DNA of 64,000 bases, from NCBI GenBank assembly GCA_019448385.1, contig JAGTXO010000005.1, positions 1,364,001 to 1,428,000 of the forward strand. The letters are read 5' to 3'. The DNA comes from Diacronema lutheri. Taxonomy: Eukaryota; Haptophyta; Pavlovophyceae; Pavlovales; Pavlovaceae. This document shows, one piece after another, positions 1 through 64,000 of this stretch (positions are counted from its first letter, which is position 1; each line of letters begins with the position of its first letter). Under the pieces are notes generated by a model. The model did no database searches and was not told the origin of the DNA. It was given only the letters and a program-made list of their open reading frames with translations. A program made the position numbers and the translations under genes.

Positions 1-1
1 G

Positions 2-376
2 TGCACCGTGATCGCCGGCCAGCTGCTCACCAAGCTCACGCGCGGCCTCGTGCGCAGCCCGCTGCACCGCGTTGTCTCGGAGCCGCGAGAAGCCGTGTGC
101 GCCGAGCGCGTCGCGGCCACTTTCTTCTTCCAGCCGCCGCTCGACGCCGTGCTGCAGCCGCTCGAATCGCCGACGATGGCCCGCCTTGCGCGCCTCGCCG
201 ACGCAAGCCCGGAGCGCAGCGCTCGTGCGCACACCAAGGTGCGCGCGGGAGGTGAGCGCGGCAACGGCAAGCCCTTTCTCCCGGTCACCTATCGCGAGTG
301 GAAGCATCGCGCCTACAGCGGTTATTACGCGCGCGCCGCGGCCAGCGCCGGCGCCGCCCGCCTTGACAGCGCGTAA
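2..376 (+). CDS. 2OG-Fe(II) oxygenase, C-terminal end (partial)
   Basis: This is the last ~124 codons of a gene that enters from the left edge. It matches the end of the isopenicillin N synthase / gibberellin oxidase type of 2-oxoglutarate-Fe(II) dioxygenase. Near residue 21 the segment SPLHRVVSEP supplies the distal iron-binding His, followed by Arg as in the usual HRV motif. It is followed by FFFQPPLDAVLQPL, like the family's 'fFl.P..d..i.pl' strand, and PFLPVTYREW, like the closing 'y.p.ty.e' helix. The HxD half lies outside the window, so the substrate cannot be inferred. The frame is open from base 2 and ends at TAA 374-376, only 14 bp before the left element begins. The family call is firm; the specific enzyme is unknown. 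Confidence 0.8.
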   Translation, partial: CTVIAGQLLTKLTRGLVRSPLHRVVSEPREAVCAERVAATFFFQPPLDAVLQPLESPTMARLARLADASPERSARAHTKVRAGGERGNGKPFLPVTYREWKHRAYSGYYARAAASAGAARLDSA

Positions 377-390
377 AAGTGCTTTTGGAA

Positions 391-797
391 GTATAGATGG
401 TCAAGCCAAATCCGATCAGGGGCACGATCGAGCGCCCCGAGTGCAGCGCGGGCCATTCGGAAGGACGTCCTTGTGAGGGAGCTCTTCGCGTTTGGCGAGC
501 GGGGGAGCACGACGCGCAGCGTTGCTGCGGCGGCGTGCGGGCGGCGAGCAGCGGTCGGGCTGCTCGCGACGAGGCCGGAGCAGACGGCGCCGTGGCCGCC
601 GGCGCAGGTGACGCGCGCCGACGAGCCGTAGCGAGCGTCCGTGATCCGCACGGCGGTTGGAGCGGGCCGGCTGGTGCGGCGCGCTCGGCCACGGGTGGCG
701 GCGTGCACGGGCGTGCCGAATGCGGTACGCGTCGCCAGCCGCGCGCGACCTGGGCAGAGCCCGCAAAGCGTCGACCGCTGCGCGGCTCGGCCGTGCG
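391..797 (-). other. Non-coding tail between Fanzor stop and element end; candidate OMEGA guide-RNA locus
   Basis: About 407 bp follow the Fanzor stop and run to the element end. No convincing coding frame is present. The segment is almost identical to 57789-58193 of the right copy. In TnpB and Fanzor systems the guide RNA scaffold generally comes from the 3' end of the nuclease gene and the adjacent element end, with the guide read from flanking DNA. By that rule the scaffold would lie here and the guide would run into bases below 391. This is inference; no RNA structure was computed. Confidence 0.4.
419..438. repeat. Subterminal hairpin, left element outer end
   Basis: GGGGC at 419-423 pairs with GCCCC at 434-438 around a 10-nt loop containing CGATCG, about 28 bp inside the outer end. 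The same hairpin is at 58148-58165 in the right copy with a slightly changed loop. Subterminal hairpins are typical end-recognition or guide-RNA features of TnpB-bearing elements, but its role here is not shown. Confidence 0.45.
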
Positions 798-2525
798 TCA
801 ACGCCGGCCGCGCTTCGGCCCGCGCGCGCTGCCGCCGCCGGCACTGGCGCTGGCAGCTCCGCGGGCGGGGGTGCGGGCGCGAGCGCCGCCGCCGCCACCG
901 CCGCCGCGCCCGCCGCCGTCGTCGCCACCGCCGTCGCCGCCGCCGCCTCCCCCGCCGTCATCGTCGTCGTCGCCGCCGCCGCCTCCGTCGCCGTCGCCGT
1001 CGCCGTCGCCCTCGCCGCCGCCGCCGTCGCCGCTGGCGTCGTCGTCGTCGTCGTCGTCGCCCTCGTCGTCGCCCTCGTCGCCGCCGTCGCCCTCGTCGTC
1101 GCAGTCGTCGCCCTCGCCGTGCACCATGCGCTCCTCACGCTCCCACACCTCGCCGCGCGCCCACCAGGCGAGCACGAGGGCAAAGCGCTCAGGCGTCGAC
1201 GTGGTGTCGCGCCCGGCCGCGCGCGCCGCAATGTCGTGCACGTCGTAGAAGATGTTGCGCGCGGCGTTGTAGTCGCGGTGCACGGGCTTCTTGCCGCCGT
1301 TGCACGCCGGGCAGATGACGAGCGCGTGCACCGTGCGCGTGCCGCCCTTTGCCACGGGCAGGCGCGGGTTCTGCGCGAGCTCCGCGCCGCAGCGCTGCAG
1401 CCTGCCGCCCTTGGCGAGCCGCGGCATCGAGCAGTGCATCGACGTGTACGGCTCGGGTACGAAGACGGCCGCGACGCCGCGCCGCCGCAGCTCGCGCAGC
1501 AGCCCCACCTGGAAGGCGGGCGGCGCGCCCTTGGGCTGCGCGCCCTTGTGGTCGTGCAGCCACTTGCCCACGCACACGAGCAGCCGGTCGCGCGTCACGC
1601 CGTCGACGCAGTGCGCCGCGATGAGCGCCTCGGCGACGCGCGCCGCGTTGGACCGCCCGCCGCTGTCGCGCCGCCAGCGCTCCTTGCGGCGCGCCGGCGC
1701 GTCGTACACGTGCTCGGCGGCGCGCTCGCGCACCCGCGCGCTCTCGCGGTGGAAGGCGATGTATTTGCCCGCGTCGAGCACCTTGGCGCTGTGCGCCTCG
1801 CCAAGCCGCGCCTCGTCCGCCTCCACGCTGAACTCCTCGCCGCGCCCGTCGGTGCGCACGCGCCGCCGCGCCGCGTTGGTCTTGGCCGTCTCGCGCGCAA
1901 AGCCCGCGGCGCGCGCGCGCGCGCGCTGCGTGAACTGCCGCCAGACGGCCGCCCGCCCGACGTGCGCAGAGTAGGTGGTGATGTTGCCCATGTTCGGATC
2001 GGCCGCGACGACGACCGCCTCCTCGATGTCGATCGCCCGCCGCAGCTCGGAGCCGAGCGCGACGGCGATGCGCCCGTCCGGCCGGCGCCAGCGGTGCAGG
2101 ACGCTCGAGCTGCCGGCCGGCGCCTGCGCCTTCGGCACGAGGACGGTCGCGACGGCGTGCACGGCGACGCCATCCGTCACCACCGACGTGACGGGCTGCC
2201 GGCCCGGGAGCGGCACGCGCGGCAGCGGCGCGAGGCCCACCCACGAGCGCCGCGCGTGCCACGGCAGATCGGCCGGCGGCCGCTCGCGCCCGGCGTAGTC
2301 GAAGACGCGGTTGGAGATGTCGAAGCGCGTCGCGAAGACCGCGTACCTGACGCGCACGTCGGACATTGGCGGGACAAACGAGCCGCCTTGAGCGGTCCAC
2401 TTGATCGGCTCGCCATCGTGGTCGCGCAGGTCCAGCGCCTTGAGCCGCGCGCGCAGCTCCTTGCGCTCGTCGTCCGGGAGCGTCTCCCAGATGGCGTTCG
2501 CGGTGAGGCGCACGTTGCGCGGCAC
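798..2525 (-). CDS. Fanzor (TnpB-like RNA-guided nuclease) core exon, left copy
   Basis: This is the last exon of the giant gene, 575 residues, encoding the RuvC core of a Fanzor protein, the eukaryotic relative of TnpB that cuts DNA with an RNA guide. All three acidic residues are visible: Asp in AADPNMGN (codon 2000-1998), Glu in VPEPYTSMHC, and Asp in HRDYNAARNI. Between the last two lies a zinc-ribbon pattern: the Cys of TSMHC, QRCG and CPAC. The TS..C and RD.NAARNI signatures are characteristic of TnpB/Fanzor. The tail is a long Asp/Gly run ending in basic GPKRGRR, which could be a nuclear localisation signal. The first codon, GTG, directly follows a CAG splice acceptor; the N-terminal half of the nuclease is in the preceding exon (about 2654-3500). 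The gene looks intact. Confidence 0.85.
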   Translation of the reverse strand: MPRNVRLTANAIWETLPDDERKELRARLKALDLRDHDGEPIKWTAQGGSFVPPMSDVRVRYAVFATRFDISNRVFDYAGRERPPADLPWHARRSWVGLAPLPRVPLPGRQPVTSVVTDGVAVHAVATVLVPKAQAPAGSSSVLHRWRRPDGRIAVALGSELRRAIDIEEAVVVAADPNMGNITTYSAHVGRAAVWRQFTQRARARAAGFARETAKTNAARRRVRTDGRGEEFSVEADEARLGEAHSAKVLDAGKYIAFHRESARVRERAAEHVYDAPARRKERWRRDSGGRSNAARVAEALIAAHCVDGVTRDRLLVCVGKWLHDHKGAQPKGAPPAFQVGLLRELRRRGVAAVFVPEPYTSMHCSMPRLAKGGRLQRCGAELAQNPRLPVAKGGTRTVHALVICPACNGGKKPVHRDYNAARNIFYDVHDIAARAAGRDTTSTPERFALVLAWWARGEVWEREERMVHGEGDDCDDEGDGGDEGDDEGDDDDDDDASGDGGGGEGDGDGDGDGGGGGDDDDDGGGGGGGDGGGDDGGGRGGGGGGGARARTPARGAASASAGGGSARGPKRGRR

Positions 2526-2653
2526 CTGCGCGCAGCGCGCGGCGCGCGAGCGCGCGGGCGCGTGACCAACCTGGCCGCGGGGCGGCGCGCACGGCGGCGG
2601 CGCGCGCGCTTGGGCGCTCGGCGGCGGTAGCGGCAGCCGCGCCTCGCGCGCAC
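2526..2653 (-). other. Intron (128 nt) splitting the left Fanzor
   Basis: On the minus strand the donor is AAT|GTGCGCG at 2653 and the acceptor GCGCGCAG|GTGCC at 2526. Both edges are phase 0. Removal joins PLRTHN directly to VPRNVRL and restores the Fanzor frame; without it the upstream frame runs on into unrelated Arg-rich sequence. The right copy has the same intron, also 128 nt, at 55936-56063. Confidence 0.75.
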
Positions 2654-5600
2654 ATTGTGCGTGCGCAGCGGCGCCACATTATACCGCGGCGGCCGGTCGG
2701 TGAGCTGCGTGTACAGGCGCGCGAGCCGGCAGAGCAGCGCCTGCCCCTCGGCCACGTGCTGCAGGTTGCGGATCTGCACGAGGAAGTAGCGCGTCGTGTG
2801 CCGGTCGTAGTTCCACCTTTTCGTGGGCGCGCACTCGTAGTTGATCTTGTGGAGGACCATGTCGGGCAGGTGGCGGTCGAGCGCGGCGGGGCAGCCGACG
2901 CGCGCGCCCTCCACGTCGCCGCGCAGCAGCCGCTCGCACAGCTCGCGCACGCGCGCGTTTCGCTGCATCTCGGGCAGCGCGACGAGCGCCTCGTCGCGCT
3001 CGACTGCCGCGCGGACGACGTCGCGGAGCAGCCCGTTCACGACGCGCGATGGGTGCATCAGGCACGCGGTGGACACCTGCGTCGCCTCCTCCGCGAGGAT
3101 CTTATCGAGGCCCACCGCGCAGACGGGCTGGACGCCGTCGGCCATCTCGCCGACGGCGCGCGCCGTCGCCGCCTTGGTCTGCGCGGCGGCTTGCTCGGCG
3201 GGCTTGCCTCGGGCCGCTGCACCGTACGTGCTCACGTCCTTGTGCCAGCCGATCGCCGAGAAGATCGCACGGACGGTTCCCTTGTCCATCGTGGTCGACG
3301 TGTGCACGCTTGTCGACGGGCCGCCCGACGCCGCGCCGACGGCCTGCGCGCTCGCCACCGCAGCCTCGTCGCGCACCACCTTGTTGATGGCGCGGTACGC
3401 CTGTGTCGTGAGCCTGTGCACGGCCGCCGCGATGCGCCGCAGCTCCTTCCGCGCACCGGGCTGCGCCGTCACCGCCTGCGGCCCCGCGTTGAGCGTCGAG
3501 CGCTTGACCACGAAGCCCGGGAGCACGCTGCCGCGCGTGCGCGCCGTCGCGCCGCCGGCGGCGCGCGCGCTCGGCGCAGCGGGCTCGTCCACGCGCGCGC
3601 GCTCGACGCCGCGCGCGCGGGGAACGCTCGGCGCGCGCGCGCCCGCGGCGTCGCGCGCGCTCGCGGCAGCACCCGCCGCGGCGCGCTTGCCCGCGGCGCC
3701 CGACACGCCGTGCGCGCGAAGCGGCGCCGACGCCAATGCCGACGCCGCGCCCGCGCCGCCGCTGCCGCTGCCCGATCCGCCCGCGCGCCGCTTCTGCTCG
3801 TCGCGCGTCTTGCGGAACTGGGCGACGAGGTCGCTGCTCACGTTGGCCTCAGGCTCCCACGTGTCGGCGCTCTCGTCGTAGCCCCGCCACCTGATCCGGA
3901 ACTCGAACGTCAACTTCTTGCCCGCCTTGCGGCGCTCGTCGACGACCGCCTCGACCTCGTACGTGCGCGCCTCCTCGTCGACGCTCGCGCCCGCCGCGCT
4001 CGCGCCCGTGTCCGGCCACCCAGCGACCGTGCCGCCCAGCCTCTCGGCGGCCGCGCGCAGCTGCCGCTCGCGCTGGGCGGCCGCGGCGCCTCGCGCGACC
4101 AGCGCGGGCAGCATGCCCGCGCCGCCCGCGAGGCCGTGCGCGCCTACGCTGGCGGTCATCAGCGCGTCGAGGCACGCGAACGTTGCGAGCGCACGCGCGC
4201 CATCGTCGCCGCCGCGCGGCTGCGAGCGCACGACGGGCGATGGCTGCGGCTCCCCCTCGGCCGCGAGCAGCGGCCAGATCGCACTGGCCAGCGCGACGGC
4301 ATGCGCGCCGACCGCGGCGGCCACGTCCGCGTCGAGCGGCGCAAAGTCGTAGCGCACGAGCGCGGCCGGGCGCGAGTCGTCCGTCGGCCGGTCGGCGACG
4401 AGCAGCCCGACCGGGCGCGGCGGCTCGCCGGACGGCGCGGCGACGGGCACGCAGAGGAGCACGACGAGCAGGCGCGGCGTGCCGCCGAGCAGCGCGCGCG
4501 CGGCATCCGCCCCGTCGGCTCCGCAGCGCGCGGCCGCGGCGAGCAGCTCGGCCGCGCGCGTCGGGCCCAGCGCCGTGCGCGCGTCCTTGCGCGCGCGTGC
4601 GCGCGCCGTGTACGCGGCGCAGGCGTCGTCGAGCGCCGCCGCGCTGGGCGCGGTGCCAGTCGTCGCCCACGCGCGCAGCGCGTCGCGCACCCGCGTGACG
4701 ATCGCCTGGTCGACTGCCGCCTCGCCGGCAGCGTGCGCCGGCGCGCACGCCGGCGGTGCGGCGGCAGGCGCGAGCGCGGGCGCGCCGTCGGCGCCGTCAA
4801 CGCCGACGGCGCCGTCGGCGCGCCGCCACGCGAGCTTCGCCTCGATCTGCTGCCGGACGGCGTGGCAGTGCCGGTCGATGCCGCGCGCGTCGTCGAGCGC
4901 GGCCAGCGCGTCCTCAGCGGCGGGACGGTCGCTCGCGTCCGCGACGGCCTGCAGGCAGAGCAGCGCGGCCGCACGCGCGTTGCACGCGCTCTGCGGCTCG
5001 GGCGCGAGCGCGAGCTCGAGCTCGAGCGGCGACGCGCCTCGCGCCGCGGCGATCGCGTCCATCAGCACGTCCAACCGCTGCACCAGCGCCCTGTGCGCGT
5101 CGCGCGGCGCGCCCGTCGACGGCGCGCGCGAGCGCGTCGCCACGAGCCCGAGCGCGCGCGCCGGCGCGCCCGCCGGCGTGTGCAGCACGAGCAGCGCCGC
5201 GCCCGCCAAGCTCGCGTTGCGCGTGACGAGCGCGAAGATGCGCGACGCCTCGTGCGCGCCCACCGACGCCCAGATCGCAGCGCGATCGGCGTCCGTCTGC
5301 GCGTCGCACAGGTCGCGCACGTCGTCCGGCGCGAGCAGCGCGCCGCCGCCGGCGGAGCGCGCGACGATCGCCCGCGCCTCCGCCACGAAGACGGCCTGCG
5401 GCAGGTCGGCGTGGCGCGCGTCGACGATGGCGCGCGTCGCGTGGACGCCGAGCTCCACGCCGCGGTAGAAGGCGCGCGCGTTGGCCGCGCGCGCGTGCGC
5501 CGGCCGTCCGTCCGCGTTGCGCCTCGCGCGCGCCTGCTTGCTCGTGCGCGCGAGGCCGTCGCGTGGCGGTGGCGGCAGCGTAGCGAGGAAGCGCGCGGTG

Positions 5601-8600
5601 GGCGGCGGCGCGCGCACGCCGCGCTGCCGCCGTGCGATGGCCGCGAGCCGCCGGCCCGCCGCGCTGCCGCCCGCGCCGACGTGCTGCCAGCGGTTGAGCG
5701 CCGCCGGTGGCGGCGGCGGCGGCGGCGCGGCGGCGGGCGGCGGCGCGACGGCGGGCGGCGGCGCGGCGGCGGGCGGCGGCGCGGCGGTGGGCGGCGGCGC
5801 GGCGGCGGGCGGCAGCGGCGGCGGCGCGCCGGCGACGGCAGCACCAGTCGGCTTGTCCGCCCACGCACCCGAGACGCTGTCCCAGGCCTTGCCCGGTGGC
5901 GCGCGCCCACGCGGCCGCGGGTGGCGGGCTCGAGCGGCGGGGGGCGGGCGGCCGGCGCGCCAGTCGAAGACAGGTGCAACCGTGGCGGCAGGCGCCGAGT
6001 GCCGCGCGTCGGTCACAGAGCGCGTGGTGCGCGCGGCGACCGTCGCGCGCATGGCGGGCGGGCGGTGAGCAGCGCCCGCCGGCGCGCCGGCGGGCGCGGC
6101 AGCCGGCGCGCCGGCGGGCGCGGCCGCCTCGAGCCCGGCGGAGGCGCCGCGCTTGCGCTTGCGCGTGCCGCCGCGCGTGCGCCTGCGCGCGCGCCCGCCG
6201 CGCGCCCGTTCGGCCTGCGCGTCGCCAGCCGCGTCGCCGGCCGCGTCGCCGCGCCGCACGTAGACGACCGCGAACGCCTCCTCGCCGGTCCCGTCGACGC
6301 CGCCGCGCGCGCGGCGCAGGACCGACCGCCACTGCAGCCGCCGCGCGCGGCCGGGCTCGCACGCAAACCAGCGCCCACCGCGCCTGACGACGGCCACAAA
6401 GTCGTCGTCGCGCCGCCCGCGCCGGCGCGTGCGCAGCAGCACGCACTGCACGTCGAGCCAGCCCTCGTGCCAGTCGGCCGTGCTGGGGGCGACGCGAATC
6501 GACTGCGGGAGCTCGACGCCAAAGCCGGCGAGGCGCACGATGTGCGCGACGATGACGCTCGAAATGGCGGGGGCGCTCGACGGGTCGCCCGCTGCAGCGA
6601 GCACCGCCCCGCCCCAGTGCTCACGCGTGACGCAATCCGCGTCCTCGACGTGCACGTGCGCCACGCTCGCGCCGAGCTGGTGCAGCAACGCGCAGATGTC
6701 GGCGTCGACCGTCCTCTCCTCCTCGGCCGCCTCGGCCGTGCCGCGGGCGGCGGCGTCGCCCGCCGGCTGCCCGAGGTACGCGATCGCCCGCTCGACGGCC
6801 GCGCGCTCCGCACGCGCTGCGCTGGCGATCGCCGCATTGCCGACGGGCGCGCGCAGCGCCGCGATCGCGTCTTGCAACGCCGTCGCGTCGCCCGTCGCCG
6901 CCGTCGCCGCCACCGCCGCCGCGCTCGCGGTGCCGTGCGCGACGGCGTGCAGCGCGGCGGCGCGCGCGGCGGGGATGCGCCCGTCCAGCGCGAGCACGAG
7001 CGGCGGCCCGGCCGGCGTCTGCTGCCGCCGGTGCCGCCGGCTCGCAGCCGGGTGGTCGGCGCGCGCGCGCTCGAGCCGCGCGCGCCGCTCGACGACGCGC
7101 GCCCAGAAGGCCTGCACCCTCGGCTGCGCGAATGCAAGCCAGCCGGCGCCGCGCGTCACGACGTGCACGACGATCCGGTCCTCGTGCCTGAGGTACTGCA
7201 CGTAGAGCGCTTTGCGCACGCCGAGGACGTGCATGCCGAGCTGCAGCTGATCGCGGTGCGGCTGCGGCGGCCCGTCCTCGTGCGCCGTGGCGCCCGCCTT
7301 GGTGAGCGTCTTCACCTCGACGAGGACCTGCTCGTTGTCTTCGGGGAGGATGGCGAGCCCGTCCGGCGAGAAGGCGAACGGCGCGCTCTTGTCGTGCGGG
7401 TCCGCACGCACCATCGGCAGGTTGCACACGACGGTGATGCCGTACGCGGCCGCCAGCTTGCGCAGCGCGACGGCCTCGCCGAGGATGCCCGCGGTCGTCG
7501 CCTTGGTCCGCACCTCGCGCCGCCGCCGGTGCACGTACTCGTCGGTGAGCGTCTCGTGCGCGACGCCGGCGTTGTCGTTCACGACGTCGCCAACCTTGCT
7601 GCCCGTGACCTCCTCCCATCGCTCGTCGTGCCAGCGCGGGCTGCGCTGCGCGGGCGCGCCCGCGCCGACGGCGTCGAGCACGCGGCGCAGCGCTGTGCCG
7701 TCGGGCGCAGCAGGCACGCGCGCGCGGTCCTGGGCCTCGCGAGCGTCGAGGACGCAGCCCGTAGTGGAATCTTGGGCTAGGTCGAGCTTGCTCGCCTCGC
7801 CGTAGCGGCTCTCCAGCTGGCGCGGTGCGTCGGCAGGGCCGCCGTCCGTGCGCGCACCCGACGCGCCCGCCAGTGCACGCGGCGCAGCGTCCGAGGCGCC
7901 CGCCGCGCCCGCGCCGCCGCCAATCGCGCCAGCGCACGCGCGCGCCGCGACCTGCGGACGGCCAGCCGCAGGGACCTCGTCCGCTCGGCCGGCCGCTGCG
8001 TCGGCCGTCCGCTTGGCCACCTCGCGCACGTCTCCGAGCGCGAGCGTGGCTGGCGCCGTCGAGCTCCCGTGGCGTTTGTTCCAAAACTCGAGCAGCCCGC
8101 CAAGGAAGGGCGTGCCCGTCGGGCGGTCCTCGGGCACCTCCGCCAGGATCGCGTCGACGCGCAGCGCGGCCGCCACATCGCAAAACGCGCGCGCGGCGCG
8201 CGCCATCCGCTCGGCGCGCGCGCCGCCGTCGTCCGCCGCGCGGCGGATGGCGTGGCTCACGTGCGCGACGCGGAGCGAGACGACGGCGTGCGCCGGCGCG
8301 CCGGCGCCCGTGCCGAGCGTGTGCCGCCGGATGGCCAGCTGCCCATCGCCCATGCGCGGCGGGAGCGACGCGCACGCCGCGACGGTCGTCGTGCCGGCCG
8401 CGCTGTCGCACAGCCAGCTCGCCTCGCCGCCGCCCGCAAACTCAAAGGTCGCGAAGCCCTCGCGGCCGAAAAGCGCGACGAAGTGGTCGAGCACCGCCTT
8501 GTTGATCGCGCGCGCCGCCGGCCGCGTCGATGCGCCGCGGGCAGCGCCACCCGCCGCGCCGCGCGCATCGCTGCACGTCGCAGGGCAGGTGCAGCCGGAC

Positions 8601-11342
8601 GCGCGCACGCCGTCCGACCGCGTCCGCGGCAGCTCGAGCTCGCGCACCTTGGGGCAGAACCAGAGCGGGTTGGACGCCTCGAGGCACAGCACGACGAGCC
8701 GCCCGTCCGTGCCGGCCAGCGCGCGCGCGTCGCGCAGCAGCTCGACGGCGAGCTCGGACGTCGCCGCGTGCACCGCCGGCTCGCCCGTCGCGCGGTCGGG
8801 CGGGAAGAGGCCGCCGCCGACGAGCGGGCTGGGGCAGCGGCCGAGCATCACGAGCAGCGGCGGCGGCGGCGTCTGCGGCGCCTGCTGCCCGACCGCAGCC
8901 GCCGTCAGCCCGGCCAGGTCGGAGCTCGTGCGGAGGGCCTTGAGCGCGACGCGCGAGCCGGTGCCCGCCTGCTCGGAAAACGTGGCGAGCATGGCGCACG
9001 TGCTCGCCCTCGCGCCGCACTGCCAGCTGACGCGCGCGAGGAGGCCTTCCAGCGTGTCGTTTTCGCGCGGCCGCGTGACCGCGTCGAGCGCCGCCGAGTC
9101 GAGCTGGAGGCTGCCGGGCGTGACGCACAGCACCGCCTCGTGGTAGGCGCGCAGCAGCTCCCTCGGCAGCTGCTCGGCGGGCGTCGCCGCCTGCCCGCCC
9201 ACCCACCGTGCACCGTGGCCGCCGTCGCCCGCGCCCGCGAGCCGCACCGCCGGCCCGCCCGTGATCGCCGAGGTCGGTGGCGTGCCGAGCGCGTCGACGA
9301 GCGCGCGCACGGGCGCGACACGCCTGCGCGCAGCGTCCGCGCCGACGGCGAGCGCGGCGATCCGAGCGCCCTCCCATGCGCGCTCCCTCGCGTCGTCCCG
9401 CGCGGCCGCCGGCGCGGCGCCCGGCCGCGCGCCGGGCGGCACCGCGCACGCCGCCGCGACGACCTCCGCGCGCGCGCCGGCGGCGTCGGGCGCGTGCAGC
9501 TGCGCGAGCGCGCCAGAGAGCGCGGCGGCCGAGCGGTAGCGGCCGTGCGCCGCGACGAGCGCGTAGAGCACGCGCAGCGCGGCCACGCCCGCCTGGTCGG
9601 GCGCGTCGTCAGCGATGCGCTCGACCTCCCACGTGCGCGTGGGCGGCGGGCTGCCGTCGGCCGGGTCCGGACGCAGCGCCCACGCGCGCTCGACGATCGC
9701 GTTGAACACGCCGTGCGCGGCGCCCTCGTCAAACTCGGCGGCGCCCGCCGCGTGCGCGCACCACCCGTGCACGCGCGACGTGGGCGCGTCCACGGCGCGC
9801 TGCACGACGAGCACCGCCGGCCGGTCGACGCAGCCGAGGCTCACCGCCGCGTGCTTGCCCTCGAGCAGCGCCGCCGCCGCAGCCTCGACCAAGGCGTCAC
9901 CAGGCGCGTCGCCGACGACGACGGCACAGCCGTCGCCGTACTCGGCCTGCATCGCGGCGACGCACGACGCGACAAAGTCGCCGCCCGCGGCCGCCGCGTG
10001 TCGCGCCGCCAGCATCCGGCGCGCGATGGCAAGCCAGACGTACTCGGCCGGCGCGCGCGCGGCGCGCGCGCGAGGCGCGCCGGCCGCGCCGCGTGCGCCC
10101 GCGCGTGCGCCTCCAGCGGCCGCAACGGCCGAGGCGGCTGGAGCGGCGGTGAGCGTGCGCCGCGCGCGCTTCGCCGGCCGCGTGATGGGCGATGCACCCG
10201 CCATCGCACCGCCCGCAGCAGCCGGTGCGGCCGCCACAGCGCCCGCCGCAACGCCACTCGTCACGACGCCCGTGGCGGGCGGCGCGGCGTCGGACGCGGC
10301 CGCGTCGACGGGCGTCGCGCAACTACCGCCAGCGGTCGCGGACGCGCCCGGCGACGCGTCGGCGAGGAGGTGGCGCAGCACGCCGCGCGCGAGCGCGACT
10401 CGCACGGCGAGCGTCAGCGCGCGCAGGCGGTCGGAAGGCGAGGCGTCGCGCTCGGCGTCGGCGGACGTGGCGGCAGCAGGCGGGGCGGCGGGCGGCGCGG
10501 CGGCGGACTGGGCGGCCGCCGGCGCAACCTCGTCGGCCTTGGCCAGCCAGACGAGCCCGGCGACTGCGAGCACGACGCTGTACGCGCCGACATCGTCACC
10601 CGCAACGCGCGCCAGCCGGGCGTGGGCGTCGGCCTCGGACACGGCGACGCGGAAGAGCACGTCGTCGCGGGCAGCTTGCTCGGCAAACTGACGCAGCTGC
10701 TTGGCCATCGTCACGCCGGCGACGCACGCCTCGCCCGCCTCTGCCTCGACCTGCTCGTCCTGGCCGATGGCGGACGCGCCGGCCTCGGCGCCAGCGTCGA
10801 GTGTCCGGCGGCGCTCGAGGGCAAAGCCACGCACACAGACGCTCTGGAGGCCGCCGAGCGCGCCCGCCTTCTCGTGCAGCGCGCACGACAGCTCGACCAC
10901 CGAGTCCACGCGCCTCGCGGCGGCGCCCCCCCGCTCGCCGCGCGTGGCCGCGCGCACGACGAACACCGTGAATTGCGCGCGCTTCGCCGCGCGCGCCGAC
11001 GCGCACGCGTGCTTCAGGAGCCGGCAAAGCGCGGGCCTTTGCGCCGCTGCGCCCCGCGTGCACAGCAGCAGTTGGCCGCGCTCGTCGCCCAGCTCCTGCT
11101 CGACGGCGGCCTCGAGCGCGTCGTCCGTCAAATCGCCGTGCTCCGTCGAGGCGAGCGCGCGCGCAGCCGCGAGCGCCAGCTCGCCTGCGCCCGCGCGCCG
11201 CCGGCGGCGCGCATCGGCGGGCGCGTGCGGCGCCGACGCGTGTGACGACGCCGCCGCGTCCGCGCGCGCACACGCGGCGCGCAACGCCTCGCGCGCCGAG
11301 GCGGCCGCGCGCGCCCTGGGCGCGAGCTTCAAGAACGTGCGC

Positions 11343-11393
<51 letters not shown>

Positions 11394-14300
11394 TCGCCCT
11401 CGTCGCCGGCACGCGGCGGCGGTGGCGGCGGTGGCGGCGCGGCCACGGCGGCGGCAGCAGCGGCAGCGGCGGTGGTGGTGGCGGCGGCGGCGCCCAGCGC
11501 GGGCGGCGGAGGTGGCGGCGGCGGCGGAACGGCGGCAGCGGCGGCGGCGTCTGCGGCGGCCTTGGCGCCGCGCGTCTGCCGCGGCGCTTCGGCAGCGCGA
11601 TCGCGGCTGCCCCCGCCGCGCACCGCGCCCGCCCCGGCGCAGGCGCCGCTCGGCGCACGCCCGCTGACCGCGCCAGTCAACGCGACGCGGAGGTGCTCGC
11701 CAACAGCGTACATGTCCGCCACGCTGAACGTGCGCGGCGCGGATGCACCGCCCGCCGCAGCGAGCGCGGCGTCGTTGAGCGCGCCCACCACGGCGAGGCC
11801 GCACGTCGCGCCACGCTGCGCCGCGTTGTCGAGCAGCCGCGCGCGGCGCACGGGCAAGACGTCGAGGCCCGCCGCGTGCAGCGTGGCGGTTATCGACCTG
11901 GCACGCTTGAGCGCCTGCCTGCTCGGCGACGCGAGCGTGTCGACAAGCACCGCGTCGTAGCGATGCTCGCCCGCGCGCGCGACGCGCACGAGGCGCAACG
12001 CGGTGAAATGGCCGGAGGCGGGCGGCGTGCCATCGTCACTGCCCGCACCGCCGCGCCCGCCCGGCGGGCTCCACATGCCGATGACCGCCTGCGTCGTCGC
12101 CTCGCTGTGCAGGCGGTGCAGCAGCGCGGCGCGCTCGGCGCCGTCCTGGAACACCGCGGGCTGAGCGGCAAGCGGTACGTGGCAGACGCGCCCTTCGCCG
12201 GCCTGCCCGTGCACGCGCAGCACGACCTCGCAGCAAGCGTCCACAGTGGAGGCGAGCATGTCGCCGCCCGCAATGCAGTCCACCTCTGCCTGCGGGATGC
12301 CGGCGCGCGCGGCGGCATCGGCCAGCCGGAGCGCAGCCGCGTCGCCCGCCCACGCGAGCAGCGCCGGGGCGGCGGACTGGACGTCGCGCTGCGCCACGGC
12401 GGGCTCGGCCGCGGCGGGCTGGGCAGCGGCTGGCTCGGCAGCGGCGGGCTGGGCGGGGGCTGGCGCGGCGGCGGTGGGCTCGGCGGCCGACGATTGCGTG
12501 GCAGGCTGCGGCGCGGCCAAGGCGGCGGTCGGGCGGGCGGCGGAGGCGAAGGCGGCCCATGCGGCGGCCGAGCACACGGCGACGAGCCAAAAGGCGGTGG
12601 CTGCAGACGGGCGAGCGGCCGGAGCAATGGCGGCCCGGACGGCAGAGGCGGCGACGACACTCGCGAAGATGCCGACGGCGCACCGGACAGTGGCGACGGC
12701 GACGGCGGCACCGGCACACGGGCGGCGGTGGGGGCTGTCGGGCTCGGCGGCAGGCTCGGCGGCATGCTCGGCCGAGGGCCGATCGGTGCGCGACGGCGGG
12801 CTGCGACTCGCGCGGCGGAGCGGCTGCGGTGCGTGCTGGCCGCCCGTCGCGCACCTGCGCTTGCGCTCGCGGCGCGCGTCGCCGCCACGCAATCGGCGGC
12901 CGACAGCCCGCTCTGACCTGTCGATTGATCTCCGCAGCCGGTCGCGCGCGCGCTTTGCCGCCCGCCGTGCGCGCCGCGGCGGTGCGCGCGGGCACTGGTC
13001 GGGCGAGCTGCGCGCGGCAGGCTCGCAGCAGCCGCCGTCGCGTGCGTGCGCGCAGCCTCGGTCGCACGGCGCGCAAACGAGGTCGTCGGCGCCATCGACG
13101 CCGTCGAGGCCGTCGCCGCGCGCTGCGGCTGCGAGCGCGCGTGCCACGCCGTCGTCGCCGGCCGCCGGCGCCGCTGCGGCGGCCGCGGCGTCGGCTGCAC
13201 GGCGCTCGGGCTGCGGCTCGAGCGGCGGGACGGCGCCGGCCGCCGCGGGCGGCGCCGTGTCGAGCGGAGCAGCCGCGGCGCGCGCGCGCGCGCGCGCACC
13301 CTTTGCGCCTACCGCGAGACGCCACCCGCGCGGGCGCCACGCGCGCCGCGGCTCGGCGGCCGCGCGACCGGCGGTGCCGGGCGTGGCGGCGAGCGCAGCG
13401 CTCGAACTTGCGTCTGGCTCGGTGGCGGCGAGCCGGCGCAGTTGCCGCGCAATGCAGGGCTGCACGTCGAGGTGCGCCTCGTCGAGTCGCGAGAGGAGCT
13501 CGCGCGCGCGAGTGCCGAGCGCGGCGCCGTCGCACTCGGCACGCGCGCCCGCCGGAGCCACCGAGCCTTCGGGGTCGCGCGGCGCGAGCAGCTCGCGCGC
13601 AGTCGCGAGCAGCTCCGCCTGCTCGGCGGTGGGGATGCAGGCGCGGCGCAGCGCGAGCTCTGTGTGCGCGGGCAGGTGGGCGCCCACGGCCTCGGCGTGC
13701 ATGAGTAGCGCGCGCGCCTCCGCAGGTGCGTCCGCCTCGCCCATCTCGGACGCGGCGAGCACGCCCGCCGCCTCAGCGGCGAGCGCGAGCCGCGGCGACG
13801 CGAGGTCGCGCAGCGACCGCAGCAGGTGCGGAGGCAGCGCGTGGCCACGCGCCTTGACGCGCTCGAGCAGGGCGCGCGCGCGCGCTGCATCGTCCGCAGA
13901 GCCCAGCGCGCACTGCTCGATCAGGCGGCCGGCCGCGCGCTTGTCCTCGCGAAAAAGCTGCTCGCGGTGGAGCGCGCGGCGGGTCTCGCGCTTGGCGAGC
14001 GCGTCGGCACGCGCCCTGCAGCCCTCGTCGGCGGCGGCGGCGAGCTCGGCAACGCCGCCAGGCTCGGTGGCGGCGGCAAGCGTGGCGGCGACGGCGCCTA
14101 CCTCAGCGGCAGCAATGCGGTCGTCAGCGCGCTTGGCGGCAGCGCATTTGACGGCGGGCTGGTCGGCTGGCTTGGCGTCAGGCACGGTGGGAGGCTGGGC
14201 CGTGGACTGGGCGGCGGGCTCGGCGGTGGGCTTGGCAGCGGCTGGCTTGGCGGCGGGCTCGGCGGCGGGCTGGGCGGCGGGCTGGGCGGCGGCGGGCTCG

Positions 14301-14686
14301 GTGGCGGGCACGTCCGCCTCGGCCAACAAGAGCGGCTCGAAGCGGTTGCTCGCGCGCATGCTGGCGCGCGGATGGCTCGGCGGCAGAGCAGCGGGCCGAA
14401 CGCCAGCGCCCGCGCCGAGGCCTGGCCGCGCTGGCTGCCAGGGCTGCTCGCGCTGCTCGCGCTGCTCGCGCTGCACGCGCTGCACGCGCTGCTCGCGCTG
14501 CTCGCGCTGCTCGCGCTGCTCGCGCTGCTCGCGCTGCTCGCGCTGCTCGCGCTGCTCGCGCTGCTCGTGCTGCGGGCACCACGTGCGCTTGCGCCAGTTG
14601 TGCTGCGCATCCCCGCCCTCCGCTGCCGGCTCAAAATTTGCGCATGCCCAGATTTGGCCGCGCCCAACAATTGGCGTGCGCTGGTC
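2654..14686 (-). CDS. Giant polyprotein exon: low complexity - Ulp1-like - YqaJ - chromodomain - Fanzor N-terminus (left)
   Basis: One uninterrupted frame of 4,011 codons. In order it has: a Glu-Gln-Arg repeat (about 14575-14442); Ala/Pro/Lys-rich sequence; a hydrophobic stretch near 12.7-12.5 kb that may span a membrane; a Ulp1-like cysteine protease (about 12.4-11.7 kb); poly-Ala; long unassigned regions, some repeating a weak Ulp1-like pattern; a YqaJ-type nuclease (about 7.6-7.1 kb); a Pro/Ala repeat; a chromodomain (about 3970-3800); and the Fanzor N-terminal region. From 12.4 kb to its end it is collinear with 46.18-55.94 kb of the right copy, whereas the first ~750 codons are not. The exon probably starts at GAC 14686 after a pyrimidine-rich stretch ending CAG, rather than at a start codon. 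It may be processed by its own proteases, but that is a guess. Confidence 0.7.
3800..3970 (-). other. Chromodomain in giant polyprotein (left)
   Basis: RTYEVEAVVDERRKAGKK leads to FRIRWRGYDESADTWEPEAN, the classic chromodomain core: aromatic Y at the start, W in RWRGY, W and E in TWEPE. Chromodomains read methyl-lysine on histone tails, and in mobile elements they can steer integration to chosen chromatin. It sits directly before the Fanzor N-terminal region. Confidence 0.9.
5701..5830. repeat. Pro/Ala-coding 15-bp repeats (left)
   Basis: Imperfect 15-bp units on the GCGGCGGGCGGCGGC theme encode PPPAA repeats in the giant frame. The matching tract at 52741-52890 in the right copy has a different unit number. 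Confidence 0.7.
7080..7645 (-). other. YqaJ-like PD-(D/E)XK exonuclease domain in giant polyprotein (left)
   Basis: The signature residues occur in order: SPRWHDERWEEVTGSKVG (entry helix and GS loop), FSPDGLAIL (first catalytic Asp), VEVK (Glu-x-Lys pair) and HRDQLQLGMHVLG (the Gln motif). This is the layout of YqaJ / lambda-exonuclease-type recombinases, which chew 5' strands for single-strand annealing. All catalytic positions are present in both copies. Confidence 0.75.
11338..11400. repeat. GGC/GCC triplet run coding poly-Ala (left)
   Basis: A near-pure triplet tract encodes a run of Ala after the Ulp1-like domain. The right copy's run (47143-47220) is longer and includes Thr interruptions, so the tract length is unstable. 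Confidence 0.85.
11690..12420 (-). other. Ulp1-like cysteine protease domain in giant polyprotein (left)
   Basis: His in SGHFTALRLVRV, Asp in VLVDTL, then Gln and Cys in QRGATCGLAIVGALND occur in the order and spacing of the C48 (Ulp1/SENP) fold. Such proteases cut SUMO-like proteins and occur in several DNA transposons and giant viruses. The domain starts where the two elements become homologous. The target is unknown. Confidence 0.6.
14442..14575. repeat. 9-bp tandem repeat coding (Glu-Gln-Arg)n
   Basis: About fourteen copies of CGCTGCTCG, a few with CGCTGCACG, encode Glu-Gln-Arg (occasionally Val-Gln-Arg) in the giant frame on the minus strand. The tract is present only in the left element. 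Confidence 0.9.
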
Positions 14687-14774
14687 CTGCGCGCGGCCGG
14701 CGGGCAAGAGGTCGGGCGGGCGGGAGGCGTAGGGGATGCGTGAGGGTGCTGCACGCTATACGCGCAAACTTTAC
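14687..14774 (-). other. Probable intron (88 nt) joining USP to giant exon
   Basis: Donor CAG|GTAAAG at 14774 is in phase 0 with the USP tail. The acceptor follows a pyrimidine-rich run and reads GCGCGCAG|GACCAG at 14687, in phase 0 with the giant frame. A second phase-0 donor, GCG|GTGAGT at 14843, would serve equally well. Either choice fuses the ubiquitin protease to the giant polyprotein. Confidence 0.5.
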
Positions 14775-16237
14775 CTGGCGCGAACGCAAGCGCCGGGCGC
14801 CACGCTGTGGACAGCGGACGGCGTGCGCGTGCGAGGCACTCACCGCCATTGGCAATGCGCGCGTCGCGGAGACAACTTGGCGGGCCTCGCACGCAGCTGG
14901 GCCGATCGCCGCCGCAGAGGTGTCTGCAGCCGTCTCCGCGATGCCGATCGTCGCATCTGTTGGCACCGCTGCCATCTGCCGCACCCGCGACCAGGCTGCC
15001 GACAGGGTCGGCGCGTCGGGCGCCGAGCTCGGCCACGCAGGCGATGCGGCCGACGGCGGTGACGCTGAGCCCAGCGCCGGGTCCAACGGTTCCGCGTCGA
15101 GCCGGCTGTAGAAGAGCATGCTCGCACCACTTGCCCACGCCAGCGCGTCGGACTGAGACAAGTTGTGCATCTGCGCGGGCAACGCGCGTGCGTGCGGCAG
15201 GCGCGCGGCGCGAGCTTTCAGGCCACGCGCGCGTGCCGCGCGGGAGGACGGGGCGGCTGCGGCTGCGATCAACCGCCGGTCGCGGCGCCAAGCGGCCGTG
15301 CGCGCCGCCGCACGTTGTCGTCGTCGCACAGAAACCAAGCCCCGTTGCGGAGCACGATGGCGACAAGGTGCCCGCTCGTCGACTCCTCGCCCAAGTGCAC
15401 GACGGCGGCGACGAGGAGGTAGTCGCGCCCGCCGAGTAGCAGCCGCGGCGCGCACACGAACGCGTGCTTGTTCTTGCACTGCGAGCCATTGCCGCGCGTC
15501 GTGCGCGGCACCTCGACGGCAATGCTGGCTGGCATGAGCACGTCCGAGCGGCACGCGTCCGGGCTGCCACCCTGCGGCGGCCCAGCGACGCCCCCCAGAG
15601 CGTGTGCGAGCGTGCGCGCCGCATCGCCGCCAATGCTGACGAGGATGGCGATGCCCTCACCGCGCTCGCTCGAGGCCACAGCGATCGGCTCGAGCACTAC
15701 GCGTCTGTCGTCTTCGAAGGCAGCAGCGAGCCCGGGCACTCGGCCGAGTAGCATCTGGAAGAACTCAGCAGCGTCCTGCTGCGTCCCTCGCGTGCCACGG
15801 CCCAAGATGACGTCGACGACGGACACAAGACACAGCTGTGCCGGCGCCTCGGTGTCCTCGAGCAGCGTGCCAAAGTCCCGAAAAAGCGCCTTCTCGACTC
15901 TTCCCGCACGGCGCGAAGCGGAGCGGGGCATCGGACGGAGCACGTTCAAGGCGACGAGCGATTGCGCGAGGGCGTTCACGTAGCACGCGTTGCCCTCGTT
16001 TTTCACGCCTGCGCCGCGCCGCGCAGCGCCGGGTGTGCGGGGTGCGCACGCAAGGTTTACGGCGGGTCGGAGAGAGGCCGACTGGGAACGCGCCGAACCC
16101 GGCGAGCCGTGCAGGCGCTCACCACGCGGCACGTCGGGCACTCTCACCGGCCACATCGGGCCGATGAACGCGCCCCCCACAGGCTGCCGGCCGACGACTC
16201 GGAAGTTGCTCCAGGCGCTGCGCCGTGCACGCGTCAT
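14775..16237 (-). CDS. Ubiquitin-specific protease (C19) module, left copy
   Basis: Two exons, 15314-16237 and 14775-15170, with a 143-nt phase-0 intron between them (15313-15171, AAC|GTGCGG to GCGCAG|ATGCAC). The USP Cys box reads NEGNACYVNALAQSL, the second box GTQQDAAEFFQMLL, and the His box TSGHLVAIVLRNGAWFLCDD. After splicing, DDDN joins MHNLSQSDALAWASGASM and LFYSRL, the usual USP end, with canonical spacing, which supports this intron. Nucleophile, His and Asp are intact, so active deubiquitination is plausible. ATG 16237 is the best start; frame upstream of it has no recognisable domain. Whether it is a separate protein or the N-terminus of the giant polyprotein depends on the next intron. 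Confidence 0.75.
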
Positions 16238-17241
16238 GCGCGCGCTGTTGCGGGCTACGCAGCAGAAACGACGGGGGAATAGGCGAGCGAGGGTTGGGCG
16301 CAGATCAGCGTGGTGGCGCGGCAAGACGAGCGCGCGCCGGGCGCCTGGCGCGGAGGCGCCCCGCGCGAGGACGCGAGCCGCTTCTCGCACCGGACGGGCG
16401 CCCACGCGCAAACCGGCTTTAGAGGGCCAGATGGATGGTGGCCGATGACGAATCAGCGCGGCACCCGCCTTTGAAAAAGGGCGTCGCGGCACTGCCCGAA
16501 AGCGGTACGGACGAGCCGGGCGCCATGCATGGAACGATGCGACGGCGGCGTGAGCGCGGGACGATCTTGCCCAGGCAATTGTGCGCGTTCAGCGGGCGGC
16601 GCGCGCGTTGCGCGTGACGGGGCGCCGAGCGGCACACCGGCGGGGACCCGCTCGCCGCTGCCGTGGCATCCTCCGCTGCCGGCGTGCTGGCACGCACGCG
16701 CATTGCCGGCGCGAGGGGACGGCGAGTGCGCCTCGGCCGAACAGGCGCGAACGTTACGCCCGAGCGCGTGGCCGAGCACCGGATGGAAGCATGCTTCGTC
16801 ATGCGGCGGCGACCCGCGCCGATTGCACGCAGCGCCGGCCTAGGCGCGCATCCGCCCGACGCGGATTTGGACGACGCGTCGACCGGCACGCCGAGCGTCT
16901 GCGTCTGCCTCGCGGCCGGTCGCGCCGGCCCCTCTTCGGCTCGCGGCCGCACGTGCGCCGCGCGCCGCTTCGGCGCGCGGCGCGGCGCGCCTGGAACGCG
17001 CGGAACATACGCGCGGTGCGCGGGCACGCCCGCAACGCGCCATTTTAGCGCGAGCAGTTCGGCAAGCTTGCAGCTCGCGAGCAGCCGGGCATGTGCCGCG
17101 GACACACAGTTCGCTGTGTGCGCCGGCCGCGACGACACGGCGTAGCGGCGCGAGGCTGGCGGCCGGGGCCACGGGCGTAATCGTGGCGCGACGCCATGGC
17201 ATGAGTAATAAATCCATGAGTAATAAATCACGGGCCCAAGC
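16238..17241. other. Gene-less spacer between USP and PIF1 remnant (left)
   Basis: Open frames here are short, Arg/Ala-rich and without recognisable motifs. The spacer is conserved in the right copy (about 33.6-34.48 kb). At 17200-17230 two direct copies of CATGAGTAATAAATC lie in a locally AT-rich patch absent from the right copy. On the minus strand the region upstream of ATG 16237 should hold the USP/giant gene promoter, but I see no clear core element. Confidence 0.5.
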
Positions 17242-19490
17242 TCACGCGCTGTACGGCCTCTCCCGCATGGCGTGTCGGATCCGCCCCGCAGCCAGGACCG
17301 CATTTTCGCTCGGCCACGCAGCGGACCACGGCGCGTTGTGCGCGCCCGGCGCGAGTGGTGCGAGTGGCGGGCCAAGCCGCGTCGCCCACGGAGCCCGCCC
17401 CCGGCTCGGCGGCACCGCTACCGCTTGCTCGCCGGGCCGCGCACCGCCGTCGCCGCCGCTGCGCGCTTGCCCTGCTTGCCGGCAGGCGGCGGCGGCGGCG
17501 GCGGCTGAGGTTGCGGCAGCGGCGCGAGCGCGACGCCGGACGGCGGCAGCGCCGACGGCACGCGCGCGGCGGCGACCCACGCGGCGTCGGGCAGCGCGCC
17601 GGCTTGAGGCCCCTGCTTGCCGGCCGCATTGGCGCCGCCCTGCGCGCCCTAGAAGGGCGCGCAGGTACGCGGGCCAGTCGCGCGGCGCGCGGTGTTGGCG
17701 AGCACCCGCCGGCTGCGCGTCGGCCGCGAGCGGCGCGGCGGGCGTCGCGCCGGCGGGTGCTGGGCAGCACCGCGCGCCGGCGTCGCGCCCGCCGCCAGCG
17801 CGCCGCCCGCCGCCGGCGCCGCGCGCGCCGTCCGAGCCGCGCCCGCCGCGCCCGCCGCCACCGCGCGCCGCCGCCGCGCATTCGCGCGCGGCGGCGACGG
17901 CGGCCGCGGCGAACGCCGCCGCCGCCGCCGCCGCCTCGCCACCGCTGACCGCGCGGAGCACCTCTTTGAAGACGACGGTGCGCGTCACAGGGTCCGGGCC
18001 AAGCGCAAAGCGGATGCGCGACGCGTGCCCGACGCGCGAAGCGGCCACGTAGAGCTGGCCGTGCGTGAAGCACGGCTCGGCGAGCCACACGCCCGCGCAC
18101 CCGAGCGCTTGACCCTGCGCCTTGTTACGCCGGCCGCACCGGGAACTGGCGGTGCAGCCATGCAAACGCGAACGTGCCCTCGTCGGGCGAGTGGTGGTCG
18201 ATGCGCGCGATGAGCACGGTGCTGTCGCGCCCGGCGGCCGCGCCGGGTCGCGCGCACTCGAGCAGCCGGCCGCCGGCGCGCACGCCGCGCACGACCAGCC
18301 GCGTGCCGCTGCACAGCCCCTCGCCGAGCGAGAGGAGGCGAGTGGCTACGAGCTCCGCCGGGTAGGCCGAGACGCCTCGGGCAGCTGCACGGGATCGAGC
18401 GGGAATGCGCCGGGCATGGCCCCCGCAGGCGGCACCGCCGCGGGAAAGGCGCCGTCGCCGAGGCTGCGCGGCAGCTTCGCCCACTCGCCCGCGCCGAGCG
18501 CGTCGCCCGTGTCGCGCGCCGCGTTCGAGGCGCGAGAGTTCTCGACCAAGGCGTACGGCCGATCGTGCTGCCACGATGCCGAGTACTCGAGGCAGGAGCG
18601 CACGATCTGCGCGCGCGAGCCGCGCCGCACCACCGGCAAGCACTGGCAAAAGTCGCCGGCGAGCAGCAACGTCTTGCCGCCGAAGCGCTCGTCGACGCCC
18701 GTCACGTCGCGCAAACACCGATCGAGCGAGTCGAGGCGGCCCCGCTTCTGCATCGGCGCCTCGTCCCCCACGATCATTCGCCGCGGCGGCCACGGAGCGC
18801 CCGCGCTCGGAGCGCGGCACGCCATTGAACGGCTTGCCCGTCCGAGTCGGCGCCGACGGGCACCTTGAAGGTCGAGTGGAAGGTGCGGCCGTCGGGCAGC
18901 AGCGTGGCGGCGACGCCCGAGGACGCGCACACGACGACCGCGTGCCCATCCGCGCGCACGGCGGCGATGATGGCGCGCTCGACGAACGTCTTGCCCGTGC
19001 CGCCCGGCGCGTCGCAAAAGTGCAGCCGGTCGCCCACGCCGCGCAGCGCCGAGTCGACGACCGCGCCGTGGAGCGCGCGCTGCTGGCCGGTCTCGGCCAT
19101 CGCCGCGCGCGCCGCCGCCGCGCTCGCAGCCTGCTCGGCGCGATCGTAGCCCTGCGCGCGCGCGAGCTCGCGCCCGCCCGGCCCGGCCGGCGCGCGCGCC
19201 GTGCGCAGACCGGCCACCGCCGCGAGCGCCGCCGCGCGCTCGCGCTCGTCGGGCACGTACAGCCCCGTGGAGTCGAACGTGTCGGCCCAGGCGGCCACGC
19301 TGTACGAGGCGAAGGCGTCCGAGCCGGGCTGCGGCCGCTGCTCGGCGCGCTTCGGGAGCATGACCCCGCACACGTTCCACTTGGTGCCAAACATCGAGCC
19401 CGTGAGCCCCGTGTAGACGCAGTCGAGCTGCGTGGCGATGGCGCAGACGTCCTCGTGCCGGATCTCGTCGACCGGTTCGCCATCCGTGGC
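17242..19490 (-). pseudogene. PIF1-family helicase, truncated and frame-shifted (left)
   Basis: PIF1 motifs are readable in several frames: Walker A in CDAPGGTGKTF (about 19013-18985), ASSGVAATLLPDGRTFHSTF, the DEAD-like box IVGDEAPM, FGGKTLLLAGDF followed by LPVV, and near the C-terminus KAQGQALG and FTHGQLYVAASRVGH. At least two frameshifts separate Walker A from the DEAD box. About 320 bp between the middle motifs and the C-terminal part, present in the right copy, are deleted. The N-terminal possible ssDNA-binding part is cut off at 19490 by a short inverted-repeat element. The downstream tail is Gly/Ala/Arg low complexity. It is not expected to make an active helicase. Confidence 0.75.
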
Positions 19491-19672
19491 GTCCAGGATG
19501 GCGACTGCGCCCGGGCCGTGACGCCGCGGCGTCGTTCGGCTGCGTCACGGAGGAGCGCCATCCGTGCGCCACGGAGGAGCGGCAGGACCACGACGCGGCG
19601 TGACGCTGGACGACGCCATGCTGTCGAGGCGCCATGCTGTCGAGCCGCCATGCTCCGAGGCGCCGCCGCTTT
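19491..19672. mobile_element. Half copy of inverted-repeat element B (left)
   Basis: This carries the interior and one terminal repeat of a short palindromic element found whole at 29450-29700. It abuts the truncated PIF1 gene at GGCGTCCAGG and ends in GAGCCGCCATGCTCCGAGGC. It has no coding potential. Confidence 0.6.
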
Positions 19673-19674
19673 CT

Positions 19675-19966
19675 AAAAGGGTGTAGGGTGTAGGGTGTAG
19701 GATGCAAAACAAGCCCTCCCCACATTTGGGCCCGACGTCACTCCTTCTTCCGTCACAGCGTCATTCCTTCTCCCCCTATGGGACTTTCATAACCGTACTC
19801 ATCCTACACCCTACACTATGTAAATACTTAGAGAATAGATACATCCTACACTAAGTAAAAGTACTCGTATGTGAGTAACGTCACGGCTTCGAAGAAGGAA
19901 TGACGCCGGGCCCAAATGTGGGGAGGGCTTGTTTTGCATCCGACACCCTACACCCTACACCCTTTT
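19675..19966. mobile_element. Inverted-repeat mini-element A, copy 1
   Basis: A 292-bp element with terminal inverted repeats of at least 65 bp, each starting AAAAGGGTGTAGGGTGTAGG and running to a shared GGGCCC. The ends carry three units of a TGTAGGG repeat. The centre is much more AT-rich than anything nearby (AGTAAAAGTACTCGTATG type). Two more copies lie at 29152-29444 and 29704-29995. All are flanked by GGCGCCGCTTT-like sequence. No protein is encoded, so it would be a non-autonomous (MITE-like) element. Confidence 0.8.
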
Positions 19967-20394
19967 GAAAAGCGGCGCCGAAGGTGGGAGGATGCCACCC
20001 GTATGCGCGCGTTTGAACGTGCGCGGACGGCCGTTGGCTTCGCGCCCTTTCGCCCACGGTTTGCGCGCCAACGGACCAGTCCTCCGCAGGCGCCGCGCAT
20101 CGTCTCAGAGGCGGTCGGTGTGGTGTGCCGCGCGCATCGTCAGCGCCGCGGCGTCGAGCTCGGCGGGCGAGGGCGCGTACGTGACGCCGCTCAGCACCTC
20201 GTCCGCGCCCGCCCTCGTCGCGCTCGCCGCCTCCGCAGTGCGCGCAGGCGGCTTCGTGACGGCACGCGAGGCCACGCCGCGCGCTGCAGGTGCCTTCGCG
20301 CGCTGCATCGTCTGTCTGCCGGTCCGACGCGCTCTGCTCTGAACGAACGGACGGCACGCCCGACGAGATCTCGTCGCGTGCTCGCTCGCACAAC

Positions 20395-21295
20395 ATGTAC
20401 CCCCAGAACGTCTCCGAGCTGCTGCCCGACGAGATCTTCGGCGACGAGCTGCTCGTCGACCGGCACTACCGCGTGCGCATCCTTCAGCGCGTCGCCCGCC
20501 GCCGCGATGCGGCCGAGGCCAACTTTTGGCTCGACGGCGGGCCCGCCGACTCGGTCGTCGGCGCGTGCATGTGCGGCCGAATCTACGCGCTCAAGTGCAT
20601 GGGCCGGCTCGTCCGCGGCGCCCGGATCCTCGCGCTGCTGCGCAAGAACGTCGCGCTCGCCACGTGCCGCGCGCACCTCATGGGCCACATGCTCCAGCGC
20701 ATCGTCGGCGACAGCGGCGTCGCGCGGCTGCTGCAGCTGGTTGCAGCTCGTTCGCGTGGATCACGACACGCTCAACGCCGAGCACCAGGCCGTGGAAGCA
20801 CAGCATGACACCGGCCAAATCATGCGACGGCATGTGCGCGCGCGCCGACGCGCTCTCCAAGGACCTCGCACGGGCGCACGAGCACGCTCACAAGCTCGAT
20901 GGCTATCTGGTGTAATGCAGCGAGCGCCTCCGTGAGAGTGACTCTTTCAACGGAGCGCTCAAGAACCTGATCACGCGGTGCAGCATGAGATGTGCTGGCT
21001 CCACGCCGAGATGTCGTCGCTCGTTGCGAGTTCGCCCGAGGCTTACGCGAACGACAGCGAGGCCACCGACTTCGAGGACCACGGCGTGTGCGTCGAGTTC
21101 GATGTCTTCAACCGCGACGGGGTCGAGGGCGCGCCCGTGCCCGCGACCGCGCCCACGAAGGCAGAGCCGGGCATCGAGTCCGAGTGCATCGCGCCCGCAC
21201 AGGCAGAGCCGGGCAGCGAGTCCGAAGCGTCGCGCCCGCGCCCGCGCACGCGCCCGCGCCGGCAGAGCCGCGCACCGCGCACCGAGCCCAAGTGA
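20395..21295 (+). pseudogene. Unrecognised coiled-coil gene, frame-disrupted (left)
   Basis: ATG 20395 opens a frame starting MYPQNVSELLPDEIF. It continues with a plausible folded region (DGGPADSVVGACMCGRIYAL, then LRKNVALATCRAHLMGHMLQ). Around 20735 the sense continues one frame over (DHDTLNAEHQAVEAQHDTGQ), then shifts again to CARADALSKDLARAHEHAHK, and finally to a segment starting MQHEMCWLHAEMSSLVASSP (20978-21295) that ends in Pro/Arg/Glu-rich sequence. The slips are too short to be introns. The right copy has the same breaks. It lies on the strand opposite to the element's other genes. I do not recognise the family. Confidence 0.5.
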
Positions 21296-21780
21296 GCCAA
21301 CATGCTGTCGAGGCGCTGGTTCCGGCCACCGGCGCATCGAGGCGCTGGCTGCGCAGCACGGCCGTGCGCGACACCCGCAGCTCGGCCAACGGCAAGTAGC
21401 GCGCCGGCGCAGCGCACGGTATGCCGCGGCGAGCTCAGTCGCGAAGAGTGTCCGACTGGCCGCGCCCTCCACGGGGTGCACGCGCACTCGGCGCGGTCCG
21501 GTCAGCCAGAGGGCCTCAGCTTGCGCGATGCCAGTTGCGATCCCCCCCGGAATCCGCCATTCTATTCTACTCTGCGTCAATCACCCAAGCCCTTCCGGTC
21601 GCCCGCATTCCGGGGTCGGTAACTCCGTCGGCCCGGCTCGGGCCCTCCGTCCGCCGCGCCCGCTCGACCCCGAATTCTACTCAAAATCGGCCGGTCAGGA
21701 GGGGGGTCTCGGTCCTAGGCTCGTCCTAAGCATCGCTCCGACCCCTCGAGCGCTCATTGCCTGGCTTTTAACCCTTGATT
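21296..21780. other. Subterminal non-coding zone, left element inner end
   Basis: About 485 bp without credible coding frames, closely matched by 27204-27830 on the right. The right copy has an extra ~160 bp within it. It may carry sites for whatever enzyme moves the element. Confidence 0.5.
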
Positions 21781-21798
21781 GTACGACCCGGGTCGTAC
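21781..21798. repeat. 18-bp perfect palindrome near inner end (left)
   Basis: GTACGACCCGGGTCGTAC is its own reverse complement and lies ~41 bp from the inner border. The same palindrome is at 27186-27203 in the right copy, 41 bp from its border. It could be a binding site for an element-encoded dimer. Confidence 0.75.
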
Positions 21799-21906
21799 TC
21801 TCAGCCTTACACTGGCCGGACCAGCCCGGACCGCGCCGTATAATCAGTTTTCACACATCGGTTCCGGACCAAGCTCCGCGACGGCGACGCGGCGGCGGTT
21901 TCGGTG

Positions 21907-23038
21907 TCACGCCAGTGCCACGACAGCCGAAGCGTACGACACGGACGAGTCTTCGCGGCTGGCCACCTTGCTCGACTGCGCGTACCGTACCCACACAAGC
22001 GAGTGCGGCGAGCTGAGCAGCGGCAGTGTGTGCAAAAGCAGTAAGATCGGGTTCTGCCCGCAGATCGTGTTGCGCGTCTCCTTCTGGTAGGCGTGGAAGC
22101 CCGCCTATACGTGAATGGGGCGAGATGGGCGGTGCCGTGAGGCGCAGGCCGGATGCAGCCCGGCGGCGCGGGCCGCGCGTGACCGGCCAGCGCCAAGCGC
22201 CGCACCGCATCCTGGTTAGCGATGAACTCCATCGCGCGCCGATCGAGGGCCTCAATCCCGTCGCAGATCTGCGGCGCGTGTCGCGGCGCGTGTCGCGGCA
22301 CGAGCATCGGAGCGCGCGCTGCGCGCCGACACACGGCGTGCGCCAGGAGCGCGCCGCACCGGGCAACGCCGCGCCGCGCCGCGCCACACGGATGGCATCG
22401 CTGCGAGGCGCATGCTCGCGCCGCAACCGCACCTGTGCGTACCGCTCGTCGATTGGCCTGTAGTTGAAGCGGCGGCCCCAGTGGCAAAAGTCGGACGAGA
22501 CGACGAAGAGGCATGCCGGGTCTGCGAGGTGCGGCGCAAGCACTCGGCCGTACTGCGCGCACTCGTCGGGGGTGAGCGAGCCGACTAGGACGGGCACAAG
22601 GGTGTACGCGCGAGCGCGCATCACCGCCTGCACGTACGGCAGGTGCATCTCGATCGAGTGCTCCTCCTCGTCCGTCTGGAGCGCCATGCTCTCAAAGAGG
22701 CCGCTCCGCCGCAGGTCTGCGCACGTGTCGGCGTCGATCGCGATGCGGCCGAGCGGCGTCTCGTACCACGCGCAGGAGGTGAGCGCGCAGCCGCGCAGGT
22801 ACTGGTGGTGGCTCGGCCCGAGCACGAAGACGCGCCTGATCGTCGCCGGCTGCACGTGCTTGTACGCGTACGCGGCCGTCGGGCCAGAGTACGAGAAGCC
22901 GGCGTGCGGCGCGATCACGGCGCGCGCGGCACCGGCAGAGGGCTCGACGGCGTCGAGCCAACCCTGCAGCTGCTGCGCGAGCTCAGTCGCCCTGTGCGTG
23001 TACCACGAGCCCGCGTGCGTCGCTTTTCGCGTCGCCAT
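21907..23038 (-). CDS. Memo-family protein, three exons
   Basis: Exons 22433-23038, 22206-22268 and 21907-22104, with phase-0 introns of 164 and 101 nt (CAG|GTGCGG to CCGCAG|ATCTGC; GCG|GTGCGG to TATAG|GCGGGC). The product of ~288 residues follows the Memo/AmmeMemoRadiSam pattern: HAGSWYTHR, IAPHAGFSYSGP, LGPSHHQYL, EEEHSIEMHLPYV, SSDFCHWGRRFNY, then GIEALDRRAM, NTICGQNPI, YAQSS and DSSVSYAS. Conserved His and Cys positions that line the metal-binding pocket in the family are kept. Splicing recovers full-length Memo with no gap, which supports the model. It is intact; its stop lies 65 bp from the left element. In animals Memo is a copper-linked redox/signalling protein; its role in algae is not known. 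Confidence 0.88.
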
Positions 23039-23166
23039 TGGTCGGAGCGCTCGCGCGCGCCCACTCCGTCCAACCCAAAGGCCACTCGTTTCCAGGTAGA
23101 ACACTTCAATCAAATCGCGTCTTGCCGTTTCGTGGTGTCACGAGGGAGCGCGAGGGGCAGCCAACG
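23039..23166. promoter_or_regulatory. Bidirectional promoter between Memo and IQ-protein genes
   Basis: Only 128 bp separate the two divergent ATGs, so both promoters must share this segment. It is less GC-rich towards the IQ gene (CACTTCAATCAAATCG). I see no clear TATA box. Confidence 0.45.
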
Positions 23167-26100
23167 ATGAGGGACGCGCGCTCGGCGCCGAACGCGCCGA
23201 GCGCGAGCTTTGGCCCCTATCTGCGCGCAACAGGGCCGGGATATCCACGCGCGGCCATCAGCCAGCCGCGCGCCGCATCGTGGCAGCAGCTCTTCGACGC
23301 AGCTGCAACGGAGAAGCGCTTGCAGTTTGAGCACGCGCTCGCCACGCGCGAGCGCGGCGCGCGAGCGCGCATGCCGCAGCGCGGCGTTCACTCGGGTGGG
23401 TGGCGAGTGAGAGAGGAGCTGCGCGACAAGCACGCACGGCCAGACGCCGGCTTTGAGCCCGTCGGCATGTCCGGCTGGCGCGGATTTGGCTCGCCCTGGC
23501 CGTTGGCCGCGCCGCACCTGGGCGCGGACAACGCGGCCGGCGAGGGCGCGACCGCCTGGCGCTCGGGCGCGGAAGAGATGCTATTTGGCCTCCGATGCAC
23601 GCCACTCCGCCGGCCGGGATCGGCGCCGCTTACGCGCCCCGATGCGCACGCCGCGCCGCGCGCCGGCGCCGCCGACGGCAGCCAGCTTCGCGCCGTGCGG
23701 CACGGCTCGCTGCATGAGGCGTTGCGAAGGCCTCGGTCCGCCTCTTCGGCGCGAGAGGAGAGCGCGCGGCGACGACGTTTGTCGTCGCGCAGTGCCGAGC
23801 CTGCGCAGCCCAGCGCCCGTTCCAGCATGCCGTCCAACGGCTGGCGCGAGGCGGCGGCTGGAGGCGAGGAGAAAGGCGACGTCGACGACGGCCGCGGGGC
23901 CGGCGCGCTGCCACCTTTCGTGGGCGCTTCCGAATACAACCAGCGCTTTGTCGAGCGCACGGCCGGTGTGTACTTGCAGGAGGTGGTCACGCGCAAAGGC
24001 GTGCGCCGCGCAAAAGAGCTCGGCTCCCAGCTCGAGCAAATGCTCGTCAGCATGGCTGTCAAGGCGGCAGCCATCGCCGACGGGGACGTGCACGCTCGGA
24101 CGCGCTCGCCAAGCCGCGCACGGCCGCGCACAACGTCCGCAACGATGCAAGTGGGCTTGCGTGAGGCGCCAACGCACGTGCATGCGATGCACACGCCCGC
24201 GCTCCCGCTGGACGGCGACGTAGCCGACGCGCTGCACGCCGAGGGCGGCGCGGAGGGCGCTCCTGCGGCCGAGGGCAGCGCGGAGGGCGCTCCTGCGGCC
24301 GAGGGCAGCGCGGAGGGCGCTCCTGCGGCCGAGGGCAGCGCGGAGGGCGCTCCTGCGGCCGAGGGCGGCGCGGCGCGCGAAGCGGACGAGATGCGCGCGT
24401 GGCACGCGCGTACCGCTCTGGCTGGTCTTCGGCGGCACGGCGTGCTCCCGGCGCTGCTCGTATCGCCCTCCCGAGCGGCGGTGCGCCACGCCGACGGCGA
24501 GGCGGGCGCAACGGACGCCGGCGACGGTGTGGAGGCGAGCTTTGGCGCAGGCTGGTCGGCCGCGGCTGAGTCGTACAGGCAGGCACGCCAAGCCGCGGCG
24601 AACGCCAAGGCGAGGGCGGTGCACGCGCGCACGCTCGACGAGGTGGCGCGCGCCGCCTTCGCGCGGCGCGCGGCCGAGGCGCAGCGCGCGCGCAGCGAGG
24701 CGAGCGCGCGCGAGGCCGCGCGCGCGGCCAAGGCGCAGGCGGCGGAGCGCGAGCGCCAGCTCATGGTCAAGGCGACGGCGGTGCTGTACAGGGAGCAGAA
24801 GCGCGCGGAGGAGGAGCGGCTTGTCGCCAAGTGGCAGGCCGAGCAAAGCCGCAAGGCCGACGAGGCGCGCGCGCACGCAGCCAAGGTGCGCCTCGTCAGC
24901 CTTCGGCTGCTGCAGCAACGGAGGGAGGCGAGCGCCTCCGCGGCTGCCGAGCGCGCGGCGCTGCAGGAAGAGGAGGCGCGCAAGCTGCTCGCGCGCCAAG
25001 CCGAACAGCGCGAGCGCTACCTCGAGAGCATGCGCAAGCGCCAGGTGCGCGGCAGCGCCGTGCTGATGCTGCAGAAGGCGACGCGCGGCCTGATCGCGCG
25101 CAGGCGGCTGCACATCTTGCGACAGAGCGTACAGCATGGCAAGGATGCGGTCTACGTACAGCGGATCGCGCGCGGGCGGATCGTGCGCCTCGCCTGGCTG
25201 CCGCGCATCGCCGACTTTCGTCGCAAGCTCGCAGCCAAGATCGAGAGGCGCGAGCGCATGCGCTTGGCCAAACAGCGGCTGCACTTTGCGCCTCAACTCG
25301 CGCAGGTGGTCGACGACCAGACCGGCGTTGACGACGGCGACAGCGAAGATGGCCAGCGCACGCGCAGCTCGCCCGCGTCAGAGGAGGGCGCGGCAACGGG
25401 GAAAGCGGACGGAGCTGACGCGGCGAAGAGCCGTGCGGCGCGCGCACGCAGGGAGCACGATGTCCTCCACCGCAAGCTGTTGGCCGCAGGCGCTGGCATT
25501 GACGCCGACGACAACGACGACGACGATGGGGAATCGGCACGCGCGCGCGGCGGCAGCGCACCAGATACGGACGGAGCGAACGAGAACGCACGGAAGGACG
25601 CGCTAGTGGGCGAGGAGAAGGCGCACGCAACGCGGACGATCGCGCGGCTCAAACTGCCCGGCACCGCTGGGCGCAGCGCGGCCAGGGACGACGCTGAGCG
25701 CGGCCGCGTCGGTCGGTCAGTCGCCGGGCCGAGGGACCGCGACCGCCTCATCAAGCCGTCCGCCCAGCAGCTCGCACTGCGCGAAAGCAACCGGACAGCG
25801 GTGCTTCCCGCCAGCGCGCGGCCCGCGCCGGGCGGCCACGCGGCGAGGGGAGCCGGCAGTCGGCCCGGCCGACATGTGCAGGGTGGCGCGCAGCGCATCG
25901 CGGCCGGCGGCGGCGATGAGGTGAGCGCGTTTCTGCTCGGCGATCACGTGCCGCCGGCCGCGACAAGCAGTGCGCTGGCCGCAGGCACGAGCGCATCGGA
26001 CACGGATGGCAACGGAGCGGAGGCGAGCAGCGGCCAACGCGAGGCCGCGCGCGCGCCTCGCGCGGACGGCACGGCGGCGGCGCAAGCCGGCGAGCCGACG

Positions 26101-27177
26101 CGCGCCGTCGTGAGTCACGCCGCACGCGCTGCCGAGCACACGGCCCCGGAGTCCATGCCAGCGCTGCACGAGGCGCGCGCGCCCGGGAAACCGCGCAGCG
26201 TGCAGCAACGCTCGAGTGCCTCCGCGCCGCCGGCCGCGCCGCCCGCGACGGGCGTGTCGATTGCAGCCACGACAGCGCTCGGCGATGGCTCACCCACGTC
26301 TGCTCGGGTACCGGGTGCGACGCAGCGGCGCCAAGCCGCGCAGTTGGGTGCGCCGGATCCGCTGGTGAGGCGACAAAGCGCGGCGGCAAAGCCGACGGCC
26401 GACATCGTGCCGCCCTCGGAGCGCACCAGCCGCCGCGGCAGCGGCGTGAATACGCCGCTCACTGGCAGCACACATGCACCCAAGCAGCCGCATGCGCCGA
26501 GCGCTGGCACAAGCGCCAAGCGGGCAGAGCGAAGCGGGAAGATCGAGGCTTCGCCTGGGCACGGCAACGTCGAAAGGGAGGGCAAAGACCGCAGCGAGGG
26601 CGGGCGCGCATCGGGCAGCGCCGTCGCCGAGCCACAAAACGGGCGCGTGCGCGAAAAAAGCGCGGCTGGTGAGGCTGCTGCAGCCGAGGCTGCTGCAGCC
26701 GAGGCTGCTGCTGCCCAAGCTGCAGCTGCGGCTGCAGAGGCCGCGGCGACTGCGGACAAGAGCGAGCACGCGCACGAAGACGAAGAGGGCGACAGCGAGG
26801 GCGAGGGCGATGACGCAGGCCAGGGCGAGGCCAAGGGTGAGGATGAAGCCGAGTTCGAGGCAAAGGCCGAGGCCGATGGCGAAGACGCAGACGAGGACGA
26901 GCGCGAGGAGGAGGAGGAGGAGGAGGGCGACAGCGAAGACGCAGACCAGGGCGAGGCCGAGGCCGAGGAAGAAGCCGAGGACGAGGCCAGAGGCGAGGCC
27001 GAAGGCGAGGGCGAGGGCGAGAGCGAGAGCGAGCACAATAGCGAGGGCGACGGAGAGCACAACAGCGAGGGAGAGGGAGAGCACAACAGCGAGGGAGAGG
27101 GGGAGGGAGAGGGAGAAGGTGAGGACGGCGCCAGTTTTCTATATACGGCGCGGTCCGGGCTGGTCCGGCCAGTGTAA
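23167..27177 (+). CDS. IQ-motif, coiled-coil protein with acidic tail
   Basis: ATG 23167 opens 1,336 codons without introns. The N-terminal third is Arg/Ala/Pro-rich and includes a four-fold 10-residue repeat (24240-24370). Residues ~470-630 form a long charged Ala/Arg/Glu/Lys coiled coil (about 24.57-25.05 kb). Two IQ motifs follow, AVLMLQKATRGLIARRRL (near 25057) and AVYVQRIARGRIVRLAWL (near 25150), the usual calmodulin/centrin-binding form. The tail (26760-27130) is almost all Glu, Gly, Asp and Ala. The architecture suits a flagellar or cytoskeletal protein, but no family beyond IQ is recognisable. The right element begins at 27142 and supplies the last ~11 codons and stop. Across the element the frame would read SFLYTER-stop, so only the final residues changed. 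Confidence 0.7.
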   Translation: MRDARSAPNAPSASFGPYLRATGPGYPRAAISQPRAASWQQLFDAAATEKRLQFEHALATRERGARARMPQRGVHSGGWRVREELRDKHARPDAGFEPVGMSGWRGFGSPWPLAAPHLGADNAAGEGATAWRSGAEEMLFGLRCTPLRRPGSAPLTRPDAHAAPRAGAADGSQLRAVRHGSLHEALRRPRSASSAREESARRRRLSSRSAEPAQPSARSSMPSNGWREAAAGGEEKGDVDDGRGAGALPPFVGASEYNQRFVERTAGVYLQEVVTRKGVRRAKELGSQLEQMLVSMAVKAAAIADGDVHARTRSPSRARPRTTSATMQVGLREAPTHVHAMHTPALPLDGDVADALHAEGGAEGAPAAEGSAEGAPAAEGSAEGAPAAEGSAEGAPAAEGGAAREADEMRAWHARTALAGLRRHGVLPALLVSPSRAAVRHADGEAGATDAGDGVEASFGAGWSAAAESYRQARQAAANAKARAVHARTLDEVARAAFARRAAEAQRARSEASAREAARAAKAQAAERERQLMVKATAVLYREQKRAEEERLVAKWQAEQSRKADEARAHAAKVRLVSLRLLQQRREASASAAAERAALQEEEARKLLARQAEQRERYLESMRKRQVRGSAVLMLQKATRGLIARRRLHILRQSVQHGKDAVYVQRIARGRIVRLAWLPRIADFRRKLAAKIERRERMRLAKQRLHFAPQLAQVVDDQTGVDDGDSEDGQRTRSSPASEEGAATGKADGADAAKSRAARARREHDVLHRKLLAAGAGIDADDNDDDDGESARARGGSAPDTDGANENARKDALVGEEKAHATRTIARLKLPGTAGRSAARDDAERGRVGRSVAGPRDRDRLIKPSAQQLALRESNRTAVLPASARPAPGGHAARGAGSRPGRHVQGGAQRIAAGGGDEVSAFLLGDHVPPAATSSALAAGTSASDTDGNGAEASSGQREAARAPRADGTAAAQAGEPTRAVVSHAARAAEHTAPESMPALHEARAPGKPRSVQQRSSASAPPAAPPATGVSIAATTALGDGSPTSARVPGATQRRQAAQLGAPDPLVRRQSAAAKPTADIVPPSERTSRRGSGVNTPLTGSTHAPKQPHAPSAGTSAKRAERSGKIEASPGHGNVEREGKDRSEGGRASGSAVAEPQNGRVREKSAAGEAAAAEAAAAEAAAAQAAAAAAEAAATADKSEHAHEDEEGDSEGEGDDAGQGEAKGEDEAEFEAKAEADGEDADEDEREEEEEEEGDSEDADQGEAEAEEEAEDEARGEAEGEGEGESESEHNSEGDGEHNSEGEGEHNSEGEGEGEGEGEDGASFLYTARSGLVRPV
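24240..24370. repeat. 30-bp coding tandem repeat
   Basis: Four near-identical 30-bp units (GAGGGCAGCGCGGAGGGCGC plus a 10-bp remainder) encode AEGSAEGAPA repeats inside the IQ protein. Unit identity suggests recent expansion. Confidence 0.9.
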
Positions 27178-27185
27178 GGCTGAGA

Positions 27186-27203
27186 GTACGACCCGGGTCG
27201 TAC
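27186..27203. repeat. 18-bp perfect palindrome near inner end (right)
   Basis: GTACGACCCGGGTCGTAC, identical to 21781-21798 and at the same distance from the element border. Confidence 0.75.
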
Positions 27204-27829
27204 AATCAAGGGTTAAAAGCCTGCCAATGAGCGCTCGAGGGGTCGGGGCGAGGCTTATGACGAGCCTAGGACCGAGACACCCTCCTGACCGGCCGATTTG
27301 GAGTAGAATTCGGGGTCGAGCGGGCGCGGCGGACGGAGGGCCCGAGCCGGGCCGACGGAGGGTCCGACCCCGGAATGCGGGCGACCGGAAGGGCTTGGGT
27401 GATTTACGCCTAGTAGAATAGAATGGCGGATTCCGGGGGGGCTCGCAACTGGCATCGCGCAAGCTGAGGCCCCCTGACTGACCGGACCGCGCCGAGTGCG
27501 CGTGCACCCCGTGGAGGGCGCGGCCAGTCGGACACTCTTCGCGACTGAGCTCGCCGCGGCATACCGTGCGCTGCGCCGGCGCGCTACTTGCCGTTGGCCG
27601 AGCTGCGGGTGTTGCGCACCGCCGTGTTGCGCAGCCAGCGGCTGGATGCGCCGGTGGCCGGAACCTTGGCGCGCTTTGGCTAAGCGACCTCGGCCTGCAC
27701 AGACTCGAACGCGTGCGTAAACTCGAGGCGTTGCAGGTGGCGAGCACGTGAGTTCGCGTAGGAGGTCTTGTACTCGGTGGCCTGACTGTCGACCGACGAG
27801 AGCTTGGGCGAGTTCGGCGGCACGTTGGC
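27204..27829. other. Subterminal non-coding zone, right element inner end
   Basis: No convincing coding frame. It matches the left zone except for an insertion around 27670-27830 (GCGCGCTTTGGCTAAGCGAC region) missing on the left. It holds several short GGGTC / GACCC motifs in both orientations. Confidence 0.4.
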
Positions 27830-27857
27830 TCACTTGGGCTCGGTGCGCGGCTCTGCC

Positions 27858-27890
<33 letters not shown>

Positions 27891-28723
27891 CTTCGGACTC
27901 GCTGCCCGGCTCTGCCTGTGCGGGCGCGATGCACTCGGACTCGATGCCCGGCTCTGCCTTCGTGGGCGCGGTCGCGGGCACGGGCGCGCCCTCGACCCCG
28001 TCGCGGTTGAAGACATCGAACTCGACGCACACGCCGTGGTCCTTGAAGTCGGTGGCCTCGCTGTCGTTCGCGTAAGCCTCGGGCGAACTCGCAACGAGCG
28101 ACGACATCTCGGCGTGGAGCCAGCACATCTCATGCTGCACCGCGTGTTCAGGTTCTCGAGCGCTCCGTTGAAAGAGTCACTCTCACCGAGGCGCTCGCTG
28201 CACCACACCAGATAGCCATCGAGCTTGTGAGCGTGCTCGTGCGCCCGTGCGAGGTCCTTGGAGAGCGCGTCGGCGCGCGCGCACATGCCGTCGCATGACT
28301 TGGCCGGTGTCATGCTGTGCTTCCAAGGCCTGGTGCTCGGCGTTGAGCGTGTCGTGATCCTCGCGAACGAGCTGCAACCAGCTGCAGCAGCCGCGCGACG
28401 CCGCTGTCGCCGACGATGCGCTGGAGCATGTGGCCCATGAGGTGTGCGCGGCACGTGGCGAGCGCCACATTTTTGCGCAGCAGCGCGAGGATCCGGGCGC
28501 CGCGGACGAGCCGGCCCATGCACTTGAGCGCGTAGATTCGGCCGCACATGCACGCGCCGACGACCGAGTCGGCGGGCCCGCCGTCGAGCCAAAAGTTGGC
28601 CTCGGCCGCATCGCGGCGGCGGGCGACGCGCTGAAGGATGCGCACGCGGTAGTGCCGGTCGACGAGCAGCTCGTCGCCGAAGATCTCGTCGGGCAGCAGC
28701 TCGGAGACGTTCTGGGGGTACAT
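27830..28723 (-). pseudogene. Unrecognised coiled-coil gene, frame-disrupted (right)
   Basis: The counterpart of 20395-21295. ATG 28723 begins MYPQNVSELLPDEIF and the sense again moves through three frames: DHDTLNAEHQALEAQHDTGQ, then ARADALSKDLARAHEHAHK with YLVWCSERLGESDSF, then MQHEMCWLHAEMSSLVASSP. In this copy the middle frame stays open further than on the left, where a stop follows DGYLV. Shared breaks mean the damage predates the split of the two copies, or the true splicing is unusual. No family is recognised. Confidence 0.5.
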
Positions 28724-29151
28724 GCTGTGCGAGCGTGCACGCGACGAGATCTCGTCGGGCGTGCCGTCCGTTCGTTCAGAGCAGAGCGCGTCGGACCGGC
28801 AGACAGACGATGCAGCGCGCGAAGGCACCTGCGGCGCGCGGCGTGGCCTCGCGTGCCGTCACGAAGCCGCCTGCGCGCACTGCGGAGGCGGCGAGCGCGA
28901 CGAGGGCGGGCGCGGACGAGGTGCTGAGCGGCGTCACGTACGCGCCCTCGCTCGCCGAGCTCGACGCCGCGGCGCTGACGATGCGCGCGGCGTACCACAC
29001 CGACCGCCCCTGAGACGATGCGCGGCGCCCGCGGAGGACTGGTCCGTTGGCGCGCAAACCGTGGGCGAAAGGGCGCGAAGCCAACGGCCGTCCGCGCACG
29101 TTCAAACGCGCGCATACGGGTGGCATCCTCCCACCTTCGGCGCCGCTTTCT
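28724..29151. other. Spacer between coiled-coil gene and mini-element cluster (right)
   Basis: It contains a short plus-strand frame with the segment GADEVLSGVTYAPSLAELDA (about 28908-28970), also present on the left at 20308-20105 (minus). Conservation in both copies hints at a small gene or exon, but I recognise nothing in it. Confidence 0.3.
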
Positions 29152-29444
29152 AAAAGGGTGTAGGGTGTAGGGTGTAGGATGCAAAACAAGCCCTCCCCAC
29201 ATTTGGGCCCGGCGTCATTCCTTCTTCGAAGCCGTGACGTTACTCACATACGAGTACCTTTACTTAGTGTAGGATGTATCTATTCTCTAGGTATTTGCAT
29301 AGTGTAGGGTGTAGGATAAGTACGGTTATGAAAGTCCCATAGGGGGGAGAAGGAATGACGCTGTGACGAAAGAAGGAATGACGTCGGGCCCAAATGTGGG
29401 GAGGGCTTGTTTTGCATCCTACACCCTACACCCTACACCCTTTT
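29152..29444. mobile_element. Inverted-repeat mini-element A, copy 2
   Basis: A 293-bp copy of the element at 19675-19966, with both TGTAGGG-bearing terminal repeats intact and the same AT-rich core. It is the positional counterpart of copy 1. Confidence 0.8.
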
Positions 29445-29449
29445 AGAAA

Positions 29450-29700
29450 GCGGCGGCGCCTCGGAGCATGGCGGCTCGACAGCATGGCGCCTCGACAGCA
29501 TGGCGTCGTCCAGCGTGGCGTCCAGGATGGCGACTGCGCCCGGGCCGTGACGCCGCGACGTCGTTCGGCTGCGTCACGGAGGAGCGCCATCCGTGCGCCA
29601 CGGAGGAGCGGCAGGACCACGACGCGGCGTGACGCTGGACGACGCCATGCTGTATAGGCGCCATGCTGTCGAGCCGCCATGCTCTGAGGCGCCGCCGCTT
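29450..29700. mobile_element. Inverted-repeat element B, complete copy
   Basis: About 250 bp with ~65-bp terminal inverted repeats (GGAGCATGGCGGCTCGACAG on the left, its complement at the right end). The interior includes GGCGTCCAGGATGGCGACTG, the same sequence that truncates the left PIF1 gene. It is sandwiched exactly between two A elements. Confidence 0.7.
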
Positions 29701-29703
29701 TTC

Positions 29704-29995
29704 AAAAGGGTGTAGGGTGTAGGGTGTAGGATGCAAAACAAGCCCTCCCCACATCTGGGCCCGACGTCATTCCTTCTTTCGTCACAGCGTCATTCCTTCA
29801 CTCCCTGTAGGACTTTCGTAACCGTACTTATCCTACACCCTACACTATGCAAATACTTAGAGAATAGATACATCCTACACTAAGTAAAAGTACTCGTATG
29901 TGAGTAACGTCACGGCTTCGAAGAAGGAATGACGTCGGGCCCAAATGTGGGGAGGGCTTGTTTTGCATCCTACACCCTACACCCTACACCCTTTT
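29704..29995. mobile_element. Inverted-repeat mini-element A, copy 3
   Basis: The third ~292-bp copy, directly after element B. Just past it (30001-30022) a stub of B's terminal repeat, GCGGCGCCTCAGAGCATGGC, recurs, so the array reads A-B-A-partial B. Confidence 0.8.
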
Positions 29996-30105
29996 AGAAA
30001 GCGGCGGCGCCTCAGAGCATGGCGCCCGCCCGCTCGAGCCGGACCTCCGCGCAGCCGGACTCGCCCCGCCCCGGGCTGCTCTGGCTGGGCGACGTCGTGC
30101 GCGCC

Positions 30106-30588
30106 TCAGAACGCCGCGCTCGCCACGCGCACGTAGCCCTCGTCCGGGTCCGGCTCGGGCGCCGCGTCGCGCACCGAGCGCGACGCGGCCTCGACGCCCG
30201 GCGTTTCGGCACGCGAGGCGACGGATGCCTCGTCCGGCCGGCCCCACGGCAGCTGCAGCTCGAGCTGGCGCTGGATGATGCGCGGCGTCGCCACGCGCCC
30301 GTGCTGCACCTCGCGACGTCGCGCGCGCACGTAGAGCACGATCGCCACCGAGCCGCTGAGGCCCATCATCGCGCCGAGCAGCACCGAGATTGTGGTCTCA
30401 TTGTCTGCTTGGGCGCGAACGGAAAACGCGCGAAGGGTGGCGACGAAGATCGTTGGGTTGGGTTGGGCCACCGGCTCCCGAGGATTGCTTGTGGCGCTCG
30501 ACTGACCGTTGGCCCAGCTTTTTTTTTTCTCGAACCTACTGTGGAGCCGCCTGCAGCGTGATCTCCCGCGCACAACGACCATGGCCGC
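30106..30588 (-). CDS. Small single-pass membrane protein, possibly partial
   Basis: The frame opens near ATG 30588 and runs to 30106. Its middle has one strong hydrophobic helix, TTISVLLGAMMGLSGSVAIV, followed by an Arg-rich cytosolic-type boundary, a region QLELQLPWGRPDEASV and an acidic end. It diverges from the PIF1 gene, with which the proposed start overlaps by a few bases. No homologue is recognised and nothing similar is in the left element, where this stretch is lost. The start is uncertain. Confidence 0.35.
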   Translation of the reverse strand, partial: AAMVVVRGRSRCRRLHSRFEKKKSWANGQSSATSNPREPVAQPNPTIFVATLRAFSVRAQADNETTISVLLGAMMGLSGSVAIVLYVRARRREVQHGRVATPRIIQRQLELQLPWGRPDEASVASRAETPGVEAASRSVRDAAPEPDPDEGYVRVASAAF

Positions 30589-33540
30589 CATCGACCTGCG
30601 CGCCTTCGACGCGGCGCTCGTCAACTGCGAGATCGTGAGCACGCGGCCGGTCAAGCCGAGCGAGCAGGCGCGCACGGTCGACAAGCTGAGCTACGGGCCG
30701 TCGCGCCGCGCGCTCGCCTTCGTCTCGCCGCCCTGCGTCGTCGACTGGCCCGAGCTCACGGGCGACGGCAACTTTGGCACCATGTACGGGCCGACGGACG
30801 TCGACAAGGCGGCGTACACGGCCGGCGTGACCGACAAGGAGCTGCCGATTGAAGGCGCGCCGCTCGCGCAGATGGACGCCTACTTTGGCGCCCTGCGCGC
30901 CATCGACGATCAGCGCGTCGAGACGGTGCACGCGCGCCAGAAGGAGCTGCTCAACACGCGCGGCCTCTCGAAGGAGGAGGTGCGCGGCAAGCTCTCGCCC
31001 GCCGTCAAGCCCAAGTACGAGGACGACACGCTCGCGCACACGCGGCTGAACATGTCGACGCGCACGTTCACGTGGGCGGGCTCCGAGCGCGTCGTGCCGC
31101 TCGTCGACGCGCGGCGCGAACCGGTCGACGAGATCCGGCACGAGGACGTCTGCGCCATCGCCACGCAGCTCGACCGCGTCTACACGGGGCTCACGGGCTC
31201 GATGTTTGGCACCAAGTGGAACGTGTGCGGGGTCATGCTCCTGAAGCGCGCCGAGCAGCGGCCGCAGCCCGGCTCGGACGCCTTCGCCTCGTACGGCGTG
31301 CCCGCCTGGGCCGACACGTTCGACTCCACGGGGCTGTACGTGCCCGACGAGCGCGAGCGCGCGGCGGCGCTCGCGGCGGTGGCCGGTCTGCGCACGGCGC
31401 GCGCGCCGGCCGGGCCGGGCGGGCGCGAGCTCGCGCGCGCGCAGGGCTACCATCGCGCCGAGCGGGCTGCGAGCGCGGCGGCGGCGCGCGCGGCGATGGC
31501 CGAGGGCGGCCAGCAGTGCGCGCTCCACGGCGCGGTCGTCAAATCGGCGCTGCGCGGCGTGGGCAACCGGCTGCATCTTTGCGACGCGCCGGGCGGAACG
31601 GGCAAGACGTTCGTCGAGCGCGCCATTATCGCCGCCGTGCGCGCGGATGGGCACGCGGTCGTCGTGGGCGCGTCCTCGGGCGTCGCCGCCACGCTGCTGC
31701 CCGACGGCCGCACCTTCCACTTGACCTTCAAGGTGCCCGGCGGTGCCGACTCCGACGGGCAAGCCGTTCAATGGCGTGCCGCGCTCCGAGCGCGGGCGCT
31801 CCCTGGCCGCCGCGGCGGCTGGTCGTGTGGGACGAGGCGCCGATGCAGACGCGGTGCCACCTCGACTCGCCTGATCGGTGTTTGCGCGACGTGACGGGCG
31901 TCGACGAGCGCTTCGGCGGCGAGACGCTGCTGCTCGCCGGCGACTTTCGCCAGTGCTTGCCGGTGGTGCGGCGCGGCTCGCGCGCGCAGATCGTGCGCTC
32001 CTGCCTCAAGTACTCGGCGCCGTGGCAGCACGATCGGCAGCACGCCTTGGTCGAGAACGTTCGCGCCTCGAGCGCGGCGCGCGACACGGGCGACGCGCTC
32101 GGCGCGGGCGAGTGGGCGGAGCTGCTGCGCAGCCCCGGCGACGGCGCCGTTCCCGCGGCGGTGCCGGCGGCCGGGGCCATGCCCGGCGCATTCCCGCTCG
32201 ATCCCGTGCAGCTGCCCGAGGCCGTCGGCGGCGTCCCCATCCGCGTGGGCTCGGCCTACCCGACGGAGCTCGTGACGACTTTGTCCACGGCGCGACGTGT
32301 TGGACCGACGACGGCTCGCTGTGCGACCGCGCGGTGCTCTGCGCCAAGCAGACGGACGTGGCGCGGATCAACTGGCTGGCGATCGGCCGCTTCCCGGGCG
32401 CGGCGGCGAGGTGCGCGTCGGCGGACGAGCTGGCGCGACGACGGGGCGGGCAAGCAGATTGCGCTGGCGTCGGTCGAATTCCTCGACTCGCTCGAGCACG
32501 CGCAGATGCCGCACCGCGTCCTCGACCTGAAGCCCGGGATGGTGGTGATGCTGCCGCGCAACCTCTCGCCCGGCGAGGGGCTGTGCGGCGGCACGCGGCT
32601 GATCGTGCGCGGCATGCGCGCCGGCGGCCGGCTGCTCGAGTGCGCACGCCCCGGCGCGGCCGCCGGGCGCGACAGCACCGTGCTCGTCGCGCGTGTCGAC
32701 CACCACTCGCCCGACGACGGCACGTTCGCGCTTGTGCGGATGCGCCGCCAGTTCCCCGGTGCGGCCGGCGTAACGAGGCGCAGGGGCAAGCGCTCGGGTG
32801 CGCGGGCGTGTGGCTCGCCGAGCCGTGCTTCACGCACGGCCAGCTCCACGTGGCCGCTTCGCGCGTCGGGCACACGTCGCGCGTCCGCTTTGCGCTCGGC
32901 CCGGACCTCGTGACGCGCAGCGTCGTCTTCAAAGAGGTGCTCCGCGCGGTCAGCGGTGGCGAGGCGGCGGCGGCGGCGCTCGCCGCGGCCGCCGTCGCCG
33001 CCGCGCGCGAATGCGCGGCGGCGGCGCGCGGTGGCGGCGGGCGCGGACGGCGCGCGCGGCGCCGGCGGCGGGCGGCGCGCTGGCGGCGGGCGCGCCGCCG
33101 GCGCGCGGTGCTGGCCAGCACCCGCCGGCGCGACGCCCGCCGCGCCGCTCGCGCCGACGCGCAGCCGTCGGGTGCTCGCCAGCACCGCGCGCCGCGCGAC
33201 CGGCCCGCGTACCTGCGCGCCCTTCTAGGGCGCGCAGGGCGGCGCCAATGCGGCCGGCGCGCAGGGGCCTCACGCTGGCGCGCTGCCCGCCGCCGCGTGG
33301 GTCGCCGCTGCGCGCGTGCCGTCGGCGCTGCCGCCGCCCGGCGTCGCGCTCGCGCCGCAGCCGCAGCCGCCGCCGCCGCCGTCGCCGCCGCCTGCCGCCT
33401 GCCGGCAAGCTGGGCAAGTGCGCAGCGGCGGCGACGGCGGTGCGCGACCCGGCGAGCAGGCGGCGCGCCGCCGAGCCGGGGGCGGGCTCCGTGGGCGACG
33501 AGGCTCGCCCGCCACTCGCACTACTCGCGCGCCAAGTGCG
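30581..33540 (+). pseudogene. Possible ssDNA-binding domain plus PIF1 helicase, frame-shifted (right)
   Basis: ATG 30581 starts MAAIDLRAFDAALVNCEIVS. The first ~240 residues (YGPSRRALAFVSPP, later GLTGSMFGTKWNVCGVML) resemble OB-fold ssDNA-binding proteins of large DNA viruses and their mobile relatives. A PIF1 helicase follows: Walker A CDAPGGTGKTF (31583-31614), ASSGVAATLLPDGRTFHLTF, VVWDEAPM, FGGETLLLAGDFRQCLPVV, RAVLCAKQTDVARINWLAIG, LKPGMVVMLPRNLSPGEGL, RMRRQFP and FTHGQLHVAASRVGH. Sense moves between frames at least four times, starting near 31760. This copy keeps the full motif order, unlike the left one. As it stands only the ssDNA-binding part and Walker A share a frame. Confidence 0.7.
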
Positions 33541-34482
33541 CACAACGCGCCCCCCCCCCCCCCCCCACCCCACCCCCCGATGAATTTAATGCTCATACCA
33601 TGGCGTCGCGCCACGGCAGTACGCCCGTGGCCCCGGCGGCCAGCCTCGCGCCGCTACGCCGTGTCGTCGCGGCCGGCGCACACAGCGAACTGTGTTTCCG
33701 CGGCACATGCCCGGCTGCTCGCGCGCTGCAAGCTTGCCGAACTGCTCGCGCTGGAATGGCGCGTTGCGGGCGTGCCCGCGCACCGCGCGTGTGCCATGCG
33801 CGTTCCGGGAGCGCCGCGCCGCGCGCCAAAGCGGCGCGCGGCGGACGTGCGGCCTCGGGCCGAAGAGGGGCCGGCGCGACCGGCCGCGAGGCGGGCGCAG
33901 ACGCTCGGCGTGCCGGTCGATGCGTCGTCCAAATCCGCGTCGGGCGGATGCGCGCCTGGGCCGGCGCTGCGTGCAGTCGGCGGGGCCCGGCCACGCGCTC
34001 GGGCGTAACGTTCGCGCCTGTTCGGCCGAGGCGCACTCGCCGTCCCCTCGCGCCGGCAACGTGCGTGCGGGCCAGCACGCAGGCAGCGTACGATGCCACG
34101 GCAGCGGCGAGCGCGTCCCCGCCGGTGTGCCGCTCGGCGCCCCGTCACGCGCAACGTGCGCGCCGCCCGCTGCATGCGCACGCATACGCGCGCTGGCAGC
34201 GTGCGCAAAATTGCCCGGGCAAGATCGTCCCGCGCTCGCGCCGCCGACGCATCATTCCATGTGTCCGTTTCGGCATCTGCCACCATCCACCAGCCCTCGA
34301 AAGCCGGCTTGCGCGTGGGCGCCCGTCCGGTGCGAGAAGCGGCTCGCGTCCTCGCGCGGGGCGCCTCCGCGCCAGGCGCCCGGCGCGCGCTCGTCTTGCC
34401 GCGCCACCACGCTGATCTGCGCCCAACCCTCGCTCGCCAATTCCCCCGTCGTCCCTGCTGCGCAGCCCGCAACAGCGCGCGC
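33541..34482. other. Gene-less spacer between PIF1 remnant and USP (right)
   Basis: Counterpart of 16238-17241. It begins with a C17 run (33550-33566) and an AT-rich patch (ATGAATTTAATGCTCATACC). No recognisable domain is present. It should contain the promoter for the USP gene. Confidence 0.45.
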
Positions 34483-35906
34483 ATGGCGCGTGCACGGCGC
34501 GGCGCCTTGAGCAAGTTTTACGTCGTCGGTCGGCAGCCTGTGGAAGACGCGTTTGACGGCCCGATGTGGCCGGTGAGAGTGCCCGGCGTGCCGCGTGGTG
34601 AGCGCCTGCACGGCTTGCCGGGCTCGGCGCGCGCCCAGCCAGCCTCCCTCCATCCCGCCGCAAACCGTGCGTGCGCACCCCGCACACCCGGCGCTGCGCG
34701 GCGCGGCGCAGGCGCGAAAAACGAGGGCAGCGCGTGCTACACGACCGTCCTTATGCAATCGCTCTTCGCCCTGAACATGCTCCGTGCGATGCTTCGCTCC
34801 GCTTCGCGCCGTGCCAACAGCGTCGAGAGGGCGCGTTTTCGGGACTTTGGCACGCTGATCGAGGACACCAGGGCGCCGACACGGCTGTGTCTTGTGTCCG
34901 TCATCGACGTCATCTCGGGCCGTGGCGCGCGAAGGACGCCGCAGGATGCCGCTGAGTTCTTCCGGTTGCTGCTCGGCCGAGTGCCCGGGCTCGCTGCGGC
35001 CTTTGAAGCCGACACACGCGTCGGGCCAGGGCTCGAGCAGATCGCCGTGCCTTCAGAGGCCGGCGAGGGCATCGCCGTACTCGTCAGCGTCGGCGGCGAT
35101 GCGGCGCGCGCGCTTGCACACGCTCTGGGGGGCGCCGCTGGGCCGCCGCGGGATCGCCACACGAACGCGGGCCACTCGGGCGTGCTCACGCCAGCCAGCA
35201 TTGCTGTCGAGGCGCCGCGCACGACGCGCGGCAATGGCTCGCAGTGCAAGAACAACCGCGCGCTCGTGTGCGCGCCGCGGCTGCTGCTCGGCGGGCGCGA
35301 CCACCTCCCCGTCGCCGGCGTGGTGCACGTGGGCGAGGGGCCGATGAGCGGGCACCTTGTCGCCATCGTGCTCCGCAACGAGGCTTGGTTTCCGTGCGAC
35401 GACTACAACGTGCGGCGGCGCGCACGGTCGCTCGGTGCCGCGACCGGCGGTCGAGCGCAGCCGCGACCGCCCCGTCCTCCCGCGCGGCACGCGCGCGTGG
35501 CCTGAAAGCTCGCGCGCGCGCCTGCCGCACGCACGCGCGTTGCCCGCGCAGATCTACAACGTGCCTGAGTCCGACGCGCTGGCGTGGGCAAGTGGTGCGA
35601 GCATGCTCGTTCACAGCCGGCTGGACGTGGAGCCGTTGGACCCGGCGCTGGGCTCAGCGTCACCGCCGTCGGCCGCATCGCCTGCGTGGCCGAGCTCGGA
35701 GCCCGACGCGCCGACCTTGCCGGCAGCCTGGCCGCGGGTGCGGCAGATGGCAGCGGTGCCAACAGATGCGACGATCGGCATCGCGGAGACGGCTGCAGAC
35801 ATCTCTACGGCGGCGATCGGCCCAGCTGCGTGCGAGGCCCGCCAAGTTGTCTCCGTGACGCGCGCATTGCCAACAGCGATGAGTGCGTCCTCGTCTCCGG
35901 CGGCCG

Positions 35907-35956
<50 letters not shown>

Positions 35957-36163
35957 ACAACTCTCCCTACCTTCTTCCTCCTTTCGCACCTCGCACGCGC
36001 ACGCCGTCCGCTGTCCGCTGTCCGCGGCCCAAATTGCCTTGCGGAAGCCGAGCAGGCAGAGCCCTGCTTGGATGGCTCCAGCGCGCATCTTGTGGATGGC
36101 GACGCTGTGGGCGAGCACGGACGCTCAAATGTGACCAGTGGCGCGCACGTGCACGTGCGCTAA
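34483..36163 (+). CDS. Ubiquitin-specific protease (C19) module, right copy, probably decaying
   Basis: Exons 34483-35409 and 35552-36163 with a 142-nt phase-0 intron (AAC|GTGCGG to GCGCAG|ATCTAC), matching the left gene. The catalytic Cys is kept in GSACYTTVLMQSL, but the preceding Asn of the usual GNxCY box is Ser. QQD has become TPQDAAEFF. The His box MSGHLVAIVLRNEAW and CDDYN remain, and the closing LFYSR is LVHSR. These changes suggest relaxed selection. After 35890 the frame runs through an inserted poly-C / AC tract coding PPPP and HTHT, and ends at 36163 without reaching the giant exon. The link seen on the left appears broken here. Confidence 0.6.
35912..35959. repeat. C31 homopolymer followed by (AC)n
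   Basis: A run of ~31 C (35912-35942) leads into ACACAC to about 35959. It lies inside an insertion relative to the left copy, at the point where the left gene has its GTGAGT donor. Confidence 0.9.
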
Positions 36164-36169
36164 CTGGAC

Positions 36170-36440
36170 GTCGAGCGTGTGCGCCTTGTCCGCACGTGTG
36201 CACTCACGTGCGTCTGCGGCGATCTGCCCGGCGTAGTAGTCCGCGCGCGCGGGAGCCGCGTCGGCAGTAGGAGCAGGATAACGTACTTGCGCCTGACGAG
36301 GACGGCGAGAAGTGCGGCTTTTCGCTCGGGGTCTACCATGCCGCCGAGGTTGGCGCTGGCGCGCGTGAGGCAGTCGGAGCGCGCTGGGCCCGGGTTGAAG
36401 GCCTCACCCCGGGGGACGGGAGGATTCAAGGCGCCGAGCC
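36170..36440 (-). pseudogene. Possible LINE endonuclease N-terminal fragment
   Basis: Minus-strand translation gives NPGPARSDCLTRASANLGGM, then PERKAALLAVLVRRKYVILL. This resembles the start of AP-type endonuclease domains in LINE polyproteins ('...ASAN..G......K...L...L....YDVLLLQET'). The catalytic Glu segment is not preserved, and a frame slip puts later sense (ADYYAGQIAADA) in another frame. No reverse transcriptase follows. Confidence 0.3.
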
Positions 36441-36501
36441 GCTGCGGGTGCGGCGGGAGGCCCCGGGCGGGTGTGCTAATGCGGCTCGATGGCCGCCTGC
36501 C

Positions 36502-36542
36502 GGGGGGGGGGGGGGGGGGAGGGGGGGGGGGGGGGGGGGGGG
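36502..36542. repeat. Poly-G tract, ~40 nt with one A
   Basis: A G run interrupted by a single A at 36520. It could form stable G-quadruplexes and is also a place where base calling may be unreliable. Confidence 0.9.
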
Positions 36543-36944
36543 CGTTGGGCCGCCCGCGGAAACGGAGGTGAGCGTGTGGGAGCGGCGCGCGTCGGCGCGC
36601 GCGGCTGGCGTGCAGCACGGATAAGTCTTGTGTGGACTTCGCGGGGCGGATCCCGGTGCAGGGATTGCCGACGTAGGCCGCGAGCGCGAGCAGGGCGGGG
36701 ATGAAGACGGATGATGGGGTTGGGGCCAAGGCCGCCGCACCCGCAGCTATCACGGTGGCAGCGACCGCCACGGTCAGTGCGAGGCTCGCGTGGCCGCTGC
36801 GCGGGCAGCTCGCCCGCCAGGTCCAGGAGGGCCGGCCTGCGGCCTCAGTGCCCAGCGTTGGGCATGTCAGCGTCTGCGTCTGCGGGCCCGCCACTGCGAT
36901 GGCGCATTGAGCCTGGCGCACCAAAACGCAATCGGTCCGCCGAT

Positions 36945-36945
<1 letters not shown>

Positions 36946-36975
<30 letters not shown>
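36946..36975. repeat. Poly-G tract, 30 nt
   Basis: An uninterrupted run of 30 G. Confidence 0.9.
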
Positions 36976-38343
36976 CGAGGCGTGCGCGGGGGCTTGGGGT
37001 GGGCTCCGGGTGCCGGCGCTGTGCCAGCGGCGGGCTTGGTTGACGCCGTCTCGCCGGGGCCCTTGCGCCTTGCGGCGCGAGCGTCGCGGAGGGGCGTCGG
37101 CTGCGCTGGCTCCGCGTCGGCGGTGGCGTGGGGCAGGCTCTTGTGGAGGGCGGAGCGCTCGCGCACGAGTCGGTTGCCAAGGCGGGCTGTCTGCGTGCCG
37201 TTGGGCTGCGCTTGGGCAGGTAGGACCTGCGGCCTCGGGGGCGGGCGGGTTTTCGTGTTGGGCCAGGCGGCAACGCGCACCGGCCGTGTTCGCGGCCGGC
37301 AGGCGGACGTCCGCAGCGGGGCGGAGAATGCGGGTGAAGCGCTTGCACGGGCGCGGTTCGCACCTGGCGGCCAGGCGATCACGAACCGTTGGGTCGCCCG
37401 GCTGTTTGGTGGAGCCGAGGGCAGCAAGGATAGCGAGCTTGGCCGCCTCATCGGTGACGAGCGGCACTGTTGCCCAGCTCTGTACCTCGAAGCCCTGGAT
37501 GTGCAGGCGTCGGGGAAGTTCCCGGCAGCGTCGCCTGCGTCCGTCGAGAGGCGGACCGAAGTCGCGCCCGTGCCCCCGTTGGCGACACCGAGCTCTCGCT
37601 CGTTCACACCGGCCCGCCGACGCGGGCGCGTGGTGCGCGCGCGTTGGGTGCGTGTCTGCCTCGAGCAGCGTGCCCAGTCGCAGTGTGGGCGCGTGTCCGT
37701 CTGCCTCAAAACGCCACGTGGAGGGGAAGGCGCGGGGCGGGCTCGCCGAGGAGGTGCCGCCGCTCGCTGCCACCCGGCGCGGGCTCGGGGCAGCCGTCTT
37801 CGGGTGCCGCGCTCTTCGCGCCATGCACGAACGTTCCGCCGCGCTCGCAGCGCGCGAGCGCACACACAGAGCGCGCGGCGACCCCGGCGGGGGCAGTGCG
37901 TCCCGGTGGCACTCGCGGGCGCGCGCCTGGCCTGGGCGCAGCTGGGCGCGTTGCCGCCCGCGCAGCGAGCCGCCCGCGCGCCTCGCCGCGCGCGCGCTTC
38001 GTCGCACGCGTGCGCCCTGCATGCACGCGCACAGCGCGCGGCGGCTCGGCGCAGTGCAAGGCAGAGCGTGCTGCAACGGTTGCGAGGGCGCGCACGCGCG
38101 GCGCGGCGCGCCCCTGTGTGGTCGCCTGCGCGCGGCGCGTGGTCCGGACGCAGCTCGGTGGCGTGATGCCGTTCGTGCAACACAGTGCGCGTGAGAGCCG
38201 CACGTGCACACCTGCAGTGCAACGCGGCATTGCGCGCGTTGCGTGGGCGGAGCGCGGCTGGATGTGCTTGAGGTCGCGCAGCATGCCGCGCGCCGCGCGC
38301 TGTGCGGCGCAGCGAGTCGGCCATGCCCCTGGTCCTCGTCTCC

Positions 38344-38366
38344 GGGGGGGGGGGGGGGGGGGGGGG
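38344..38366. repeat. Poly-G tract, 23 nt
   Basis: A run of 23 G followed by TGGTGGTGG. Confidence 0.9.
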
Positions 38367-38885
38367 TGGTGGTGGCAACCAGGATCCGCCAGCGCGTGGT
38401 GGGCGCCGTCCAACTCCCAGCCAGGATGCGCCCCGTTCTTCCCCGACACTCTCCGTCCAAACCCGCCGCCCAGCCTGCCGCCGCACCCGCCGCCAACGCC
38501 GCCGCGCACCCATCCGCCGAGCTCGCCTCGCGCGCGCTCGCGCTCACGCTGCGCGACGAGGCTGCGCAGGCCGGCGCGCGGCCGTGCAGAGCAGCGCAGG
38601 CCGGCGCGCGGCCGCGCGCGCGCGCTCACGTTGCGGCAGCGCAGCGAGCTTTCGCCGCGTCGCAGCCCCTCCGAGCAGCCACGATGCACGCCCCCGGAGG
38701 ACGTTGGCCGCGCTCGGAGGCCGCGCTCGGGCGCGCAAAGAGAGGCGGCGCGGGCAAACGAGTAGGCTCGGCGCGCTGGCGGGTCCTGGTTGTGGGAGAG
38801 CGGGGCATTCTCCAGGGCATCATGTAAATTCTCCCAAGTATCATCCGGGCCGCCATCCGGACACTGACGTGCCCACAGTCTGCAG

Positions 38886-41800
38886 ATGGAGGACTCCGTG
38901 AAGGACGCTTTGCCCGGCGGGCGGGGCGGCTCGGACAGTTTCTCGCTGGCCCTCAGCACCATTCTGTCGCCGGGAGATACCCACCCCCACGTGGTCCCAT
39001 CCACTTGCCTCATCGCCCTGCTGCGTTACGCGGATTTCGGCACGAGCAGGGTTAGGGTGGGCGACACGGGGTGCTCGCAGCATGCGCTCAAGGTGGCGCT
39101 GCGCAACCTGCGCAAAGCATGCGCGGATGCGGACCGGTTTGGGCAGGTGCTCGTGGTCGTGCTACCGCTCTGCCTCCGCGCGTCCAGCGGCCTCGTGCAC
39201 TGGACGGCGGCGTACCTGCTCCTCGCGCCGCCCGCGCAGCGCGGCGCGCCGCCCGGCGCCGCGCTCGCCCTGCTCGCCGATTCGCGCACCTTGGGCAACG
39301 GCGAATCGGCGTACGCCACGGCGGCCGGCGTGCTCATCAAGAAGCTTGCGCAGCGCATCGGCAGAACAGCGCCGCCCATCGATGCCTTCAAGGCGCCCCC
39401 GCAGAGTGGGGCCGCGTGTTGCTTCGCCGCGGCAACAGTCGCGGCCGAGGTCGTGGCGAGCGCATCGACGCTCTACGGCCGCCGCGCGAGTGTCCTTGTC
39501 GACATCAAGAAGGCTTTGGACGCGCGCCTCGCGCGCCTCACGACGGCCGCGTACGAGGAGACCCGCGCGCGCACGCTCCGCGCCGCCATCGGCGCTCTGC
39601 TCGGCGACCGCGCCAGGCGCTTCGGCCCGTTCACCCGCGAGGCCGCGCGGCTCGCCGAGGCCGCGCGGCTCGCCGAGGCGTGCGATGCCAGTGTCGGCGG
39701 ATCCGCGCCCGACGGGCTGCTGCAGGCCGTCGAGGCGGCGCTGCGCGCGCCCGACGACCGCATCGCACGCACGGCCGCGCTCGACGCGCTCACGGGCGCT
39801 GCAGGCCGCGCGCTGTCGACGGCGGCCAGGCCGCGCGGCGCGGCGGCGCCAAGGCCGCCGTCGCGAGCGCCACCGCCGCGTGCGCCGCAGCGGCGCGCCG
39901 CCTCGGCGTGGGGGCCCCGACCATTCAGCAGCCTCGGCGGGGGCGAGGGCGACGGGGACGATGGCGACGCCACCACCGCTGACGACGGGGAGGGCGCGGA
40001 GGACGGGGACGACGACCCCGCGGGCGCGGCGGCTGCGGCGGTGGCGACGGGCACGGCGGCGACGAGCGCGGTGGCGGCGGGCGCGGCGCCAACCTCGCCG
40101 GCGGCGGCGGACGGCGGTGGCTCGGCGCCGCTCGAACGCCGCTGCGTCTACACTGCGCCTGATGAGGGCGACGCGGACGCGCGCGTGTACGACGCCAAGG
40201 ACCCCGAGCAGCTAAAAGCGGGCAGGGCGCGGCTACGGGCGAACAGCGGGCGCGCGCCCGCCGTGGTCGACACGCTTTTCGCGCACGCGACGGGCACGAT
40301 CGTCACGCGGCAGCGCACGGAGGGCGTGACCGGCGCGGGCATGCACCACCTCGCCGCCCCGACGCAGGGCGCGGGGTACGGTACCGTCGTGCGGGCCGAG
40401 CTGGGCGAGCCCGGCTTCGCGGGGACGACATGGCACATGACGTCGGGCGTGGAGAACCAGCCGCGCGCGGTACGAGCGGCCGCGCGCGCGTACGCGCACG
40501 ACGGCTGGGGCGGCGTGTACAATGCGCACGAGGACTTTGCCGCCTTCGAGGGCTTGCCGCGGCTCGCCGCGCCCGAATCGCTCGCGGCCATCGCCGGCGG
40601 GTCGGCGGACGCGGTGTTCTGCTGGCGGTCCGGCCGGTCCGTCATCGGCGAGGTGACGACGGTTCACTTCAATGGCGACCGCGCCGCCGCCATCGACCAC
40701 GCGCGGGCGCTGCGCGTCAGGCCCGATTGGCGCTCGCAGCCCAGGATCTACGAGGCGGCGTGCGGCGCGGAGGGCACGGTGCTGCTCGTGTGGGTCGTGC
40801 CCGACCGTCACAAGAACCCGCGGCTGGACTGGGCGCCGATTCTCGTCGTGATCCACCTGCCCGCCGACCCCGACTGGCTCGCGCGCGCCACGCCGGCGAT
40901 CGCGAAGGCGCGGCGCGAGGTCGAGGACGGACGCGCGCGCGCGGAGGCGCGCGGCGTGCCGCAGCACCTCGCCTACACGCTGAGCCCACGCTTCCGAGGC
41001 ACCGCGCCGCGCGGAGCCGCGCGCGTGCCGCCGCGCCTCGGCGCGAGCGACGCGCGCGAGGCGCGCGCGCTCGCGGCGCTCGAGCCGGCGCTCATGTTCG
41101 CGCCGGCCTGGCGGCGCGCGGTGCGCGCGGCGAGCCGCGCCCCCGGCAGTGGCGCCGCGGCCGTCGAGCGCGCGCTCGCGCGCCTGCACAACGCGCTCGA
41201 GCCCGATGACGAGAGCGCGCCCGAGTCGACGCGCGTCGCGCCGCTCGCCGCCGCGCTCGAGCAGTCGGCGGGCTGGCCGGCGGGCACGGCGCGCATGGCG
41301 GCAAGCGTGACCAAGGGCCCCGGCGTCGGAGATGGCGCAGGTGGCGACGAAGTGACCAAAGTGGAGGAAACGGCGAAGACGAGCGGCGACGGCTGCACCG
41401 GCACGCCTCCTCTGCGCCCGGCCGCGCGCGCGGCCGGCGCGGCGGACGACGGAGGGGCGGCGGTCGTGGCGGGCGTCGAGGGCGAGCGCGACGCACTCGC
41501 CAAGACGGGTGCCGGCGGCTGCGACGACGACGCTCGCGAGCCGCTGTCGGCCGGCAAGCCCGGCGCACTCGCCGCCGCGGCGACCGTCGGGGGTCTCGGC
41601 GAGCTCGTCGGCAGCCTATGCGCGTGGCTGGCGCGCGGCGCGGCTGGCGGCGCCATCGCGGCCATCTCCCCCGGGACGGCCGCGCGCGGAGCAAACGGCA
41701 CGCCGCAGCGCGCCGAGCCGCCGGCCGCCGGCGATCCCGTCGCTCCGCACGCGCGCGTCGCCGCTGCGGCGCCCTTGGCGGGCAGCGCGGCGGCGCCGTC

Positions 41801-42560
41801 GTCGGCCGCGCGCGACGCGCAGCGCGGCGTCGCGGGAGTCGACGCGGCCGCGCACGCGCACGCGCGCGACGGCAGGCGGGCGGCACGGCGGATGCGCGAG
41901 CACGAGGGGGCGGTGCACAGGGCCTTCCGCATGTCCCTCTGGCGCGACGCGACGTTTGTCGAGTTCGTTGAGAAGCTGCGCCCCGACGGCGGCGCGCAGC
42001 TGCTCGCGCGCGAGCCCACGCGGCGCGCGGCGGCGGTGCTGTGCGAGCTCGCGCGCGGCCGCGACGGCGCGAGCGGCGCGGCCGGGCTGCTGCACGAGAT
42101 GAGAGCCGCCGATGCGCGCGCGCGCGAGGCCGCCAAAGCGGCGGAGGCAGCGCGGCCTGCGCACGGGACGCTGCGCATCGTGGCAACCGTGGCGCTGGGC
42201 GGTGCGGTCTTCGCCGGCATGTCAGCGCTGGTCGTTGCTTGCGCGGCGCGCACGGCGACCGGTGCGCTTTTTGGGGCCCGCCGCCCGCGGGCGGCCGCGC
42301 GCGGAGCCGACGACGCGCTCGGCACGCTGCAGCGCGCCGAGCCGCCGCCCGCCGACAAGGGCAAGCGCAGGCGCGCCAGAGCCAACGACGACCCCGTCGA
42401 CGCGGCGCGCAAGGCCGTGGGCAAGGCGGAGGGCAACTGCCGCAAGGCAGCCCGCCGGCTGCACCTCGCTGCACTGGGCGAGGAGGAGGCGCAGCAGCGC
42501 GTGCTCGACGCCGAGGCGGCGGAGCAGCTGGCGCGCTCGCGCGAGCCGGCCGGCGGCTGG
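38886..42560 (+). CDS. N-terminal module of the right giant protein, Ulp1-like
   Basis: The frame opens at ATG 38886 (MEDSVKDALPGGRGG) and I read 1,225 codons to a phase-0 donor, TGG|GTAGGC at 42560/42561. The N-terminus carries a Ulp1-like triad: His in GLVHWTAAYLLL (codon 39198), Asp in LLADSRTL (39279), Gln and Cys in PQSGAACCFAA (39402 and 39417). A second folded region (about 40.1-40.9 kb) includes ADAVFCWRSGRSVIGEVTTV, which could be a divergent nuclease core, but this is weak. A hydrophobic helix, IVATVALGGAVFAGMSALVV (near 42180), may span a membrane and is followed by a charged coiled coil. The left element has nothing similar. The ATG follows CTGCAG, so an upstream exon is possible. 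Confidence 0.55.
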
Positions 42561-42636
42561 GTAGGCAGCGCGCGCGCGCGCGCGCGCGCGCGCCCCGCCG
42601 CGCGCGCGCCCGTCGATTGGCGTGCGCGCAGCGCAG
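42561..42636 (+). other. Possible intron (76 nt) in the right giant gene
   Basis: GTAGGCAG at 42561 and acceptor GCGCAG|AACGGC at 42636 are both phase 0. They would join the 38886 frame to the giant frame, linking two coiled-coil segments. The interior is a (CG)n-rich run. Alternative acceptors exist nearby, so this is tentative. Confidence 0.4.
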
Positions 42637-45600
42637 AACGGCGCGCCAGCTCCGTCACCTGCGCGCCGCCGCGCCCGTGCCCCTCGCGCGCAGGGGCGCC
42701 CTGCGGACCTGCGGCTGCAACAGGCGCACTTTGGCATGCGCGAAGATGCCGACGCGGAAGTGCGCCGCGCGCACGAGGCGCTGCGCCGGGCGAGACAGGG
42801 TGTGGCGTGCGCCAAGGCCAGCGTGCGGCAGATGGAGGCGGCGTTGCTCAACGCGACGCGCTGCGCCACCGCGGTGCTCGCGCCGCGTGGCGTGCCGGAG
42901 GGTGACGAGCAGGCCGCGGCGAGAGAGCAGGCGGCGCTGGACCGGGAGGCGCCGCCGGCCGCGCAACGCGCGGCGCCGACGGCGCGCTCGCCCTCGGAGC
43001 CGCCGTCCGAGTGGGGCCCGCCAGCGGTCGGCCGGCGCCCGACGCCGCGTGCACTGTCGCACGCCGCGGGTCGCGGGGACGACAACCCGTTTGCGCCGCT
43101 CGCAACCGTCAGCGGCGATTGGTCGCCCACGCCGAGCTCGCGCTCGCCGTCCTCGCCGCCGCGGCAGCCGCCGTCCGACCGCCGCAGCGCGCAGCGTCGC
43201 AGCGCGCGCGCGCGGCCGCCGAGGCCGACCGTTTCGCCCGAGGACGCGCTCGCAGCCGAGCGCCAGGCGCGCGCGCTGTCGGAGCAGGCGGAGCAGAGGC
43301 GCGCCAAAAAGGCCGCCGCCAAGGCCGCGCGCCGCGCCGCGCGCGCCGCCGACAAGCGGACGGCGCGCGTCGTCCACGCGTGCGTAAGCGCCGCCTTGCG
43401 GCGCGTCTGCACGAGCGTCGCCACGGGCACGCCGCTCGCCGTGCTCCGCGAGCGCGCCGAGGGGCCGCGCGCGCCGAAGCCCGCGCCCGCGCCGCCACGC
43501 CGCGCAGCGGACGGCGGCCGCGCGCTCCGCCACGCGCGCCGTGCGGCCGCCGCGGCGGCGGAGCGCGAGGCGGCGGTGGCGGCCGACGCCGACGAGCGGT
43601 TCGAGCGGCAGCCCTCCGCCGCCCGGTTCGACGGCGGCGATGGCGGCGGAGGCGGCCACGTCGAGGCGAGCGCGCGACCGCGCGCCGGCGAGGCCGGCGA
43701 GGCTGGCGCGCACGGCGCGCCTGGCGCAGCGGGGCCCCCGGCGGCGTCGCTCGCGTCGCGCAGCCCGTGTGATGCGCGCCGCACGGCACGCCTCCCGCAC
43801 GCACGCGCCGCAGCCACCTGCGCACGCAACGGCGGCTGGGGTGGCAACGTCGGCGGCGACGTGTGCGGCGGTTGTTTCGGCGGCGGCGGCGTCCGTCGCG
43901 ACGCCTGCGGCGGCGGCGACGCCACCTGCGGCTGCGGCGATGGCGGCGTCGGTGCTGGCGCTGGCGAGGCCCCTGCACACGGTGCGCCGGCGCGCGCGAC
44001 GGCGTCGCGCTTGCTGCGCTTGCTCGGCGCGCCACGCGCCGTGCTCGGTGCGATGGCGCACGCCGCGGCCGTGTTGGCGCGCGGCGTGGCCGCAGCCGTC
44101 GCTGGCGTGCGCGCCGCCGCGCGCGCCGTGCGGCGCGCGCGCCGCCGAGCGCCTCGCGCGCGCCGCACGGCTGCGCGGCGGGCTCGCGGCCCGCCGATGC
44201 GCGACGTCGACGGCGCCCTGCGGCCCTCGCCGTCCTGGTTGCGCACACGCCTCGTCTGCGGCCGGCGCCTCGCGCCTCTGCGCCGCGCGGGCGCGCGCCC
44301 GCCGCCCGCACACGCCGCGCCGAGTTCCCGCGCGCGCGCTGCGCAACCCGACAGCGACGCGCCGGCGTGCGCGCCGCGGCGCTCGGCGCCTGTCGGTGCG
44401 CCGCCGCGCGCGCGTGGCCTGCGCGCGGCGCGCGCACGGCGCTTCCTCGACGTCGCCGGCCGCGCGGCGCGGAGCGCGCGCCTCGGCGCGCGCATCACGC
44501 GCCAGCGCACGCCGGGTTCGCCATCGGAGCCCTGCACGGCCGAGAGCGGCGACGGCGCGGGCGCCGGCGGCGTCGGCGCGGCGGCGCCTGGCGCGGCGAC
44601 GATGCGCGCCACCGGCGCGCGCGCAGCGCGCGCTGCGGCGGCGGCGGTCGGTGGCGCCTCGCGTCTCGCGCGCCGCGCGATGGCAAGCGCCGCCGCCGCT
44701 GCCACCTCCATCGCCGGCGCTGCCGCCTCCACCGTCGCCGCCGCCGCCGTTGCCATCGGCGCGGCCGTCACGTCACCGGCGTTCGCCGCGGCGCGCGGCA
44801 TGGCGGCCGCATGCGTCGCTGCCTGCGCCCGCCCCACCGCCGCGCAGGCGGCCGCGTCGCGCGCGCTCGGCGCGCTCTTCGTGCTCGTCGACGCGGCCGA
44901 CGCGGCGGGCGACAGCGACGCCGCGCTCGGCGCGCTCGCGGCCGCGGTCGACGCGACGGAGCTGCGCCCGCCGCCGGCCTTTTGGCGCGCGGGCCGCGCC
45001 GCGGCGTACGCACCGCGTCCGCCGCCCCTCGACTCGGCGCGGCCGCGCTACAACCGGCGCGCGCGCGCACCTAGCCCTCCCGTCGCGGCCGCGCGGCGCA
45101 ATCTCGCGCGCGCGGTGCGCGAGCTCACGCGCGCCGCGCGCGCTGAGCGCGAGCGCGCGCCGGCGCCGCGCGGCGCGCGCGGCGGCGTGCTCCACGCGCT
45201 GCGCGCGTCGCTCCCCGTGCACGCGCGTGCCGCGCTCGGCACGGACGCGGAGCTGCGCGCGGACATCGCCGCGTTCGCGCGCGCGCGCCGCGAGCTGCAC
45301 AGCCTCACCGACGCCGAGGTGGCGGCGCTCGCGCGCCCGGACGGGCCGCCGCTGCCCGTGCGGCTCGCGTGCACGGCGGTCGCGCGCGCGCGCGGCGTGA
45401 CCGTGCTGCTCGACATCGTGCCGCGCGGCGGCGGCGCGCCCGAGCGGCTCGTGTGCCGCGCCCGTCGCCGCGGCGCCGCCTCGCGCACGCCACGGCCGAC
45501 AACCGCCGTTATCGCGCGCGCGCCTCGCATAGCGGCGCGCGTTGGCCACACTGAGCCGGCGCGCGCGTGCGCGGGCGGATCGATCGGGGTCGCGCGCCTC

Positions 45601-47141
45601 CGTTCAGCGCGCCGCCGCTCTTGGCGTGGGGCGCGGCTCGACGTGCACACCCGCGAGCGGCTGGCCACACCGGTGCCAGGCCACGTCGTGGCCTGCGCCG
45701 CCGCCTCGGCCATCGGCGCGTGCGTCGCTCGCGCGCGGCTTGGGCTTGCACGGCTGGCGCGCGCGTGGCCCTGCGCCTCCGCTCCACTGGCCGCTGCTGC
45801 TGTCGCCTTCGCGCCTGCCGCCGACGGTGTTTTCTGCGCCCCGCTGGGCGCTCCTGCATCCGCCTTCGCGCCTGCCGCCGACGGTGTTTTCCCCGCCGCA
45901 CTAGCCGCTGCTGCATCCGCCTTCGCGCCTGCCGCCGATTTTCCCGCCCCACTAGTTGCTCCTGCATTCGCCTCCGCGCCTGCCACCGACGGCGTTTTCC
46001 CCGCCCCACTAGCCGCTGCCGCTGCCGCGTCCGCGCCCGCCGCCGCGGGCGCGTCTTCCGCCCCACCAGCCATCGCCGCCGCGCCCGCCGCCAACGCGCG
46101 CACCGCCAACGTGCCCGTTGCCAACGAGGCTACCGCCACCGAACCAGCCGCCCTTGAGCTTCCCCTCCAACCCGCCAACTCGGCGCTGCTTGCGTGGGCG
46201 GGCGACGCGGCTGCGCGCCGGCTGGCCGCCGCCGCCGCGAGCGCCGGCCTCCCGCAGGCAGAGGTGGAGCGCATCGCCAGCGGCGACATGCTCGCCTCAA
46301 CCGTCGACGCGTGCTGCGAGGTCGTGCTGCGCGTGCACGGGCAGGCCGGCGGCGGGCATGTCTGCCACGTGCCGCTCGCCGCGCAACCCGCGGTGTTTCA
46401 GGACGACGCCGAGCGCGCCGCGCTGCTGCACCGCCTGCGCAGCGAGGCGACAACGCAGGCTGTCATCGGCGTGTGGAGCCCGTCGGACGAGCGCGGCGGC
46501 GCGGGCGGTGACGACGGCGCGCAGCTCGCCTCCGGCCATTTCACCGCGTTGCGCCTTGTGCGCGTCGCGCGCGCGGGCGAGCATCGCTACGACGCGGTGC
46601 TCGTCGACACGCTCGCGTCGCCCTGCAGGCAGGCGCTCATGCTCGCCAAGGCGATAACTGCCACGCTGCACGCGGCGGGTCTCGACATTTCGCGCGTGCG
46701 CCGCGCGCTGCTGCTCAACGAGGCGGCGCAGCGTGGCGCGACGTGCGGCCTCGCGATAGTGGGCGCGCTCAACGACGCGCTCGCCGCGGCGGGCTGCTCG
46801 TCCGCGCCGCGCACGTTCAGCGTGGCGGACATGTACGCTGTCGGCGAGCGCCTCCGCGTCGCGCTGACCGGCGCGGCCAGCGATCGTGCGCCGGGCGGCG
46901 TCTGCGCGGTCACGAGCGCGGTGCGCGGCGGGGGCAGCCCCGATCGCGCCGAAACGCCGCCGCAGACGCGCGGCGCCAAGGCCGCCGCTGGCGTCACCGC
47001 CGCCGCCACCGCCGCCGCCACGCCGCCGCCGCCCGCGCTGGGCGCCGCCGCCGCCGCCACCGCCGCCGCCGCCGCTGCTGCCGCCGCCGTGGCCGCGCCG
47101 CCACCGCCGCCACCGCCGCCGCCGGCCGGCGACGCGGGCGA

Positions 47142-47214
<73 letters not shown>

Positions 47215-50200
47215 GCCGCGCGCACGTTCTTGAAGCTCGCGCCCAGGGCGCGCGCGGCCGCCTCGGCGCGTGAGGCGTTGCGCGCCGCGTGTGCGCGCGC
47301 GGACGCGGCGGCGTCGTCACACGCGTCGGCGCCGCACGCGCCCGCCGGTGCGCGCCGCCGGCGGCGCGCGGGCGCAGGCGAGCTGGCGCTCGCGGCTGCG
47401 CGCGCGCTCGCCTCGACGGAGCACGGCGATTTGACGGACGACGCGCTCGAGGCCGCCGTCGAGCAGGAGCTGGGCGACGAGCGCGGCCAACTGCTGCTGT
47501 GCACGCGGGGCGCAGCGGCGCAAAGGCCCGCGCTTTGCCGGCTCCTGAAGCACGCGTGCGCGTCGGCGCGCGCGGCGAAGCGCGCGCAATTCACGGTGTT
47601 CGTCGTGCGCGCGGCCACGCGCGGCGAGCGGGGGGGCGCCGCCGCGAGGCGCGTGGACTCGGTGGTCGAGCTGTCGTGCGCGCTGCACGAGAAGGCGGGC
47701 GCGCTCGGCGGCCTCCAGAGCGTCTGTGTGCGTGGCTTTGCCCTCGAGCGCCGCCGGACACTCGACGGTGGCGCCGAGGCCGGCGCGTCCGCCATCGGCC
47801 AGGACGAGCAGGTCGAGGCAGAGGCGGGCGAGGCGTCCGTCGCCGGCGTGACGATGGCCAAGCAGCTGCGTCAGTTTGCCGAGCAAGCTGCCCGCGACGA
47901 CGTGCTCTTCCGCGTCGCCGTGTCCGAGGCCGACGCCCACGCCCGGCTGGCGCGCGTTGCGGGTGACGATGTCGGCGCGTACAGCGTCGTGCTCGCAGTC
48001 GCCGGGCTCGTCTGGCTGGCCAAGGCCGACGAGGTTGCGCCGGCGGCCGCCCGGTCCGCCGCCGCGCCGCCCGCCGCCCCGCCTGCTGCCGCCACGTCCG
48101 CCGACGCCGAGCGCGACGCCTCGCCTTCCGACCGCCTGCGCGCGCTGACGCTCGCCGTGCGAGTCGCGCTCGCGCGCGGCGTGCTGCGCCACCTCCTCGC
48201 CGACGCGTCGCCGGGCGCGTCCGCGACCGCTGGCGGTAGTTGCGCGACGCCCGTCGAGGCGGCCGCGTCCGACGCCGCGCCGCCCGCCACGGGCGTCGTG
48301 ACGAGTGGCGTCGCGGCGGGCGCTGTGGCGGCCGCACCGGCTGCTGCGGGCGGTGCGACGGCGGGTGCATCGCCCATCACGCGGCCGGCGAAGCGCGCGC
48401 GGCGCACGCTCACCGCCGCTCCAGCCGCCTCGGCCGTTGCGGCCGCTGGAGGCGCACGCGCTGGCGCACGCGGCGCGGCCGGCGCGCCTCGCGCGCGCGC
48501 CGCGCGCGCGCCGGCCGAGTACGTCTGGCTTGCCATCGCGCGCCGGATGCTGGCGGCGCGACACGCGGCGGCCGCGGGCGGCGACTTTGTCGCGTCGTGC
48601 GTCGCCGCGATGCAGGCCGAGTACGGCGACGGCTGTGCCGTCGTCGTCGGCGACGCGCCTGATGACGCCTTGGTCGAGGCTGCGGCGGCGGCGCTGCTCG
48701 AGGGCAAGCACGCGGCGGTGAGCCTCGGCTGCGTCGACCGGCCGGCGGTGCTCGTCGTGCAGCGCGCCGTGGACGCGCCCACGTCGCGCGTGCACGGGTG
48801 GTGCGCGCACGCGGCGGGCGCCGCCGAGTTTGACGAGGGCGCCGCGCACGGCGTGTTCAACGCGATCGTCGAGCGCGCGTGGGCGCTGCGTCCGGACCCG
48901 GCTGACGGCAGCCCGCCGCCCACGCGCACGTGGGAGGTCGAGCAAATCGCTGGCGACGCGCCCGACCAGGCGGGCGTGGCCGCGCTGCGCGTGCTCTACG
49001 CGCTCGTCGCGGCGCACGGCCGCTACCGCTCGGCCGCCGCGCTCTTTGGCGCGATCGCGCAGCTGCACGCGCCCGACGCCGCCGGCGCGCGCGCGGAGGT
49101 CGTCGCGGCGGCGTGCGCGGTGCCGCACGGCGCGCGGCCGGGCGCCGCGCCGGCGGCCGCGCGGGACGACGCGAGGGAGCGCGCATGGGAGGGCGCTCAG
49201 ATCGCCGCGCTCGCCGTCGGCGCGGACGCTGCGCGCAGGCGTGTCGCGCCCGTGCGCGCGCTCGTCGACGCGCTCGGCACGCCACCGACCTCGGCGATCA
49301 CGGGCGGGCCGGCGGTCCGGCTCGCGGGCGCGGGCGACGGCGGCCACGGTGCACGGTGGGTGGGCGGGCAGGCGGCGACGCCCGCCGAGCAGCTGCCGAG
49401 GGAGCTGCTGCGCGCCTACCACGAGGCGGTGCTGTGCGTCACGCCCGGCAGCCTCCAGCTCGGCCCGGCGGCGCTCGACGCGGTCACGCGGCCGCGCGAA
49501 AACGACACGCTGGAAGGCCTCCTCGCGCGCGTCAGCTGGCAGTGCGGCGCGAGGGCGAGCACGTGCGCCATGCTCGCCACGTTTTCCGAGCAGGCGGGCA
49601 CCGGCTCGCGCGTCGCGCTCAAGGCCCTCCGCACGAGCTCCGACCTGGCCGGGCTGACGGCGGCTGCGGTCGGGCAGCAGGCGCCGCAGACGCCGCCGCC
49701 GCCGCTGCTCGTGATGCTCGGCCGCTGCCCCAGCCCGCTCGTCGGCGGCGGCCTCTTCCCGCCCGACCGCGCGACGGGCGAGCCGGCGGTGCACGCGGCG
49801 ACGTCCGAGCTCGCCGTCGAGCTGCTGCGCGACGCGCGCGCGCTGGCCGGCACGGACGGGCGGCTCGTCGTGCTGTGCCTCGAGGCGTCCAACCCGCTCT
49901 GGTTCTGCCCCAAGGTGCGCGAGCTCGAGCTGCCGCGGACGCGGTCGGACGGCGTGCGCGCGTCCGGCTGCACCTGCCCTGCGACGTGCAGCGATGCGCG
50001 CGGCGCGGCGGGTGGCGCTGCCCGCGGCGCATCGACGCGGCCGGCGGCGCGCGCGATCAACAAGGCGGTGCTCGACCACTTCGTCGCGCTTTTCGGCCGC
50101 GAGGGCTTCGCGACCTTTGAGTTTGCGGGCGGCGGCGAGGCGAGCTGGCTGTGCGACAGCGCGGCCGGCACGACGACCGTCGCGGCGTGCGCGTCGCTGC

Positions 50201-53200
50201 CGCCGCGCATGGGCGATGGGCAGCTGGCCATCCGGCGGCACACGCTCGGCACGGGCGCCGGCGCGCCGGCGCACGCCGTCGTCTCGCTCCGCGTCGCGCA
50301 CGTGAGCCACGCCATCCGCCGCGCGGCGGACGACGGCGGCGCGCGCGCCGAGCGGATGGCGCGCGCCGCGCGCGCGTTCTGCGATGTGGCGGCCGCGCTG
50401 CGCGTCGACGCGATCCTGGCGGAGGTGCCCGAGGACCGCCCGACGGGCACGCCCTTCCTTGGCGGGCTGCTCAAATTTTGGGACAAAGACCACGGGAGCT
50501 CGACGGCGCCAGCCACGCTCGCGCTCGGAGACGTGCGCGAGGTGGCCAAGCGGACGGCCGACGCAGCGGCCGGCCGAGCGGACGAGGTCCCTGCGGCTGG
50601 CCGTCCGCAGGTCGCGGCGCGCGCGTGCGCTGGCGCGATTGGCGGCGGCGCGGGCGCGGCGGGCGCCTCGGACGCTGCGCCGCGTGCACTGGCGGGCGCG
50701 TCGGGTGCGCGCACGGACGGCGGCCCTGCCGACGCACCGCGCCAGCTGGAGAGCCGCTACGGCGAGGCGAGCAAGCTCGACCTACCCCAAGATTCCACTA
50801 CGGGCCGCGTCCTCGACGCTCGCGAGGCCCAGGACCGCGCGCGCGTGCCTGCTGCGCCCGACGGCACAGCGCTGCGCCGCGTGCTCGACGCCGTCGGCGC
50901 GGGCGCGCCCGCGCAGCGCAGCCCGCGCTGGCACGACGAGCGATGGGAGGAGGTCACGGGCAGCAAGGTTGGCGACGTCGTGAACGACAACGCCGGCGTC
51001 GCGCACGAGACGCTCACCGACGAGTACGTGCACCGGCGGCGGCGCGAGGTGCGGACCAAGGCGACGACCGCGGGCATCCTCGGCGAGGCCGTCGCGCTGC
51101 GCAAGCTGGCGGCCGCGTACGGCATCACCGTCGTGTGCAACCTACCGATGGTGCGTGCGGACCCGCACGACAAGAGCGCGCCGTTCGCCTTCTCGCCGGA
51201 CGGGCTCGCCATCCTCCCCGAAAACAACGAGCAGGTCCTCGTCGAGGTGAAGACGCTCACCAAGGCGGGCGCCACGGCGCACGAGGACGGGCCGCCGCAG
51301 CCGCACCGCGATCAGCTGCAGCTCGGCATGCACGTCCTCGGCGTGAGCAAAGCGCTCTACGTGCAGTACCTCAGGCACGAGGACCGGATCGTCGTGCACG
51401 TCGTGACGCGCGGCGCCGGCTGGCTTGCATTCGCGCAGCCGAGGGTGCAGGCCTTCTGGGCGCGCGTCGTCGAGCGGCGCGCGCGGCTCGAGCGCGCGCG
51501 CGCCGACCACCCGGCTGCGAGCCGGCGGCACCGGCGGCAGCAGACGCCGGCCGGGCCGCCGCTCGTGCTCGCGCTGGACGGGCGCATCCCCGCCGCGCGC
51601 GCCGCCGCGCTGCACGCCGTCGCGCACGGCACCGCGAGCGCGGCGGCGGTGACGGCGGCGGCGGCGACGGGCGACGCGACGGCGTTGCAAGACGCGATCG
51701 CGGCGCTGCGCGCGCCCGTCGGCAATGCGGCGATCGACAGCGCAGCGCGTGCGGAGCGCGCGGCCGTCGAGCGGGCGATCGCGTACCTCGGGCAGCCGGC
51801 AGGCGACGCCGCCGCCCGCGGCACGGCCGAGGCGGCCGAGGAGGAGAGGACGGTCGACGCCGACATCTGCGCGTTGCTGCACCAGCTCGGCGCGAGCGTG
51901 GCGCACGTGCACGTCGAGGACGCGGATTGCGTCACGCGTGAGCACTGGGGCGGGGCGGTGCTCGCTGCAGCGGGCGACCCGTCGAGCGCCCCCGCCATTT
52001 CGAGCGTCATCGTCGCGCACATCGTGCGCCTCGCCGGCTTTGGCGTCGAGCTCCCGCAGTCGATTCGCGTCGCCCCCAGCACGGCCGACTGGCACGAGGG
52101 CTGGCTCGACGTGCAGTGCGTGCTGCTGCGCACGCGCCGGCGCGGGCGGCGCGACGACGACTTTGTGGCCGTCGTCAGGCGTGGTGGGCGCTGGTTTGCG
52201 TGCGAGCCCGGCCGCGCGCGGCGGCTGCAGTGGCGGTCGGTCCTGCGCCGCGCGCGCGGCGGCGTCGACGGGACCGGCGAGGAGGCGTTCGCGGTCGTCT
52301 ACGTGCGGCGCGGCGACGCGGCCGGCGACGCGGCTGGCGACGCGCAGGCCGAACGGGCGCGCGGCGGGCGCGCGCGCAGGCGCACGCGCGGCGGCACGCG
52401 CAAGCGCAAGCGCGGCGCCTCCGCCGGGCTCGAGGCGGCCGCGCCCGCCGGCGCGCCGGCGGGCGCTGCTCACCGCCCGCCCGCCAGGCGTGCCACGGTC
52501 GCCGCGCGCACCACGCGCTCTGTGACCGACGCGCGGCACTCGGCGCCTGCCGCCACGGTTGCACCTGTCTTCGACTGGCGCGCCGGCCGCCCGCCCCCTG
52601 CCGCCGCCGCCGCCGCCAAGCGCGGCCAGGCGCTCGAGCCGGGGCAGTTCGCGCGGCCGCGTGGGCGCGCGCCATGGGGCAAGGTCTGGGACAGAGTCTC
52701 GGGTGCGTGGGCGGACAAGCCGACTGGTGCTGCCGTCGCCGCCGCGCCGCCGCCGCTGCCGCCCGCCGCCGCGCCGCCGCCCGCCGCCGCGCCGCCGCCC
52801 ACCGCCGCGCCGCCGCCCGCCGCCGCGCCGCCGCCCGCCGTCGCGCCGCCGCCCGCCGCCGCGCCGCCGCCGCCGCCGCCACCGGCGGCGCTCGGCCGCC
52901 GGCAGCACGTCGGCGCGGGCGGCAGCGCGGCGGGCCGGCGGCTCGCGGCCATCGCACGGCGGCAGCGCGGCGTGCGCGCGCCGCCGCCCGCCGCGCGCTT
53001 CCTCGCCACGCTGCCGCCACCGCCACGCGACGGCCTCGCGCGCACGAGCAAGCAGGCGCGCGCGAGGCGCAACGCGGACGGACGGCCGGCGCACGCGCGC
53101 GCGGCCAACGCGCGCGCCTTCTACCGCGGCGTGGAGCTCGGCGTGCACGCGACGCGCGCCATCGTCGACGCGCGCCACGCCGACCTGCCGCAGGCCGTCT

Positions 53201-55935
53201 TCGTGGCGGAGGCGCGGGCGATCGTCGCGCGCTCCGCCGGCGGCGGCGCGCTGCTCGCGCCGGACGACGTGCGCGACCTGTGCGACGCGCAGACGGACGC
53301 CGATCGCGCTGCGATCTGGGCGTCGGTGGGCGCGCACGAGGCGACGCGCATCTTCGCGCTCGTCACGCGCAACGCGAGCTTGGCGGGCGCGGCGCTGCTC
53401 GTGCTGCACACGCCGGCGGGCGCGCCGGCGCGCGCGCTCGGGCTCGTGGCGACGCGCTCGCGCGCGCCGTCGACGGGCGCGCCGCGCGACGCGCACAGGG
53501 CGCTGGTGCAGCGGTTGGACGTGCTGATGGACGCGATCGCCGCGGCGCGAGGCGCGTCGCCGCTCGAGCTCGAGCTCGCGCTCGCGCCCGAGCCGCAGAG
53601 CGCGTGCAACGCGCGTGCGGCCGCGCTGCTCTGCCTGCAGGCCGTCGCGGACGCGAGCGGCCGTCCCGCCGCTGAGGACGCGCTGGCCGCGCTCGACGAC
53701 GCGCGCGGCATCGACCGGCACTGCCACGCCGTCCGGCAGCAGATCGAGGCGAAGCTCGCGTGGCGGCGCGCCGACGGCGCCGTCGGCGTTGACGGCGCCG
53801 ACGGCGCGCCCGCGCTCGCGCCTGCCGCCGCACCGCCGGCGTGCGCGCCGGCGCACGCTGCCGGCGAGGCGGCGGTCGACCAGGCGATCGTCACGCGGGT
53901 GCGCGACGCGCTGCGCGCGTGGGCGACGACTGGCACCGCGCCCAGCGCGGCGGTGCTCGACGACGCCTGCGCCGCGTACACGGCCCGCGCACGCGCGCGC
54001 AAGGACGCGCGCACGGCGCTGGGCCCGACGCGCGCGGCCGAGCTGCTCGCCGCGGCCGCGCGCGGCGGAGCCGACGGGGCGGATGCCGCGCGCGCGCTGC
54101 TCGGCGGCACGCCGCGCCTGCTCGTCGTGCTCCTCTGCGTGCCCGTCGCCGCGCCGTCCGGCGAGCCGCCGCGCCCGGTCGGGCTGCTCGTCGCCGACCG
54201 GCCGACGGACGACTCGCGCCCGGCCGCGCTCGTGCGCTACGACTTTGCGCCGCTCGACGCGGACGTGGCCGTCGCGGTCGGCGCGCATGCCGTCGCGCTG
54301 GCCAGTGCGATCTGGCCGCTGCTCGCGGCCGAGGGGGAGCCGCGGCCATCGCCCGTCGTGCGCTCGCAGCCGCGCGGCGGCGACGATGGCGCGCGTGCGC
54401 TCGCAACGTTCGCGTGCCTCGACGCGCTGATGACCGCCAGCGTCGGCGCGCACGGCCTCGCGGGCGGCGCGGGCATGCTGCCCGCGCTGGTCGCGCGAGG
54501 CGCCGCGGCCGCCCAGCGCGAGCGGCAGCTGCGCGCGGCCGCCGAGAGGCTGGGCGGCACGGTCGCTGGGTGGCCGGACACGGGCGCGAGCGCGGCGGGC
54601 GCGAGCGTCGACGAGGAGGCGCGCACGTACGAGGTCGAGGCGGTCGTCGACGAGCGCCGCAAGGCGGGCAAGAAGGTGACGTTCCAGTTCCGGATCAGGT
54701 GGCGGGGCTACGACGAGAGCGCCGACACGTGGGAGCCTGAGGCCAACGTGAGCAGCGACCTCGTCGCCCAGTTCCGCAAGACGCGCGACGAGCAGAAGCG
54801 GCGCGCGGGCGGATCGGGCAGCGGCAGCGGCGGCGCGGGCGCGGCGTCGGCATTGGCGTCGGCGCCGCTTCGCGCGCACGGCGAGTCGGGCGCCGCGGGC
54901 AAGCGCGCCGCGGCGGGTGCCGCCGCGAGCGCGCGCGACGCCGCGGGCGCGCGCGCGCCGAGCGTTCCCCGCGCGCGCGGCGTCGAGCGCGCGCGCGTGG
55001 ACGAGCCCGCTGCGCCGAGCGCGCGCGCCGCCGGCGGCGCGACGGCGCGCACGCGCGGCAGCGTGCTCCCGGGCTTCGTGGTCAAGCGCTCGACGCTCAA
55101 CGCGGGGCCGCAGGCGGTGACGGCGCAGCCCGGTGCGCGGAAGGAGCTGCGGCGCATCGCGGCGGCCGTGCACAGGCTCACGACACAGGCGTACCGCGTC
55201 ATCAACAAGGTGGTGCGCGACGAGGCTGCGGTGGCGAGCGCGCAGGCCGTCGGCGCGGCGTCGGGCGGCCCGTCGACCAGCGTGCACACGTCGACCACGA
55301 TGGACAAGGGATCCGTCCGTGCGATCTTCTCGGCCATCGGCTGGCACAAGGACGAGAGCACGTACGGTGCAGCGCCGCGAGGCAAGCCCGCCGAGCAAGC
55401 CGCCGCGCAGACCAAGGCGGCGACGGCGCGCGCCGTCGGCGAGATGGCCGAGGGCGTCCAGCCCGTCTGCGCGGTGGGCCTCACGGAGATCCTCGAGGCG
55501 GAGGCGACGCAGGTGTCCACCGCGTGCCTGATGCACCCATCGCGCGTCGTGAACGGGCTGCTCCGCGACGTCGTCCGCGCGGCAGTCGAGCGCGACGAGG
55601 CGCTCGTCGCGCTGCCCGAGATGCAGCGAAACGCGCGCGTGCGCGAGCTGTGCGAGCGGCTGCTGCGCGGCGACGTGGAGGGCGCGCGCGTCGGCTGCCC
55701 CGCCGCGCTCGACCGCCACCTGCCCGACATGGTCCTCCACAAGATCGACTACAAGTGCACGCCCACGAAAAGGTGGAACTACGACCGGCACACGACGCGC
55801 TACTTCCTCGTGCAGATCCGCACCCTGCAGCACGTGGCCGAGGGGCAGGCGCTGCTCTGCCGGCTCGCGCACATCCACACGCAGCTGACCGGACGGCCGC
55901 CGCGGTACAATGTGGCGCCGCTGCGCACGCACAAT
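42637..55935 (+). CDS. Giant polyprotein exon: Arg-rich - Ulp1-like - YqaJ - chromodomain - Fanzor N-terminus (right)
   Basis: 4,433 codons in one frame, from NGAPAPSPARR to PLRTHN. The first ~1,180 codons (to about 46.18 kb) are Arg/Ala-rich with a hydrophobic patch near 44.7-44.8 kb and are unrelated to the left copy. After that the order is the same as on the left: Ulp1-like domain (His 46537, Asp 46606, Gln 46729, Cys 46744), poly-Ala, YqaJ nuclease (Asp 51199, VEVK 51241-51252), Pro/Ala repeat, chromodomain (54622-54786) and the Fanzor N-terminal region (about 55.07-55.93 kb). No frame breaks are seen over 13 kb, which in a decaying element would be unlikely and points to selection or recent origin. 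Joined with its neighbours the product would be ~6,230 residues. Confidence 0.7.
46175..46890 (+). other. Ulp1-like cysteine protease domain in giant polyprotein (right)
   Basis: SGHFTALRLVRV, VLVDTL and QRGATCGLAIVGALND give the His-Asp-Gln-Cys order of C48 peptidases. Residues match the left copy. This marks the start of homology between the two giant frames. Confidence 0.6.
47143..47220. repeat. GCC triplet run coding poly-Ala (right)
   Basis: About 25 triplets, longer than on the left, with a Thr codon near the end. Confidence 0.9.
50920..51480 (+). other. YqaJ-like PD-(D/E)XK exonuclease domain in giant polyprotein (right)
   Basis: It has the same motif series as the left copy: RWHDERWEEVTGSKVG, FSPDGLAILP, VEVKTL, HRDQLQLGMHVLG and ALYVQYL. 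Only conservative differences are seen (for example GVSKAL for GVRKAL). Confidence 0.75.
54622..54786 (+). other. Chromodomain in giant polyprotein (right)
   Basis: RTYEVEAVVDERRKAGKK, then FRIRWRGYDESADTWEPEAN and a closing helix DLVAQFRKTRDEQKRR. The aromatic cage positions are kept. Confidence 0.9.
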
Positions 55936-56063
55936 GTGCGCGCGAGGCGTGGCTGCCGCTGCCGCCGCCGAGCGCCCAAGCGCGCGCGCCGCCGCCGTGC
56001 GCGCCGCCCCGCGGCCAGGTTGGTCACGCGCCCGCGCGCTCGCGCGCCGCGCGCTGCGCGCAG
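55936..56063 (+). other. Intron (128 nt) splitting the right Fanzor
   Basis: AAT|GTGCGCG at 55936 and GCGCGCAG|GTGCC at 56063, phase 0 at both edges, same length and position as in the left copy. Splicing restores PLRTHN-VPRNVRL continuity. Confidence 0.75.
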
Positions 56064-57788
56064 GTGCCGCGCAACGTGCGCCTCGCCGCGAGCGCCATCT
56101 GGGTGACGCTTTCGGATGACGAGCGCAAGGAGCTGCGCGCGCGGCTCAAGGCGCTGGACCTGCGCGACCACGATGGCGAGCCGATCAAGTGGACAGGCAC
56201 AAACGGCAACACCCCGCCGATGTCGGACGTGCGCGTCAGGTACGCGGTCTTTGCGACGCGCTTCGACATCTCCAACCGCGTCTTCGACTACGCCGGGCGC
56301 GAGCGGCCGCCGGCCGATCTGCCGTGGCACGCGCGGCGCTCGTGGGTTGGCCTCGCGCCGCTGCCGCGCGTGCCGCTCCCGGGCCGGCAGCCCGTCAAGT
56401 CGGTGGTGACAGATGGCGTCGCCGTGCACGCCGTCGGGACCGTCCTCGTGCCGAAGGCGCAGGCGCCGGCCGGCGGCTCGGGCGTCCTGCACCGCTGGCG
56501 CCGGCCGGACGGGCGCATCGCCGTCGCGCTCGGCTCCGAGCTGCGGCGGGCGATCGACGTCGAGGCGGCGGTCGTCGTCGCGGCCGACCCGAACATGGGC
56601 AACATCACCACCTACTCTGCGCACGTCGGGCGGGCGGCCGTCTGGCGGCAGTTCACGCAGCGCGCGCGCGCGCGCGCCGCGGGCTTTGCGCGCGAGACGG
56701 CCAAGACCAACGCGGCGCGGCGGCGCGTGCGCAAGGACGGGCGCGGCGAGGAGTTCAGCGTGGAGGCGGACGAGGCGCGGCTTGGCGAGGCGCACAGCGC
56801 CAAGGTGCTCGGCGAGGGCGAGTTCCACGCCTTCCACCGCGAGAGCGCGCGGGTGCGCGAGCGCGCCGCCGAGCACGTGTACGACGCGCCGGCGCGCCGG
56901 AAGGAGCGCTGGCGGCGCGACAGCGGCGGGCGGTCCAACGCGGCGCGCGTCGCCGAGGCGCTCATCGCGGCGCACTGTGTCGACGGCGTGACGCGCGACC
57001 GGCTGCTCGTGTGCGTGGGCAAGTGGCTGCGCGACCACAAGGGCGCGCAGCCCAAGGGCGCGCCGCCCGCCTTCCAGGTGGGGCTGCTGCGCGAGCTGCG
57101 GCGGCGCGGCGTCGCGGCCGTCTTCGTGCCCGAGCCGTACACGTCGATGCACTGCTCGATGCCGCGGCTCGCCAAGGGCGGCAGGCTGCAGCGCTGCGGC
57201 GCGGAGCTCGCGCAGAACCCGCGCCTGCCCGTGGCAAAGGGCGGCACGCGCACGGTGCACGCGCTCGTCATCTGCCCGGCGTGCAACGGCGGCAAGAAGC
57301 CCGTGCACCGCGACTACAACGCCGCGCGCAACATCTTCTACGACGTGCACGACATGGCGGCGCACGCGGCCGGGCGCGACACCACGTCGACGCCTGAGCG
57401 CTTTGCCCTCGTGCTCGCCTGGTGGGCGCGCGGCGAGGTGTGGGAGCGTGAGGAGCGCATGGTGCACGGCGAGGGCGACGACTGCGACGACGAGTGCGAC
57501 GGCGACGACGAGGGCGACGACGAGGGCGACGACGACGACGACGACGATGGCAGCGGCGACGGCGGCGGCGGCGAGGGCGACGGCGACGGCGACGGCGACG
57601 GAGGCGGCGGCGGCGACGACGACGATGACGGCGGGGGAGGCGGCGGCGGCGACGGCGGTGGCGACGACGGCGGCGGGCGCGGCGGCGGTGGCGGCGGCGG
57701 CTCTCGCGCCCGCACCCCCGCCCGCGGAGCTGCCAGCGCCAGTGCCGGCGGCGGCAGCGCGCGCGGGCCGAAGCGCGGCCGGCGTTGA
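56064..57788 (+). CDS. Fanzor (TnpB-like RNA-guided nuclease) core exon, right copy
   Basis: 574 residues with the complete RuvC set: Asp in AADPNMGN (codon 56586), Glu in VPEPYTSMHC (57132) and Asp in HRDYNAARNI (57312). The zinc-ribbon cysteines in TSMHC, QRCG and CPAC are in place. Differences from the left copy are mostly silent or conservative (for example NDMAAHAAG-type changes after the active site), and an Asp/Gly-rich tail ends in GPKRGRR. The upstream exon supplies the N-terminal half. Two intact catalytic copies in one locus suggest selection or very recent spread. Expected role: RNA-guided cleavage of DNA, perhaps of the empty site to help keep or copy the element. That role is inferred from TnpB biology. 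Confidence 0.85.
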   Translation: MPRNVRLAASAIWVTLSDDERKELRARLKALDLRDHDGEPIKWTGTNGNTPPMSDVRVRYAVFATRFDISNRVFDYAGRERPPADLPWHARRSWVGLAPLPRVPLPGRQPVKSVVTDGVAVHAVGTVLVPKAQAPAGGSGVLHRWRRPDGRIAVALGSELRRAIDVEAAVVVAADPNMGNITTYSAHVGRAAVWRQFTQRARARAAGFARETAKTNAARRRVRKDGRGEEFSVEADEARLGEAHSAKVLGEGEFHAFHRESARVRERAAEHVYDAPARRKERWRRDSGGRSNAARVAEALIAAHCVDGVTRDRLLVCVGKWLRDHKGAQPKGAPPAFQVGLLRELRRRGVAAVFVPEPYTSMHCSMPRLAKGGRLQRCGAELAQNPRLPVAKGGTRTVHALVICPACNGGKKPVHRDYNAARNIFYDVHDMAAHAAGRDTTSTPERFALVLAWWARGEVWEREERMVHGEGDDCDDECDGDDEGDDEGDDDDDDDGSGDGGGGEGDGDGDGDGGGGGDDDDDGGGGGGGDGGGDDGGGRGGGGGGGSRARTPARGAASASAGGGSARGPKRGRR

Positions 57789-58193
57789 CGCACGGCCGAG
57801 CCGCGCAGCGGTCGACGCTTTGCGGGCTCTGCCCAGGTCGCGCGCGGCTGGCGACGCGTGCCGCGCGCGGCACGACCGTGCACGCCGCCACCCGTGGCCG
57901 AGCGCGCCGCACCAGCCGGCCCGCTCCAACCGCCGTGCGGATCACGGACGCTCGCTACGGCTCGTCGGCGCGCGTCACCTGCGCCGGCGGCCACGGCGCC
58001 GTCTGCTCCGGCCTCGTCGCGAGCAGCCCGACCGCTGCTCGCCGCCCGCACGCCGCCGCAGCAACGCTGCGCGTCGTGCTCCCCCGCTCGCCAAACGCGA
58101 AGAGCTCCCTCACAAGGACGTCCTTCCGAACGGCCCGCGCTGCACTCGGGGCGCGATCGTGCCCCTGATCGGATTTGGCTTGACCATCTATAC
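57789..58193 (+). other. Non-coding tail between Fanzor stop and element end; candidate OMEGA guide-RNA locus (right)
   Basis: 405 bp, almost identical to 391-797 reversed, ending in the hairpin at 58148-58165 and CATCTATAC. By TnpB/Fanzor logic the scaffold would sit here and the guide would be read from 58194 onward, GGAGCGCTGAAAAAGACC. That differs from the left copy's flank, so the two loci would have different specificities. Confidence 0.4.
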
Positions 58194-61100
58194 GGAGCGC
58201 TGAAAAAGACCACCGATTTTCAAACCGATAATATTCCCACAGTCGTGCGCGCGGCTCGGCCACACCGCCCACTGGAAGACAGCGCGGTCGTGGCCGCCGA
58301 TCGAGATGCACCGCTCCGAACCGCGCAAGAAGCGCACGCCGCTCACGTGCGACGAGTGGCCGCGGTAGGCGAGATGCGGCGCGTCCTGCGCGACGCACGG
58401 GTGGTTGAACAGCAACACACGCCCAAAGTCATCCGCCACCGCCACGTGACCGCCCGCCACGCCGACGCCGAGCGTGGACCGGTCGAGCGCGTTGATGTCC
58501 GACGCGTCGTACCCGCGCGGCCACACGCCCATCACAGGCCAGCCGACGATGCAGCTCCACGTCTGCCACTCGCGGTCGCGCTCATCCTGCCGGATCTGCT
58601 CGCCCGTCGTGCCGTGCCAGCGCAGCAGCTCGAGCGCAGCGCAGCTCGACTGGAGCAAGCTGCTGTCTGCAGACCAGTCGAGTTGGCGCACGGCGCACGA
58701 GTGCCCGCCGCACGCGCACAGCGGAGCGAGCACATGCTCGTCGAGCTCGCGCCGCAGCGCAAAGACCTCGATGCCGCCCGAGCGCAGGCCGACCGCCAAC
58801 CTGCTGCCGTCCGGCGAGAAGCGCAGCGCGCTCGGCTCGGACGCGACGTCGACCATAGCGCACAGCGCGAAGACGCCGTCGGCACCCGTCGCATCGATCA
58901 GCGCGACGCACCCGTCCGACGCGCCCGCACGCCGGGCGCGCTCGGCCGTGTCGCCCGCGCGCACGGCACCTACGCCGATCAGCTCGCCCTTCGGTGGCGC
59001 CCAGCTCACGCAGCGGATCGCCTGCCCTACCAGCCGCTGCGTGATGCCCACCAATCGCCTCTCCGACGCGTCCCACACAAACGCGCGCTCCGCGTGGCCC
59101 GCCGTGATGAAGAGCGCGCGCCGCGATGGGTGCACGTCGAGCGCGACGAGGTCCGCCGTGTGCCCCGAGACCAGAATATCCGGATCCGCGTCGAGCTGCC
59201 AGATGTCGCACCGCCCTGTGCCGACTACGAACGCGTCGCTACCAACGAAGACATCGAGCGCGCGGATCGTCGGCGGCCGCTCGCCCTCGTACGCGGCGGG
59301 CAGCTGGCGCGTGGCGTGCGCGAGCAGCACGGGCAGCTCGCCGCTCACGTCCCAACGGTGAATGATGCCGCGCGCGCCGGCGCTCACGAGCTCGCGCGTG
59401 CCCGCGCGGTGTAGCAGCACGCGCACCTCTGCGGCGTGCGCGCTCAGCACACGCACCACGCGCCAGCTTCGCCACACGTACAGCTCGCCCGCCGCGCTGC
59501 CGCTCACCACGTCGCCATTGGGCACGAACTCGGCGCACAGCACGTCGACGACCGGCGCCGGGTCGAAGATCGCCGCGCCCTTGCGCCACGAGCGCTCGCC
59601 GGCACGCTCGCGCTCGGCCGTCCAGTAGTGCAGATGCGCCTTGCCGTGCGTCAAGAAGACATGCGGCGCGTGCGGCGACCAGCGCAGCCCGTACACGTTG
59701 CTCAGCGCCGTGCGCCCATCCACGTCGCGCGGCGCGGGCTGGATGCCCGTGCCGACCTCGCACAGGAGCGCGCGCGCGCGCCAGTCCCACACGTGCACGC
59801 TCTGCGGCGCGGAGCAGCCCACCGTCGCGAGCCACGCGCCGTGCGCGGCAAAGGCGAGCGCGCTCACGCGGTTCACGCGGCCGTGCACCAGCCGCGCGTA
59901 CTCGTGCATGCTCGCCACATCCCACACGCACACAAACGGACGGCCGCCGAGCGCGCGGTCGGCAGTCTGGCCAGTTGCGGCGATCGTGCGCGTCGGGTCG
60001 AGCGCGAGGCAGTGGATGTCGTCCGTGTGCCCGAGGAAGAAGCGCTGCGCGCGCGACTCGACGCTCAGCACGACGCCCACCGCCGCCGTGTAGTAGACCA
60101 GCTCGCCCGCCGAGCTGCAAAAGAGGTTGGGCGCGCTGTTCGCCAGCCCCGCGTAGCCGTGGATCGCCTCGAGCTCGAGACGCGCGTCGGGCGGCTCGCG
60201 GCTGCGCTGCTCGGCCGCCACGCCGCCAGTCGATGGTGGGTGCAGTAGCGTGCGGCAGCGCGCGTGCCTGACGGGCAGCGGCGCAGATGTCGATGGTCTC
60301 GCGATGACGGGCGCCGATTGCGCCAGTGCGCGCGGGCGCCTACGTGCGTCGCTCGCGAAGAGCGCGCGAATGAGCGAGCTCGCAGACACGGCTGGGTACA
60401 CGCCGAGCTGGACACAGGCGATGCCGCCACTCGCCGCGCATGCCGCGTGGTCAGGCGCTGTTGGCGAGGCGAAAGGATAGCGCGCGCACAGGCGCGCAAA
60501 CTCGTCTTCCTCGCACGGCACGCCAAAGTGGGCGAGCAGCGCGCGCACACAGTCCTCGCGCAGCGCGTCCGCGCGCTCGGCTGGCTCGTGGCGCGTGAGC
60601 TTCGCGCACAGCTTGCCCACGTAGCGCGCAGCGTCGTAGCGAGGCGTGCGCGCGAGCACTGCGCGCTCGAAGTCGCTCTCGACGCTGAGCACGGGCGCGC
60701 GCGGCGCGATGACGAGTTGGGCGCGAGCGCGGCCTGGCGCCGCGACTGCGCGCGCATCGACGACCGGCTGCCGGCGCGCAGAGCCCAACCGGGCCGCAGC
60801 GCGACCTGCCCCGCGGGCTGCGCCTCCGGCTTGCACGCACGCAACGCGCTCCGTCGTGGCGAGCGGCGGCTCAGGCCCCGCTGCCGCCGAATCCGCCGAT
60901 CGCGCGCCGGCCAGCAGCGGTGGCGCGCCGCGGGCCAACGTCGGCGGACCAGGCGCGCGCGCGTCGTGCGCGCGGCTCGGCCACACCGCCCACTGGAAGA
61001 CAGCGCGGTCGTGGCCGCCGATCGAGATGCACCGCTCCGAACCGCGCAAGAAGCGCACGCCGCTCACGTGCGACGAGTGGCCGCGGTAGGCGAGATGCGG

Positions 61101-63419
61101 CGCGTCCTGCGCGACGCACGGGTGGTTGAACAGCAACACACGCCCAAAGTCATCCGCCACCGCCACGTGACCGCCCGCCACGCCAACGCCGAGCGTGGAC
61201 CGGTCGAGCGCGTTGATGTCCGACGCGTCGTACCCGCGCGGCCACACGCCCATCACAGGCCAGCCGACGATGCAGCTCCACGTCTGCCACTCGCGGTCGC
61301 GCTCATCCTGCCGGATCTGCTCGCCCGTCGTGCCGTGCCAGCGCAGCAGCTCGAGCGCAGCGCAGCTCGACTGGAGCAAGCTGCTGTCTGCAGACCAGTC
61401 GAGTTGGCGCACGGCGCACGAGTGCCCGCCGCACGCGCACAGCGGAGCGAGCACATGCTCGTCGAGCTCGCGCCGCAGCGCAAAGACCTCGATGCCGCCC
61501 GAGCGCAGGCCGACCGCCAACCTGCTGCCGTCCGGCGAGAAGCGCAGCGCGCTCGGCTCGGACGCGACGTCGACCATAGCGCACAGCGCGAAGACGCCGT
61601 CGGCACCCGTCGCATCGATCAGCGCGACGCACCCGTCCGACGCGCCCGCACGCCGGGCGCGCTCGGCCGTGTCGCCCGCGCGCACGGCACCTACGCCGAT
61701 CAGCTCGCCCTTCGGTGGCGCCCAGCTCACGCAGCGGATCGCCTGCCCTACCAGCCGCTGCGTGATGCCCACCAATCGCCTCTCCGACGCGTCCCACACA
61801 AACGCGCGCTCCGCGTGGCCCGCCGTGATGAAGAGCGCACGCCGCGATGGGTGCACGTCGAGCGCGACGAGGTCCGCCGTGTGCCCCGAGACCAGGATGT
61901 CCGGATCCGCGTCGAGCTGCCAGATGTCACACCGCCCTGTGCCGACCACGAACGCGTCGCTACCAACGAAGGCATCGAGCGCGCGGATCGTCGGCGGCCG
62001 CTCGCCCTCGTACGCGGCGGGCAGCTGGCGCGTGGCGTGCGCGAGCAGCACGGGCAGCTCGCCACTCACGTCCCACCGGTGAATGATGCCGCGCGCGCCG
62101 GCGCTCACGAGCTCGCAAGTGCCCGCGCGGTGCAGCAGCACGCGCACCTCTGCGGCGTGCGCGCTCAGCACACGCACCACGCGCCAGCTTCGCCACACGT
62201 ACAGCTCGCCCGCCGCGCTGCCGCTCACCACGTCGCCATTGGGCACGAACTCGGCGCACAGCACGTCGACGACCGGCGCCGGGTCGAAGATCGCCGCGCC
62301 CTTGCGCCACGAGCGCTCGCCGGCACGCTCGCGCTCGGCCGTCCAGTAGTGCAGATGCGCCTTGCCGTGCGTCAAGAAGACATGCGGCGCGTGCGGCGAC
62401 CAGCGCAGCCCGTACACGTTGCTCAGCGCCGTGCGCCCATCCACGTCGCGCGGCGCGGGCTGGATGCCCGTGCCGACCTCGCACAGGAGCGCGCGCGCGC
62501 GCCAGTCCCACACGTGCACGCTCTGCGGCGCGGAGCAGCCCACCGTCGCGAGCCACGCGCCGTGCGCGGCAAAGGCGAGCGCGCTCACGCGGTTCACGCG
62601 GCCGTGCACCAGCCGCGCGTACTCGTGCATGCTCGCCACATCCCACACGCACACAAACGGACGGCCGCCGAGCGCGCGGTCGGCAGTCTGGCCAGTTGCG
62701 GCGATCGTGCGCGTCGGGTCGAGCGCGAGGCAGTGGATGTCGTCCGTGTGCCCGAGGAAGAAGCGCTGCGCGCGCGACTCGACGCTCAGCACGACGCCCA
62801 CCGCCGCCGTGTAGTAGACCAGCTCGCCCGCCGAGCTGCAAAAGAGGTTGGGCGCGCTGTTCGCCAGCCCCGCGTAGCCGTGGATCGCCTCGAGCTCGAG
62901 ACGCGCGTCGGGCGGGCCGAGCGTGCGGCGCGCGAGCGCGCTCGATTCATCCCACGCGGTCGGGGCAAAGACACCGGTGCGGCCGCGCGCGTGCTTGCCA
63001 TCCCCGCCATCCCTCGCCGTGACAAGCCGCGCGCGGCCCTCGCCGGCGTGGCGCTGCGACGGCGCGAGCTCGTCGATCACGCGACCGATGGGCACGCGGC
63101 CAGCGAGGTCGGCAAGGTGACTGAGCGCAGCAAAGAGCGCGTCGGATCTAAAGCGCGCGCCGCTCAGCTCCGCGCACGCGCGCGCAAACTCGGCACGCGA
63201 CACGCGTCCGTCACGCAGCTCGTCCGCGCCATCGAGCGTTTCGCGGAGCGTGGCGCGCACGAGTTCCAGCCTCGCCGCGTCCACTACGCCTTCGTCGGGC
63301 GAGGCGAGCCGACCGCCAGCCCGCGCAATGCGGCGCATGCATGCGAGCAGCAGCTCCGAGCGAGAGCCCTCTTCGGGCCAGTCCGCTCCGAGCTCGTGTG
63401 TCACCTCCTCGACCTCCAT
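58188..63419 (-). CDS. EML-like WD40 protein with tandemly duplicated unit, 3' end altered by element
   Basis: ATG 63419 (MEVEEVTHELGADW) opens ~1,743 codons. An EF-hand-like N-terminus (DGADELRDGRVSRAEF) precedes a HELP motif (LELEAIHGYAGLANSAPNLF, then GELVYYTAAVGV) and WD repeats (FFLGHTDDIHCLALDP, VWDVASM, VHVWDWRAR). These are the marks of echinoderm-microtubule-associated-protein-like (EML) proteins, which bind microtubules. The HELP-WD unit occurs twice, separated by a second EF-hand-like linker (60.2-60.96 kb). The two units are nearly identical DNA, offset 2,721 bp (907 codons), so a recent in-frame duplication or gene conversion is likely. The second unit stops abruptly at RAHD. The last codons come from a 50-bp AT-rich piece, and the TAG stop (58190-58188) is formed by the element's TATA border. 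Confidence 0.8.
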   Translation of the reverse strand: MEVEEVTHELGADWPEEGSRSELLLACMRRIARAGGRLASPDEGVVDAARLELVRATLRETLDGADELRDGRVSRAEFARACAELSGARFRSDALFAALSHLADLAGRVPIGRVIDELAPSQRHAGEGRARLVTARDGGDGKHARGRTGVFAPTAWDESSALARRTLGPPDARLELEAIHGYAGLANSAPNLFCSSAGELVYYTAAVGVVLSVESRAQRFFLGHTDDIHCLALDPTRTIAATGQTADRALGGRPFVCVWDVASMHEYARLVHGRVNRVSALAFAAHGAWLATVGCSAPQSVHVWDWRARALLCEVGTGIQPAPRDVDGRTALSNVYGLRWSPHAPHVFLTHGKAHLHYWTAERERAGERSWRKGAAIFDPAPVVDVLCAEFVPNGDVVSGSAAGELYVWRSWRVVRVLSAHAAEVRVLLHRAGTCELVSAGARGIIHRWDVSGELPVLLAHATRQLPAAYEGERPPTIRALDAFVGSDAFVVGTGRCDIWQLDADPDILVSGHTADLVALDVHPSRRALFITAGHAERAFVWDASERRLVGITQRLVGQAIRCVSWAPPKGELIGVGAVRAGDTAERARRAGASDGCVALIDATGADGVFALCAMVDVASEPSALRFSPDGSRLAVGLRSGGIEVFALRRELDEHVLAPLCACGGHSCAVRQLDWSADSSLLQSSCAALELLRWHGTTGEQIRQDERDREWQTWSCIVGWPVMGVWPRGYDASDINALDRSTLGVGVAGGHVAVADDFGRVLLFNHPCVAQDAPHLAYRGHSSHVSGVRFLRGSERCISIGGHDRAVFQWAVWPSRAHDARAPGPPTLARGAPPLLAGARSADSAAAGPEPPLATTERVACVQAGGAARGAGRAAARLGSARRQPVVDARAVAAPGRARAQLVIAPRAPVLSVESDFERAVLARTPRYDAARYVGKLCAKLTRHEPAERADALREDCVRALLAHFGVPCEEDEFARLCARYPFASPTAPDHAACAASGGIACVQLGVYPAVSASSLIRALFASDARRRPRALAQSAPVIARPSTSAPLPVRHARCRTLLHPPSTGGVAAEQRSREPPDARLELEAIHGYAGLANSAPNLFCSSAGELVYYTAAVGVVLSVESRAQRFFLGHTDDIHCLALDPTRTIAATGQTADRALGGRPFVCVWDVASMHEYARLVHGRVNRVSALAFAAHGAWLATVGCSAPQSVHVWDWRARALLCEVGTGIQPAPRDVDGRTALSNVYGLRWSPHAPHVFLTHGKAHLHYWTAERERAGERSWRKGAAIFDPAPVVDVLCAEFVPNGDVVSGSAAGELYVWRSWRVVRVLSAHAAEVRVLLHRAGTRELVSAGARGIIHRWDVSGELPVLLAHATRQLPAAYEGERPPTIRALDVFVGSDAFVVGTGRCDIWQLDADPDILVSGHTADLVALDVHPSRRALFITAGHAERAFVWDASERRLVGITQRLVGQAIRCVSWAPPKGELIGVGAVRAGDTAERARRAGASDGCVALIDATGADGVFALCAMVDVASEPSALRFSPDGSRLAVGLRSGGIEVFALRRELDEHVLAPLCACGGHSCAVRQLDWSADSSLLQSSCAALELLRWHGTTGEQIRQDERDREWQTWSCIVGWPVMGVWPRGYDASDINALDRSTLGVGVAGGHVAVADDFGRVLLFNHPCVAQDAPHLAYRGHSSHVSGVRFLRGSERCISIGGHDRAVFQWAVWPSRAHDCGNIIGLKIGGLFQRSV
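58197..58246. other. Anomalous AT-rich junction segment
   Basis: About 50 bp (GCGCTGAAAAAGACC ... AATATTCCCACAG) between the element border and the start of EML homology. Its composition is quite unlike either side. It could be the native 3' end of the convergent IQ gene, an intron piece, or a footprint of another element. Confidence 0.4.
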
Positions 63420-63512
63420 CGCCTTCCCCCATGCGCTCCCGCTTCCTACTGTACGCTTGAGATTCCGCCATGCTTTCCTTGCCTCGAGCAGGACTCCTCG
63501 CGGGCGACGAGG
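63420..63512. promoter_or_regulatory. Bidirectional promoter between EML and THUMPD1-like genes
   Basis: 93 bp lie between two divergent ATGs. The segment has pyrimidine-rich patches (CTTCCTACTG, TTTCCTTGCC) but no clear TATA box. Confidence 0.45.
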
Positions 63513-64000
63513 ATGCCGGCCAAGAAGCGCAAGGCCGGCGCCCAGGGCTGGCGGGCATCGAGGCCTAAGCACGTGCAGGAATCGGAGCTCAACGTGGGTA
63601 CGCGAGGTGTGATGATCACATGCGACACGCACGCCGAAAAGGGCGCCGTGCGCGAGGGCTTCGACGTCCTCGCGCAGGCGTGGGACCTGCTCGCTCCGCC
63701 CCGCGTAGCGGCGGCGCAGGATGTGGCGAGCGGCGGTGGCTGCGATGGCGAGGGCGGCGGCGCAGGAGAATCGAGTGGCGTCATCGACATTGCGCGGGAG
63801 ATCGCCGCCGAATCGGCCGCGCTCAGCGAGGGGCGCCGCTTTTTTGTCGCACAGACCGGCTGCGCCGGATTTGTCGTGCTGCGGCTCAACGCCGCGCTCG
63901 CCGATGGCGCGAGCGGCAGCCCGAGCCTGCTCGAGCTCGTCAACCGGGTCTACGCCTCCGTCGCGACCGACGGCGAGCTCGCGGTGCGCTTTGTCGCGCG
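63513..64000 (+). CDS. THUMPD1/Tan1-like tRNA-acetylation adaptor (partial)
   Basis: ATG 63513 begins MPAKKRKAGAQGWRAS, and the frame stays open to the window end (162 codons). TRGVMITCDTHAEKGAVREG matches the strongly conserved 'G..G.liTCd...E..a.rE' entry of Tan1/THUMPD1, followed by RRFFVAQTGCAGFVVLRLN and the start of a THUMP domain. In yeast and humans this protein presents tRNA to the Kre33/NAT10 acetyltransferase for N4-acetylcytidine formation. The early basic KKRK may be a nuclear/nucleolar signal. The C-terminal THUMP half is beyond the window. Confidence 0.75.
   Translation, partial: MPAKKRKAGAQGWRASRPKHVQESELNVGTRGVMITCDTHAEKGAVREGFDVLAQAWDLLAPPRVAAAQDVASGGGCDGEGGGAGESSGVIDIAREIAAESAALSEGRRFFVAQTGCAGFVVLRLNAALADGASGSPSLLELVNRVYASVATDGELAVRFVA

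Follow-up and report, generated by a model that had tools for sequence, protein, structure and literature searches.

An abundant giant transposon of the haptophyte Diacronema lutheri, with a Fanzor nuclease apparently fused to a multidomain polyprotein

The window of Diacronema lutheri DNA considered here (the whole 64-kb stretch that was analysed) contains two head-to-head copies of a transposon, one of 21.5 kb on the reverse strand (copy A) and one of 31.1 kb on the forward strand (copy B). The element they represent is a very large DNA transposon present in many copies in this haptophyte, its extent, ends and copy number having been determined as set out below, and from its sequence it appears to encode a giant protein of several parts with a Fanzor joined at its end. 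The features on which this reading rests are collected in Table 1.

Both ends of the element are fixed, the 5' end reading [C/G/T]TATATA[C/G]GGCGCGG... and the 3' end ...CCATCTATAC. Allowing up to 2 mismatches, the genome holds 248 matches to the 5' end and 219 to the 3' end, with 0 for a reversed-pattern control; if the copies have the mean length, these end counts give an estimated genome share of about 14-16%. When the 99 listed mismatch-free 5' ends (contigs C1-C43) were considered, 61 were paired with a 3' end, and 51 of these 61 copies have lengths near 21.5, 26, 29 or 31 kb. The flanks differ between copies, and across the 29 left and 27 right junctions compared there was no clear target-adjacent motif outside the element; an unoccupied insertion site was looked for and none was found. 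Contigs C1, C12 and C8 begin or finish exactly at the 3' end, and contig edges at the element ends or within the element are expected from assembly breaks in long repeats. We also considered, and rejected, a telomere-bound element, since contig C32 opens with the 5' end and other contigs have the helicase about 4.6 kb from their start. The second, inverted copy, the element ends, the broken Pif1 relic and a further N-terminal exon described below are all absent from the initial annotation of this DNA.

Table 1. Features of the two element copies, in positions of the 64-kb window
Feature	Position	Strand	Basis and remarks
Element, copy A	391..21842	-	21.45-kb form; 5' end 21842, 3' end 391; copy comparison and junctions
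Element, copy B	27139..58193	+	31.05-kb form; inverted relative to copy A
Possible hairpin near 3' end	419..438	-	z -2.14 for the final 200 nt folded as RNA; as DNA not the top fold (z 0.33)
Fanzor C-terminal exon, copy A	798..2525	-	PF07282 2.2e-6; D (DPN), E (PEPYTSMHC), D (RDYNAARN)
Intron joining giant and Fanzor exons	2526..2653	-	128 bp, phase-0 GT-AG; same length and borders in 8/8 copies
Giant exon, copy A	2654..14686	-	Open frame, codon-position G+C, copy map; residues 1-736 specific to 21.5-kb form
Probable Fanzor N-terminal part inside giant exon	2654..3043	-	Anchored alignment to second Fanzor family
Chromodomain	3809..3961	-	PF00385 6e-12; PDB chromodomains from 2.9e-9
YqaJ/lambda-exonuclease-type nuclease domain	7223..7633	-	TIGR03033 and PF09588
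Ulp1-like H...D...Q...C motif	11777..12013	-	Motif alone
Exon 2 of the initial annotation	14775..15170	-	Open frame; weak coding signal
UCH/USP-type protease domain, copy A	15314..16237	-	PF00443 5.9e-14; unspliced frame; perhaps separate 322-aa gene
Pif1-family helicase relic, copy A	18028..19737	-	PF05970 2.7e-23; motifs in different frames; borders approximate
18-bp perfect palindrome near 5' end	21781..21798	-	Read from sequence; DNA fold z -2.09
Pif1-family helicase relic, copy B	30581..32610	+	PF05970 1.8e-24, Pif1_2B 5.3e-13; borders approximate
UCH/USP-type frame, copy B	34009..35505	+	PF00443 4.3e-8
1,225-codon N-terminal exon, 29-/31-kb forms	38886..42560	+	Codon-position G+C; right border one of several splice candidates
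Giant exon, copy B	42694..55935	+	4,513-codon frame, Chromo and YqaJ; 27 splice pairs fit the frame, one of them used for the left border
Fanzor C-terminal exon, copy B	56064..57788	+	PF07282 4e-6

The gene model first proposed for copy A, complement(798..2525,2654..14686,14775..15170,15314..16237), reads as described, with no internal stop over 5,026 residues plus the stop codon and with three gaps that each run GT...AG in phase 0. The long frame is not a product of chance, given that the 4,513 codons in copy B exceed 1,799, the longest frame seen when the same 19.3-kb stretch was simulated 200 times with a first-order Markov model, and a coding pattern (G+C by codon position) extends along most of it. 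Counted against copy A, the indels across the shared giant exon and the Fanzor exon add up to a multiple of three in six of the seven other copies; copy C4b has an uncompensated indel in the giant exon. Values of pN/pS among the pairs listed range from 0.61 to 1.24 for the shared giant exon and from 0 to 2.0 for the Fanzor exon, and so do not show that the protein has been under selection after the spread of the copies. The N-terminal exon of 1,225 codons is complete in copies B, C1, C4b, C9 and C50 and present as one third in C3, with no match in copies A or C4a among the eight compared; with it, the predicted product of the 31-kb form reaches about 6,200 residues. The long gene, open in many copies, encodes a polyprotein of some 4,500 to 6,200 residues that may be made as a single polypeptide in vivo. 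It has a variable N-terminal module, long stretches of no recognised domain and an exonuclease of the YqaJ type; a chromodomain follows, and the Fanzor stands at the C-terminus.

The C-terminal exon had been described as a complete RuvC/zinc-ribbon Fanzor. According to PMC10711439, Fanzors are defined by a RuvC D-E-D whose alternative glutamate lies six residues ahead of the zinc finger, and their RuvC-I motif is 'near exclusively' DPG. The D-E-D residues are present in all eight copies and in P0003, a relative found elsewhere that is 46% identical to the exon, and the spacing of six residues between the alternative glutamate and the first zinc-finger Cys fits that definition. The RuvC-I motif is DPN in the element and DTG in P0003 rather than the usual DPG, which we do not take as excluding Fanzor identity, because 'near exclusively' implies that exceptions exist. 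The zinc ribbon does not appear to be complete: its second knuckle is CPAC, but the first is atypical and reads CSMP instead of CxxC, with the next C 14 residues on. The copy A exon matches the Cas12f1-like TNB profile (2.2e-6), and its best solved-structure match in a profile search was likewise Cas12f1 (E 0.017), with no match to solved Fanzor structures at E up to 1. The DPN motif, the atypical knuckle and this modest structural match all weigh against the explanation favoured below. Two relatives of the exon were among the matches listed from a large protein collection at E 1e-3.

Whether the Fanzor is joined to the giant frame is central to this reading, and an alternative, which we regard as unlikely, is that USP, giant protein and Fanzor are separate genes on the same strand with no natural read joining them. 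In P0003 the counterpart of the Fanzor exon is predicted as its own protein, with its predicted start exactly at the giant/Fanzor exon boundary, as separate genes would have it. Against this, the 128-bp intron is kept in all eight copies and the coding pattern reaches both of its sides. Furthermore, when the final ~130 giant-exon residues were aligned with the N-terminal half of a second-family Fanzor, anchored at the TDG motif, the score was 62.5, and only 1 of 500 shuffles did as well (best 63.0); the same tail unanchored was equalled by 81 of 300 shuffles, and BLASTP against the second Fanzor family gave nothing convincing. There is thus moderate evidence that this tail is the N-terminal part of the Fanzor domain, and together the intron and the anchored alignment support the proposal that a giant multidomain frame, carried by a mobile element, ends in a Fanzor at its C-terminus. 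Promoters within the giant exon could also make a separate Fanzor, which we count against the explanation we favour. No further gene lies between the Fanzor and the 3' end of the element, and the last 200 nt fold as RNA with a z of -2.14 (5 of 200 shuffles as good).

At the other end of the proposed gene, the observations are in line with separate genes. The USP domain itself is confirmed by its UCH profile match, and we take its Cys and His boxes in copy A to be those of this family, yet read unspliced it meets a stop after 322 residues, and the proposed exon 2 has a weak codon-position bias (67/68/79, vs 74/54/97 in the Fanzor exon). Placing the USP on the same polypeptide as the giant frame would therefore depend on joins that rest on open frame alone, and this part of the original model is not sustained. 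For the Ulp1-like domain, what is presumably its triad is a motif alone, and scans of the giant frame gave no match to an Ulp1/C48 protease profile; two de-conjugating proteases are accordingly not upheld. Internal Ulp1 repeats were considered but not upheld, 13 of 15 segment pairs giving z at or below 1.2 and neither of the two others (z 3.7 and 2.6) including a segment with the triad motif.

The chromodomain was borne out by its Chromo profile match, and the YqaJ-type nuclease has support as well. For the latter, both window copies fall below the PF09588 cut-off by hmmscan (0.017 in the whole frame and 0.0014 in a 601-aa piece), and the TIGR03033 lambda-exonuclease family match of 1.7e-5 is also below its family cut-off, but in the genome search the PF09588 cut-off was passed at all 150 listed YqaJ places (150 scored out of 203 candidates). 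None of these 150 places has a stop in the domain and 105 lie inside frames of at least 4,000 codons. For neither the YqaJ region nor a single Pif1 frame did the matches listed from the large protein collection at E 1e-3 include a relative.

On the 5' side of the element lies a helicase of the Pif1 family that is evidently a relic. Its motifs, as we read them, are out of frame with each other in all eight copies, and in copy B it is split over two frames (1.3e-23 and 4.1e-13). The Pfam scan of copy B covered 27142-46502 in three forward frames, the giant and Fanzor frames beyond, and the reverse strand over 28001-56802; in the element parts scanned there was no profile match to a transposase (including DDE), a recombinase or an HUH nuclease, and transposition itself is therefore unexplained. 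Given this and the broken helicase, the initial suggestion of a self-contained machine is unproven.

The helicase relic raises the possibility of a rolling-circle element of the Helitron2 kind, now without a RepHel protein of its own and mobilised in trans, in which the relic would be a remnant of that protein and the polyprotein with its Fanzor a cargo. We consider this doubtful, though it accords with several observations: none of 25 copies has a repeat of at least 6 bp common to its left and right flanks, there is a palindrome near the 5' end and a possible hairpin near the 3' end, and Fanzor1 has been described in Helitron2 elements of a green alga (PMC3627910). However, Helitron_like_N (PF14214) was not found in the element parts scanned, and its one match in the genome has neighbouring parts in other frames (introns or decay). 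Helitron2 elements have hairpins at both ends and asymmetric inverted repeats; here the 5' palindrome is clear, whereas the 3' hairpin stops 28 nt short of the tip and as DNA is outdone by another fold. In addition, the first nucleotide of the element is C in 23 of 29 copies, as against T in that paper. A Helitron in the strict sense was rejected, as the Rep domain was not found in the parts scanned.

The junctions bear on a further alternative, Crypton-like insertion by a tyrosine recombinase acting in trans, which we judge decidedly improbable. Of 25 copies, 16 have TATAC at both ends and a further 6 have TATA, with no longer repeat, and on this account TATAC would be the crossover core; the genome also contains 16 matches of the phage-integrase type, of which four lie 1.5 to 11 kb outside element ends. 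Sixteen matches against more than 200 copies nevertheless mean that the recombinase is not an element gene, no tyrosine recombinase profile was found in the element parts scanned, and the junctions differ, the left carrying TATATA[C/G] and the right CTATAC in 27/27. The shared TATAC or TATA could be element sequence, a core or a target duplication. A domesticated or integrated virus-like element, derived from a Polinton or giant virus, might be suggested by the large size, the helicase and the recombination-type exonuclease. This seems very improbable, as there was no profile match to a capsid, polymerase, packaging ATPase or integrase in the parts scanned and no relative in IMG/VR; phage records likewise gave nothing related to the element.

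The account we favour, tentatively and at somewhat below an even chance, is a giant transposon with a polyprotein in which Fanzor and YqaJ would act by copy-in, a mechanism that is unproven. The right end of the element would supply the Fanzor guide RNA, with flanking DNA as the guide, and the Fanzor would cut the homologous site where it is unoccupied. Resection of the break would then fall to the YqaJ nuclease tethered to it, and repair would copy the element into the cut site, while the chromodomain may hold the complex on chromatin. First entry to new sites would need a nicking or joining activity, either hidden in the giant-frame stretches without a recognised domain or provided in trans. 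A bolder version, to which we give rather little weight, is a new element class whose sole maintained product would be one giant protein (RNA-guided nuclease, resecting exonuclease, chromatin reader and N-terminal proteases), with cutting, resection and copy-in by one molecule and no classical transposase. Such a fusion would bear on what Fanzors do for their transposons. If the reading is true, a Fanzor joined to a recombination-type exonuclease and a chromodomain would offer an example from nature of a eukaryotic RNA-guided nuclease linked to repair enzymes, in an alga that lends itself to testing and whose compact 43-Mb genome may consist of this element to about one seventh.

To our knowledge, a fusion of this kind is unusual, and the portions of the literature searched gave no description of such an element, in keeping with the initial annotation, which knew of no match for this layout. 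A family of stand-alone Fanzors in this genome (L001-L008 and L059) is 25% identical to the element Fanzor in its RuvC half (E 3e-8, a single comparison) and its 3' end passes into CTATATA in 7 of 8 loci, but it has retained GDW at the place of GKW in the giant element; its match to structure 8gkh has an E of 0.23. A close kinship of this family with the giant element was rejected, with no chromodomain or YqaJ match in the 7 kb scanned. SpuFz1 (PMC10432273) is of the RNA-guided nuclease class, with a right-end RNA and an AT-rich target motif (CATA). The Helitron2 elements with Fanzor, CRe-1 to CRe-3, as far as the available part of PMC3627910 describes them, resemble our element in subterminal palindromes, in a Pif1-family helicase (here a relic) and apparently in having no long target duplication, but their Fanzors have five to ten exons, whereas our element is 21-31 kb, showed no RepHel Rep domain in the parts scanned and differs in the placement of its 3' hairpin. 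The Fanzor1 transposons covered in the same part of that paper (Bao and Jurka 2013) are alike in carrying a Fanzor-type nuclease with the D ... [TS][TS]xx Cys ... RD signature within a transposon; Fanzor1 is its own protein there, whereas in our element, in which no transposase was seen, the Fanzor is apparently fused behind a giant YqaJ/chromodomain frame.

The element belongs to a mobile family which carries a giant open frame, protein domains and the Fanzor residues. When the window was aligned with itself, positions 391-12477 matched 58193-46070 in inverted orientation at 96.6%, with more blocks reaching out to 21842/27142, and the borders at 391, 21842, 27142 and 58193 are common to copies. 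Across the genome (43,492,796 bases in 103 contigs, of which C9 has 3,042,068 bases), we found 219 matches to the 3' end and 248 to the 5' end, allowing up to two mismatches, against 0 genome-wide for a reversed end pattern used as a control. Ends were paired from mismatch-free places on contigs C1 to C43, where 61 of the 99 listed 5' ends could be paired with one of the 88 listed 3' ends, giving a mean length of 28.1 kb. Of these copies, 12 measure 21.4-21.6 kb, 7 measure 25.9-26.9 kb, 8 measure 29.0-29.4 kb and 24 measure 30.9-31.1 kb, the remaining 10 being scattered between 12.6 and 37.8 kb outside these classes. If each end represents one copy of mean length, the family would occupy 14-16% of the genome, an upper-side estimate because truncated copies exist. 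The first or last base of several contigs (C1, C12, C8 and C32) coincides with an element end, and hence the repeat probably breaks the assembly.

We read 29 left and 27 right insertion junctions. At 26 of the 29 left junctions the end is [C/G/T]TATATA[C/G] followed by GGCGCGG, while three differ inside that stretch; an A or T stands directly outside the left end at 21 of the 29. The right end is CCATCTATAC in all 27, and TATAA at the edge of contig C6, where there is no flank. Both flanks were read for 25 copies, and none of these has a repeat of at least 6 bp between left and right at any of the offsets tried; TATAC was common to both ends in 16 and TATA in 6. A 14-bp sequence, GCGYCGTTAGTATA, occurs 426 times in the genome and lies beside some copies; on C4, C5 and C9, 3 of 57 such sites are no more than 100 bp away from an element end (0.09 expected) and 4 no more than 500 bp away (0.50 expected).

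Features of the window, length forms of the eight copies compared and example loci of the 14-bp sequence
Feature	Position	Details
Copy A	391-21842 (-)	21.4-21.5 kb form, with C4a
Copy B	27139-58193 (+)	31.0-31.1 kb form, with C1 and C4b
Copies C50, C9		29.1-29.2 kb form
Copy C3		26.5 kb form
Four-exon model	798..16237	copy A
Part ahead of Pif1 motifs	30581-31500	copy B; codes for ~240-300 residues; no Pfam match
Extra coding exon	38886-42560	copy B
EML-type WD40 protein gene	58242-62915	adjoins copy B; PF23414 3e-145; 1.95-kb segment present twice, 99.4% identical, 2.7 kb apart
GCGYCGTTAGTATA	L019, near position 45	
GCGYCGTTAGTATA	L046, L054, L079, L083	

The initial annotation had placed USP, Ulp1-like, YqaJ, chromodomain and Fanzor modules on one polypeptide encoded by four exons. 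This model translates without an internal stop, its introns are all GT-AG and phase 0, and the profile matches for UCH, Chromo and TNB (Fanzor) are solid. The YqaJ match within the window is weaker, but TIGR03033, at a score under its own cut-off, lends it support, and all 150 listed genome places exceed the Pfam cut-off. The Ulp1-like protease comes down to a motif, and the joining of USP to the giant frame lacks support of the kind seen for the giant-Fanzor link. At that link, the intron ahead of the Fanzor exon is 128 bp, with identical length and borders in 8/8 copies, and the giant-exon end resembles the N-terminal half of a Fanzor in an anchored comparison, but unanchored comparisons were negative.

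The 21.5-kb form, which is the one originally annotated, is without ~10 kb found in the longer forms; in its place stand 2.4 kb specific to this form. Codon-position G+C shows a coding exon in the part of copy B that this form is missing; the giant exon comes next, in a different frame, and after it the Fanzor exon. It is possible that a GT-AG pair, one of 27 that are frame-compatible, links the extra exon to the giant exon, and the long form is predicted to comprise ~6,213 residues (1,225 + 4,414 + 574).

The Fanzor D, E and D residues are kept in 8/8 copies. At the older RuvC-II acid position the element has K (GKW) and P0003, a relative 46% identical, has G; the Fanzor glutamate has been described six residues ahead of the zinc finger (PMC10711439), where P0003 also has it. 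A second protein, P0002, is 96% identical to the Fanzor exon; it probably comes from this strain or from a sister strain and has no value as independent support. A separate, stand-alone Fanzor family (L001-L008, L059) has a sharp 3' end of its own after a long hairpin-like repeat, reading CTATATA in 7/8 loci.

The open frame reaches 4,000 codons or more at 105 of the 150 YqaJ places scored (203 candidates in the genome). Giant-exon indels sum to multiples of three in copies other than C4b, where one indel is uncompensated. In C50 and C9 the USP frame is broken by an indel, which is absent from B, C1 and C4b. For a subset of the copy pairs computed, pN/pS in the shared giant exon is 0.61 (A-C50), 0.70 (A-B), 0.95 (C50-B), 1.1 (C1-B) and 1.24 (A-C4a); the Fanzor exon gives 0 (A-C50, one change), 0.60 (A-B), 0.64 (C50-B), 0.7 (A-C4a) and 2.0 (C1-B), the USP exon 1.05 and 1.12 between forms, and the extra N-terminal exon 1.8 (B-C50). 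These values hint at purifying selection between forms but do not demonstrate it among recent copies. In the Pif1 helicase, Walker A and B lie in different frames in 8/8 copies, spaced by 239 bases in every one, and a later helicase motif is present in only 4/8. The simplest reading of the sequence would be one break common to the copies, a very short intron being a possible alternative.

Our literature search found no paper combining 'Fanzor' and 'YqaJ'. The D. lutheri genome paper gives 22.9% repeats, with LTRs at 32.7% of masked bases, and in the text consulted names no element of such a kind (PMC8379373). The sole Helitron_like_N match in the genome (L020, on C63) has neighbouring parts in other frames, and tyrosine-recombinase matches that flank the element at distances of 1.5 to 11 kb from its ends (C69:95472, C17:194914, C50:195629 and C4:48529) possibly reflect chance or repeat-rich neighbourhoods. 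In the mechanism we propose, the Fanzor would use a guide RNA and cut DNA, the YqaJ nuclease would resect and the element would be copied in; the family may instead move in trans, in a Helitron-like or recombinase-like manner.
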